Shown one piece after another: positions 1-64,000 of a DNA stretch of 64,000 bases (position 1 is the first letter of the stretch; each line of letters starts with the position of its first letter). A program made the translations under genes and the position numbers. The notes beneath the pieces are model-generated. The model did no database searches and was not told where the DNA came from. It saw nothing but the letters and a program-made list of their open reading frames with translations. The stretch comes from Apostichopus japonicus. Lineage: Eukaryota; Echinodermata; Holothuroidea; Aspidochirotida; Stichopodidae. The stretch is taken from NCBI RefSeq assembly GCF_037975245.1, contig NC_092563.1:12946001-13010000 (forward strand), in the 5' to 3' direction.

Positions 1-1131
1 GTTCGTGGGTCATAAAGAGTGAAATTCCAAACAAAAATAAAGTTTGTTTAGACCGCACGGCACGATAGTCATGCATAACTGACGTCACACTTCGGTAGGC
101 CTACTCTATAAAAACGCAGCATGTAGAAACTTAATGACTCATTCTGTTTCTGTACACTGCGAATTCAGTCTTTTGACACCAAAATGTAACACACGCAATC
201 TGGTGTTCAAATAATTTTGAACACTTCTGTTAAGATTCTGAACACTTTTCTCCCTAAAGTTTTGAACGTGCACAAGGAAAAGCTGGATGCAGTGAACATT
301 ATTCAACTAGCTCGGGAATTTGCAGGAAGGTCGCAAACAAGAAAGAATATGTTTGGAAACTTCACTTGAATCATGTGAAAACTCACCTGAACTCAAATGT
401 GAATTAGGTTTGAGATTTTGTTCCTGTGTGTAAACCTGTGATATGGTTAGTGTAGAACTATTATGCTGTAACTGACTGAGAGAATCAAGGACAGCTAATA
501 AAACAACATACGGTACTCCAGAATATTTTGCACCCATGCTGCAAAACTGCATTGAAATGGATTTTACTGTATCCTATATGTTGCACTAGTAGAGCGCATG
601 CGATTCAGAAAAAGTTGATTGGATACGGCCAATAGGCTATATAATCCATGGTGACCGTTTATTTACAAGTTGAGAATACAACATGAAAAAAAACGACAAA
701 TCTTGCTTTTCATTATAGTAACACATCAGTGACAGAACATGAGATTTCAATTTTCAAAATATGAAATGGTTTAATGCAGCTTTTCCAGGCCTGAGCAGTG
801 CAGTGCCATTTACGGCAATCTGGGAGGCAATATTTGCCAAAAATTCATGTGCACTTTGCGCCAACTTAATAGTTATGGTGGCGCTCCACTTAGATAGTGA
901 GCCAGCAGTTATGACTTTTTATTTCATCAATGGCCTGCAACCCCCCCACTTCTGACAAGAAATCTCCACCACTGAACATTGAACAGTGAAAACGAAGCTA
1001 TTGCACCAAGAAAGATACAGGGAAAATTTTGTCTGGTACAAAGAGTAAAAAAGTATCATGCAAAGTGGAAAAATTACTGCCCAAATGCACGGCAGCATAA
1101 CAGGTATTGTACACATGAACATGGTTTTTAC
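1..1131. other. Intergenic; no gene recognised
   Basis: Apart from the CRE/TATA candidate near the start, short open frames here show no family resemblance. About 771-960 resembles 51630-51720: both carry a 'ctgggaggca' block followed by 'gtggcgct' and a 'cttagatagt' block. It is therefore probably a decayed copy of the same small transposon family. Confidence 0.4.
80..114 (+). promoter_or_regulatory. Candidate core promoter: CRE plus TATA box
   Basis: A perfect palindromic cAMP-response element (TGACGTCA, 80-87) lies 19 bases before a TATA-like box (TATAAAAA, 107-114). CRE close upstream of TATA is a common animal promoter arrangement and would place a start site near 135-145 on the plus strand. 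No coding exon could be recognised downstream, so this may serve an untranslated first exon or be chance. Confidence 0.25.
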
Positions 1132-1757
1132 TAGGGATGCACCGGATCCAAATTTTTGGATCCAGCCGGAACCGGATTTTGCCGGATAGAACATGAAATC
1201 TGGCTGGATAAAATCCGGCCGGAACCGGATTTTATCATTACACAAAAGAAAATCATTAATAAGAAGTAGAAGTATGAAACAAGGAGCAAATCTTAGGTGA
1301 GGTATACACATATTATAAAGAAGGTGAAATTAAGACCCCATTATGAGATTAAATATGACTTGAAGTGGTGTTATCTACATTCTTTAATAAAATAACTACA
1401 ATATAATTGTTGACAAGCTTGATACAGTATGTAAATTTGTTTGCTGGAAAAATACTGCATACTACCTATGAAGTTTGTTTTAAACGGGAAGCTCCATTTC
1501 ACAAATCTCATACTTTATATGTTAAACCTAATTTTCCTTACTTTGAATGTTTTTATTAATTTTTGGAAATAGTTTACATTGATTTCAGTTAATACCAACA
1601 CCTTTTTAAGGAATAATTCAGGCCAGATTTTGAAAAAGATCTGGCCAGATTTTGAAAAAGATCGGGGCGGATTTTGAATAATATCCGACCGAAACCGGAT
1701 AATTGCTCACTATCCGGCCGGATAGTCCAGCCGGACCGGATATCCGGTGCATCCCTA
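1132..1757. mobile_element. Non-autonomous hAT-type element (626 bp)
   Basis: The ends are inverted copies beginning TAGGGATGCACCGGAT. Both ends carry further CCGGAT/ATCCGG-rich inverted sequence, so the termini are strongly self-complementary. The flanking 8 bp are gtttttac (1124-1131) and gtatttac (1758-1765), a 7/8 target-site duplication. An 8-bp duplication with this terminus fits the hAT superfamily. No transposase is present, and short open frames across it are incidental. Confidence 0.75.
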
Positions 1758-1765
1758 GTATTTAC

Positions 1766-4700
1766 TATTAACAAATTTCATAAATAAGTACAGTGCTATG
1801 CCAATTCAAGAAACTATTTATTCCCAGTTAAGTGTAGCTAATTATGCGATAATTCACACAGCCTTGTACTGAATAAAACACATGAGATAAGTCCATTTGC
1901 GAAGTTAAGTGATAGATTGTTCTAATACTGCAGTGCACTGTTGCATAAAGGCGTTGGAGATGGGACCATTTGCCGGTTTAACATTCAGTCAGTGACATAT
2001 TTTTTACATTTAAAATTAGAAGAAAACTTAAGAAGGATTAGACCACTCATCTGGCACATCAGGCGCAGATCTAGGGGCTTTGAGCATGGTATAGCCGCCT
2101 TTCAACAATTAACACCAAAATTCAAAAGTATTTATTAGAAAAGCATTGCTTTAAACCAAATTAAAGACATTATTTCTTGGGCCTAAATATGCCTCAGAAT
2201 GCGCCACTTGACAACTAAAATTTCACTTTTGCGTGGTGGATGACCCCTTGACCTAGAGTACTGGAAGTTGGCTTCAATGACCCCACAGCTACACCCCATC
2301 CTTTATAAAATCCTGGATCTACCACTTTGCCTTTCCATAGAAGTTCATACCACTACAAAAATCAGCAAAAGTAAAGGTCATTGACTTTGTAAACAACACA
2401 ACAATTATTACAAATTAAATGATATACCATGAAATAGTGTTTCTTACAACTTTGATTTAAATAATTGAGACTTATAAAGTTCTATTTTAGCAGTTTTGCA
2501 TGACTGCATTAGGCCATCTTTTTAGAAGTCTGGACGTTATGGTTTCTTTCCTTGTACCATATTTCTAGCAGATTTGCACTTGGACTAGTATGCATAGTCA
2601 TGAGACTGGCTGAATGGTAATGTGGTTTAGTTAGAGTTTACCTTTTTTTTTATATTTCTTACAAGAAATATTGAATGAAATATAAAGTTAAAGGAGGGAA
2701 ATGTGCCTAGGTGTGTTTTTCAGCATTTCTGATGATAAACATTAAGCTGCAAACTCTATGCTTGAAAATACTATACCATAGAGACCTTTCATGAATTGTG
2801 TGCAATATATTGATGCATTTATTAGCTTTCTTCCTGTGACTGAATAAGCAAAAACGCCATTCTTACTAAACCAAGGATCTGGCAAATAGATGCAACCTGG
2901 GAAAATTTGTCCAGTATTACATGGCAAAGTGTTACGCACAAAGGACCATATAAATAAACAAATACCAAAATGTAAAGCAGTTTTGTACACATGAACCCAA
3001 GTAGTTTATAAGAGATAACTTAAGGACCATAAACTACAGTATTATTTATTAACTACTTTTTACTGTATTACACAAAATATTTATTCAGTCAACCTTACCC
3101 TATAGGATAAAGCTCTTCAAGAGAAAGTAACCGTGGAGGATCTCATTGGCTACAACCTCATATCCACTATAGGAAGAATACGTGGAGAATATCATACTGT
3201 ACAAATTTCCCTTCCACAATTTGACGTATATAATATACCTGCATGATCCTGCATCTTCAATATCGGAACAGGTTGGAATCATTAATCGCGAAACCACTAC
3301 TAATGACATAAGTCATTAATGAAAAGAAAACCAACTAACCTACATTTTAACAATTTCTTATTGAAGTGACATTGACAAGTATGAAGCAAATACCTGCCTT
3401 TAACCACAAAACTTACCTTTAACTTTCTGCGACAGATAATCTAAAGTGCGTTTTGGGTGTCAAGTTTCTTTGCACTTCGATTGTGGTTATATCCTATTAT
3501 ATATATTGCGAAATCTCGGAAAGGCACACATGTGGTAGCATACATCTATTTCTCTTTTCCCTTACACTCCTTATCAAAGGAGGGGCGCGACTCAGCTGAT
3601 CATTGGCGATTTATGTAGATGGCGCTCTCGCTTATTTACATCAGAGCCGTATATTTAGAAATATACGGCTCTGTTTACCATTAGAGTTCCTTTATATATA
3701 AAGGAACTCTATTTACCATCAGAGCCGTATATACGGCTCTGTTTACCATAAAACTAAAATTAAAATAATGAGTTATCTTTAGCACCGAATATACGGCTCA
3801 GATCTGTTTTAGCGTTGCACTTTACCACACCGTTTGTGCAATTACAGGATGAATTTCTTACTTAATTAATCCGATCGTCCGTTAAATGAGCGTTGCTTAA
3901 GTACCATTGTATTTGTAGGGGGAGGGCCCTGAAGGGATGTAACCTAGCATCCGGATGACACGGATGTCCATTCGTCTCTTCTCCCCCACTTATAACGAAC
4001 GTTGCATCCACTTTAGGGTATTAGTCTTGGCTTGTACAATGATGATCGAAAACTTTCGAAAGCACAATACTTTGATTTCCCTATACTCCGCATTAAATCA
4101 TCCACTCCAGGATTAGTATTTGGATTTAAATTATTTAAATATAAACATGTGCGCATCCACTTCAAATTGCTCCTATGATTTAAAGCTGTGAAGGATTGGG
4201 AGATAGGGCAACGGAGTCCGAGCAGAAAATATGAGTATACAGATCTAACAATAATTAAATGTAGAACCTGATAACTTATCATGAATAGACGTGTCATCAG
4301 CGTATGCGGATGCTATAGGATAAGTCTCCAAAGTGGCTTTGTATTCAATAGGTCCATGTGGACATCGCTCCCCTGCACACCTACAACGTCAACGTCATCA
4401 CCTATAACGTCATCATTAACAGCGTAGACCATGCATTCATCAAATGTATATATTATATAGAACTAATTTAAGTGCCTTCGCCTATTATCCCATTTGACGT
4501 CTAACGTTTCAAGTTTTCTGCATATGGGAATACCATAGGGACAAGACCCCTCCCTCCTTGATAAAATAGAGGCATTGTTGAGAGGGTTCAAAAACTGCAA
4601 ATGAATGGCACAACCATATTAGAAAGGTTTGCCCCTACTTTAGTTGATGTCTAAAGTACAATAACTTAGCAATGGGTTGATGAAAATATAAAACCATGCA

Positions 4701-6365
4701 TGATTGAAATAACATCAACGATTTGGGCTGGATTGCCGAGAACCTTTGGGCCTATTTGAGCTGTGCAAAGACTAGAGGTCATATTGATGACATCGATCGA
4801 CGTTATACAATGGTGTACACGCTGTGCAATCTATGAAAAGGTATATAATATGTAATCTGTTCCGGTATTCAAACTCGCTTTCATAGTCAACTCTCAATGA
4901 TTCGTACTGATGATCGACATCCCATACGCGGATCCACGGCCGGGGATGGGTGTGTACACCCAGCACCTTTTCCACTCCACACAAAAATTACATTAAAAGC
5001 ACAACTTACTAGATCTAATATATATATATAGCCTTAGTATATGCCTCAGAATGATTGTACCACTTCAGGTCTAAAATTAAAAAAATATATATACTGAGGG
5101 AAAAACCCGAGACCGCCCGCTACCTGTGAGTCGATTTCAATGACCTCTGGGCCACACCCATCCTTTTGAAATTTCCAGTTTATCCACCTCTTTCCTTGCA
5201 ACACAAAGCCAGCATGTGGGCGAGAGTGATGTTAGCCTTCGGTATTGTCTTTAGACTTCCAGCGGAAGTTCATTTTATTTCATAGGCCTAAATTTATTCT
5301 TTCTCCGACAATCTTATAAAATCTCATATAATACGGCTGTTGGTCGAACTAAGACACGACCCAGCTGGGATTTTACACCAAATGTAGGATACTGAGCAAA
5401 TCTTTCTTCAAATTTCTATAGTCTCATTTATGTAAAACCCAACTTTCTGAAAAATTTGCAAAATTTTTCAGTCGCCATTATATTCACTGCCGGTATCGTA
5501 TTTCAAATGAAAGAAGGTATTCCGGGCACAATTTTCGGGATATTCCTCACCATGCACCCAATCCCTCCCCGCGGTGCCTATTACGTCAGTTTGACGAGAC
5601 TTATGTTATAGCCTACTCAAAGAACCCCCTCTCGATTTTTATGGTTATAGTAAATATCATATGTTGTTAGTAAGATGAAAGAGAAAATGGAAGGGTCAGT
5701 ACGTAACTATGTCAATTTTTCCAATCAGAGCACTATAAAATCACATATGACACTGATCGTCCAATAAGAGCGCGAGAAACCCACATTTGTCAATTTAATT
5801 CGACATTATGTCGAATTCAGGACTTATATGCCACACTAGTCGCACCATAGATGTCCATGCGTGATTGCGCAGCGCCTGCCTGATTTTTTATTTTTTTTTA
5901 TGAAAACAAAATTGAAAACCGACCTACTACGTGATGTTCTCAATAACGAGAGAAGAAAATAGTATGGTAGTGTATAGATGCCATTAGTCACCAACTAGTA
6001 CCCGCACAGCTATGATAGCGATGTTTGAGGCAACTTTTTGTTTAGGTCGTAGGGTGTTGCTGCATTCTTATTTTTTTATATGAAATGGGGAGCGGTATCC
6101 ACAAGTCGTATAGTACACACACACACACACAATGTCTACCTCAAAATTGGGAATCGTGGCAGACTTCAGTTTCTATAGTCTCAGCATTCAGATGTGAAAA
6201 CACATGTTTAAAACAGCATCAACATTTTCTGTAATTAATTTGCTGAAACATGAGAAGCTTGGCAGTGAAACCAACTTGCTTTGGTCATTATGCATGGTTA
6301 CTCTCTATAGCATTTAACACCAAGACGACCTGACTCCCCAGTCTCCTAGTCTGCTGCCATCGTTT
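1766..6365. other. Intergenic; dispersed repeat fragments, no gene recognised
   Basis: No protein resembling a known family was found. Two fragments of a dispersed repeat with a 'atgcctcagaatg' core lie near 2186-2345 and 5039-5200. Each is followed by a block like 'caatgacc...ccacacccatcctt'. A short perfect hairpin around 5797-5817 (aattcgaca / tgtcgaatt) and a (CA)n run near 6115-6130 are also present. Confidence 0.4.
3642..3741. repeat. Cluster of three palindromes with shared spacers
   Basis: Three near-perfect palindromes follow each other: 3642-3673 (13-bp arms starting CAGAGCCGTATAT), 3683-3710 (12-bp arms AGAGTTCCTTTA) and 3720-3741 (22-bp perfect palindrome, CAGAGCCGTAT arms). Each is followed by a spacer close to 'gtttaccat'. 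A lone arm (atatacggctca) recurs near 3788-3800. The middle hairpin has a different arm sequence yet stays fully self-complementary. The function is unknown. Confidence 0.7.
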
Positions 6366-7020
6366 CAAGGGCGGCGGAACCGGGGGGGGCACAGGGGGCA
6401 CGTGCCCCCCACTTTTCCTCAAGCTAAAAATGTGCCCTTTTTCTACATAAAAATTGAGATGTCTCAAGTTAGCAAGAGGCCAGGGAACCAGAATGAACAC
6501 TCGGGAAGGGCCGTTTCCGGCCATCTGAGGGGTTTGTAAAACCCAAAATTTTCTTCTACACTCCGCGCCTACCGATGGTGGCGCTCCGCTCAGAAAGTCG
6601 TGCATACAACTTTGCAAATCCTGGTTACGCCCCTGACTTTTAATGAATTTCTGTGGGCCAAACTCAAAGCTATTTCGAATGGAAAAAAATTGTTAAGATA
6701 CTAACAAGAAATAAACTCTAATTGGGAAGATTCCTACATTAGCAACTAGCATGATTTCACCTCATTTTGTCTCAAAAGAAAACTTGTTCCTTGTTTCCCA
6801 ATTTGCACATTGGATATTGCAGTATTAGTATGCATATTATCCTTGAGGGGGGGGGGGGGGCGTTGATGGAGTGATGTGTATACGCAAATAAGATAATACA
6901 ATAAAGAGTTATAAAGGGTACTAAATATAAGGCTGCATCAGTCCAATCGAATTTCTGCAAAGTGCCCTTTGATGTCGGTGCCCCCCCCCCCCCAGATTAA
7001 AAGTGCTTCCGCCACCCTTG
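6366..7020. mobile_element. Non-autonomous hAT-type element (655 bp)
   Basis: It begins CAAGGGCGGCGGAA and ends with the inverted form ttccgccacccttg. It is flanked by a perfect 8-bp target-site duplication, catcgttt (6358-6365 and 7021-7028). Inside are poly-G/C runs and the 'gtggcgctcc' block shared with other small elements in this window. No transposase is seen. Open frames across it are incidental. Confidence 0.85.
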
Positions 7021-7028
7021 CATCGTTT

Positions 7029-7758
7029 TAACATGAACATTGCTGCATCTTCTTCGTCGGCATGTTAATAAATCGAATGCAAAGTTTCCTCCAATATATT
7101 TGCAGTAGCCTAAGTAATGACATAGCCAGCTAACCGTTGCACAGTATTTGGATCTTCGAGGCACCCGTGGTCTGTAAGTATAATTTGTAAACATGACCTT
7201 GACCTAGGTTGAGGAAAACACTGGCCATGCTTCTCGTGAATGATGTTACGTTTACGAACACTCTGTTTTGGGATAGTGCCAACATTACCTGTCTACTGAA
7301 TGGTGCGGAGCAATATTATTTGTTTTATCGAGAATTAAATGATATATCTTCCATTACAACAAAAAATACAAATTTTCGAAATTTAAAAAATGATTTAAAA
7401 GATATAAGTAATAAAATTAGCGATATTTATTACCGTGAAGTAAATATAAAATGGTCGAACCCATAAGTAACGGATGTCGGATGATTAATGAATATTCAGA
7501 TTTTTTGTGTTGCCCTGTCTGGACTCGTGTCTTTGCATACGTACATGTATACTACAGCCTATACCGTAGCATGTTTTGGACGCACAGTTTTCAAAACAAA
7601 TCCTCCCTTGTTATTGTTTGTCCGTTCATGTTGGTGTACGCAACGAGTCACTGTTGGCAGTTTTTCTCATGTGGAGTAACTGTTTCAGCATTCAAATTCT
7701 GACATATATTGCGGGAAATACTTCTCTAAGGAATAAGTAGAACCTAAGCTGCATCATC
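7029..7758. other. Intergenic upstream of FRAT
   Basis: This probably contains the promoter and 5' UTR of the FRAT-like gene that starts at 7759, but no TATA box or other motif decides the start site. Two short open frames (7209-7466 and 7451-7702) are low-complexity or unrecognisable and are not called as genes. Confidence 0.35.
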
Positions 7759-8226
7759 ATGCCTGTTTTGGATGGATTAAACAAAAGTTGTAGTCAGGAG
7801 AGGACCGATGCCGTTTCATCTTTAGACATTTCCAAAGAAGTTGATGAATTGGTTAACCGGATATCACAAACGTTACAACTCAAAGCCCAACAAAAGCTAC
7901 GGGTCAAGCGAGTTAAGAGTGTTAGGAAAGCCTTTCATCCTTATGAAATTCCAAACGAACAAGCCGTTCATAAAATGGAAAGAACTCGATCCAGCCCGAA
8001 CAGGGAATGTCCAACTACAAATAGCACTTTTCGCGATAATTTGACAGTCAGGTGCCGTCGTTCAATAAAATACGACACAAAGTACCCAACAGATCCACAC
8101 GAACTCCTCAGATCTTTGCTGCGTGAAGGATCTCTTGTAAAGGAAGCAGTACAAAGATTGAAAGACAGACAACCTCATTCATCAAAAGTATCAGTTTCGG
8201 AAGAAACAGAATTGCGATTCAGATAG
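7759..8226 (+). CDS. FRAT: FRAT/GBP-like GSK-3-binding protein
   Basis: This 155-residue single-frame protein carries the two conserved blocks of the FRAT/GBP family. An N-terminal helix at residues about 24-42 (ISKEVDELVNRISQTLQL) resembles the FRAT1 EVDRLVAQIGETLQL segment. The C-terminal GSK-3-binding helix at about 110-138 (DPHELLRSLL then SLVKEAVQRL) matches DPHRLLQQLV...NLIKEAVRRL of FRAT1. In vertebrates this helix binds GSK-3, displaces axin and favours beta-catenin signalling. The middle is short and basic, and the protein is much smaller than human FRAT1 (about 280 residues). ATG 7759 gives the full N-terminal block and is the first in-frame start. There are no introns within the coding sequence, as in human FRAT genes. 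The family call is strong. The effect on Wnt signalling in this animal is inferred. Confidence 0.9.
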   Translation: MPVLDGLNKSCSQERTDAVSSLDISKEVDELVNRISQTLQLKAQQKLRVKRVKSVRKAFHPYEIPNEQAVHKMERTRSSPNRECPTTNSTFRDNLTVRCRRSIKYDTKYPTDPHELLRSLLREGSLVKEAVQRLKDRQPHSSKVSVSEETELRFR

Positions 8227-8393
8227 TCCTGGTTTACCATTTAGCTGCAACCTCTTTCTACAATGGTGATGTGCAAGCTAAAAAGAAGTCACGGCCGTAT
8301 AAGATTAACGTTGCTACCGTTAGGCCTATGTAAGGCTAGCCTAAGGCTTTACACAAACATGCCTGTCTAAGACATGTTTTGAAGAGAACTTGG

Positions 8394-8399
8394 AATAAA
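8394..8399 (+). terminator. Candidate polyadenylation signal for FRAT
   Basis: An AATAAA hexamer lies 168 bases after the FRAT stop codon. Further AATAAA hexamers occur near 10579 and 12911, so a longer 3' UTR is equally possible. Confidence 0.35.
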
Positions 8400-9190
8400 T
8401 CATCAGTGACTTCATACTTAAAACCACTGTCAGATCTGACAAGTAACACATTGGCAATTCAACAGTTATGAATTCAACTCTAACACTACCAGAACCAGAC
8501 ATACATTATCTCAGTCATGGTTCAATCATCCATCACTATTTTATTTCATATTTTTGTCTCATCTCTGGATTAAAAACCACTGAAGGAAGTTCTGAAGGAT
8601 CACTCCCAGAGTTTTACCAGCTGTGCAAAGGCTTGCGTCTATTTGCACCTCTGCCGGACCAAATTCAGAAGCAAGTTGGTAGAATTTCTAGTGGCATCGT
8701 ATGCTGCTAAAGAACTGCATCACTTTTGCTACCTTGCATTGCAACATGTTTAGTTGCCCAGATATTGGAGGCTGGCTGTCTACTCTAATTTTTTCCCCAA
8801 AAGTGATTCCCTCCCCCCTTTTTTCCCCTTGTCTTGTGAAAGATCAAATTGTCATATTTTGTTGTTTGAACATGTTTAGAATTCTCAAGATTTAAAAGTT
8901 AAGACTTTTCCAATGATCTAACACTAAATGTTTCAATAGTTTTCTCATTTAGCTGATCATGGGTGTAACACAGTTAAGTAGTAGCATGGTCACCTCGAAG
9001 TTCGGACACCTAAGCCTTAAAACACCCCCAAACTAAATCTTCTGGTATAAATCACCGGAAAATATACTTCATATGGTGGGAGAATTATGTTATAGTACGA
9101 TACACGGCCAACTTTCTTTCCTGCAAACTGTTTTCACGTTGTAATCCAAGAAGATTCTTCGTGATTGTGGAACTGGTATTTCTTTGCTAG

Positions 9191-9467
9191 AGTATTGCGA
9201 AGTTCGGACACGCAACCCACAGTGTGGCGCTGGTGATAAAATTGGTGGCGCAGTTGCTCTTTCAGTAATTATAACAGACTTCATAGGTCGTCTTCATTTT
9301 ATTGACAAATATGTAAGTAATTTCTTGCACACGGGTCATTTTGGAGAGAAAATAACTGTAGCTTCGTACTTTTTGGTGAAATTTGGCTATTCCTGTAGGT
9401 TATCATGGTGAAATCGTGTATTTCTTAGGGTGTCCGAACTTCGCAGTATGCCGAACTTCGCAATACT
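9191..9467. mobile_element. Small inverted-terminal (MITE-like) element
   Basis: The left end AGTATTGCGAAGTTCGG (9191-9207) is repeated in inverted form at the right end (ccgaacttcgcaatact, 9451-9467). A second inverted copy of the sub-terminal core lies at about 9430-9446. The same core, cgaagttcggacac, occurs once more at about 8997. There is no transposase and no convincing target-site duplication, so the family is undetermined. Confidence 0.5.
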
Positions 9468-9994
9468 GACTATAGTTCAGATAGTTCTCGTAACACAGCT
9501 TTTCGCATTGATTTTGTTAGATAAATTTTCAACATGTCTAGTAAATTTGTGTTACAAGGTTGTGTTTTACTTGACATTGTGTATTATGAACAATTTAAGT
9601 CAGAAATTTTGAAGATTTCCTTGGTATATATATGCACTTTGCATGTGATTGGAACTAATATGAAAGTGTCAGGGAACATAGAAGAGGAATATAATCATTA
9701 ATGTTTTGCTAATTACACTAATTTTCCCCATTTTCGAGTCTTGAGATTGAACAACATTTTACACTTGGTAAAGTTAATCTTTAAATTATAAAAAAACAAA
9801 GCTACAGTGATGGAATATCAGATTATTCATTAGGATATCTGAACTTATAAATGACAACAAACATGAAGTTAATGTTGTAATGTTTTCCAACTATTTGAAA
9901 CTGAAAAGTTCAGCTAATGTACTGCAATGACAGGAAGTATTCTTCCATTACCTAGAATATAGTGTACTTTTACGTGTTTCTCAGTGTATGATAC

Positions 9995-10460
9995 ACACAC
10001 TCAGGGAGATTCCAGTTGGCTAAGACTTGGAGAATTGCCCAGATATGTGACTGTTTTCATTTGTGTTTCACATATCATTGCCAAGTTTTCAGTGTCTGTC
10101 TATAAAGATTGCACAACATGTCTGTATTGACATGCGTGATGGATACCATCCTAGACTTGGGTTGTACTATTTTCCAGTAACTGACATATCACGTCAATGG
10201 GGATCCAGCGTATAACAAACACACTCAGGGAGATTCCGGTTGGCTGTTACTTGGAAATTTGCCCAGATATATGCGACTGTTTCCATTGTGTTTCACATAT
10301 CATTGCCAAGATATCAGTGTTTGTATTTTAAGGAACCTTGCACAACATGTCTGTGTTGACATATGTGATCATAATATAGATATCGTTGCAGACTTGGGTT
10401 GTACCATTTTCCGCAACTGTGATATCACATCAATGGGGATCCAGCATATAAAATGTTTAT
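9995..10460. repeat. Tandem duplication of about 220 bp
   Basis: Two consecutive diverged copies begin with 'acactcagggagattcc' near 9997 and 10222. Both share in order 'ttgcccagatat', 'tttcacatatcattgcc', 'cacaacatgtctg', 'gacttgggttgta' and 'caatggggatccagc'. Many substitutions and small indels separate them, so the duplication is old. Confidence 0.8.
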
Positions 10461-12015
10461 TCCAAGTGATGCAATGCAAGATGACTTTCAGCAACAAAAA
10501 CAATATGTTGATATTTGGTAGGTCATGATCAAGTTGTTTTGATGGTCTACTGTAACTTCTACATATTAAAAATTCAAAAATAAATGTCTGAAGTTACCTT
10601 CTGATGCTAGACAAGTTGATAACATTGTTTACAAAAACCTGGAGTGTCCCACAGCCAGTGCAGCAGTGTTGATTTCAGGGAACTGTGCACTCATGCTGTT
10701 TACCAGGAAGTACAAAGTTCATTGAGCTGAATCTATTGTGAGTTTTGTTCAATTTATCTGGGCTGTATTGTGGCAACATCTGCCAATCCATGATTTTGTT
10801 GGGACACTGGCTATGTAGGAAATTAAAACTTTCAGCCAAAGACCGTTTCACCATTTTGCACAGCACAGCACAAAGTTCTTATATATTCTGATCATGCTAA
10901 ACTATTCTTTGAAGATCAGTAGTGTTCACCAGTTTACACAGTAGTCAACTAACCAAGTAGAAAGCTGCACGTTTGCATAGCACAAGTTGAGCTATAGGTG
11001 TAACATGGAAAGTATCAGAGATGTCGGTACTCTTTAATATTCAGGTCTAAATGTTAGGTAATTTAAATGTAAGTTCCAAGTAATGAAAACTTTGGTCTGT
11101 TTTACCACCAATATTAGGGAAAATGTAGTCTATGCTTGGGTTATGTATGCTTATGCTTCTATGCTTCTTAATACATTGGCTGAAACTTGTTTAGCAGTTG
11201 CCAACAGTTGGCAGATAATGCTCCATTCTAACAGCTTAGATTTCCTGTTAGTAGGATAAATAGCATTACTGTCTGGTAGCCTCCTGCTAACCCCTGTTAT
11301 TGGTAAGCAGTACTTGTACGAGTATCATTGCACGTACAGAATGTGGGAATTCTGAGTATTGATTGATTTGAACCAAGTTGGCAACAACTAGCACCAATAT
11401 CATGATTCATTGTACCAGGCAAAATTAGATGATACATGCTCCCAGTATTTCTTGGAAAGCTGCCAACTTGCTTAAAATGCCCTGGGAACCATTAAAGTTT
11501 TCAGTCTATATGCCCATACTGTGAAGGTAAAGGTTTCGTATTTGTGACCCTTTCCCTACAGCTGAACATTACAGTTAGATATATTGTGATAACTCACAAA
11601 TTGGGTGTGACCAAATGCAATAGTATTTACTTGTGTAGAAGCCTGTCATTTTTGTTGAGATAAGGGAAAATGTTTCGTTTCATACCTTCTTACTTGTTAA
11701 TGATATTGTAGGAACATGATGCAAAATCAGGCTTCATTACATGGTAACTTACATTAAAATGTTGTCATTATTCTGTGAAGTAAACTTTCAAAATGGTCTA
11801 GACCAATCCTCACTGTTCAGTATTATTGATGTTTAATGTTGACATTAAGTATACAGTAAAATTCTGTTACCAAAGGTTTCAAATTCTGTTTGTTATAAAC
11901 TAGTTTCCATTTTGGTTGTTTTTTGTTTGTGTTTTCTATTATTAATTTACATATTTTGGTGTTGTTAACTTGTGATTTACTGTGTGATAGTTTTCATCAA
12001 AACACATATGGACTA

Positions 12016-12041
12016 CCAGGGAGTTCATAACAACTCCCTGG
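12016..12041. repeat. Hairpin, ccagggagtt arms
   Basis: A 10-bp perfect stem (ccagggagtt / aactccctgg) closes a cataac loop. Nearly the same hairpin, with the loop ccataac, recurs at 55766-55790, about 44 kb away. The two are therefore probably parts of one dispersed palindromic repeat. Confidence 0.6.
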
Positions 12042-13689
12042 GACTACACTATAGATATGACTCACTGTGAGGTGATGTTTTGTTCGATGCAAGCTTGTGA
12101 TTGGTTGCTTCATTGTGTAATTTCACTCAGTTCTCAGTTAATTGGTGTTTACAGTACAGTAACACACCACACACAAGTGTTGCTATCCATTTGCATCATT
12201 TGACCTGATTATCATGTGTTATTGTATAGGCTTACTGTGTATTGAACTTGTGCATAATATCTGCATTAAACCAACTAACAGCAACTATTTTATGTATTAC
12301 AATGTACAGTTGTACACAATGACATGACTTTACCAGTCGAACAGGTGTGTAGTTTAAGCAGATTTTCACTCATTATAGAAACTGAAATCATTTGAGTTGT
12401 TTACCTGCTGTGGTATTAATTCCAACACTGTTGATGTCCTGAAGGCTTCTACAGTAATTCAGACAGAAATGTTATACTGTGGTTTTGACAAACAAGAACC
12501 TCATTTTTTGCACAATGATTTTGTTACTCTATTTTTTTACACAATTTTGTTGCATAACAAATTTTGTATTGTTTTGTGTCTGTACTGGTATGATACTGTG
12601 TAAGTATATAGTAGAGTGAACTGATATACTTACTTTAGCATGTAACATGTGTGCTCATTAACAGTAGTTGAATATTATCACATGAATGTAAGTTGTAATA
12701 CAAAAAGATTTATACATATATGGTGAAGTAAAGAATGGTGAAACTCTAAACTGGGAAGTAAATGGTGTAAGAGATGTTGGATTTATTATCGTGTAGAAGA
12801 ATTTCAAAATATATCAGATTGATAAAGTTGATATGTGACTTTCTGTTTTATATTTGTACTTTGATTGGTTCCCGAGGTGAAGTACTATTGTGTTGTTTCT
12901 ATTAAATTTACAATAAATTGGTCAAATTGGAGCTGTTTATATGGTGTCCAACCAGTCATTATGGCCATTGTGTTTAGAACCTCCAGCCCTCCCCCTCCCC
13001 ACCCCCCACCAAATTGATTTGAGTCAATTATTTCATTTAGGTATTGTTAACATCCCTGACTTTCTTTGTTTCTTGAGTTCCTGATACAGTTTACATAGCA
13101 ACCAAGGCACTTTAGGTAAGCTAATTGTCCAATATAAAATAGTGACGCAACCAGAAAGCCAGTCGATTTTGTGATTCCTTTCCATTCAATTTGCCAAAAA
13201 CTCAAAACAATCATCTGACTAATGTAGAGCAAGTGAGTTAAAGCTGTCCAAAAATTAAGTAAGAACCAGACAAGAATTTGCAACAATCCATTGTGGGCAG
13301 CAACCATGTCATTCACTCATAAGCATTTTACAGTACAGAATTTTGAAGCAGTGTCTCAATATCCAGAAAGAACAGTTTTCCTATGTAAGACAGACACATT
13401 TTACCAATTCTGAGCTAGCAAATCCCTTTAATAGTTGAGTGTTACATGACTTAGTTTATAAAATGTGACATATTCTTGAGAAAATGGCCAAGTTTTTTTA
13501 CCATTTGAGATAACCATTTTGACCCATTGAGCCAGTTTGTGCCCATTTGAGAAAACCTGTTGATCCCTTGAATACAGATAGATTTCAATGCATGTTTAAA
13601 GCAAGAGTTTGAACTCTGAAGCAGATTTCATTACCTTTAAGTCAGGTATGTTTTGTTGAAGACCTATATACATATAGAGCCCCTTCACA

Positions 13690-14280
13690 GAACAAACAAA
13701 ACTGAATTTGACCAAACTATGTTTGTTCACCAAAAGAAAATCATAGCATAGGAGATTTCACAGAATAATTGTAGCTTTAATTTTGGAGATATCATGTTTA
13801 AAGGTTTTCAGACTTTGATACCTGTTGACCTCATGTGACCTTTACCAATTTCTATAGGATTCTTGCACTCGCTAAGCTGATTCTACATACTTTGATGAAG
13901 TTCACGAAAAATGCACTTCTTGTGTTATCCTGTTTACAAGATTTTCCGACATTCACTTAAATGTTGACAGCAAATGACCTTTGACCTCCAACAATTTCAA
14001 TAGGGATCTTGTACTTAACATGCTGAATCTGCATACTATGTATGAAGTTCAACAAAGATGTACTATTGAGTTATCGTGTTCACAGTTTCAGACTTTGACC
14101 TCTGTTGACCCCAAATGACGGTTGAACTTCACAGAAAACAATAGGTGTCTTTTATTCATTCAAGAAGACAGATCCACATCCCAAGTATGAAGTTAATCCA
14201 CCATCAACTTAGTTACCGTGTTTAAAAGCAAGTGTCATATACATACACCCACACACCATCGCATAGATTCCTTTTGCCAC
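13690..14280 (-). repeat. Dispersed AGGTCA-rich repeat, minus orientation
   Basis: On the minus strand this stretch has the same recurring blocks as 44.9-46.1 kb: aggtca motifs, 'gtaaacacgataact'-like segments and 'tgaacttcata'-like segments. It contains a perfect DR1 nuclear-receptor site, AGGTCAAAGGTCA, at 13975-13987 on the minus strand. No coding potential is seen. Confidence 0.55.
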
Positions 14281-15659
14281 GGGCAAGAAATCAGTAACTA
14301 ACATCAGTTATGTTACTGAGGAAAGGCCTGTGGCTCTCTCACATACTTTAACAAGAAGCACACATGTTGTAGTGCCATTCATAGTGGATAGTTTCATCCC
14401 TCCCACCCTTCAATGAAGAGCTAAGTGGGGGTTTGCCCCACATCATAGTGTCTGTATCGATCAGGGGGAAGATGTCTATTCTACTATCTTAAGTGAGCTA
14501 ACTTTTGCAATAGTAGTGCTAATAGAAGTACAAATAGATTTAGATTATGTCAATTATTATCCAACTGAATAAACACAGAACACTTCAATAAACACGCTTT
14601 GGGTTATAGCCAATGTAGGCCAATATGCATAATTGCTGAACAATTGGTCCCTATCAATGTCTTTGCAAGATACATACTGATAAATCCAAAGGGGCAGGAT
14701 GGAACATGAATTGCTATCAGCACATTGAAACAACTGTCAGTGTTGGACCTTGTAGCAACTTGCACATTCAGACCAGCGGATGAAACTAGTACCTCTTGTG
14801 ACCAAATGAAATTTGACAACGCGACCTGGATGCTAGACTCAGCTGCACACCAGTTCCAAATAGGGGAAGCCCCTGTTAATCACACTAATAATACTCTATA
14901 AATCTCCCCCATTTACCCCTCAACCCCCCCCCCCCACCTCCCTTTGATTTATGACTTGTTTTACCAATAATCTCATAATTGTCTGTGACTTACTTCACTC
15001 CTATAGAACATTTCTCAAACTGAAACCAACACAAGACTGTTCTTGGCAACCATCCATCACTCACACAGAGGGCAATGCTTGTGATATATGAACTAAAAAT
15101 CTGTGTATATGGACCGCAATATGGCACTGTCTTGTTCTCCATCCCCACTCCAAGATTGGGAACTTATTCTAAGCCTAGAAAGGTTGGTACCCATTACCAC
15201 CTGAAGGATTTCAAGAAAGTTTTATTAATATGGCATGCTATCATCTATATACAGTGGCCCAGAAGTGAAATTGATAGAAGATAACATATTACATATTTGA
15301 AATTTGATATTCCGGATGAAAAGTTGATTTCAAGATAATGGAAATCTAAACTTAAGTCAACCTTTCAACTTAGAAATCTTATTTCTAAATGTACTGAGAA
15401 ACTGTACATAAGTGTCATGCAAAAGTCTCAAGTTTACATAAAACTTTACTTTTTAGGCAACCAATGAACCCACTGCTACCCCCCCCCCCCCCCTCTTTAA
15501 AAAATGATTAGTATCCACAAATCTTGTCTTGAGACAGTATAAATACTTTTGAAAGTGAGGAATATTATAATTTCATCCAGTGGATGTATTCTTAATCAGA
15601 ATCACCCAGAAAGTCAAGCTCATAACCAGCATGTTGTTACATAATAAAAAAGTATCGGT

Positions 15660-16015
15660 TGATAATAATAATATTGAGAATTTATAAAGCGCAGCTATAT
15701 CCATCGATAACGCTGCTCAAGGTGCATAGTAATATTACCCTGGTCAACGATAACCTGTCAAACAACTCCTCCAAATGGCAGCAGCTAAACAGCGCCTAAC
15801 TGACAGTTTTATCTCCCAGGTCTCCCATTTATACACCTGGGTGAAAAGAGGCAATGGAATAAAGTGCCTTGCCCAAGTACACAATGTAATGCTCTTGCCA
15901 GGGCTCGAATCTGTAATCCTTAGATCACAAGTCCACTGCCTTAACCACTTTGACCACAAATCCACAATGCTCTCACTGGTTCTAAGTGGATTAGAAAAAG
16001 CAACCTTGACCATTT
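15660..16015. repeat. Degenerate LINE/SINE 3' tail
   Basis: It opens with an (AAT)n run and 'tttataaagcgc', a tail also seen at 19490 and 48750. It continues with 'aaagtgccttgcccaa', 'gggctcgaat' and 'agtccactgccttaacca', blocks typical of dispersed LINE/SINE tails in marine invertebrates. The tRNA-like look of the gggctcgaat part is not supported by a complete cloverleaf. Confidence 0.5.
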
Positions 16016-17590
16016 TAATTTATGCTTGATTTGCTTCTGCACAAGTCCCTCCCGAATAAAATAGCAGAATTTGTTCTAGTTGATGTCAATGAGAGTTGTC
16101 TATTTACATCTACTTCTGAATGAACCGTAAGAAAAGTCCTCTACTACTGATGGAGCCAGTGACACTTATGAAGAAAAACTTTATAATTTATACTAAATTA
16201 ATTTTTCTTGAGTAGCTGAATTTGAATGATAGAGTCAATTGAACCACAGAATGATGACACATTCCTAACAATAAAACCCCTTAACTTTGCCATCATCAAC
16301 AGTCTAAACACATAAAGCAATAAAAACTATTATCCCAGATAAATGTGTCCACCATTGAGCAATTAAAAAAATATGTGCCTTATTCAGAGGCTAGGTACTT
16401 GGGAGTTGTCAGAGATGAGAAGAGATAAATAAAGAAACATGCAATTGAGTCAAGCATCTTCAAAGAATGCTAAAATTGTATTCATCTTCTGACTCTGTTT
16501 AATATATATGAATCTATTATATCTTAAACAATGTCTGAATATTGCATCCAACTCAAACACATATTCCACCCACAGTACTAGATTTGTGATATTAGTAAAC
16601 ACATTTAATGCATCTTTTTCTTCAACAATAGCACCCATTAACATCATTCCAACACATAGCTATCTCCAGTTTGCTATCATCAGACAATACACCTACACCA
16701 CCTGCTTCCCCACTACTTCACAAAGTAGAAAATGTGTTAAAATATAATTAATACTTGTCATGAACTAGACTTTCTTTAATGACCGACACTAGCAATGTAA
16801 AAGTAAACAGACCTTCACCTGGTAGTGTTTTCTGTAAACTTTTTTGAAATCATTTCAAAAAAATAAAAGTCTGTCTTGTAAGTAAGAGTAGCAAATAATA
16901 CAAACTTTGCCTGCTATATTTGATAGTAAACCATAACTGAAAATCTCTGTGGAGTCCTTTGATTCTCCACTTATACCTGTTTCAGTATCATTTGACAAAC
17001 TTTTTCAAACTTTAAATTGATTGATAAATGCAAACTTTGACACAAAATGTATATTGAACAATTTGCTTTAGCTTTTCATTCAAATAGTTATCACTTTTAT
17101 TCCACAACTTGAAAACTGTTGATAGGCAACTATCTTTATGTTTTATTTCCATATGTAATACTCATGTAAAACCAGTACAACATATATAGGTTGCTTCTTA
17201 ATTTGATATAGAATGCCACAGTGTAACTTTAGAAGTAACAATTTACTTAATAACAGTTATCTCTAATTATGTCATAAACGTCTCCTTTATTAAATACATT
17301 AATCATTTATCACTCTGCCGATCAGAAAACTTTCTAGAATATTGCTAAGAGATAGAAACTCCTTTTCTTATTCTTCCCACATATATAATCTCGAGTACAG
17401 CTGGCATAACTGTGTTGAGCACAGCTAACAATTACCCTACTGCATACGATTGAAATGTTCTAAGGCCGATCAATGTTCTAAAAATCTTCTTACATTCCCT
17501 TCAAAATTCCAAACTGATCTTCACTCAGTGGTGATACATGATGGAAACACTGAGGCATCACTACGCAGGACTGTCATAAATACCCCCTAT

Positions 17591-20500
17591 TCATCCCTCT
17601 CCAGACTGGTCCCGCTGCTCTTCAGGAGCGATGTAATCCTCTGTTCTGAAAATCTCTGGAGGGACGTACCTCCTGAGAGGCTTGTGTGCTGGATTCCTTG
17701 TTCTCTTCTAAAAAGAAAATATTAAATATTATATTAATATTTAAGTAAAAACTTTTCCAAACTGTTTAAGACATTGCAAATAATATTTCAACCTGTCATG
17801 TCAGTATGTTGGTTCTGTCTGCAATTTTACTGGTAACCTCTTTCGGATTCATCCCCGTTGGTATGTTTTATATCTCTTTTTTATTTTACCTTAAAGCCAG
17901 ATTTTGGAAGAGGCACAGTCATTTCCAGCCTGGCATTTGACTGATTGATGGCAGTTTTGGATAACTGTTAATGTTATAACATATTGGTCAACTACTCAAC
18001 TTTCTTTCATAAATAGACTGTACACAATGCTTTTTTCCTCATCATTGTTATAACAGTCTATTGTCTAGTTGTGATGGTCTCAGCAGCCAGGGTACACACA
18101 GGTGTGTATTACCAACTGTATGTTGACATGTGTATCACTGGAAACTGGGTTCATTGAACATGACCAATGTGAACTAACAAATAGCAACTTAGATAAATGT
18201 ACAACTGAATTGCACACCTGCCAACAAACCAGCAGAGAGTAAGAATGAGTAAAAACATGGACAGAAAAGTTCTGACTTTTGTTAAACACTTTTGTAGTTT
18301 AGGTTATTTTTTTTCTTTGCTGTACATGTGATTCATGTCTTAAAGGTTTTTGAAAATTATTTGCTTTCCAAATAATCCATGTGGATGACAAAATTAGCAA
18401 TTACTCTGTTTCCCTCCCTCTACCATCCCATTTTAAAAGTGAAATTATACAAACACAGCCATGTGCAACATATATGTTTATCATTAAACACTTATGCATG
18501 AGCACAACAACGGTTTCTTCTTGTTTCATCTCTACCATGTTTTCTTCAGCTGTGGTGTATTCCTGTTACATGACAATATTTTGTCTTACATCTTACCTGG
18601 CTAAAGAGAGGGAATGACATGATGAGATTCTTGACAGAGGTAAGGGTGCCCAAGTCTTTCTCTGCTGTGTTCACTTGTTCCTCTATGACCATCACATCCT
18701 TCTTAACCAGTGACACAAATTTCTGTTGATTTTGAAAGAAATAGGATGCCATATCATTCAATATTGGCAAGTATTTAAGTAGTTCACATGGTTGATAATG
18801 AATTTGTTTTATTCATGTAATCTAGTAAATAAATGCATTCTCCAATCTAACTTTTAAATGTAATCAAAGCTATCTGGGAGAACTGAACTAATTGCTTGCT
18901 CATTACACATCATTTGGTGCAAAAATATGTTACAAGGTGTCTTAGTTTTAATAATCAATTGACATTCTATTTTGAGTACTAGCTAACTTAGATAAAACCT
19001 GAAGTGTGCAATGCATAGCATAACTTTTTTTAAAGATCTGAGACTTTGGTTTTTTATATGAAACTGCCTAAAATGTACAATTTCCTACAACCCATTCACT
19101 GAATGTATACATGTCAATTGTTAATACAGGCAAAATTTGTAGAAAATATAATTAACACTCAATATTCAAGGATTTGTTGTCAATACATGACACTGTCATG
19201 AACTGGCTTTGTAACAGTGTCCCAATGGTTTAAATATCTCTGCAACATGGCTGAGACCGGTTTGATCTTGAAGATATTGTACAGTGGTACCGCATCTGAG
19301 ATGGGTACAGTGGTACCCATCTGAGTACAAATTAATGTTAATTAATTCTCGTTTAATTTAATAAATTTAATAAATGTTAATTTAATTTAATTCTCGATTT
19401 CTAAATGACAAAGCAGTGTTTTCTGTCATTGTTCCAAAAGATCTTATTTAACAAACAACATTGATGTTATTCGAATTAATAATAAAAAGAACAATAAATT
19501 ACATTTATAAAGCGCTTAATACAGAGTTTTAAAGCGCTTTACAAAACAGGAAAGAGACAAAGGAAACCAAGGAAATAAAGAAAATGTTTTAAGTTGTCTC
19601 TTGAAAATACAAAGGGAGGGAGAGTCGCGAGAGTGAAATGGGAGTTCGTTCCAAAGAGAAGGCTCAGCGACAGAAAGGCACGATCGCCATAACAAGTGTG
19701 GGTACGTGGACCAGGAGTTAATTGCAAATGCGCATGATAGGAAGAGCAAAGCGTAACTGTAGTTGACCGACACAAAGGAATAAGAAGGTCAGTGATATAT
19801 TGAGGGGCAAGTCTGTTGATCGCTTTGTAGGTGTGAAGTAGGATCTTAAACTGGATGCGCTGAGAGACGGGAAGCCAATGCAATGAACAGAGTACAGGGG
19901 TGATGTGATCAAACTTTTTAGTGATTTACTTCAAGAGATGCTTTGTGTAAGGAAACATTTGAGAAAGAAACACCAATTCCGGTGTTTTGGTGGTACTACC
20001 TATAAAATCTTTGTGTATGCTTCTTACTCTGGGTGACTTAACCCCCCTTCCCCCCCCCCCTCCCAGTCCTGACTTTGGTTATGCTAGGATTTCAATGTTC
20101 ACTTCATTGTGCTGTTTTGTTGGTGAAACTTATTTGAACACAGACATGTGTATGCATTTACATGTACAATGCTATTACACCCACTCAAACACGCATTTAT
20201 GTCATTCAATGTACAGTACTTCAAGAAATACTTTGAGTAAGATAAACACTCAAACATTCATGCATAGACTTTGACACATACCAACACATTTACTGTATGG
20301 TTAGTACTTAATAGCAAGGTTACAACAGAATTAGATGACCTGGTGGTATCTGTAGAGCTCACCTCTAAATCATCAACCTTTTGAAAGACAGACTCTAACT
20401 CTTTACTTTTGGCATGTACTTCTGGAAGACTTCTGTTGAGGGCAAGGGAAGAATCTGTTCTGATCTGAGAGGGGGGAAAAATTACAAATAACCATAACCA

Positions 20501-23500
20501 AAGTTGCAATAACAAAAATTTACAATTGATATAAATATTAAATCTATGTAAATAATGTCTTTCTGGATGTATCCTCTTAGTTTGAAATTATCTGTGGGTG
20601 CAAACATCTCACAGCAAACTTCTGTCTGTCAGTGGAAACCTTCTACCTTCTATGGATACAGTATGTTTTGATTCACCCAAAAGGTATCCAAAGAGTTTGA
20701 CTATCAGAAAACAGTATTTCTTCTGTAGTCAACAAGAAAATAAGCTAACTTTCAGTCTCCTTTAAATTTAGTATACACTTACGAGTACAAGTTATGTAGA
20801 ATGTCCTCTATGCATTACAGGTTACCAGTTTCTTTCTGTTGTTATAACATTGTTTCTGTTAAGACTATCCATTGTCTCATATAACATTCTATGCAGGTTG
20901 CCCCTGCTATACACCATTGCCCCCCACCCACCCTCCCCTCCCATGTCCCCAAGAAATTTTTCAAGGTAAGATTTTTCCTTGAAACATCTCAGTTTACATG
21001 ACAGAGTACTTACAATATCCACTACAGCACAAAATTCATCCAGTCTTGTGAGAAGTTCCTCTATTTTTTCATCCAGATGATTCCTCTGCAACATATTAAA
21101 GCAAAAATTGAAAAAATGAATACCTATAAACTTGAATGAAAGAGGTGCAAACTAATAGGTCAGTACAACACAAAACCTGATCAATAACATGCTTGGGTCA
21201 GGTTATTTTACGTACAAATACTACATAGCTTCATTTCCAGCTGGAATGTTAAAATGATAAAGTGAATACAAAGTTGTTGAGAACATCACTCACCACTGAC
21301 ATTGCTACTGCAGCAGATGATTAATAAATGGAGTAGCAGATTTAACCCAATGATAAGACATTAAGCAGTGCTTTTGTCTATCTCTCACAATACGTACAAT
21401 ACGACTAACAAGTTACTGTTTGCACTGAATCTCAGCTGGCCTAACCTTAAATAGGCCTGAAAGGTCATCAGCATTCCCCTAAAATATGCTGAAAAATTCC
21501 ACCCATGCTCACATTTCAACAAGCAGTGTACTCCCTCTCTCAAAGAAGTAAGGATATACAATAATTGCATGATGCTAAGAGCACAAACATTATTTTAAAG
21601 GCCAGCAGTGTGACAATTTCTCTGATCTTGAACAGTGGGTTAGTTATGTCCTTCAAATTTGTTATTTCAATGATGGCTTGATCAGATTTCTCGAAGACGC
21701 ATATATACATCTATGTATTTCCTCAACTACATGCATGCCTTGCAGTTTAAATGCCCATATACATCTATGTATTTCCTCAACTACATGCATGCGTTGCAGT
21801 TTACTGCATAACTGCAGTAAATGGGTGAAATGATTCATGAAAGTGCTTCAAAGTACAAATTGATATTTTCTTATTTCACTGTAGCAATTTAACAGATTTT
21901 GTGAAGACTTGCTAGGTTAAAATTGCTTTAAAAAAGTGGTGAACACTCTGACTGTCAAACAATACAACTATAGTGGCTATCAGTGCAGAAGCATAACACA
22001 GTATAGTCAAGGAACCTATTATAGGGCAAACTAAAACGAATGACAGCGAATGACAATTGACTTTGTACAGGGTTAATTATCATTCGCGAATGACAGCGAA
22101 TGACAACGAATGACAACAAAGGATGGTGGTGAGAAGAGATAGAATGATAAAGGAGTGGAGTGAATGCGGTTATTGGTTTTCTGCGCAAAAATGATTTGAG
22201 GAAAATCGCATGTTACGTGGTTGCATGGTTTTGGTGTAATTTACGGATAGAAACCCGTGGAAAGTTTTTGTGTGAGAATGCGCTTGAGTGCTGTGCTTTT
22301 GACATTTACCTCTGTAGATTTATATAGAAAGATAACTGAAGTAATTGTTAGGTGCTGGCTAATTGGTATGTTTGAAACTGATATATCCACGATTACTTTG
22401 GGTGGAAAATGATATCGTACTATTAAAGTATAAAAATTGTAGTAGCAACCACTGTTTTCTCGAAAATTTTCTAGGAACGTTTGGCTGCAGTTCGAAAAAT
22501 CCAATGAGATGAATCATCCGGCAACTCATATAGGCCCCTACTGTATATATACATTTTTCATGTAGGGAACTTAGGAATGTATACATGGCGTTCGAGCAGT
22601 GGCGTGCGCAAAGGGGGGGGGGGGGTGGGGACGGCCCCCACCTTCATGATCAGTCGGGGAAAAGAACCTCAGTCGGTGGAATGAGAGAATCGATAATTTA
22701 ATATACCCACAAAGTCTGAACTGTGATATCCGGTTGAAGCAAATGTCTGTGTTGTCATTCACTGTCATTCGTTTTAGTCAACGCAATTTTTTAGTGTGTA
22801 CAACATATTGTCATTCGTTATGTGTAACGCAATTGTCATTTGTTTTAGTAACACCCCCTATTATGACACATAATTGACACACAGTTTGAAATTTCATTAT
22901 ATTTACTATAGCAGGAGAAAGGAAGCTCGACTGCACTAGCAAGTCCCTCAATGTGTTTTGCACCAACCAAACAATGATGTAATGCTACAGTACGGCCAAA
23001 TCATAACAATCAAGTAACTTGTGTGTTACTGTTACTTAATAAAAGTTAAACGAGCTATACTGTTGTGTGTTTGTAATAAACAATCAAGAAATATTCCAAA
23101 CTTATTTTTTCCAGAATTTGGAGCCGTTGAATCGGACATGTATGGGACCTCCCCTCCCCTACCAAAAAAAAAAAAGATTTGGGCAACAAATTGTGCATTC
23201 AGAGGCATATAAAATTAGGTATGTTAGCCTAGCTCTAGATCATAGATGTTATAGCCTAGGTTGTGTTGACAAATACCTTGACTTTTTGTGTGGTTGTAAA
23301 AAGGAGGTGTACACCGGGAGCAGTGGTCTTCTTAGTGGTAATTCTTAATGTTAACCTAATCCTCCGGCATTTCCCGACTGTAGAAAACTAGGCTAACTTC
23401 GTGTAAGGCCTAGCCTAATGTTAATCTATATGTATACAACTTCATGTTTATTGTCCATAACGTTACATTACAGTACAGGTAACTTAGTAGTACTCTAGCC

Positions 23501-23638
23501 AAAATTCCTTGCCTCTTTTTCAGGATCTGTCACAACAAATGAGGCATAATCGGAGGCAGTGTCTTGTACAATTTGATCCAAACTGGTTTTGTTATTGGCA
23601 GCCGACTGTTCTTGTATATTGTCTTCGACAGAAGCCAT
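17591..23638 (-). CDS. BLOC1S4: BLOC-1 subunit 4 (cappuccino), five exons
   Basis: Minus-strand exons are 23638-23513, 21085-21014, 20464-20363, 18722-18597 and 17707-17591, all joined in phase 0, giving 180 residues. The product is a coiled-coil subunit of BLOC-1, the cytosolic complex that sorts cargo from endosomes to lysosome-related organelles. Matches to human BLOC1S4 run in order: LDEKIEELLTRLDEF (human LDASLEDLLTRVDEF), VHAKSKELESVFQKVDDLE, then EEQVNTAEKDLGT and the C-terminal FRTEDY. Acceptors are good (ttgcag, ctctcag, caacag, tttttag). Donors are GTAAGT, GTGAGC and GTAAGA, except the first, which is GC (GAG|GCAAGG). ATG 23638 begins the only open frame joined to exon 2. The human gene is intronless and its 217-residue protein has a longer N terminus. 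Intron 3 holds a LINE relic (19489-19915). The identity is strong, and the first-exon join is the least certain part. Confidence 0.9.
19489..19915 (-). mobile_element. Truncated LINE relic (reverse-transcriptase C-terminal end)
   Basis: The minus strand reads LHWLPVSQRIQFKILL-type sequence, then YKAINRLAPQYITDLL and DRAFLS, ending in an RDSPSL...FKRQLK block. This is the conserved C-terminal region downstream of the LINE reverse transcriptase in CR1/L2-like elements. At least two frame shifts break it. The 3' tail 'ttataaagcgctt' is at the low-coordinate end. It sits in intron 3 of BLOC1S4, in the same orientation as the gene. Confidence 0.8.
21703..21803. repeat. Tandem duplication, 54-bp period
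   Basis: The block 'atatacatctatgtatttcc' through 'ttgcagttta' occurs at 21703 and again at 21757 with a single substitution (gcct/gcgt) over about 47 bp. It lies in BLOC1S4 intron 1. Confidence 0.8.
22022..22860. mobile_element. PIF/Harbinger-like non-autonomous element (839 bp)
   Basis: The left end TAGGGCAAACTAAAACGAAT and the right end (inverted: TAGGGGGTGTTACTAAAACA) form imperfect terminal repeats. Repeated gaatgaca motifs lie just inside both ends. The flanks are TTA on both sides (22019-22021 and 22861-22863), the 3-bp duplication typical of PIF/Harbinger. No transposase is present. A G-run block starting 'agtggcgtgcgcaaag' near 22599 may be a nested hAT-like insertion. It lies in BLOC1S4 intron 1. 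Confidence 0.65.
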
Positions 23639-26440
23639 GACATCAATCGTTTTCAGAATGAAAATAGAAAACTAACGACGTCGGTAGCACTAAAAAAATA
23701 ACACACTGTGTAATTGTATGCTTTACTGTGTATATGAATTCCAGAGGAAGACGGTGTTATTATTGAGCTGGTTGAACCTTGCCTGCGTAGCGGGATTCTG
23801 TTCAACGTATGTTACATTCCTTCCTGAAATGTGAAAATAACATAAAGTGCACTACGCAGTGGATTAGAAGTCAACTTATTGGTCATATGCACAGTGGTCA
23901 TATGATGTAAACAGAAAAATTTTGAAGTTTGGCTATAGTGTATACATAAGTGTAAATCGGCTAACTTTTTCGACGAGTTTCGGAAACTCACCGTTCCAGT
24001 CATTGAGGAGAGGCGAGGTGGAGTGGGAATTGCAAATTTCTCCCTACCGATTTAGGTAGGAGGCTGACGTCTTATGGAAGGGCCAGAGGCGAAGAAAGGA
24101 TTTAACAAAAAGACGGGAATGACCTGGGTCACTGAAGCCGCCTCTTATATACCTGTAGGGAGTCCTTCCCGGAGGAAAAACTTAAGACGTCAAATGGTGC
24201 ATTCAAAGGCATAATTAGACTATAAAAGGGCTACTTGTACCTTCAAACGCAACCTTTTTTTCTGAAAATCCTAAACTCAAAATCCCCGACTGATTTAGAA
24301 AGTCATGAGTCCTGAACCATTTATTATGGGAGGTCTAGATGGGAATGGGTGCTGCCTGGGGTCATTGAAACCAACTCCCATGTTCGAAGGTATGGGGTTA
24401 CTCTCCCAGGGAAAAAAAAAACCTTGATGTCAAATGGTGCATTCTGAGGCATATACTTGAGGTCTATACATACATATATATAATTTTAAACTAAGGGTGT
24501 GATAAGAAATTAAAGTAAATTACCCCCACCCCATCACCCCTGGCAGACTGATTTAGGTATAAGTCTGCAGCTTTATAGGAGTACCAGAGGCGAGTTAATA
24601 CTTTGTGTGGGGTTGAAAAAGGAGGGATTATAGTAGTGGTCCTAATCTCCCCTGGCTGAATGCAAAGAAATCCCCGGATTGAACCATTTTCCCACGATTG
24701 ACTTCGCGCATAAAACTAGCGTAGAGCAGGCTATACAACTATATAACAATCAGTAATACACATTTTCCAAAAGGTTTAACATTAATTCGGGAATTTGCTT
24801 TACAAGAATTTTACTGAGAGTGAGTTGACCTATGATTTTTGCACATTGTCATCGATTTTATTGTTGGAAAGTAAAGAAATTAAAACTTAAATACAGATGA
24901 CGCCAACTTCAGAAGCATTCAAGATGCATCATGATGTATCAGTATATCTTGTAAATCCGCTGCTGAAAGTGCAACATTGGTGATAACATTTGTTATGTTC
25001 GGAATTTAATGTATCATTTCTACTTTCCGCTCTCCTATGCTCTGATGGCTTTGAAAAGTGGCAAAGCAAGTGTGTAAGACACACGCGTAGCCAAGCCGGG
25101 GCACAGGGTTACCCCCCATAGAGACTACTGCCCCCCCCCCCCCCCAATCTGAGTCGATCATCATTGTGTGTTCAAGAACTAAAAAATGAATGCAAGTTCG
25201 GACAAGAGTTTAAAACCCATCCTCAAATTGTTGATGCAGCTTATTTAATCTCTGGTGCCCCTCCATTTCGGAAATCTTGGCTTCCTGTCTGGTGTAAGAC
25301 AATAAAGCAATTAACATCGATGTACGTAATCTGTTCGAGGCTACCGTAGTAATCCCGTCCAAATAATCTGCTTGTTGTACATGGAATGGTCATACCATAT
25401 TGATGAATAGCGCCACGAAATTCATCACATATTTTTACGTCCAATTTGCCTGGACATCTGATCGTTGCAGAAAAGAACTCGTGCCAGAAATAATTAAACT
25501 AACGACATTTTAAGGCACATTTTAGGGAAAGTGTAAAGTTTTAGAACAAATCATATACGGTTTTATTTTCTCCCTATAGTTGTTATGGTTGAGATCACAA
25601 GATCTATAAAGGTGCCTTGATTTCTTTGTGTCCTCACAGTTTGTTTAGCTAGACTATAGTGACAGCTGAGGTTCGCAAATGTTCGCCAAATCTGCAAGTT
25701 TATGAATACATTCTCATGATTGGCCTCTTTCCAAAGCGGTTCTTTGTTCATTCTAATTTGCACGGGTCCTTTCTCTGTTTTCAATATGAAAACTTTCTAG
25801 CCAGTGGCATACTAAGAAAATAAACCATATTATTTACAACAGATCTAAAACTAGTGCCTTCTTTCCAGAGGAAACTATTGTCCTGAACTTTGACCCTTGG
25901 TGGTAGTTCTTCACCTCACCCCCCCCCCCCGCCTCTCCCATACTTCCCTGATGATTACACGTGGAGACATGCCAAAGTAATCGCTTCGTCATCACCAAAG
26001 GTTAGCACCTGTAATGTGTCTTTAAAGGAGGGTGCCAATCTGAGGGTCTTTCCATGTATTACTGGTTTTATGTTTCAAGCTGTGTCAAATGCCCACGGTT
26101 GGGAATACCTCATTCACGAGAACATCCGATTCACTAAGTATCATACAATAATATCGTATCATAATAATATTAACTATATAATATGAAACATCCACGATAA
26201 TATTATTGCATGTATTACTACATGATAAAATGATATATGATAATAAAGCATGTGTTAGCTGTCCAGAAACAAATATTTTGGTAAAAAAAAAATCACTGCT
26301 AAATGGTAGTTAAGGAAACTGGACGTCTTGTTATTCTTCACTTTAATAGTGCACCATATTTTCTATGTGAATTACCGACTGTGAAATTATTCAGTGGTCT
26401 GGGTTGCCATGAATGAACCTTGCTTTTCTATAGTGGTAAG

Positions 26441-26577
26441 CATAGGCGTAGGAGGCGGGGAGCTGGGGTCTGCAGCCCCCCCCCCCAACCAAATATTTTT
26501 GTGAAACTTCGGGTAATATGCTGAGATTTTTTTTACAGCCCCCCCCCCCCAAATCAAATTGGGCTCCTACCCCTATG
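26441..26577. mobile_element. Short hAT-like inverted-terminal element (137 bp)
   Basis: The left end CATAGGCGTAGGAG and the right end ctcctacccctatg are inverted copies with one mismatch. Two poly-C runs lie inside. The flanking 8 bp (gtggtaag / gtagtagc) agree at only 5 of 8 positions, so the boundaries are approximate. Confidence 0.5.
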
Positions 26578-26840
26578 GTAGTAGCAATCACAGCTTAGGT
26601 TTAAAAGTTCCCGTGACGGTATATAAATCAGGCCGCGGAACATATTTAATCGGGGACGAGACATCAAATCTGGGGACTCCCAGTTGCCATTGAAAATGGG
26701 GGAAATTTTGTTCAAAGGATTTATCCCATTACTTAGGACAGTAGGATGGCAATCTGCACTTTGTAAATTGATCTGTAAACAGTTAAAGTATTATATTTGA
26801 ATAATTTATCCACAGAGGAAAATAATGAGATGGGGTTTTC

Positions 26841-27350
26841 TACGGAAGACTATTGCGGCCATGGCAAAAAAAAAACACGGATATATATACAAGACAAAAT
26901 TTTTACTACGAAAAACAAAATTTTTACTACGAAAAACAAAATTTTTACTACGAAAAACAAAAATTTTTACTACGAAAAACAAAAATTTTACTACGAAAAA
27001 CAAAAATTTTACTACGAAAAACAAAATTTTTACTACGAAAAACAAAAAATTTTACTACGAAAACAAAATTTTTACTACGAAAACAAAAATTTTATGTAGT
27101 CACACATTCACAAACATTGACTGTGCAGGTGCAAGCAGACTTTCGATGTGCGTTTTGAATGTCTCGAAATGGATCGAGATCGCCTTATTCGGCAATATTT
27201 CAGCATGGGGTTACCCTATGCTAAAATTTGTTTTTCGTAGTAAAAATTTTGTTTTTCGTATTAAAAATTTTTTTTCGTAGTAAAAATTTCGTCTTGTATA
27301 TATATCCGTGTTTTTTTTTTTTTTTTTTTTTGCCGCATTAGTCTTCCGTA
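26841..27350. mobile_element. Foldback element with tandem-repeat arms (510 bp)
   Basis: The termini are inverted 19-mers differing at one base (TACGGAAGACTATTGCGGC left; TACGGAAGACTAATGCGGC right, inverted). An A-run/T-run and 'cacggatatatatacaagac' follow in both arms. The left arm then has nine copies of a roughly 20-bp unit, AAAATTTTTACTACGAAAAA, and the right arm has about three in inverse orientation. The flanks share gttttc (26835-26840 and 27351-27356), a probable 6-bp target-site duplication. Overlapping lysine-rich open frames here come from the tandem unit and are not genes. Confidence 0.8.
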
Positions 27351-27829
27351 GTTTTCAGATAACAATGTGGAAAATACTTATATCGTCTACGTCTGGAATA
27401 TCCATGTAAGAGTCAATGCGAGATATATTAAAAAATCTAGCAAGTTTGCACTACGTATTTGGTCAGGTGTTAATAGAGTAACATACTGTAATGTCGCAAT
27501 TAAGGGTCAGAACGGATAAAATCACACCAATATAGGCAGAAATTTACTGTTGGCAGATGTTGTCGGTCAGTCTTGCAAAAGAAAAGCTGACACACGAAAT
27601 AGGCATTAATTGAGGTAAGTTTTCAAGATAGTGAAAACACAATTACCCCAGGTACGCTTACTTGTATGCAACTTAAAAGTGGGTCTAGTTCCACGAAACT
27701 CCACACACCCCCGCTGCAATCTACCCCAAATCAATCACAACGTTAGGCTTGCGTTATAACATTATAACAATGTAGAAACACAATAATTTTTATGAGTGCA
27801 CATTTATTGCAGTACGTTTGACATTAAGG

Positions 27830-28203
27830 GAGACAGTAGGCCTAAATAATCTTGAAACAGCTAAAAAATTCAGTTTGAAACATACCAATTAGCCAGCACC
27901 TAACAATTACTTCAGTTATCTTTCCATATAAATCTACAGAGGTAAATGTCAAAAGCACAGCACTCAAGCGTATTCTCACACAAAAACTTTCCCTGTGGTT
28001 TCTATCCGTAAATTACACCAAAACCCTGCAACTACGTAACATGTTTTTCCTCAAATCATTTTTGCGCAGAAAACCAATTACCGCATTCACTCCACTCCGT
28101 TAATCATTCTATCTCTTCTCACCACCGTCCTTCATTGTCATTCGCGAAAGATAATTAACCCTGTACAAAGTCAATTGTCATTCATTTTAGTTTGTCCCTA
28201 AAG
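27830..28203. mobile_element. Second, inverted copy of the Harbinger-like arm
   Basis: The minus strand of this segment matches 22022-22380 closely. In order they share 'actaaaatgaatgacaattg', 'tgtacagggttaatta', 'ggtggtgagaagagatag', 'ttggttttctgcgcaaaa' and 'ttaggtgctggctaattgg'. It lacks two of the gaatgaca repeats and the far part of the 839-bp element. The outer ends resemble 'agggagacagta' and 'agggacaaacta', so it may be a short independently mobilised derivative. The boundaries are approximate. Confidence 0.7.
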
Positions 28204-28703
28204 TTCTATTAATGTGATGGAATTGATGTGTTGCACTTCAAATTACAATGATGAAGTCACGTACCTCCCTCTCCTTAAAAAGGGGGGGGGGGTATAGAAC
28301 ATGAAGCAGTAAAATAATGTTATTGCTGGAAGAATTAGGTGTCTTTATGGACACTTGTTATGAAGCATTATAGATGCCAGAAGTGTGTGATTTGTTAATC
28401 CATTTTTTGTTTTCTCTAGTTTTTAGAATTCATACATGTAAACTTCAAAGATATTTCAGTCATTTCTATAGACAAACAAAGTCAATATGGGATATCATGT
28501 CTAACGATGGTAAACTGATGATACACTGGTTAACCATAATTATGAGTGCATCATAATTATGAGTGCAGTCATTTAGAAACAGTAATTGAGGGTCCGAATA
28601 CTCAGGAAAGATGTAATATTTTTTGTCTCTTTTATGTAACACCAAACATGCTAATTTCATAAATTATACTTTAATAATTGAAATATTTCCCTTTCACCTA
28701 CAG

Positions 28704-31700
28704 CTCAATGTTACAAGTCACTGGGCAAGATGTTTGAACAATTTAAGGAGAAGTTCCAAGCTGTTCAGCAGGATTTGAGTGATGGGTACTCAGTTTTTTC
28801 CTTCTTCTTCTTCTTTTCAAGTTTTAGTTTCTTTATTAAGCAACTGAACGCCTTTTATACTTTTCATGCCTTTATTCATCAAACAATGTACAATGCAAAC
28901 TGCAGTTGAGTCCGGGATAATCCATCCAGTATCACATACAAAAATTTGTGTGAAATAGTCAATTTGCTGTATATTACAAGTCCAAAGATACAGTTCAGCA
29001 GGATTTTCTGGTACATAGAAACCATAGTATTTGATAAGAGACAAAATTCAGGGTCTTCAAAACTTCTACACATAAGTTAAAAAGTAAATTATTTACTTAC
29101 ATTACCTACAAAATTTCTTAGTCAAATATTTTGGTTGTATCAACATTCCTGTTGCAGTAATCAACAATGTTGTCACTACCTTCATCACTGTAAATGATCA
29201 ACCGAGGAACACTTTTAGCTTTTCTTATGCCCAAAAACACAATATAATCAGCTCCTTCAAGTGTATATGACAGTACTTCCCACTTACTGTAGTACAAGTA
29301 AGACTGGACCTGTACCACAGTATTTCATGAACAAAAGGACACTAGATGCTTCATTTTGTTAAAAATATATTGGTGTCCACCAAACTTACAGTATAGGCAT
29401 CAAAATACAAATTTGAAAATAAATGGTGACCTCAATGTAACAAATCCTGTAAAATGTAGGATCTGGCTTATTAGATATATGAAAGGTGGAACCCCTACTT
29501 TTATGTCAAGATATGAGGATTTTTTAACATTTATTTGTAGTAATTTAATGAGCCTTCAATGCAGGATACAATGTATAGGTTTGACTTTCATATATTTTTT
29601 TTGTAGTAGCTATCTCTCACTTCCAATAGTGCAAATATCTGAAGTATAGCTGAGAAATTTCATCCAAGTTTTCTTGCCTTTTGACAACATGTACTGATAC
29701 CATAAGGTTGTGGAATGTTTTTTCAGTGATTCGTGGATTTGAGGTTTCCAGATGTCCTACAGTTATAGTTCAACTTGGAAACACATCTCTTTCTCATTTG
29801 AAGAAAATGGGATTTATATCAGCAGTTAAAGCAGTTATATCTTAAATAACCCACAGCTGTTCTTTTCAAACATGAATTCCTGCTTGTTTTTTTTAGGATC
29901 AAAAGCCTTAGTGTGAAGGCACAGAAGGCTAGCAAGACAAATAGGTAAGTGGTGCGTGTGGTGTTATATTTGCTTTGTTCTCAACTTAAAACAGAAAAGG
30001 CGAGTACTTCAAGACGTTAAAAAATGATGAGAATTTGAGGAATTTTATCCAGTGTATAACATTTCATCTGTGTCATCTTTAGAACTAAGAATTTGGAGCT
30101 TCTTTTTTCTTTATACCACCAATGATCTGGAAACCGATCATGGATGCTCATGGTATAGACCAGTGGTTCTCAGGGTACACGGGAGTAGGGGGGCGTTGGC
30201 ACTGATTTGGGGTTCCCTGGCGATAACGAAACATAACTGCATTTAGGGCACAATAAGGCATCCAGGGGATCTGGAAACAAAAAAATAAATTTTGTGACCC
30301 AAAATAATCCAAAAATGGTATTAGAAATTCAATAACTCCACCCCTAGGTCCAGTTTCTTTTGCGTTTGGATTATTTTGTGTGTAAAAGTAAGTTGGCCTG
30401 ACGTTTTGATCCTAGCAGGATCTTCTTCAGAGGCTAAATGACAAGTACAGTAACAGAAGAATTGATGTGATTGATGAAGGTGAGCAGGCTATCCTCATCA
30501 CTGGTCCAAACGAAGATGTCATCAGTGTAGCGCCACCAAATGAGGGGATGGCAGGGAGCTGTACTGAGCATGCGTTCTTCAAGGCTAGACATAAACAGGC
30601 ATGCAAAGGAAGGAGCCATCCTGGTTCCCATGGCAGTCCCGTGTCTTTGAAGGTAATGCTTGTCCATGAACGTGAAGTTGTTTTTGGTGAGAACCTGTTG
30701 AATGAGAACTTTGATGTCAGAGATTGGTGGACAAGGGTGGACCTTCTTAGCCTGCTCACCTTCATCAATCACATCAATTCTTTCCACAGCACCATCAAAT
30801 TCACCTCTGATTACTCTCACCAACAGGTTAACTTTCTCGATGTGACTGTTCGCAAGGAACATGCTTCTCTCTCTACAGACTTATACACCAAGCCCACAGA
30901 CACACCAGTATCTCCATTCTTCAAGCTGCCTACAGTCAAGCACTTCGTCTTCATCGCATTTGCTCTAACAACTCCTCTTTCATTCGCCATACAGATGCTT
31001 TGGAAAAACACCTTACTGCCAGGGGCCATAGTGCCAGAAGGGTGCGTGAAGCCATTCAGGGAATCCACTCCCAGTCCAGATCATCTACTTTGGCAGTGAA
31101 AGACAAAAAGGGACGAGATTGCGACAACAAGCTGCCCCTGGTTGTTACTTTCCACCCAAATCTTCCTCCTCTTCAGAAAATCACCTCTAACAACCACAAC
31201 ATTCTCCTCACTTCAGATAGACTCCAACGAGCCGTCCCTGAAAAACCCATCATCGCCTACAGACGATCAAGCAACCTACGAGACCTTCTTGTGCGTGCTG
31301 CTGTTCCACCTCTAACTTCCAACCCTTCACCCATTCAGCATGGTACTTTCAAATGTGATCGTCTGCAGCCACCACATTGTTGAATCCAATTCCATCACCA
31401 GCCACAGCATGCAACTCACACACAAGACTAAGGGTCACATCACTTGCACTTCCACCAATGTCATCTATCTGATATCTTGTAGAGTTTGCGGCATCCAGTA
31501 TGTTGGCGAAACCAAAACCACTCTCAAGAAGCGATTCTATGGTCACAGATCCACAGTCAACACCATGAAGACTGAGACCCCAGTTGGAGAACATTTTAAC
31601 CTTCCCAACCATACCATTAACGACATGTCCTTACAGGGGATTGAATCCTTAGGTAGCCGCCCTGACCTAGTACGAATCAGCAGAGAGAGTCTCTGGATGC

Positions 31701-34700
31701 AACGCCTTTGCACCATTCAACCTCATGCGCTGAACATTCAGGAAGGACATGACTAACTTTTCTTCTGTCCCCCACTCCTTCTCCCCTTGTTCCCTCCCCC
31801 CCCCCCTTTCATTCATCCTCCCACAGCTCTCTTCCCCTCCTTTTTTCTCCACACCTTTCTCTCTTTGTCCCTCTCCAGTTTATTCCCTACCTCTCCTCTT
31901 TCCCTGTTGCTTTCTTCTCACCATCCATTTTCTACTTATAATCCCCTTTCATCTTTCTCATTGTGTTCACCGTGCTCATTAACCTGTCTGTTTTCTGTGC
32001 GTGTTTTTGTCCCTTCTGTTACTGTCATTAAGCCTCTGAAGAAGATCCTGCTAGGATCGAAACGTCAGGCCAACTTACTTTTACACATTCTATTACACAG
32101 GCCCTCTAGTGGATAAGCAGTTTGCTAACAGTTTTATTTTATTTGGATTATATTGTAGCAGAGATATCTCTTGTAACTTATAAGTGCATAGCGCCACCAT
32201 TTTAGCCTGTCATTTGGGGTATTTCCTGAGCTGGTCATTGATTGCGAAGTCAACGCAGCTTGCCTTCTGCAGGTTTTTGTTGTTCTTGCAAACAGAAAAA
32301 GAAAAAGTATTGTTGAGAGAAAATTCATCATCTTGTAGGGAATGTACAGTAGGCTATTTTTTAATTCCTATATGCATATCTTCGGACAATCTGATTGCTC
32401 GGTTGAGCGGCCCACTATGATTGGTGGTTTATTGGGAGTGTGAGTGGTGGGGCCAGTACACATGAGTGTAACCAATATTGTCATGTGTTTGTTCTGTAAA
32501 TAGGAACCAAAGCCATTAGAGAAGATAGTTTAGTCTCATATATGGCATCCATTCATTATCGGTAATGAATGAATAGTGGATCGCAATTAAGTATGTTTGC
32601 TTTTTGCAGCTTTCAAATCATAATCTATGATCACATTAACAAAAAGAGTTTGGTCTAACAACACTGTTAGTCATCATCTAAGACAACTGGAAAACTCTTA
32701 AAAAAATAAAAGAGGCTGCAACTTATCAATTAGCACCTCATTCAGACTTATTCTGTGTCAAATAAAACAAATATGTTTTAGTCCAAGTCCTGATACACAT
32801 GAACAGGACTTCACTACTTCCATCTCAATTGTATGGAATACCAGTTAAAAATACATTATTCACCATTTCTATTTTTTTTTCTATAGGAATTCAGAGAATT
32901 TATCTTCAAAACACGACAAGTAAGTTTTATCTTTTTGTTATATTTTTGTAATCAGTTTAAAATATATATTTGAAATTTGGAGAGGCTCTCCAGGGACAGA
33001 TTGGAATAAAAACTTTGAGTAGCAATAGGTTATTACTGTACATTAAATTCATGTGTTTATTGCATGTATCAACATGAAGATCCCATAATAGAAGTTACTT
33101 TAATAAGTTACATAATAAAGGGAGTACGTATTAAACACCATAGCACTGTTCTTGATATCTATGTACAGCTAATCTCTGTGTTCATGACTTTTGTTTTAAA
33201 CTCACATTGATATTTCATTACAGTTTACCGAATCTGAGGGAAGGTTTACACATATCCGCTGGTGCTGACCTGCTAGATCAGTAAGTTAATAATAACTGCA
33301 CAGGCAGTTCTATACATGTATGTCTATTTTATCTTTGTTTTAAGTGTGATTTCTGGATGAATTAAGGTATAATAAATCTGTGTGACTTCTGGATGTATTT
33401 AGGTGTGATTAAGGTATGATAAATCTCAGTGATTTCTGGATATATTAAGGTATGATAAATCTCCTGATACATAAAGAGATATCAAGTTGGCTTAGAATGC
33501 AGATTATTTGGTGCAATTCCAGCTTCAGAGATCACTCTATAAAGAAGCATACACTATCATGACAGTGTTAAAGGGCTGCAGATTTTCAATGTATCTGTAA
33601 TGTATAGGCTTGGTAACTTAAATCACTAATCAACCACCAGGGCAAGATCCACTAACCTTACCCTCTACCTGAAGCTACTGTGATTGCAATCCCATAATAT
33701 CACATTAGTGGCATAACTAAACTAAAGCCGATTTCTAAGTTTACTGTTTGCAAGAGTAATGTGTAAACTGGATGTAAAAGATTCCTGTAATATTTTTTAA
33801 TATTTTTCTTCTTTACATAGTTTCCAAGGAACCTGGACAAACATTCATGAGGCCATAGAAGACTGCGCCAACAGAGCAACAGTAATTATTATTCATTCTT
33901 AGATGTATCAAAGTTATAAAATTAATTATTATTCATTCCTTGATGTATCAAAGTTATAAAATTTTACTCCTTACCTGACAAGGACCAATCTGACATGTGT
34001 CTTCATTTAAAGGTGACGTCATCATCAGTTATCCTTGACTTGAGTCTTGTCATTAACTATACTCAAGTCAAGAAAACACTTAAGTCACTGTACCATCTCT
34101 GTGGGGAGAAACAGCATAGATCTGTTTGACTCTGTTCATCCTGAATTGGTGACTCGAGTCTTGGCTTATTATAAACACTGCATGTATGTTTATATATTTG
34201 CATGTAACTATTAAAACTTTTTAAGATTTAAGGACTGGGAAAGTAATAATTTGTACAGGAAGATGTCACGTTAAAGTTGCAGTGGGTTGTGAATTTGTGA
34301 CACTCAGACAAAGCCATGTAATATTCCCGCATACTGTTAAAGTTGCAGTGGGTTGTGAATTTGTGACACTCAGACAAAGCCATGTAATATTCCCGCATAC
34401 TGTAATGGGTGATCCAAAAAGTTTAACTAAGAGATCTACGAATTTTGAGTTCCTCAAGTTTGATGTACTGTGTGCTTCACTTGCAACTCTTATGTTTAAT
34501 TTCATCATTCCTGGTGCAAGTTTTGAGTAATAAAGCAGACTGGTGATATTTTGTGAATGCATCTGGCAACAGAGTGATTGACATAATCATTGCAATTGAG
34601 TGGAAAAGGTTTTTGTTTTTCTTCACAATATTTCAATCATTGTGCGAAGAAAAAGTAGTATTTCTAACAATAGATTGCATTTTGATAAAATAATAGATAC

Positions 34701-37700
34701 TAACAACATTGAAAGACAAAGGAAACGTCCAAGTATATCACATTTTCAAGGATAAATCAACAAGATGATTATAGAAGGAAAGTAAAAGTTGCTACCATGA
34801 TGTCATCACATACTACCCAATGTGATCCACCATCTGAAGTAAGAGCAGTTTTAGCCAGTCTAAATAGTTTCCATTCATTGAACCATACTTTGAGCTAGGG
34901 ATAAGATATTTTGATGGGCTTTGAACTAACAGTGTAGAATAGTTTTCTCTTTCAGATAAGTTTCACATTGTCTGCCACAAAATTTGACTTTACAAAGACG
35001 TAAATATGCCTTTGATAATATTAAACTTGGTTCAAGGAAAACTGATCTCTTTGTAGGATGCAGATGCTCTCATACAGCAAATAGCCTTCAACCAAGAAAA
35101 GAAGTTTGCAGAATGGAGAGATATTAAAAAACATCTGCAGGAAATCCCAAATCTCCTGGAAGATATACAGAGTATTACAGCAAAGATAGGTGAGATTATC
35201 TCCATGAAGTTAAAAGGAAAAAATTGAAATGATCACCTCTCATAGCTAAATAGTGATGAGAAAAGTTCTAGTTGAAGAAAATAAAGTTGTTTAGGATGCA
35301 CAGGAGAGCTAAGGTTATTTTTGTTATCAGTTATTGTAGTACTTTGGTCAGCATCATGATTCAGTAAAGCTGTATCAAAGAGGTTTAGCGTCCCAAAGTA
35401 TTGATAGTTATTCAATAATTTGTACAAAAGGTAGAGATTTGCCGTTGAATAAGGTCCTGCTAGATCAAGATGTGAGGCCCTTCTGTGTTTATGTATTTTA
35501 CATACACAGGTTCTTTACAATAGATAAACACCTTGTTAACAGTTCTTTCTCCCCCACAAATAATATGATCAGTGCTTTGGTGTAAAAGAAAGTTATAGTA
35601 AAATTTGCAGTTTCCAGACCTGTTTTATCTGGATCTGATATCCAACGACCAATACTGCAGATTTATCATTACTAAAGTGCCTCAAATCTCAAGAACAAAT
35701 ACGACAAGTTTTGTCAGTTAGGGTATAGTTTCAGTTTTAACTATCTCAGTTTTATAAACATTTTGAAAATTTAGTTTTCTACCTGTCAATGACATTTCAG
35801 TAATGTTGTACTTAACCCAAATTGTTATTCATCCTTAGTAGTTGTTTATTCCTTTTATTTTCTTTATTATCATGCTTTTCAATTTATCCAGCAAAAAATG
35901 AATAACCATTAACTGAGTATTTGAACCTGGGACTTATTGATGAGGACTTTATAGTAATATCTCCTACTATTTCATGGCAGTAACATATGTACCATGCATG
36001 TTCGTATCAATATTGCCATTGGATATCAGCAATGACTTTGATGTAATTTCTTAATAGGAAAACTGACGGCAGACTTTGAAGAGGTGGAGGCATCTCTCGT
36101 AGAGTTGGAGGATGTGATTGATGAAGAAGAATACCGACAAAATGAAGAAATTCAGAGAAAAGAGTTGGAAAATTACCAAAAACAGAAGCTGTAAGTAATA
36201 ATCTGTCCTGGTGCTACCTGATTGTACCGATTGAATAGCCCAAAAGATTTGTTAAGAAAAGGAAGGAAGTGAGGATATACATAGATGTTGATATCATTTT
36301 TCAGGAAAGATAAAATGTTCAGTCGGTTTTCATCCTTGCCCTCCTCTGGAATTTCAAAGCAGATTCTTTTACTGTTTGATAACAAAAACTAAAGACTTAC
36401 ATATTAAATAACTCTGTCACAAATTTAAATAGACGGTAAGGGGAAATGCAAATCCAATCAGTGTATAAGCAGGAAAGGAAAGATTTACTCTGTCATCCCA
36501 CAATGTACAAAATGTCAGTACCCTGACAAGACATTGAATCTTTGTAGATGTGTTGTAAATGTAAACCATTCATTACAAACATCTCTATCAGATAAAAGGT
36601 TAAGAGGTTAAGATGATCGTGTTTGCATCTTCTTGCTAAGACAGATCCTGTTGCTTTCTTGTTATTTAAAAACATGTCATTTCATGGCTGTGAGTTTAAT
36701 GATGTAATAGTTTACTTTGGGCCTTCGAACTGTATCAGTTTTGTCAATGTAAGACCATAACTTGTGATTTCTTTACAAATTTATCATCACTTACAGAAAT
36801 TATGAATTTTTATTATTTGTATTTTGTTTCGTCAGCCATGAAGAAGGATTACTGAGAGGTAAGTATGCCATGTAACAAATTAAGAAATAGTGGGGGATAT
36901 GTGAATGTTCACTCCTAATTCCATCATACTGGTAGGGGATATGTGAATGTTCAGTCCTAATTCCACCATACTGCTAGGGGATATGTGCATGTTCACTCCT
37001 AATTCCACCATACTGGTAGGGGACATGTGAATGTTCACTCCTAATTCCACCATACTGGTAGGGGACATGTGAATGTTCACTCCTAATTCCACCATATTGG
37101 TAGGGGACATGTGAATGTTCACTCCTAATTCCACCATACTGATAGGGGATATGTGAATGTTCACTACTTATTCTGTCGTACAAAGTGGGATATATAAAAG
37201 AATGTTTACTCCTATTATTATCATACTAGTGAGAGATATCAGAATGTTTACTCCTATTCCTATCATACTAGTCAGGCATATGTGAACTTTTTTTTGTACT
37301 TCCATCATACTAGTGAGGTATCTGTGAATGTATACTCCTTATTCCAGCATAATGGTGGGGGATATGATGATATTTACTTCTTCCCCCATCATACCAGTGG
37401 GTGGGGGGGGGGGTTGTTTCCTAATTCCTATATAACATTTGGGCTCAAGTTGTTGGACATGATGGTGTGTCTCTATTACAGTGGTTCTATAAGAAAGTCT
37501 AGAACATTCCTGTTGTCCATGCACAATTACTACGGTCAAGAGTGAGCCGCTTTGTGACTTCCTAACCATATTGTAACTTACATGTTTAACGTAAACTGTG
37601 TAACAAAGATAACCACAGATCTTAAAAAACATTTTTTTGTTTGTTTGTTCATATTTCATCAATTGCAATTATATTACAATAAAAGCCATTTCACCAAGCT

Positions 37701-40370
37701 ACAATAAAATGTACTATAAGAAACAGTTGTTAACGTTTCAAAATGCCTGTGATTTATTGGATTGAATGGATTTCAAGCATACATGCTCTGTTCATTCATA
37801 TAGTTTTCTCTTTCTACTTTCTCCCTTCAGCTCGTTTGCAAGATGAATTTGATGAGAAACTGAACAAGAAACAAAAAGAGGAGGACGCTAAAAAGAGGGA
37901 AAGGCAGCAAGCATTCCAAGATTTCTTTGCCGACGATCTTAAACACTACAAGGAATTTGGCCAAATGCAACGTAAGTGATTCACATCCATGTTATTAAAT
38001 TTGATTAAAATACTACAAAGGCTTTACCCTCGATGCATATATCATTCTAGTCTCTACAATGGTAAAGTAATTTGGTGTGACCAGGAGTATTGGGAAGGAG
38101 AAGGGATATCTTCTATTTCTATCCTCTTCTGAGTTTATAGACAGCTATACATCTTTACTGGTTAGTGTCCTGTACACAATCTGCAGCAATAATTGGTAAC
38201 ACAAAAATTACTTGCCCCTTCTCCGTTCAAAATTATTCCTGGTTCCAGTACATATCTACATGATGTAATAAATGTAAGTGTCATTGTTCCAAATTAAGGG
38301 AACAGAAGTAACGGACAAGTGATTGGAAGAATAATGATATCATTATTTAATACACAAGATACACTTTAAAGGTAAAACATTAGGGCCTGTTTTACTCTGC
38401 TTCAGATATCTGAGTCTAAAAAGCCTTCCCTTGAAGGGATTTTGTGTATCAAACTTTGGGTGAAAGAATCCATAGGTCTGTCTGTGCCTCGGATGTGAAC
38501 ACAGATGTTTGGTTAAATGCTTTGAACACTAGAGAAATAGTACTCAAAGTTGATGAAAGAAGTGCTAAAGGAATTGACCATATACAGAAGACATTCTTGG
38601 AATGGTAGTATTTGGCACCAAACAAGACTCTCAAAATTGTCCATCACAGTTCTGTTGTTGCTATTTTTTTCCTTTTCACTATGTGAGCAATCAAATCAAT
38701 CAATTATAGCAATCAATCAATATGTGAGCAATCAAAGAGAAAGATGCACCAAGTAAAACATTGAACTCTCTCATGAAAACTCAAACATAATAACATTTAG
38801 ATTAGAGATTGTCTCTACACAGGAGGAGTGGGAGTTGTTGACCACCGATACAGCCCTTCCCCCACCCCCCTTCCCCCGCTTTTTTTTTTGTCTTTGTGAA
38901 CACTTGAGAAGAGAAAGGAACATCAAGTAAATCTGCCTTCTGTCACGAAGACTCCAATACATGATAACATTGAGATAACACGTTGTCTTGTCTCCACACA
39001 GGTCCGATGGAGGTCGCTGCTCCAGAGACACATCTTGAAGATTTTGAATTAGAATGGGATGAGCATGATCAGCAAGCTCTCAATGACTTTCTGGGACCAC
39101 CAGAGGACCAAAGGTCATCTGAGGTCAATTTAGGATCATCGTTAGGCAATAAAGAATCTTCTGAAAAAAATGAATTTGTCGAAAGGAATGATGATGAAGA
39201 AGGAGAGAAGGCAGATGTTGTAGCCAATAAAAAAGATGAAGAGTTATTATTGAGAGAGGATGCCCCAAGCAATAATATGGAGCAACAAAGAGACAATGCT
39301 CAAGGCGATAGGAAAGATGAACCAATTGAGGATGCTCCAATCAGTAAGATGGAGGAAGAGGTACATGATGCAGAACTAAGTCAAGAGGGAACCAAATCTA
39401 GACTAATAGATCATAGAGAGAACATGTCTTCAGAGGTGTGTATATCTCTAACCACTAATCTTGTTATTTAACATCTGTAGATTAATCTCTGTTATTTATC
39501 ATTTAGAGAACAGTATAAACAGAGAGGGTTTGTGTTCTGAGAGGAGAGCCTTTCAGTGCCAAATTTAATAATAATAAAAATCACTTGCACCATTTGGGGA
39601 AGTTGAATTATGCTGAAGGACCCTAAAGTATTCACAATGTAAACTTTGCAGAGTATGTTCTAAATTTCCATTTTAAAAATTAACACATTTGTGGCATTTG
39701 TAAAAGCTTTCTTGATATTAGTGATATTAAAGTTAACATCATAATTGGACCGTTTTTTGCTGCAGCTTCTGTTCTTTGGGGTTTTCTTCGTACACCAGAA
39801 ATGCAATGTCAAAAAGTGTTTATTTGAAATAGAAGGGTCCATCCCATTATAAATGTGGTCTTGGTGCAAACAGTTTGCAGGAATTTCTCCAAACAGAGAG
39901 GTTGTCTGTACTAGTCAGTAGTCAAAAATTTTCAAAACTGCTTTGTGTATAATTTTCATGAATGTTTGACATGAACTGCACAACATCAGATCAAAGAAAC
40001 AGAACATTGTAAATCCTTGATGATGTTAAACTCTGCTTTAAGGAATTGTCTGGTGGAAGATTTGGATACATTTTCCTCATAGTTCTTATGTTTCTCTTTC
40101 TAACCATGTGAAAATTGTCCCCATTCACCATTTTCTTCTTGTAGAAATCTGGTTTCCAAATTCACCAGTTTCTCACCAAAAAGCACCATTTGTTCAAACG
40201 CATCAATTTACACTTGTGGACATTTTATAATCTGGCTAGGTATAACATTCCTTCACATTGGCCAGATACAATGTTTCTGAATGTTATGGAATCAGTTTTT
40301 GTTTCTCATTTAGGAAAAGAATGACGGTGATGCAGATTCTGATGAATTTGAAGATGCTGTTGAAGAATAA
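28704..40370 (+). CDS. DTNBP1: Dysbindin, eleven exons
   Basis: Exons are 28704-28785 (start ATG 28730), 29897-29944, 32887-32919, 33224-33280, 33821-33881, 35057-35189, 36058-36190, 36836-36858, 37831-37971, 39002-39435 and 40314-40370, giving 391 residues against 351 in human. All introns are GT-AG, and every join keeps frame. Dysbindin is a coiled-coil BLOC-1 subunit for endosomal sorting to lysosome-related organelles and synaptic vesicles. Human matches: KFQAVQQDLSDG (LLSVQQDFTSG), AGADLL..FQGTWTNIHEA (AGLELLSRYEDTWAALHRR), RKELENYQKQK, RQQAFQDFFADDLKHY and DQQALNDFLG. The coiled coil covers residues about 86-225. Exon 10 is long, acidic and glutamate-rich, and the tail ends in a DSDEFEDAVEE acidic patch. 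The start matches the human MLETLRERLL start. Exon 1 opens at an acceptor (cctacag), so an upstream non-coding exon is expected. Intron 2 holds a Penelope-like element. Confidence 0.93.
30381..32085 (+). mobile_element. Rearranged, decayed Penelope-like retroelement
   Basis: The minus strand of about 30450-30744 encodes Penelope-type reverse-transcriptase motifs (GTAMGTRMAPSFACLF and WWRYTDDIF). The plus strand from about 30745 resumes at LLTFINHINS, a segment also present at the end of the inverted piece. It continues through IAYRRSSNLRDLLVRA to a GIY-YIG endonuclease motif (CGIQYVGETKTTLKKRFYGH, about 31487-31546). Frame shifts break the plus-strand part. The two ends carry the same roughly 80-bp terminal sequence in inverted orientation. 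The 3' part is pyrimidine-rich. It sits in dysbindin intron 2 and is not expected to be mobile. Confidence 0.85.
32032..32070 (+). other. Hammerhead-ribozyme-like motif in the Penelope terminus
   Basis: In order there are stem I GCCT (32032-32035), core CTGAAGA, a 5-bp stem II GATCC/GGATC with a TGCTA loop, GAAA (32059-32062), then CGTC and the stem I partner AGGC (32067-32070). This fits the CUGANGA...GAAA...UH hammerhead layout. One extra A lies before stem II, and stem III has no loop, so only a dimeric form looks feasible. Penelope-like elements are known to carry minimal hammerheads. The inverted copy at 30396-30434 has GAAA changed to AAAA. Confidence 0.5.
33310..33470. repeat. Degenerate short tandem repeats in DTNBP1 intron 4
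   Basis: The blocks 'gatttctggat', 'attaaggtat' and 'gataaatct' recur three times with a spacing of about 45-50 bp. They are non-coding. Confidence 0.6.
33885..33965. repeat. Tandem duplication at a DTNBP1 exon-intron border
   Basis: The block 'attattattcatt' through 'atgtatcaaagttataaaat' occurs twice with a period of about 41 bp, just after the splice donor of exon 5 (33881). Confidence 0.7.
34271..34402. repeat. Perfect 66-bp tandem duplication
   Basis: Two identical 66-bp copies starting 'ttaaagttgcagtgggttgt' stand at 34271 and 34337. Perfect identity suggests a recent duplication (or an assembly artefact). It lies in DTNBP1 intron 5. Open frames through it are incidental. Confidence 0.9.
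36893..37400. repeat. 42-bp minisatellite, about 12 copies
   Basis: The unit runs 'ggggatatgtgaatgttcac' then 'tcctaattccaccatactg', with copies at 36893, 36935 and 36977 and onward every 42 bp. It becomes degenerate after about 37180. As 42 is a multiple of three, it produces repetitive open frames on the minus strand that are not genes. It lies in DTNBP1 intron 8, starting about 35 bp after exon 8. Confidence 0.9.
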
Positions 40371-43300
40371 ATAGATGGTGAATTTCAACCATGGTGCTTT
40401 CAGATACTCCTCCTGGGAAGAGAAAGAAACAATAAAGATGTTACTAGTGTAGGTCAAAGGTTGAAAGGTCAACAAATACCACAGTCCATAAACTCAGAAG
40501 AATCTGCTGAATAGTTTGGTCTGAAATGACAATTGTTTATGTTACCAGTATGATGTGAATTCTCATGTTTGGTTGCCTGGCAGCCATGAGTATCCCTGGA
40601 AAGGGTTTTTATGACGTTGCTAGTGTTTTTGGAATACTGGCTAGGACTGTCTTCAAGATCAATTTTATAAGAAAACAATAATAGTGTCATAGTGTTAAGA
40701 CCAATCTTATTTACATATGCATGTATTTTTAGTTTTTAATTTACAACAGTAAATGTCTTGCCACTGTATTTCTATTTCTTTACTAAGGCATCTGGTTATG
40801 TTTATATGTTAACTCTCCCCCAAATTCAATGCATAGGAACAAACATTCTATTTTGTTGCCTTATGTTCCCCAAACATACTACATCTGAAAAGTTGTTATA
40901 TATTTGATGTTTTAAAATCAAAACTTAACCAAGGCCACTTTTGTAGGCTCAGATTAAACCTTTAGAATTTGGTCACAAGTTGTTTTGTCATTGACTAACT
41001 GCTCATATTTTGGTGAGAAGAAACACTGGATAGAAGGGGCTCTCAAAAAGGTTGCATACAGTCCATACCTTGTCAATGAAAGAAGAACTGGCACGGAATT
41101 TTACGTCGAGTTTGAGGATACTCAACACCTAAGGCTCAGTCAAGGTATATTCTGAGATTTTGATTCTCTCTGACACATGTTTGTTTCTGGTCGTTATAGA
41201 AAATGAATTGAGAACCCTTACTGTATCGTGATCGCATGGAACATTACTTCAGGTTATACTCTTTGTGTGTTTGGTCATTATTTTCATTAAAATGACAAAC
41301 TAGTACTCAAAAATACTTTTGACACAAACCACCACACCCTACCAGATTTTTTGTTATCATATTAATGATAACTATTCAGTACTTAAAGATTCTATTGTAT
41401 ACTAAACAATTTTCAGATGAGTCATTTTTCATAGTAATATTTGTCACATACAACACAATGGTATTTGAGGTTTTTTATTACTTGAAAGAAAGGTTGTCTA
41501 GTCAAGCACATTGTTAGCAAATGTTGGTGTAGAATGGCAATGCAATGCAGAAATCTGCTATGTGTATTAAAGCCTAGTTGCAAGTGGAATGTAGTCATGC
41601 AGTCTTACATTATCAAGGAAAGACTTTCAGTTGCTTCATAAAGTTCACATAAGTTGTACCTTTGTTCAGGTTTTAATGTGTAACTATTATAGGAAATAAA
41701 GTGGAGGAGCATTGTGAAAATAATTGTTACTTCTTTATCCTGCCCTTTAAATCTCACTGCTACTTTATCATGACATTTCTAAATGTAAACTGCTTTGGTA
41801 GACATGTTTATCTTCAAAAAGTTGGGTTAGGGTCGTGTGAAAATATTGACATTATTTGTAATTTAGGAACATCTCATTTTCTGTTGTCAAACAAACTTTG
41901 AGAGAATCCTAATGTTACCAGCTCTTTGTTGAAATTCTCATTTTTCACAAACACAATATATAGTAAAATTAGGTGCTCTATTAATGAGTGAGAGTTACCG
42001 GAAGCAACAGTTAGATATTAAATGTTGATAACACGTCTTCCATAGAAAGCAAAGATTTTATCACCTTATTGTTGATTCTGAGTTTATTTTCACTACGCAG
42101 ATATCTAATTTCAAATTATGTATATCGATTGTAAAAAAATGGTATTTCTTTTTATTCCTTGTTAAACTTGTTTTGTAATTTCACACTATGTTAGAAATCA
42201 ATCCATTCAGGAGTTCAAGGCTGTCATACTCTGCAACATTGTAGGCACTCTCGAATATAGCCAACTTGAAGTGAGTTTCAATAAGCTGTCAAATCTAGAG
42301 AGAATGCTTGGATCATTTCTCATAAATGGTGTATAAATTTTTTAATTTTATTGTATAATTTAAATGTTTGCTGGTAATCTATTGCGCGATGTACATATCA
42401 TCTTCCAACTCGTGCGTAGAAACTATATCATTTTCTATGAGCAACAGGAAAGTGTCAGGAGAGGTGTACATTCTAAACACAGGTGTCGGACTAAAGACAT
42501 CAAGTATCTTGTTCATTCTGTTTGGTACCATCTTTGATTTTCAAACTTGATATTGACAGAATGATGCAGCATTTTGATTTGTTTACACATAGATTAGTCT
42601 GTGACATCACCAACCTGGAAGCAAACACATCATCTGTAATGAGCTGTTTTGATAGATTCATTGAGGGAATGTTGTTGTTTTTTTATGTAGAATGTAATGG
42701 TGTTTATATTGAGCTATATCTTTTGCTTTAATATCAAATTGTATTCCACTCAATTCACATTACCATAAACTCTTCTCATTTTAAAACCAGTCTCTCTGTC
42801 TGCTTCAAGTATAATTGATTTCTTTTGATTTGAACCAAGTCTTACTCTAGGATAAAAGTTCATAGTCAGAATCCCTTGGTAGTGAAAGTGATACCTAGTA
42901 CTAAATGTTGGAGTAATGTCTCTGGTTGAAATCAAAGCAGATATTTGGAAATTTGTAATGTACTGTGGGCCAAATAAATGAATGTGTATTTATAGGGTTT
43001 TGGGTAACAAGGAGATTGTATAAGCTTGTATAAGCTTAGACCAATGTCTGTGTGTTGGGAGTGGGATGGTACAGTGAAGTAATGAAGAATAATTTACTTG
43101 GTGGGCAGCTTCTTCTTTTTATTTTTCCCCCACCAGTGTCTATTTTGTAATTTACTGGGTGGTCAGCACTGGATTTACATACACTTAAGAAATAGTGATT
43201 GAAACATTGTAAAAGAAATCACTGCATATATGCTATTGTTATGGATATAATTAAATTTCATTTAGTCCAGCATACCATAGCAAAAGTTAGTCAACTTCTC

Positions 43301-43635
43301 AACTTATTCACTTCTCATAAATAGAGCAGCAATAATGCTGAATCTCACTTACCCTGATAACAGCACAGAGCTCTGTTGATCATAAGACAACATAGTTACA
43401 CATATTCATTGGGATTTTTGTGGTCTAGAGGTAAATGTGATGTACATGCCATCTTCCAAATCTGATGTATTGATGAAGATAGCAAGCAATCCCAAGTTTG
43501 GCCATTTGAGGCTCACCATGTCATACTGTATGCAAGAAAATTTACAATTCGCAAGATACTGCATTTACGAAGCTTTGAGAAAACAATAAAGAAGATTATG
43601 ATTTCAAGTTCCTCTTTGTATCCCTCAGGATTTTT
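40371..43635. other. DTNBP1 3' UTR and downstream non-coding sequence
   Basis: This stretch is AT-rich with several AATAAA hexamers and no recognisable coding exon. The part up to about 42.98 kb is the likely limit of dysbindin 3' UTR forms, inferred only from polyadenylation hexamers. Confidence 0.4.
40431..40436 (+). terminator. Candidate polyadenylation signal for DTNBP1
   Basis: An AATAAA hexamer lies 60 bases after the dysbindin stop codon. Others occur near 41695 and 42975, so longer 3' UTR forms are possible. Confidence 0.4.
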
Positions 43636-44250
43636 AGCTCATACCAGCATGCTGGTGTGAGCTATTGTTACAGTGCGGCGTCTATCACTCTATCATTCTA
43701 TCACTCTATCCGTCAACAATTGGTAAAACCGCTCCCACTCGCACAGTGTTTGATGGAATTTCATGAAACTTGGACACAAAGACCATTGGGTATAGGGCCA
43801 TCAGAGATGGTCCGAAATTTTGGGTCAAAGGTCACCTGTGGGCTGTAATGGGCCATTTTGTGGAAATACGCAAAATGCTTCTTCTCCTACAGATTCCATG
43901 GTATAATGTTGAGGGTTTGTCACGATAGTACTATGGAAGTTTTACCTTCAGGGTGTTCATGAATTTGAGATCAAAGATCAACTAGGGGTCTTTTGTGGCC
44001 CGGGCCGCGGCCCTATATTTTCAAATTGCTCCTGTTCGTACAGTGTATGGCCAGTTATAATGAAACTTGGTCACAACGTTCCTCGGGATGAGAGTTACGA
44101 GGGGTGTTCGGAAAATTGAGGTCAAATGTCATTTAGGGGGTCATCGGGGGTCATTCTTCGTAATATTTTCAAATATCTCAATCTCCTCAAGATTTTGATG
44201 GATCATATGCAAAGTTGAACTGATGATTGTTGGATTGTGTATGAATAAGG
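43636..44250 (+). repeat. Dispersed repeat starting with a palindromic end
   Basis: It opens with a 28-bp near-palindrome (43636-43663, arms agctcat-accagc / gctggt-gtgagct) preceded by a T run. A dispersed-repeat body follows with two diverged halves, each with 'tttcatgaaacttgg'- or 'ataatgaaacttgg'-like blocks and ggtcaaa motifs. A perfect DR1-type site, GGGTCAAAGGTCA, lies at 43822-43834. No transposase is seen and the family was not identified. Confidence 0.55.
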
Positions 44251-44939
44251 TGATGCCTAATAATTTTTGGTCAAAAGTTAATTAATTACAATTAATCCCC
44301 ATTGTTTAAAAAAATCTGAGCCTTCACCTTTTTTCACCCAGTCTCTGCAGTGTTTGTTACATTTGTGGTTAAGCTCTGCAGAGGCTGTTAGTGGAATTAA
44401 AGCAGGACTGGGAGTTGTTATTAACTGTTGAACTGTAAGCATGAGAGCCCTATAGCCAATCAGCACTTGCCGATTCTTAGAAGTCTTTGAGCCTGAGGTA
44501 TGTAGGCAGCCAGCCAAAATTTTGGCAAGGAGTGCTTCAGGTCTGCTCAGGTAGAGGGGAGAAAGTTTAATAGGGTAGGTCAGTGGTATTGTTTGAGAGA
44601 GTGGGTAAAATAGGATTTAAAGGGGGAAAATAGGAATTATAGCCAGTGGTGTGGCCAGGATTCTGCTAACGGAGGGGGGAGGGGGGGTTATCCCTCATTG
44701 GCCCAAAATTGGTGGAATCTGAAAAATGGCCTGAAATTTGGTGGGCCATAAAGTTTTGTGGGCCCTACATTTTTAAGCTCGAAAAGGTATGAGCTTCTGC
44801 ACCATTGGTGCTCTAGTTTTTTATAGTTTTGATGTAAATTGTAACCTTTGCAATCACCACTTAAGGTGTATTTCAAAAAGCTTGGGTACGTGGATTTGAA
44901 CAATGGCAAAAACAATGGGGGGTTCTGGGTCTGAAAGTA
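44251..44939. other. Non-coding, probable hAT fragment
   Basis: A segment starting 'cagtggtgtggccaggatt' near 44645 and followed by G runs resembles a left hAT-type terminus. No matching right end was found. Confidence 0.3.
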
Positions 44940-46090
44940 CACGGTTGTTTAACTTCATGTGGATGCAAAGGGTTGAAGGTCATTTGAATTCACCAGAGGT
45001 CAAAATCTAAAAATCCTTGTAAACTCTGTAACTTCATAAAGAAAACTTGAATGACCTTCAAACTCAATATGTGGATCCACCTTAGTACAAAAACCCTATC
45101 ATTCGTCGTATAAGTCCATGACCATTTGAGGTCACCAGAAGTCAAAGTCTGAAACCCTTGTAAACTTCAAAAGCAAAGTTTGGATGAATCAAGTAGATTG
45201 TATGTGGTTTCAACTTAGTGAGTACAAGATGCCTATTGTATTCTGTGTAGGTAAAAGGTAATTTAAGGTCAACAGAGTTCAAAGACTAATGACCTTGTAA
45301 AGCCTATAACTTTATAAGCAAAGCTTGGATGAACTTCAAACTCAATATGTTGGTCCACCATTAACAGTGAGTACAAAATCCAATGTTTCTGTGGAATTCA
45401 AAGGTCATCTGAGGCCAAAGTCTGAACACTTTGTACACAGGACAACTCCAATAGATTGGATGATCATCCTTGGTATGTGGATCTTAATACTGAGTACCTA
45501 TAACTTTCTGTGGAGGTCAAAGGTGATTTGAGGTCAACAGAGGTAAAAATCTGAAGACCTTGTAAACACGATAACAAAATCTTTATGGCGGTTGAATTTC
45601 ACATTTTGTATGTGGATCCATTGTAGTGAGGACATCCTTGTTTCTGTGGCGGTCAAAGGTCATTTGAGGTCAAAGTCTGAAAACTTTGTATACACGACAA
45701 CATGTTTTGTGAACTTCATATTTAGTTTGTGGATCCATTTTAGTGAGTGCAAGATACCACTTGCTTTCTTTGAAGGTCAAACATCATTTGAGGTCAACAA
45801 GTAAAGGTATGTTAACTTTGTAAACACGATAACTCAAAACCATATGGTGGGTGAACTTTATAGTTGGAAATGTGGATCCATCTTAGTGGGTACAAGATCC
45901 ATATTGTGTTCTTTGGAGGTCGAAAGGTCAACAGATACGCTGGGATGAACATCAAAACTAAGAATGTGACTCCACTGTAGTGCAAGAACCTTATTCTTTT
46001 TTGTATAGGTCAAAGGCCATTTAAGCTCAACATGGGTCAAGGTACAAAAATCTTTTAAACTCAACAACCTCCACAGCAAAGCTTAGAAGA
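44940..46090 (+). repeat. Degenerate tandem array rich in AGGTCA half-sites
   Basis: About seven diverged units of roughly 150-170 bp follow one another. Each carries 'gaggtca(a)aggtcatttgaggtcaa'-like motifs, an 'agtctgaaaaccttgtaaac' block, an 'acgataactc'-like block, a 'gaacttca' block and a 'gtggatccaccttagtgagt'-like block. No open frame persists. The same family occurs at 13690, 49140 and 61150. Confidence 0.7.
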
Positions 46091-46640
46091 CCTTCTTACT
46101 TGGTAAAGGGATGTGTGCAAACCCCCCACCCCACCCCCCCCCCGGGCTGATATCATAGAGTTCAAAGATCACCATTTTTCCAATTCTGGAAACTTGTAAG
46201 AAGTGAAGGTGGCATGAACCTCATACCACCATATAAGGAATTTTATAAGGAATCTTATAAGGGGTACAAAAGTCTTACTGTGTTTAGCTTAATCAGCCTG
46301 TCAATTACACTTATGCCACAGCAATAGTAACTACAATAGTATCTGTCTACTGTCAACATCAGTTCTAAGGTTGATCTGTACTGTATTACTTTGTTCAACC
46401 AGCCTTTTACACCCTCTTTAACAGATCTTCTCAAAAAGTTTTTCATAATATTTCCCATCCATACAGAAACATATTGAGTGGATGTGTTGTTCAATTGGTG
46501 TGGAATAAAATTGGGAGGTTATTTTAGAATGATTGTAGTCTGCCAGCTACAATTGTGAAAATGCCTTTCTTCATTTTTGGTTCCATGATAATTGTAACCT
46601 ATGCATTCATGCAAGCAGAGAGTGTGTGGGTGTGTGTGAA
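46091..46640. other. Non-coding spacer between repeat arrays
   Basis: Poly-C sequence near 46120-46145 is followed by AT-rich sequence. No gene, RNA or recognisable element was seen. Confidence 0.3.
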
Positions 46641-48060
46641 GCCTGGCTTGTTAACACGATATCTCAAGTAGGGAAGCTTGGAGCAATCTAATATTTGGCA
46701 CATATTTGGCGCATCTGGGTGACCGTTGACCTCGGGTTGACCTCCGGTGACCTTTATTAGTTTTTTGGTTATTTGAATTTTCGTGGCCGTAAACGGATCT
46801 CAAAGGTACTTTCCGATCAAAATTGTCCATAGGTAGACCCCTGTGCGACCTTACCAGAGGTCAAATTTTTTGTGTTTAATAAGTACAGTTAGGGTGGTCT
46901 CACAGACTGGTCATGTTGCTTTTTGGAATCAGCGTGTCAAACTACATCTGACCATGAGGTTAAAAGGTCAAATCTTAAAAAATATGCTTATTTTAGGAGA
47001 TACGGGGCAAAACAAAAAAAGGTTGTCAAGAATTTGATTTATGATAGAGCTCTGTGTGCTAAATAGAAGAAACCAACTCCCGCTTCAATCGGACACCAGG
47101 TTCTCAAGGTATGAGGGGCCATGAGGTTGGTTTTAATACCTTTTTAGCAATAACAGTGTGCACATCAGCAAGGGGAACATTTTTGATAAAAACCATTAGG
47201 TCATCCAGTGTCATTCAAGGTTGCTTATGTGCAAAAAGCTGCCAAATTATGCTAAGTTTTGCAACAACTTCTAGTCACTAAGTCTGACATGGCTGATATA
47301 TTGGGACAAGTTGTGAATGAAGTAGGGACACGTCTTCCAAAATAGCGTTGATGTGATCCAAGGTCAACAAAGGTCATTTATGGGTTAAAATGGGTTTTTT
47401 TTCTCAATAACTTGTGAAACTACCATGCACTGACAGGGTCCGACATGGTTGATATATTGGGACTAGTGGTAAATGGGGTAAAGGATTTTCAAACATAACA
47501 GTCATGTGATCCAAGGTCAACAAAGGTCAATTAGGGGTTAAAAACTAGTATTTTGCAATAAGTTGAGAACCAAATGTCCATCAAGGTTGAGAGTTACGCT
47601 ATTGTAATCCAATAGTCCACCTTCATTTGGGTGACCTTTGACCTCAGGTTGACCTAGAGTGACCTGTATTAGTTTTATTCAAGTTGATTATTTGAAGTTT
47701 CGTGGCCATATTCCAATCTAAATTGTCCATAAGTTGACTCCTCTGCAACCTTAATGTGCGAAGTTATTAGAGATCAAGGTTTGGTTTGGTTTGGTTAAAA
47801 TTCTTAATAAGTACAGTTTGGATAATTCTGTGAGTTCTGTAAAGAAATGACAACTCTTGCTCATATTAGACACCTGGTCCTCAACAGGTTCTCAGAAGGA
47901 CCAATGGTTGATTTGTGATATTTTTGGCAATAACATTGTGTGTGTACATCGGACCACATGACAATTTTAAGACAGTGCTGCACCCTTGTAAATATTCCTA
48001 ACAAGCAAGGAACCATTTGCCCTTGGGCTCTTGTTTGTGGAGGTCAAAGGGTCTTAGTTT
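46640..48060 (+). repeat. Long dispersed repeat, two diverged copies
   Basis: The block 'gggtgaccgttgacctcggg' ... 'ccggtgacctttattagtttt' ... 'aaattgtccataggtagac' near 46715-46840 recurs near 47625-47740. Between them are further repeats of 'gtgatccaaggtcaacaaag' (47353 and 47508) and 'gacatggctgatatattggg' (47286 and 47444). It is non-coding and of unknown family. Confidence 0.65.
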
Positions 48061-48746
48061 GGCAGTGAGTTCACAAGCTTTTGTCTGGATCGGCTATTGA
48101 TCTCAATTTGTGTAGTCTCTTCCACCAGTTTCAGCATAGCTAGGCCTTAAAAGTAATGTTCCACTTGCGTCACGTTTATGATTATGGGACAACTAGAACA
48201 AACCTGGGTAGGCCTGTGAGCAATTTTATGTTGCAAAGGCCAGCAACGGTTGGGTAGAATAGGGTTCGTTAACACAACAACGTGGAGAATACGAGGCAGA
48301 ATACCAATACACTTAAGATGGCAAAACATCTCCTTCATGATTTCTTAAAGCATTTTCCTACTGCCTGTCAGTCACAAAGTATAGAACAATTTAAGGAGTT
48401 TTGAGACAAGTTTGCTGTTGTTACTGCTAGGAATTTTGGCAAAGAGATGCTCTTACAACCTCAGGTTATCATTGCGTAAAAAGATCGATTTGATTTAGGC
48501 AGTAAAATGGAGTAATAGAGATATTTTTCGCGCATCAATCTGCAGCTAAAAGACAGATAATTAATTGGGAAATTGTACGAAGTCACCGCTCTTACTGAGC
48601 AGCGGTTCAAAGTAGCAGTGAGGTACTGTACAGTATATGCTTAGAACTTCCGCACACCTAATTTCTGTATAGTATATGCCTAGTAAAGTAGAGGAGCCCT
48701 AATGTAACAGAAGCCAAGCTATCTGTTTCGTAGGTATTTTTACAGA

Positions 48747-48815
48747 TAATAATAATAATAATAATACACAGTTCTTATAAAGCGCAAATACACACTTAAG
48801 TCTCAGTGCGCTGAT
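48747..48815 (-). repeat. LINE 3' tail relic
   Basis: An (AAT)n run is followed by 'cttataaagcgc' and, later, 'agtgcgctga'. This is the same GCGC-containing tail as at 15660 and 19489, and a GCGCTTTA motif is also near the 3' end of the LINE at 57.3 kb. Confidence 0.5.
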
Positions 48816-49139
48816 AATAAATAAATGTTGTGTTTTCAATTGTTTCAGTCACTACAGTAAGGCCTAACTGCTTATTTATGATTCTGCATCATGTTTCACT
48901 TTGTTCAACACTTACTTTTGGTGGAAAAAGTTTTAATTTGGTACTGCAAAGAAAAATGACTTTCTAATGCGCAATTACGTAGCACCATGCATCTGCCTAA
49001 CCTTTTGTTCATAGAAAGTATTGATGTTGCAGATCTGTACTTTGGATTCTTGAACAACAATTAGAGGCATAGTAGCGAGTGGAACTTGGTGAGTAGATTT
49101 TTAGTCACAGTCACCAAATAGCGAGTACTTTCAAAAATA

Positions 49140-49420
49140 TTTGTCGAGGCCTGAAAACCTTCACAACATGATTTCTCATGGTAGAAATCATGGATACTTT
49201 TTATACATGGTATATGGATTTGCCATATTGAGAACAAGAATCCTATTGCTTGTGAGGTCAGATCTCCTATAGGTCACCAGAGGTCAAACTCTGAAAAACC
49301 TTTTACATGATATGTAACGATGGAAATTGTGGATACCTCTTATACTTGGTGTGTGGATTCATAACATTGAGTACAAGACCCCTATTGTTTTTGATGGAGG
49401 TGTGTATAGCCATGTACAGT
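49140..49420 (+). repeat. Copy of the AGGTCA-rich repeat
   Basis: It contains 'aggtcaccagaggtcaaact', 'gaaaaacctttta', a 'gtgtggattc' block and 'acattgagtacaagac', all in the order seen in the 44.9-46.1 kb array. Confidence 0.55.
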
Positions 49421-50519
49421 AGACTGATCTGTGTAATATCATGCCATAGTGTTATTGTAACAGCTAGTTCTGGTTATACTAACAAGCAGAAGTCTAGTGC
49501 ATTGAAGTCATCGAAACCTCAATGCATTTTGCATTCTGTTTTATAAGGGCTTGTTTACTTACAATGGTTGAATCCATCCGCGAAAGAAATTCTTATTCTC
49601 CTATTGGGTTAAGTTAGCTATATTGTGAACTCGACCCCAGTCGGTTATACCATGACACATACCATGTGTGACCTTCATTGTCACACTATCAGCCTAGTTA
49701 CCATTCACATGTTTTATCATGAACTAATGCCGCAAAACTCTGGTATTGTACTTTTGTCTTTAGACCCTTTATTTAGCACATGTGAAATAGACCTATACAG
49801 ATGCAATCTCGATTTAACATGCATCAGCAGAAACCAACAAAGACTCCATGCAGTAAACTTAATATTCCGTAATGCCATGGAGGTAAAACAGAAGGAGTGC
49901 CAACTGAAAACCACTGTATAGATTCATAACTCAGTCTAAGAAGAACAGTTTGATCAACCGCACCCGTTACAGGTTAACTCAGTACGTTATCACAAGTCAT
50001 CATTTCGTCTATTTAGAGGTGAGTTTCCATGCATGTTTCAATATTTTTGGTCCCTGCATGGAACAATTTATTCAGTTCATTCTAAATAATAAGGGGAGAA
50101 ATATATAATAATCACACACTGCCATATCATCATGATACAGCTTGGCCATCAAGCGATATTTTTGTAAAAAAAAGTTTATATTTGTGCTTTTGATCACATT
50201 TTGTGATGTTTTTAATGCTCTGTTCGAACGATTGATTTATTTTATAACAAATGTAGTATTTTCATGCCGTTAGCAAATCATACCTATAGGCCCCCGGCCA
50301 CGATATGTGTATGTTTGTATGTATTTTAGATCCTCCTGCAAGCAGAAACTCGCGAAGAAGCCATGCACTATTGGCTTATCAAAGCCGCAAGCTGACCAAA
50401 GTCAGTCTCTTAGATTCATATTTAACGTCCATGATTATGAATTGTCAATTGTCAACAACTCAGTAACTGGACGACATACATTAATCTTGCAGTGGTATGC
50501 TCAAAACTATTGCGAGTCG
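49421..50519. other. Non-coding; no gene recognised
   Basis: Two short open frames (49625-49921 and 50307-50534) show no family resemblance. No RNA gene or element ends were found. Confidence 0.3.
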
Positions 50520-50913
50520 CAGTGGCAAAGCTAGGGGTATTGGTCAGGGGGGGCGAGAATGGTCTGTAGGGCCGCTTCGACACTATCTAAGCGGAGCGCC
50601 ACCACAGGTTGGCGCGGAGCATACAGAAATTTTTGGAGTAAAGATACTTCCTAGATCGCCAGAAATGACCCTTTCCGGGCCTTGCTAATTTCCAGATAAA
50701 ACAAAGAATAAATAGGTGTCATCACCATTTTGTCAGAAAATTACACCAACAAAATGTGACAAATGTCATTAGGTATTTGAGAGCACAATAAAAAAAGTCA
50801 ATAATCGCGAATAAGTAAAAAGTGGTAAAAAGCTGAAAAGGGCGCCAGCAGTCCATTTGAGTCCGTCAGGGGGGGCATCCGCCCCCTCTGACTGTATGGA
50901 CGTTCCGCCACTG
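50520..50913. mobile_element. Non-autonomous hAT-type element (394 bp)
   Basis: It begins CAGTGGCAAAGC and ends ...ttccgccactg, inverted copies over the CAGTGGC core. The flanks are gcgagtcg (50512-50519) and gcgggtcg (50914-50921), a 7/8 target-site duplication. It contains 'gcggagcgccaccac' and G/C runs shared with the element at 6366-7020. No transposase is present. Confidence 0.8.
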
Positions 50914-51503
50914 GCGGGTCGGCCAAAGGAACTAAACAAATAGCCAAGATAAAGTCTGGGCATGAAAACCAAACGACTTGACTGATCCCCTCTCAATCTC
51001 AGTCTCCTTGCATAGAGGCACAATGACCATGTGATAGTTATGACGTCAAATGTTGTATCCTGCATGAGTCCCCTCCCTTGAAAGGCCCGATAGATACTAT
51101 AGTAGCCTACATAGCTGAATAAATGCCTTGGGTTAATTCCTCTTCCAATCACGTTCTTACACATTTTCATGAGTGAGAGCCTATAACTAGAACCCTTGAA
51201 AACTCCAAATGCAATAGCAGTTTGTTAAATTACAGCAAGGTACACACATCCGCCGAGTATGTATACGTACACTTGATTGGCACAACAAAAACTTCCCAAA
51301 TTATGAGCTAGCTATCAGCTCTTCACGGTTTTCAGTTGTTGCTGATTGTTTTGCCTCGTCTTAAAGTAGAATAAAATTTGAAATTCATCTAAACCTAGAT
51401 ATAGATTTAGATATTCCATGATAAATCCAAATCAATATCTCATCATGTATGTCGGCCTATAAAAGGCTTTGTCCGATTTTAAGATTCTTGAGATACTGAA
51501 TAT

Positions 51504-51793
51504 CAGGCGCATAGGGGTGGGGGCGAAGGGGGCAGCCGCCCCCCCCCTTGAGCATAGTTTTTAATTTTTTTTTTAATGTTTTTATGATATCGCTAGTAAT
51601 TTCAAAAGAGAAAATGCTATGATGCAACTTACAAGGCCTGGGAAGTGCCATTTCCAGGGATCTGGGAGGCATTTTCAGCCAAAATTTTCCATGGTGGCGC
51701 TACGCTTAGATAGTTTGCAATGCCAAATCTATGGCTCTGATTGTTTGCCTACATTTTCGCCCCTCCCTTGGCAAATTCCTGGCTACGCGCCTG
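51504..51793. mobile_element. Non-autonomous hAT-type element (290 bp)
   Basis: The ends are CAGGCGCATAG and the inverted ctacgcgcctg. They are flanked by a perfect 8-bp duplication, ctgaatat (51496-51503 and 51794-51801). Poly-C and a 'gtggcgctacgcttagat' block inside relate it to the sequence near 771-960. No transposase is present. Confidence 0.88.
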
Positions 51794-51801
51794 CTGAATA
51801 T

Positions 51802-54182
51802 TCATAAGTCCAAACACGCGTCTTCGCTGAACTTTTCAGAGCCACTTAAATGGGTCTGGAATTGATCGGCGACAATCACCTTCACTGATACATAAAGTTC
51901 CTCGCCGATTATCTGGATGGGTCGAGTAACCTGCGACGGATATGGGTGAAGGCGCCATCCGAAACTAAATTCTACTGTTACCACATACCACAATCGACTG
52001 AAAGATAAGCAAGTCACCGTTGAGAAAAGTCAAATGGGGCAGGGGGAGGGGCGGCGTGGAGCAGGGGCCATGCCTCACCTTCCATCGTCAGTCCACGGGG
52101 GAAATTGGTTCAGTTAGGGGGGGAGGGGTTCAGTCGGTTTTTTTTTTACATCCAATCGTGGAAGATTTAGACCACTCTAGTGTGCATACCCTCTAATTTT
52201 CAACCTCACACAAAACTTCAAGAATATTTATTAGCACAACCGAATTATAGACCTAATTTGTAGTCTATATGTGACTTATAGAATGATCCATTTGGCGTCT
52301 ACAAGGTTTCCTCTACTGGCCGGGCGAGGACCCCAGACACCCATGCATGGGAGTTCGCTTCATCGACCCCAGGGCCACGCCCTCTCCTGCATCAAATCCT
52401 TCTGTCTGCTCTTTCTCCTCTTACATAATCAGTCAGGGAAATTTACAATTGCCCTACCCCCTCCCACCATCACCACCATTGAAATCCTGTGCACGCCACC
52501 GAGAAATTCATAATCGCCTAGTTTAAACTCTAATCGGGTATGGTGGCAAAATAACATTGTCCTATGATAGCCAAAGCCATTATCTATCAAGTGGTGTTAG
52601 GATATGTCAGTTGCAAACTTCTATCTAAACTCCAAGCGACCTTGGAAAAGTGACAAATTTACTGTGTAAGTCAATGGAGCAATTGATTGTGGCACAACAT
52701 CAATCATCATGAGAGCGCAAATATAGCTTCCAATTGTTTAAATCGTTATATCATATGGTTTTATCATGTTATCTAATCGTTGTATCGAATGGTGGGAAGA
52801 ACAAATTTGTTGCCTGTTAGGTGATACTTTCATGGTACCAGCTAAAACATTTCAGCTTTATATCAGTCTAGCTACCTTCAAAAGTCAATGAGTTGTGGTA
52901 AACGACACTTACTGCAAAGTAGGCCTAGTGTAGTGCAGTGTAGGAAGAAACACACAGTTGGATATACAAACTTTAGACAAGTGGAATCCAAAACACGAAA
53001 CCTCTAGAAAAGGACAAACCGTTGGCCCGTTCTGTCTCTAAAGGTCAGTTTATGCCCCAAATAATAGCACGCTATAATTGCTAGAAGTTTTCAAAAAGTA
53101 TTTTCCTGGAGGTCTTTACTCTCAAAATTGTTCTCAGACATATTTAAGTAACGCACAAGATGACTGAATGTCTAAGTGAGGACAGTTTCCTCGAAGGTTG
53201 TAATACAATCAGTTCAAGAATTTTGACCAAAGGTGACCAGATTTGAATGTCTAGCATATTTGGGGTCAATACAGCACACCTTTAAGCTTTGACTTTTGTA
53301 TTCAGTGTCTGGTCAATGCTAGACATGTATACGACAGGTGTCTGAATTATATACCGTTACCAACACAGAGATGTGGGGGCGGAGGGGGGGGGGTAGAGGA
53401 AGATCCAGAGGGAATTAGTATAGTAGTTAGTTATATACACCCAGGAAGTTGTACAGTTACAATTACAGGATGCAGTGAGGGTATTTCTTGGAATATCTCC
53501 AGATCAGGGTTTACATGAAATATATACATCCAGTGTATACATATATATATATTGGACAAAAGTGCAAAGACCGTAGTGTAGCAGAGCTGTTTAGAGATTT
53601 GCTTTGTTGGCTCCAATTGTAGCATGCTATAGCTTGGAAAGTTTTGTGATTACTTAATCGAACTGCCAGGTCGTAAATCGACCTCAGGCATTACTATTTG
53701 CCGGCATAGCTTCCTAACACCATATGGCTCTTTCTTTAAACACTGTGTGGAAATATGTTAAAGTCTACAGTGTAGTTAAATCATACAGCGTTCACACAAA
53801 GACCCTCATACAAGAAAATTTTTTGTCAGGCGTTGCAGACTAATTGGTAAAAAGAGGTCGATTTCGTAATCTCAAGAAACTTTTCCATGGTAGCGTGCTA
53901 TAGTTGGGGTCTATACAGCAGAATTTTAAACCTTTCACATCTCGACACAATTTTTCTAACGAAGGTAAGGTTTTGACCAGGTGCATCTTCCCGGTGAATA
54001 AATAGGCTGCATAAAACAGATACACCAGGAACATATTGCATGATAATTCAGTCAACAGTGGAAAATGAAGTATGATTGCTTTTTTGCGTGAAGTGTAAAA
54101 TACATCAACAGTAATAAGTAAGAACTTTAAGAACAAAAGTGTATGTTGTGATTTAACGTCCTACATTCTTTCCTTCAAAGCT
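51802..54182. other. Intergenic upstream of the lengsin-like gene
   Basis: G-rich sequence at 52025-52180 with a 'cagtcggttt' block resembles 22600-22680. An inverted hAT-like end (gtgcacgccacc) lies near 52490. A G run lies near 53380. Immediately before the lengsin-like start, 'ttctttccttcaaag' looks like a splice acceptor, so an upstream non-coding exon is likely. No other gene was seen. Confidence 0.35.
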
Positions 54183-55604
54183 ATGGCTAATACGAATCCA
54201 CCCATCCTCATGGACGCTGCTTCTGACAGAATGGCAAGTCAATACAGCAAAAAAGAGCTGGACACTCTACGGCGACAAATCAAAGAAAAGAAGGTCCGAT
54301 TTATTTTTGTGGTGTATTCTGATTTTCACGCTATGGAACGAGGAAGAGCTATACCCGTGGAACGATTCCTATCAAGACTTGAGGAGGGTATCTTGATGAT
54401 TGGTAGGCAGCTTTTTCGGTTGCCAAAGATGGATATCCCGGAAATGCCTGAGTTACCAGCGTCGATGGAAGTAATCGATCTACGTTTCTTTCCTGATCTT
54501 AAAACTTTTAAAGTTATACCTTGGAGGAAAGATGTAGCGACTGTCATTGCCGATCCTTACGACGTTATGGGTCAAGGGGCGATTGGTTTCTCCCCTAGGA
54601 ATGTCGCCCGCAAACAGGTGATGAGACTCAACGAGTGTGGATACGAGATTCTATCCGCTTTAGAGTACGAATTTTCGGTCCTTGATGCTAAGACGATGGT
54701 TCCTATCCATACCGACATGACCGGTCACTGGGTAAAAAGTTTCTTTCAAGACTGGGATCTCTTGACTGACATTTATGATAATCTTATCGGTATAGATGTA
54801 AAGGTAGAGCAAATCGACAGCGAGGGTGAGAACGGTGTCTACGAATATCCGATTCAACCGTCTATGGGACTTCAGTCCGCCGATGACGGTTTTTGGGTCA
54901 AGAAAACCATTCGTGAAATATCGCAACGTAACGGTTATTTGGCTTCATTTAGTTCGAAACCGTTCGTACAATCGAGTGGTGTGAGTGGTCATTTTAATCA
55001 CTCTCTTCTAGATCTAAAAACTGGGAAACCTTTATTTTTCGACGGTCAAGATTCTGACAATATGTCAAAGATTATGAAACATTGGCTAGCTGGACTTTTA
55101 CGTCACGCTCCAGCTATGGTTATCTTTGGCTGTCCAACCGCTAGTTGCCAACGGCGGTTCCTTCACTTCGACAGAGCGACACCGCGTAATCGCAGCTGGG
55201 GAGTAGATAATAGAACGTGTTCGTTCAGAGTGAAGAGCTACGGCCCAAATCAAACCTACATAGAAAACAGAATATTTGCGGCTGCATGTAACCCGTACCT
55301 AACTCTTGCCGTTAATATTGCAGCTGGTCTAGATGGAGTTCTGAACGAGCTCCCTCTCCCACCGATGGTTAAAGGGAGCGCACACCACGTGCACGAAGAT
55401 GATGGCGGGTCACAAATGTTCTCTGGGAAGTTATCGGATGCCATTAAAGCTTTAGAAGAGGATGACGTCATATGTGAGGCTTTGGGAGAAGAATTTATTA
55501 AAACGTATCTCATTAACAAAAAATATGAATGTCAACTGGAAGAAAAGGCTAAGCAAATGGGGGATGAATCCTTCTATGATCGTGAATATTTACCATATCT
55601 ATAA
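54183..55604 (+). CDS. LGSN: Lengsin-like glutamine-synthetase-fold protein
   Basis: The 473-residue uninterrupted frame is a type-I glutamine-synthetase homologue closest to lengsin. GS-site residues kept: E161 and E163 (EYEF), E214 and E221, H270 (SGHFNHSL), arginines in SCQRRF (324-325) and NRTCSFR (344, 349), and E361/R363 (IENR), then ACNPYLTLA and AAGLDG. The near-invariant GPGQ of the active-site loop is replaced by GENG (215-218). Human lengsin (LGSN) matches include SADD/SADN, KWLAGLL/HWLAGLL, ENK..ATANPYL and ALEED. Vertebrate lengsin is a lens protein without detectable synthetase activity. The role here is unknown, and residual catalysis cannot be excluded. The ATG at 54186-type position is preceded by an acceptor-like tract, and no alternative start fits better. 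It ends DREYLPYL. Confidence 0.85.
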   Translation: MANTNPPILMDAASDRMASQYSKKELDTLRRQIKEKKVRFIFVVYSDFHAMERGRAIPVERFLSRLEEGILMIGRQLFRLPKMDIPEMPELPASMEVIDLRFFPDLKTFKVIPWRKDVATVIADPYDVMGQGAIGFSPRNVARKQVMRLNECGYEILSALEYEFSVLDAKTMVPIHTDMTGHWVKSFFQDWDLLTDIYDNLIGIDVKVEQIDSEGENGVYEYPIQPSMGLQSADDGFWVKKTIREISQRNGYLASFSSKPFVQSSGVSGHFNHSLLDLKTGKPLFFDGQDSDNMSKIMKHWLAGLLRHAPAMVIFGCPTASCQRRFLHFDRATPRNRSWGVDNRTCSFRVKSYGPNQTYIENRIFAAACNPYLTLAVNIAAGLDGVLNELPLPPMVKGSAHHVHEDDGGSQMFSGKLSDAIKALEEDDVICEALGEEFIKTYLINKKYECQLEEKAKQMGDESFYDREYLPYL

Positions 55605-55765
55605 AAGGAAACTTAAAGGCATTGAAGACTCGCCCCAAACCGTGTGCCGCCCTCTGAAAAAAAAATTAACTTTCCGTTGCTTGCAAGTGAAGTTTTATTC
55701 TTGTCGCTACAAAATGCACAGTAATGAAACGTGTTATCTTGTTGTCTTTTATCTGGACCTGAGAT

Positions 55766-55790
55766 CAGGGAGTTCCATAACAACTCCCTG
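55766..55790. repeat. Hairpin, cagggagtt arms (second copy)
   Basis: The arms cagggagtt and aactccctg close a ccataac loop. It differs from the hairpin at 12016-12041 by one loop base. It lies 162 bases after the lengsin-like stop codon, so it may be within its 3' UTR. Confidence 0.6.
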
Positions 55791-56135
55791 CTGAGATGTC
55801 CATCGCTGCTATGTACACTGTGTTGTGGGTATTGACCTTAGCTGTATGTATTCACTGTACACAAGTGTCTAATTATAGACAGTAGCAAGCTGTGTGTGTA
55901 TTTTCTGGGATCGATGGTGGTGTCTAACACTTCTGTTACACCTCATTGGAAACTAGATCAGATTACCGGCATCAGAAGTTTCTTTGTGCACGAGTCTTCA
56001 CTCTCTTTAAGCTAGTTGATATCATCATGTGAATTTGGTTTATGAAACATCCACCTTTGATAATTACTAGGTCTTTATTGTTCACGTCGAACTGTATTCG
56101 ATATTTGAAGATGTTCTAATCTCAAAATGTTGATC

Positions 56136-56211
56136 TGTTTTAATCTTATTTTAATCTTGTTTTAATCTTGTTTTAATCTTGTTTTAATCTTGTTTTAATC
56201 TTAAAATGTTA
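56136..56211. repeat. 11-bp tandem array (about six copies)
   Basis: The unit TTTTAATCTTG is repeated about six times with one variant (ttattttaatc). Confidence 0.85.
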
Positions 56212-57239
56212 ATTTTTTATTTTGGCTTTGAATCAATTGAAATGATATCTTCTGGCATTTCTTAGACAGTTATCACATAGATTCAGACCACTCTTTTATT
56301 TTCTCCTGGTCATCTTGACATAAACTATCAACACAATAGGGTATGCCCTTCCTATTTATCTGGTGTTGGGGTAGCGTTCAGGTTCAGCTGACGAGAATCA
56401 CAACTTTAGCTTTTTCCCACTGGTGCTTCTTTTGTTGGCTGTTTTGTGTGGTCAGGGATTATCTTAAGCTTTGTTTGCTGGCAAGTATAAATTGATGCAG
56501 GGAACCTTTCTCGTGGTAGGAAAGTGGCTACACGTGGGAAGCGGTACTCACGTCCTTCTGAAGGGACGTTAAATTGCGGTCCCGGGAGCAGGACTACACA
56601 CCCCTGCCTCGTTACTTCAGGGCACTATTCGAAAAGAGAAGGCGAGATTCGCCGGTGTCCTTCCACGCACAAAAAACTTGGAACCTCAATAATTTTCGAC
56701 TAAGGATTTCCTTAGTCTGCTGAAGCACCTTCGGGTGGAAGCATAATACAAGGTATATCGTTCGTAACTTTCTCCACAGTATTACTCCAGCTTCCTCTAT
56801 ATAACATACTTGCTTCACATTTTACTCATATATACTGTACTTTACTTCATTACTTTGCATTTTACTTTATTACAAAGTACTGTACTGTTATTTATTTATT
56901 CGGATTACATTATTATACAATTGGATCTTTACAATAATAATACTACTGGAAATCTTACTCTACTTGTGTTGTGTTTATTATGCATCCCCTGTTATAATGT
57001 TTCTACAAATCTGTAAAATTGTGGCATTATTGCATCGAAAGTTTGACTTTTCACCTCAGAATAATTGGATTACGAGGTATCAAAACGATAACTTGATAAA
57101 TGATAACTTTATTGCCTGGCACTCTGTTTGCTCATACAAATGTTCAAGGCTGATAGATTTAGCATTGACATGGAGTGCATCCATATAGATAAAAATTAAT
57201 GTGTATAAATTTTGTTAATTGTATAGTTCCTGAATGGTA

Positions 57240-60200
57240 TTAAGGTTAAGGTTAAGGTGGAAACACTTGGTAAAGCGCACATTACTGTAAAAACACTCAA
57301 TGGCGCTGAACAACAAAACAATTATAAAAACGATTTCTTAAATAAATGAGTCTTTAAAGCAGCTTTAAAAGTTCTGATGGTCTTCGAATTTCTTGTGTCG
57401 ACGGGGAGAGCGTTCCAAAGTCTAGGGCCAGTGACGCTGAAAGAGCGGCCTGCGAAACATTTGCGGCGTGTGAAAGGAACCTTGAGAAGAATGCCCTTTG
57501 ACGAGCGTGTTGAACGACCAGGTGTCTTAATTTCCAGCAACTCGGACAGATAAGCTGGTGCTGAATTATGTATACACTTATAAACGAGGAGGAGGATCTT
57601 GTACTCAGCGCGGACATTAACGGGGAGGATGTGCAGCTCCTTCAATGCTGCGGAGGCACTATCATATTTTGATCTGCCGAGAATAATTTTAGCCGTGTAA
57701 TTTTGGATCCTTTGTAGGGGATGAAGTGTGGAGGCCGGGAGGTTGATAAAAAGACCATTGCAATAGTCCATATGAGAGAAAATCGTGGCATTTGCAATTT
57801 TGAGACATGTCGACTTGTCCAAATATTTCCGGATCTTCTTCAGATTAAACATGGCGAGGGCTGATGCACGAGCTTTCATGGAAATATGATGTTTGAGATT
57901 GAGGGTTTCATCCAAGTAAACACCTAGTAGCTTCACACTATGGGTACGACGGACAGGAGTGTCCCCAATGGATAAAACGTCTGTATTGCACTTTGGTAGT
58001 TGGTGATTGCTTCCGAAAACGATAAACTCCGATTTTTCATCATTCATCTTAAGACGGTTAAATTGCATCCAGAGTTTCACATTTTCTAGAGTTGATGAAA
58101 GACCCCTGATTGACTCAAATTCTGAAGAAACATCTCCGGGTTTAAAACTAGAGTAGATACTGTGGTCATCGGCGTAGCCAATGAGGAATTGTTCATCACT
58201 GATACATGTGTTCATTGTGCTAGTATAGCAGGTGAAATATACTGGTCCATTTATACTACCCTGTGGTACAGAGAAATTGACCTTCATCGGCGTAGAAAGT
58301 GATTTGTTTATACAAACAGCGAATTGTCTCTCAGATAAATACGACGATACCCATTTTCTAGCTACCCCGTGAACTCCGAAGCACTTCTTGAGAATGTCCA
58401 ATAACAGCTGGTGGTTGACTGTGTCAAACGCGGCACTCAAGTCCATTGCGGCAAATGGAGTTAATAACTGGCGCTCCATATTGCACATGATATCATTATA
58501 TAATTTCAGTAAGAGTGTTTCCGTACTATGGTTGGCCCTGTATGCACTTTGATACGGAGGAAGGAGACCGTGATTCTCGATGTGTTCAGTAAAACTAATC
58601 AGAGAGGCCTTCTCCACTATCTTTGAAAGGAAGGACAGATTACTAACCGGGCGATAGTTCTTCTTTATATGATCGAGGTTAGTTTTCTTCAATAGTGGTT
58701 TGACAATAGCTTGTTTCCAGTCTGGGTGAAAATTACCAGTGGAGAGCGATGTATTAATTATTTTGCAAAATATAGGAGCAAATATGTCATAATGTTCTTT
58801 GACAAGAGACGATGGCAAGGGATCAAGCTGGCAAGTCGTAGGCTTTGCATTACGAATGAGTGCTGTAGCCGTCGATACATCAATGGTAGAAAATGAAGCA
58901 AAAGGTGGTACGCTCATCTCGGGTGGGATGAAGATAGGATGGTGCTCGAGCTCATTCCGGATGACATCGACCTTGTTATAAAAATACGTGGCAAAGTCAC
59001 CAGCCAGCTGATCGTCTGACACACCCTCCGGTAGAGGATTGGTCTTTGTACTGCCAGTAATGTTGGCGACGGTAGCAAACAGTTGACGGGTGTCGTTGCC
59101 ACATGATTCAATCTTCCTCCGAATGAAGGTGCTTTTCAATGCTTCGACATGGTTTTTGTATTCGTTACGGAATGAACGAAACGAATCATGATTCTCAGAG
59201 GTTGGATGTTTCAACCATCGCCGCTCTGCATTCCGTGTTTTAGTTTTCAGCCTTGACGCCTCATTATCAAACCACGGAACACTTTGGCGAACAGTTATTA
59301 CTTTAGAGATGACAGGGGCATGATCGTTCAATACTCTCTCGGTACGGATCTTATAGGCGGTTACCAGATCATCAAGAGAATCAAGTGCCATCATCCCATC
59401 CATTTCGTAACTAAGATCCGATCTAAATCTCTCCCGATCAATCGAATTCAACTTGCGGAACTGAATTTGTTTCCGCACCAGTACTGGGCGAGATGTAGAT
59501 AGAGTCGCCAATATGAATCGGTGATCGGAAAGAGAAAAATCCGTCCTAATATTTGTGACAGAAAAGTCACTGTTTTCCCGGACTAGTATCAGGTCCAGAG
59601 TATTCCCAGATATATGAGTTGGACCAGAAACCAATTGATTCAGCGATAATGCATTGAGCAAGTTGATAAATGCCTCTGAGCCTGGTTCAAGAACACGATT
59701 GACGCGAATGTTAAAATCGCCCAAGAGCATGCATCTGTTCGATGTAAGGAATAAGTCACTGGTGTAATCAGAAAACTCCGTAAGAAATGTATTTATTGTA
59801 ATCGGATGATTTGCCGAATATGGTGGTCTATATATAGCGGCTACATCATTCACAAACGTACCAATTCTGATTTTGAAAAGAGCAAATTCGAAAGATGAGC
59901 GTTCCCCGGAATCAATTACTTCGACCGAAATATTGTTTTTGTAGAAAATTCCTATACCGCCACCGATGCGATCTTTACGTTCAACATTGACAAAGTTGTA
60001 GCCATCGGCTTTTAAACTGGCGATCTCAATTGTGTCACTATCCTTGATCCACGATTCAACAACGATACAGAAATCCAAGTTTTCAGTCACCACAAAGTGT
60101 AAGAACTGTTCACACTTGTTTCGTAGGGAGCGAGCATTAATTAGGCCGAAACTACAGTGATCGTTGTTATCATACCTGGTTTCTGTCGGGAAATATCGGA

Positions 60201-60720
60201 GAAGTTCACGATGGACACCGTTGTTGTGGTCCCACAAAGATCGCCATTTAACAGTTCTGCGATTCCTAGCCCCTTGACCGCGACAACCCCTGGATCTGTA
60301 AATCCCATAATCCCGTAATATGTCAATCACTGCCTGCGGTGGACGTATGCGCGGCTTACAAATTGACCGGTAGTGATACAATTGAGAAGCACTGTAGCGT
60401 ATAATCCCAGTGTGTGGGAAGATGTTCCTGCAAACACTATATTGATTCACTGTATTACACTGTACTTCCATGGCTAGGCTTGTGTAGCATATATATTCAA
60501 ACCAGATAATCAAAAAAGGTACACAAATCACCCTTTTTCCGGAATGAAAACTGGAAGACATTCCACCGAATGGAACACTAAACAGCACGAAACAACAGTG
60601 CAGCAATGTAATCAAAACTGTACAATGTGCTCCGTGAAAATGAACAAAATTACGCGTAATAAACACGTTGCAGCAGCCACACTCAAGCGCTAGTTAATCA
60701 TATATAAGCTTGTATTAACA
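57240..60720 (-). mobile_element. CR1/L2-like LINE, coding part intact
   Basis: Minus-strand element: an intact endonuclease/reverse-transcriptase frame (57322-60666), a short 3' UTR with a GCGCTTTA block, and a terminal (CTTAAC)n-like microsatellite at about 57240-57258. Short 3' microsatellites instead of poly-A are typical of CR1/L2-type elements. The 5' end is not defined and no target-site duplication was found, so the outer limits are approximate. No separate ORF1 was recognised. Confidence 0.75.
57322..60666 (-). CDS. LINE endonuclease/reverse transcriptase polyprotein
   Basis: One uninterrupted frame of 1114 codons. The first about 65 residues are hydrophobic and unlike the family. 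A more natural start is Met66 (MEVQ, at 60471). An arginine-rich YRSRGCRGQGARNRR block precedes the AP-type endonuclease (residues about 172-385: LINARSLRNK, an ESW motif, GDFNI near 316, SDHRF near 380). The reverse transcriptase follows (SAAFDTVNHQLLLDIL, a VPQGS motif, GYADD near 831-834). The C-terminal region has LHPLQRIQN, LKELHILPVNVRAEYKI and GPRLWNALP, ending LFKKSFL. All visible catalytic signatures are present and no stop interrupts them. It nicks target DNA and primes reverse transcription there. The clade within the CR1/L2 group is not resolved. Recent activity is plausible but unproven. Confidence 0.92.
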   Translation of the reverse strand: MFITRNFVHFHGAHCTVLITLLHCCFVLFSVPFGGMSSSFHSGKRVICVPFLIIWFEYICYTSLAMEVQCNTVNQYSVCRNIFPHTGIIRYSASQLYHYRSICKPRIRPPQAVIDILRDYGIYRSRGCRGQGARNRRTVKWRSLWDHNNGVHRELLRYFPTETRYDNNDHCSFGLINARSLRNKCEQFLHFVVTENLDFCIVVESWIKDSDTIEIASLKADGYNFVNVERKDRIGGGIGIFYKNNISVEVIDSGERSSFEFALFKIRIGTFVNDVAAIYRPPYSANHPITINTFLTEFSDYTSDLFLTSNRCMLLGDFNIRVNRVLEPGSEAFINLLNALSLNQLVSGPTHISGNTLDLILVRENSDFSVTNIRTDFSLSDHRFILATLSTSRPVLVRKQIQFRKLNSIDRERFRSDLSYEMDGMMALDSLDDLVTAYKIRTERVLNDHAPVISKVITVRQSVPWFDNEASRLKTKTRNAERRWLKHPTSENHDSFRSFRNEYKNHVEALKSTFIRRKIESCGNDTRQLFATVANITGSTKTNPLPEGVSDDQLAGDFATYFYNKVDVIRNELEHHPIFIPPEMSVPPFASFSTIDVSTATALIRNAKPTTCQLDPLPSSLVKEHYDIFAPIFCKIINTSLSTGNFHPDWKQAIVKPLLKKTNLDHIKKNYRPVSNLSFLSKIVEKASLISFTEHIENHGLLPPYQSAYRANHSTETLLLKLYNDIMCNMERQLLTPFAAMDLSAAFDTVNHQLLLDILKKCFGVHGVARKWVSSYLSERQFAVCINKSLSTPMKVNFSVPQGSINGPVYFTCYTSTMNTCISDEQFLIGYADDHSIYSSFKPGDVSSEFESIRGLSSTLENVKLWMQFNRLKMNDEKSEFIVFGSNHQLPKCNTDVLSIGDTPVRRTHSVKLLGVYLDETLNLKHHISMKARASALAMFNLKKIRKYLDKSTCLKIANATIFSHMDYCNGLFINLPASTLHPLQRIQNYTAKIILGRSKYDSASAALKELHILPVNVRAEYKILLLVYKCIHNSAPAYLSELLEIKTPGRSTRSSKGILLKVPFTRRKCFAGRSFSVTGPRLWNALPVDTRNSKTIRTFKAALKTHLFKKSFL

Positions 60721-62104
60721 AGCTTGCTTTCGAAAAATTAAATCCATACCATACTTTTTTCAGACTGGTTCACGTCAAGTGCGTAACTCTAATGAAGCAC
60801 GTCGATACATGACTTGAATCATTTGAGTAAATACAGTGGTTTACCAACTGTACATAAAATAACAATTGTTAGACAAAAAAAAGAAAAGATACATAGGCAT
60901 GTAGGACGTGATTAGCAGGTTTGTGATCCGTTGGCTAATAATGTTGAAACCAATCCTCTGGGCCCTTGAAGCCTGGTGGGCCCAGTTTGATGAACCACAC
61001 CTAGGTGACTATAGCACCCATGTATATTGCGTGTATATTGCGGATACACCGAAGGACGCCCAATAACGGGTCAACGTGGAGATTCACTAGCTCAGACGTC
61101 TGTTGCTTATATAGAACAATTTGCTCAAGTCAATCTTTTTTGGCTTTGATGATAATCGTAACCTTTGCATTCATGAAGGCATATGGGTGTGTGCGTGCAC
61201 TTGTTTTTATTCTGACCGAGGACTTATCACGATATCTCAATACTGGAAGTTTGGGCAGACCTCTAATTTAGTGTGTGGAAGTACCACATTGAGTTAAAGA
61301 AGCATATTGTTTTTGGTGGAGGTCAAATGGCGGGGGGGGGGGTCATCAGAGGTCAAATCGTGAAACCCATGTAAACATGTACACCCTCACTATACATTAC
61401 ATCAGATTCATGAAGAAAACTGCTCATGTTACATCATCGAAACCACAATGCATTTTTGCATTCTGGTTTTGGTCTTGCTGGATGTGTTTGTCAGTTCTAT
61501 GCTTGGTACATTATTGCCAGTCTTCGTGCATGTGGTGTGAGGGGGAAAAGTCTCCAGTTTTGTCTCCAATATAATAGTTAGATAATAAAGGTTTAATTAA
61601 AACTTGAACTGATTGATGACTTTTAATGACACCAGGAAGGATGTGCCCTCTGTTACGACTGCAAACTTTTATGGCTTGGGGGTGGGGGGGGGGGCACTGT
61701 GCACATGATTTGGCTGAGGTCCATTCTGGGGAGTGGGTATAAGTCAAAAAAATCTGTAAGGGGACTTAGATATGAACCGGTTTCCATCATTAACTGCATT
61801 TGTGTTGTACAGCTTAACACGATGCCAGTTAACAACTTTACATGCACTTGTTATCAAATGTGAGCCATTTGGAAAGAAAGTTGGAGGGGAAGAGCCACAT
61901 GCCCCAATTGCTATGGCCCTATAGATAAGTATTAACCATATCAAAAATTTACAAATACATAATACTAAGTGTGTGTATGTTCACGCAGGTATCTCATATA
62001 TCTACGTTATATTTGGCTAAATGGACTGGATGTATTTTTATGAAATAAGAGTTCCATACCATACACATAACCTTGAATAAAAGTGTTATCACTGAATGTA
62101 ATCT
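60721..62104. other. Non-coding with dispersed repeats
   Basis: No gene was recognised. At about 61140-61400 is another diverged copy of the AGGTCA-rich repeat ('gaggtcaaatgg', 'tcatcagaggtcaaat', 'gtgtggaagtaccacattgagt'). G runs lie near 61335 and 61685. Confidence 0.4.
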
Positions 62105-62330
62105 TGTTATTAATCTTGTTCTATGCTTAGTATGGCTAATGAGGAAAACCTGAAATACGTAAACACAAGTAGCCTGTCTAGTACAGTGTTGCATATCACT
62201 GCTATTTCACCCCTCCCCACCCCCCCTCTCTCGTTCTATGCTAAGTATGGCTAATGAGGAAAACCTGAAATGCATAAACACAAGTAGCATGTTGCATATC
62301 ACTGCTATTTTACCCCCCCCCCCCCTGCCT
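62105..62330. repeat. Tandem duplication of about 115 bp
   Basis: The block 'gttctatgcttagtatggct' ... 'aatgaggaaaacctgaaat' ... 'ttgcatatcactgctattt' appears near 62118 and again near 62234. Each copy ends in a C-rich run. The inverted hAT-like end 'tatgccactg' follows at about 62336. Confidence 0.75.
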
Positions 62331-62449
62331 CTTGCTATGCCACTGGTCATTGTGTCAATTAGATAAAGTATGGTTTTTCAGCCGTGCTCCAGATACAAAT
62401 GATATTTACCTACCTAGAACATCCCATTTTCCCGGAAGAACTTCTTCAG

Positions 62450-63965
62450 CTCTGAACGTTCTTTAATCAATTGTTTAGAAGCAAATCAAGTTAAGAAGCG
62501 AAGATCTCCTTGTGATGGCCAAGAATTTCTTGACTGCTTCTCTTGGGTCCAGATGAGACATACCTCTGCTGTCAAGGGCTAAGAGAAGACAATCATTTTA
62601 ACCCTTGGTCTGTCATTTGTTGGCAGCGTGGGGAACGGATGAAATTTGGAAGAGCCTTGGTTCTTTCCATTATCATTGATACATGAGCAGTAGCTACATT
62701 TTTTATCTACTGTATCCAGAAACTGCCATAGTGTTGTATCTTCAATGCTACCAGTTCTCAGTCTTGTGTATATCTCTGACAATGTCTCATTGGTTTAGTA
62801 CTTTCTGAGGACATTTCCTTGAAGATGTTGACAACATTGTCAGTGAACTGCTCCAGATACTCTGTATGTAAGGATGATTTTCCTTCCATGGTTTTTACAA
62901 CAGTCAGTGGCACACAAGAAATCAAGATACTTTGTAAGCTCTCAGTCAACAGTTAAAAACACTGATGTAACAACTTCAGTACGGAAAAGCAGTGAAAAGC
63001 AGTTTGATGTCACCAGAGTGTGATGAGTTCTTGCAGTTCTCGGTGGTAACAGTTGATCATCATTTGATGATTCTTTGCGACATTCGTCGTCTTTTGATTC
63101 CTACATGCCACCGATATAGCCTATGGGATATGGTGAACTTTCCATCAAATTAATCCTGCTGCGCACAGTAGGGATCTCTGATCCTCATAAAATCAAGAAT
63201 AAGGAGATCAGTCCCTTGTAACTCCTTCTGCTACCTGCTTATTATGCATAGGAAATCCACAAGTTTTGTCTAATACCTGTATGGTGAATGACCATGTTTT
63301 GAAAAGTTCTTTAGCCTTATATCTGGTGACATTTGTCGTACTGTTGCCAAATTATTCAGAGCAGATCTAATGGCCGAGATGAGCTGCTGCACCCATGGAA
63401 TTTGCCATCGCATGCATATGTTGAGCAAATCTTACTAGTTAGTGGAGAGGTTACAGATATCTGTACTGCAGAAAATGTGATTCCTGGCATTGGCTCTTAA
63501 AGATTTATAGCCTTGAAGTTGTTTGTAGAAACCTTGTTGTCATTAATCCAGTGAAGCATTTCTGGAACAATTCACCTCAGGTCTTAGGCCTATATTTCTA
63601 GATCGGATTGGTGGCATTCATACCAGGTACACATTAGGTTTCTATTTAATGCATCATTTACTTTCTGGTCACAGTCCACCATTGCATCCTGTGTTGCAGA
63701 TTTTTCATCTGTTGTAATGGCGGCAAGGACGTTTAATATTTTGTTTTGAAGTTACACGTTTCTTTAGCAGGGGGCAGAGCATGTCCAGTTTCTTCCTTAG
63801 GTTCAAGATCTTTAGCTTCATCAAATACATTTAATAGTGACCTGCAAGTGATCTGCTATCATGTAATTTGCTCTCCAGAGTTAAGAATCGCTCTCCCAGG
63901 ACATCAATGCATGTAGTGTTCGGTGTACAGGCTCCGGAGTCTGAAACCATGCGGGTTGTGACAAT
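62450..63965 (-). pseudogene. Decayed coding-like stretch, family not identified
   Basis: On the minus strand, protein-like segments appear in shifting frames with many stops. Examples are SGACTPNTTCIDVLGERFLT (about 63890-63955), an ISAIRSALNNLATVRQMSPD block (about 63320-63385), ESLQSILISC and SSLHTEYLEQFTDNVVNIFK (about 62830-62945), and LWQFLDTVDKKCSYCSC (about 62680-62730). Amino-acid composition and helix-like patterning suggest a degraded multi-domain gene or transposon ORF that continues past the window end. I do not recognise the family. It could also be chance or unrecognised exons. Confidence 0.3.
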
Positions 63966-64000
63966 CTTAAACGACTTTTGCTAATGATTGGAATGGTATA

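Follow-up and report, generated by a model that had tools for sequence, protein, structure and literature searches.

Head-to-head adjacency of BLOC1S4 and dysbindin in a sea cucumber genome, probably a chance neighbourhood

The genes of two BLOC-1 subunits, BLOC1S4 and dysbindin (DTNBP1), adjoined each other in a window of 64,000 nucleotides, the whole stretch of DNA analysed here (contig C3, 12946001–13010000), with BLOC1S4 on the minus strand and dysbindin on the plus strand, head to head. This divergent neighbourship in an echinoderm genome is real, and the best reading of the arrangement is a chance, probably lineage-specific, neighbourhood. A preliminary description of the window had left the choice between a lineage-specific accident and shared regulation of the two subunits; we favour the accident as the more probable, whereas shared regulation found no support: the gap contains repeats, the two proteins belong to different half-complexes in mammals, the candidates for the other six subunits are scattered over six other contigs, and the 5.1 kb between the start codons exceeds the span of about 1 kb described for bidirectional promoters. 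The Apostichopus japonicus assembly comprises 23 chromosomes and 19,828 genes, according to the available part of its report (PMC10344927). Our literature search found no published account of BLOC1S4-DTNBP1 synteny and nothing on sea cucumber dysbindin or A. japonicus BLOC1S4; among the papers listed for BLOC-1, dysbindin and cappuccino, none took up gene order.

Results

Gene models of BLOC1S4 and dysbindin

The predicted BLOC1S4 model consisted of five coding exons (23638–17591, minus strand; 543 nt including the stop codon, 180 amino acids), and the predicted dysbindin model of ten (28730–40370, plus strand; 1128 nt including the stop codon, 375 amino acids); both gave a complete open spliced frame (Table 1). 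When the models were rebuilt, the two start codons, 23638 and 28730, and the two stop ends, 17591 and 40370, were exactly those of the preliminary description, and its spacing of about 5.1 kb agreed with the 5,091 bases counted between the start codons. All four introns of BLOC1S4 were in phase 0, three being GT-AG and intron 1 GC-AG, with the donor gcaagg (GC, not GT) at 23507–23512 of the minus strand. The dysbindin introns were GT-AG in nine of nine cases. Dysbindin exons 2, 3, 4 and 7 were reasoned choices, picked by homology together with splice signals and phase, and since homology entered into their selection, a good fit of these exons does not count as separate proof of identity. A sequence resembling a splice acceptor, with its end at 28703, suggested that the dysbindin 5' UTR may be spliced.

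Table 1. Predicted coding exons of the two genes and the interval between their start codons (positions in the window)
Feature	Position	Strand	Remark
BLOC1S4 coding exon 1	23513–23638	-	126 nt, start codon 23638; followed by the GC-AG intron
BLOC1S4 coding exon 2	21014–21085	-	gene model
BLOC1S4 coding exon 3	20363–20464	-	gene model
BLOC1S4 coding exon 4	18597–18722	-	gene model
BLOC1S4 coding exon 5 and stop	17591–17707	-	FRTEDY aligns with FRTEDY of the provisional human BLOC1S4 sequence
Interval between start codons	23639–28729	.	5,091 bp
Dysbindin coding exon 1	28730–28785	+	start codon 28730
Dysbindin coding exon 2	32887–32919	+	33 nt; by eye from phase and homology
Dysbindin coding exon 3	33224–33280	+	by eye from phase and homology
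Dysbindin coding exon 4	33821–33881	+	homology
Dysbindin coding exon 5	35057–35189	+	human alignment, gene model
Dysbindin coding exon 6	36058–36190	+	human alignment, gene model
Dysbindin coding exon 7	36836–36858	+	23-nt microexon, preserves frame; ranked second among candidates
Dysbindin coding exon 8	37831–37971	+	human alignment, gene model
Dysbindin coding exon 9	39002–39435	+	human alignment, gene model
Dysbindin coding exon 10 and stop	40314–40370	+	gene model

Identity of the two proteins

Human BLOC-1 subunits in provisional sequences, five of them in the alignments with shuffled controls, served as comparison proteins; BLASTP E values assume a database of nominally 10 million letters, and Smith-Waterman Z scores refer to 300 shuffles. 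In BLASTP, an earlier BLOC1S4 model with four extra residues was identical to provisional human BLOC1S4 at 63 of 184 positions (E 6e-28), and a partial dysbindin model lacking exons 2, 3, 4, 7 and 10 was identical to provisional human dysbindin at 64 of 213 positions (E 8e-17); no cross-match was listed for these earlier models. With the full models, BLOC1S4 gave Z 47.6 with its human counterpart and at most 2.9 with the four other subunits, in a comparison that left out BLOC1S1, BLOC1S2 and BLOC1S3, and dysbindin gave Z 33.8 with its counterpart and at most 3.0 with the four others. The eight wrong pairs among the five human subunits ranged from −0.1 to 3.0. Both identities proposed in the preliminary description were thereby upheld, the provisional human counterparts matching far above shuffled controls and the other tested subunits not. 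As in animal BLOC1S4 (cappuccino), the segment LDEKIEELLTRLDEF, VHAK and the C-terminal FRTEDY aligned with the provisional human protein. The dysbindin alignment with the provisional human protein began at the first residue, reached the acidic C-terminus and included FEEVEASLVELED and ERQQAFQDFF, a likeness to the DTNBP1 genes of animals. The alternative that the minus-strand gene is BLOC1S5 (muted), which in human lies on the same chromosome arm as DTNBP1, was rejected; its Z with muted was 1.2, and the muted candidate of this genome sits on contig C17.

A Pfam scan of both full models found no family above its cut-off. The Dysbindin family, PF04440, was unmatched by the full dysbindin model at E values up to 1, as it was by earlier pieces of the model, and a PF04440 search of the genome gave no match, nor did the control genomes. 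Provisional human dysbindin scored 240 bits with PF04440, which supports this comparison sequence. Unlike DTNBP1 as modelled by Pfam, the sea cucumber protein has diverged beyond the model in the region that PF04440 covers. Since PF04440 is a database model and not a defining trait of the gene, the identity of dysbindin rests on the alignment. A phmmer search of the PDB with the earlier models of both proteins gave weak matches only (E 4.1 and 0.46).

The genome searched comprised 671,581,487 bases in 35 contigs. All five listed matches of BLOC1S4 were its own exons in the window and covered five of five exons, and all five listed matches of dysbindin were likewise its own exons there, covering five of ten; no second copy of either gene was found in these searches at E 0.001. 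No relative of BLOC1S4 was confirmed in viral contigs, a possible accidental source of other animal DNA. The window sequence contained no N.

The interval between the start codons

Among 27 open frames of at least 55 amino acids in the interval, 24 were scanned and none had a Pfam domain at E 0.001. With the flanks included, the scan covered 84 frames, to which the interval contributed these 24, the region at 40.4–54 kb 32 (of 40) and the region below 17.6 kb 28 (of 47); none pointed to a further gene at this threshold, in a scan that domainless exons would escape. Two mutually inverted tandem arrays occupied 26894–27094 and 27222–27299, and a dispersed repeat at 27870–28183 had an inverted counterpart of 89% identity in BLOC1S4 intron 1 (22048–22381); these two inverted copies flank BLOC1S4 exon 1 together with the interval. 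A genome search with the whole interval, in which 40 of 2,548 candidates were scored, listed 51 matches; of these, 42 belonged to the repeat at about 27870–28183 and eight to the tandem arrays, and one was the interval itself.

CpG depletion in invertebrates usually marks methylated gene bodies. The CpG observed/expected ratio was 0.61 in the interval after removal of local repeats, 0.50 in BLOC1S4 intron 1 and 0.26 in the rest of BLOC1S4, with the 19–20 kb bin inside this gene as an exception (0.68); it was 0.25 in dysbindin (32100–40370) and already 0.21 at 28184–28729. Thus a CpG-normal gap at about 22–28.2 kb separated the CpG-poor dysbindin body from the BLOC1S4 body, most of which was also CpG-poor. 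This pattern suggested that the dysbindin transcription unit starts upstream of its start codon, at about 28.2 kb or before, and that the 5' ends of both genes are in or beside the gap. The pattern fits two separate promoters, and one common promoter would also be compatible with it. Outside the pair, CpG depletion extended about 7.6 kb past each stop codon (10000–17590 and 40371–48000), which may reflect long 3' UTRs or the transcription of other genes.

No exact consensus of an NRF1 core, ETS, YY1, SP1 or CRE site was found in 23500–28760. The interval contained a single palindromic NRF1 half-site, which fell within the repeat, and one CACGTG E-box, as well as six CCAAT boxes on the plus and five on the minus strand and five TATA-like sites per strand, these being raw counts without a chance control.

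Dysbindin intron 1 contained, at 30379–32087, a GIY-YIG match above its cut-off (E 4.8e-5) and a reverse transcriptase match of 28.4 bits against a cut-off of 29.6 bits, with inverted flanking pieces; the two domains also occur together in Penelope-like elements.

Other BLOC-1 subunits in the genome

Candidates for the remaining six subunits were located on six other contigs. BLOC1S2 (C6), BLOC1S1 (C18) and BLOC1S3 (C21) exceeded their family cut-offs, and provisional human proteins as queries gave candidates for pallidin on C4 (E 1.8e-4), for muted on C17 as a single 28-residue match (E 3.7e-4) and, with weak similarity, for snapin on C22 (E 0.07); a search of the genome with the Snapin_Pallidin family found no match. 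Altogether seven of the eight subunits were matched at E 4e-4 or better, and snapin at E 0.07. As none of the six candidates was on C3, no BLOC-1 cluster was seen, and BLOC1S4 and dysbindin would be the sole linked pair among the eight, as far as the candidates hold.

In the accessible text of PMC3419718, the fly RefSeq numbers of BLOS4 (NP_648414) and BLOS2 (NP_648427) are near each other, dysbindin being NP_649064. Should accession numbers of this kind reflect the order of genes along a chromosome, the fly may have a BLOC-1 pair of its own in close proximity.

Other features of the window and genome

At 7741–8226 (plus strand), an open frame matched the Pfam family GSK-3_bind (FRAT/GBP family) above its cut-off, with E 7.6e-10. 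FRAT/GBP is best known from vertebrates, and an echinoderm member may merit attention. At 54180–55601 (plus strand), an unbroken frame of 474 amino acids carried the catalytic domain of glutamine synthetase (E 5.3e-70); it was apparently without introns, stood in a CpG-normal stretch and resembled a lengsin-type class I enzyme. An open frame of 1,123 amino acids at 57322–60693 (minus strand) had the endonuclease and reverse transcriptase domains of a LINE-type retrotransposon.

The mitochondrial contig C35 (16,099 bases) contained, with frames assigned by eye, COX1, ND4L, COX2, ATP6, COX3, ND3, ND4 and ND5, followed by ND6 (reverse), CYTB, tRNA-Phe, a frame-poor stretch, a tRNA-rich stretch, ND1 and ND2. 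Sea urchins and sea cucumbers have this as their ground order; sea stars do not. Besides this full contig, broken pieces of COX1 with an in-frame TGA were present on contig C29 (14745–31219), which represent either mitochondrial DNA inserted into the nuclear genome or the misassembly of a mitochondrial contig.

Discussion

We consider it likely that two intact, ordinary BLOC-1 subunit genes came to stand head to head through genome rearrangement and share no promoter. Rearrangement would have put BLOC1S4 and dysbindin side by side, and each gene would have a transcription start of its own, within or next to the CpG-normal stretch at about 22–28.2 kb, presumably from separate promoters and without co-regulation; the proteins would join separate half-complexes and meet only in the assembled BLOC-1, which would then sort cargo to lysosome-related organelles. 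For 20,000 randomly ordered genes, the probability of any adjacency among eight named genes is 0.0028, a value for one complex only, which the requirement of a head-to-head orientation cuts about fourfold by arithmetic. Because BLOC-1 was named after the pair had been seen, and the genome encodes many complexes, some such pair would be expected somewhere. Against chance count the smallness of about 0.003 for one named complex, an orientation that favours co-regulation, a CpG-normal gap compatible with both genes starting there, and the CCAAT, TATA-like and E-box sites in the interval, which were counted without a chance control. That one identification or one assembly join is wrong, making the pair an artefact, is scarcely credible: neither full model exceeded a Pfam cut-off, PF04440 included, the human comparison sequences were provisional and the gene models were predictions from genomic sequence, but the right pairs stood at Z 33.8 and 47.6 against at most 3.0 for eight wrong pairs, both models were complete with GT-AG or GC-AG introns, the window was free of N, and all listed genome matches of both proteins (five of five each) lay within it.

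Co-expression of both subunits through one bidirectional promoter, or through a 5' regulatory region common to the two genes, at 23.6–28.7 kb appeared very unlikely to us. According to the available text of PMC2568002, bidirectional promoters have their starts within 1 kb, and HADHA/HADHB is a divergent subunit pair with a common promoter; BLOC1S4 and dysbindin resemble this precedent in being divergent and in that both products belong to one complex, but differ from it in the 5.1 kb between start codons, the repeats between them and the lack of any sign of a common promoter. The head-to-head orientation would suit a shared promoter, as would the CpG-normal interval with a CpG-poor gene body on either side and the 5' UTR exons that dysbindin probably has upstream of 28.7 kb, which could bring its transcription start closer to BLOC1S4. 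On the dysbindin side, however, CpG depletion has set in by 28184, which suggests a start close to that gene, and the exact NRF1 core, ETS, YY1, SP1 and CRE sites are missing. In mammals, moreover, BLOC1S4 (cappuccino) and dysbindin belong to different stable half-complexes, cappuccino with pallidin and BLOS1 and dysbindin with snapin and BLOS2, as the available parts of PMC8533863 and PMC3419718 describe them. Because the two are thus in different half-complexes and not partners in one stable trimer, the argument from stoichiometry is weakened. Highly improbable, in our judgement, is an ancient ambulacrarian divergent unit, lost in vertebrates, whose common region would set one limiting subunit per half-complex and so balance assembly. 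An old echinoderm or ambulacrarian neighbourhood held by selection, for example because one gene or its surroundings harbour a regulatory element of the other, is unlikely, though deserving of consideration. The human genes are on different chromosomes (4p16 and 6p22), and the mammalian (human) BLOC1S4 gene probably has a single coding exon, unlike the sea cucumber gene with its five; our literature search found no published account of an intronless or single-exon BLOC1S4. If the mammalian gene does have a single coding exon, retroposition may have carried it to its place in human, and that place would be a poor guide to the ancestral gene order. Apart from this separation in human, the C. elegans homologues, T24H7.4 and Y106G6A.5, are on different clones in the accessible text of PMC3419718, which argues against an old neighbourhood, as do the repeat insertions in the interval. 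For it speak the intact pair with its two complete models and the many short gene-order blocks that animal genomes retain, as stated in the available part of PMC8851819. Like the conserved microsyntenic pairs of animals, the present genes are adjacent and non-paralogous; unlike them, they are known as a pair from one genome and are separate in the two species just named.

The preferred reading remains that of chance neighbours, and the present yield is two checked gene models, probably from a sea cucumber. The adjacency of two members of a complex, spotted post hoc, is weak evidence for co-regulation, and this case may serve as a caution in that respect. If the BLOC1S4-dysbindin pair were conserved, it would provide a rare example, outside vertebrates, of a trafficking complex with linked genes.
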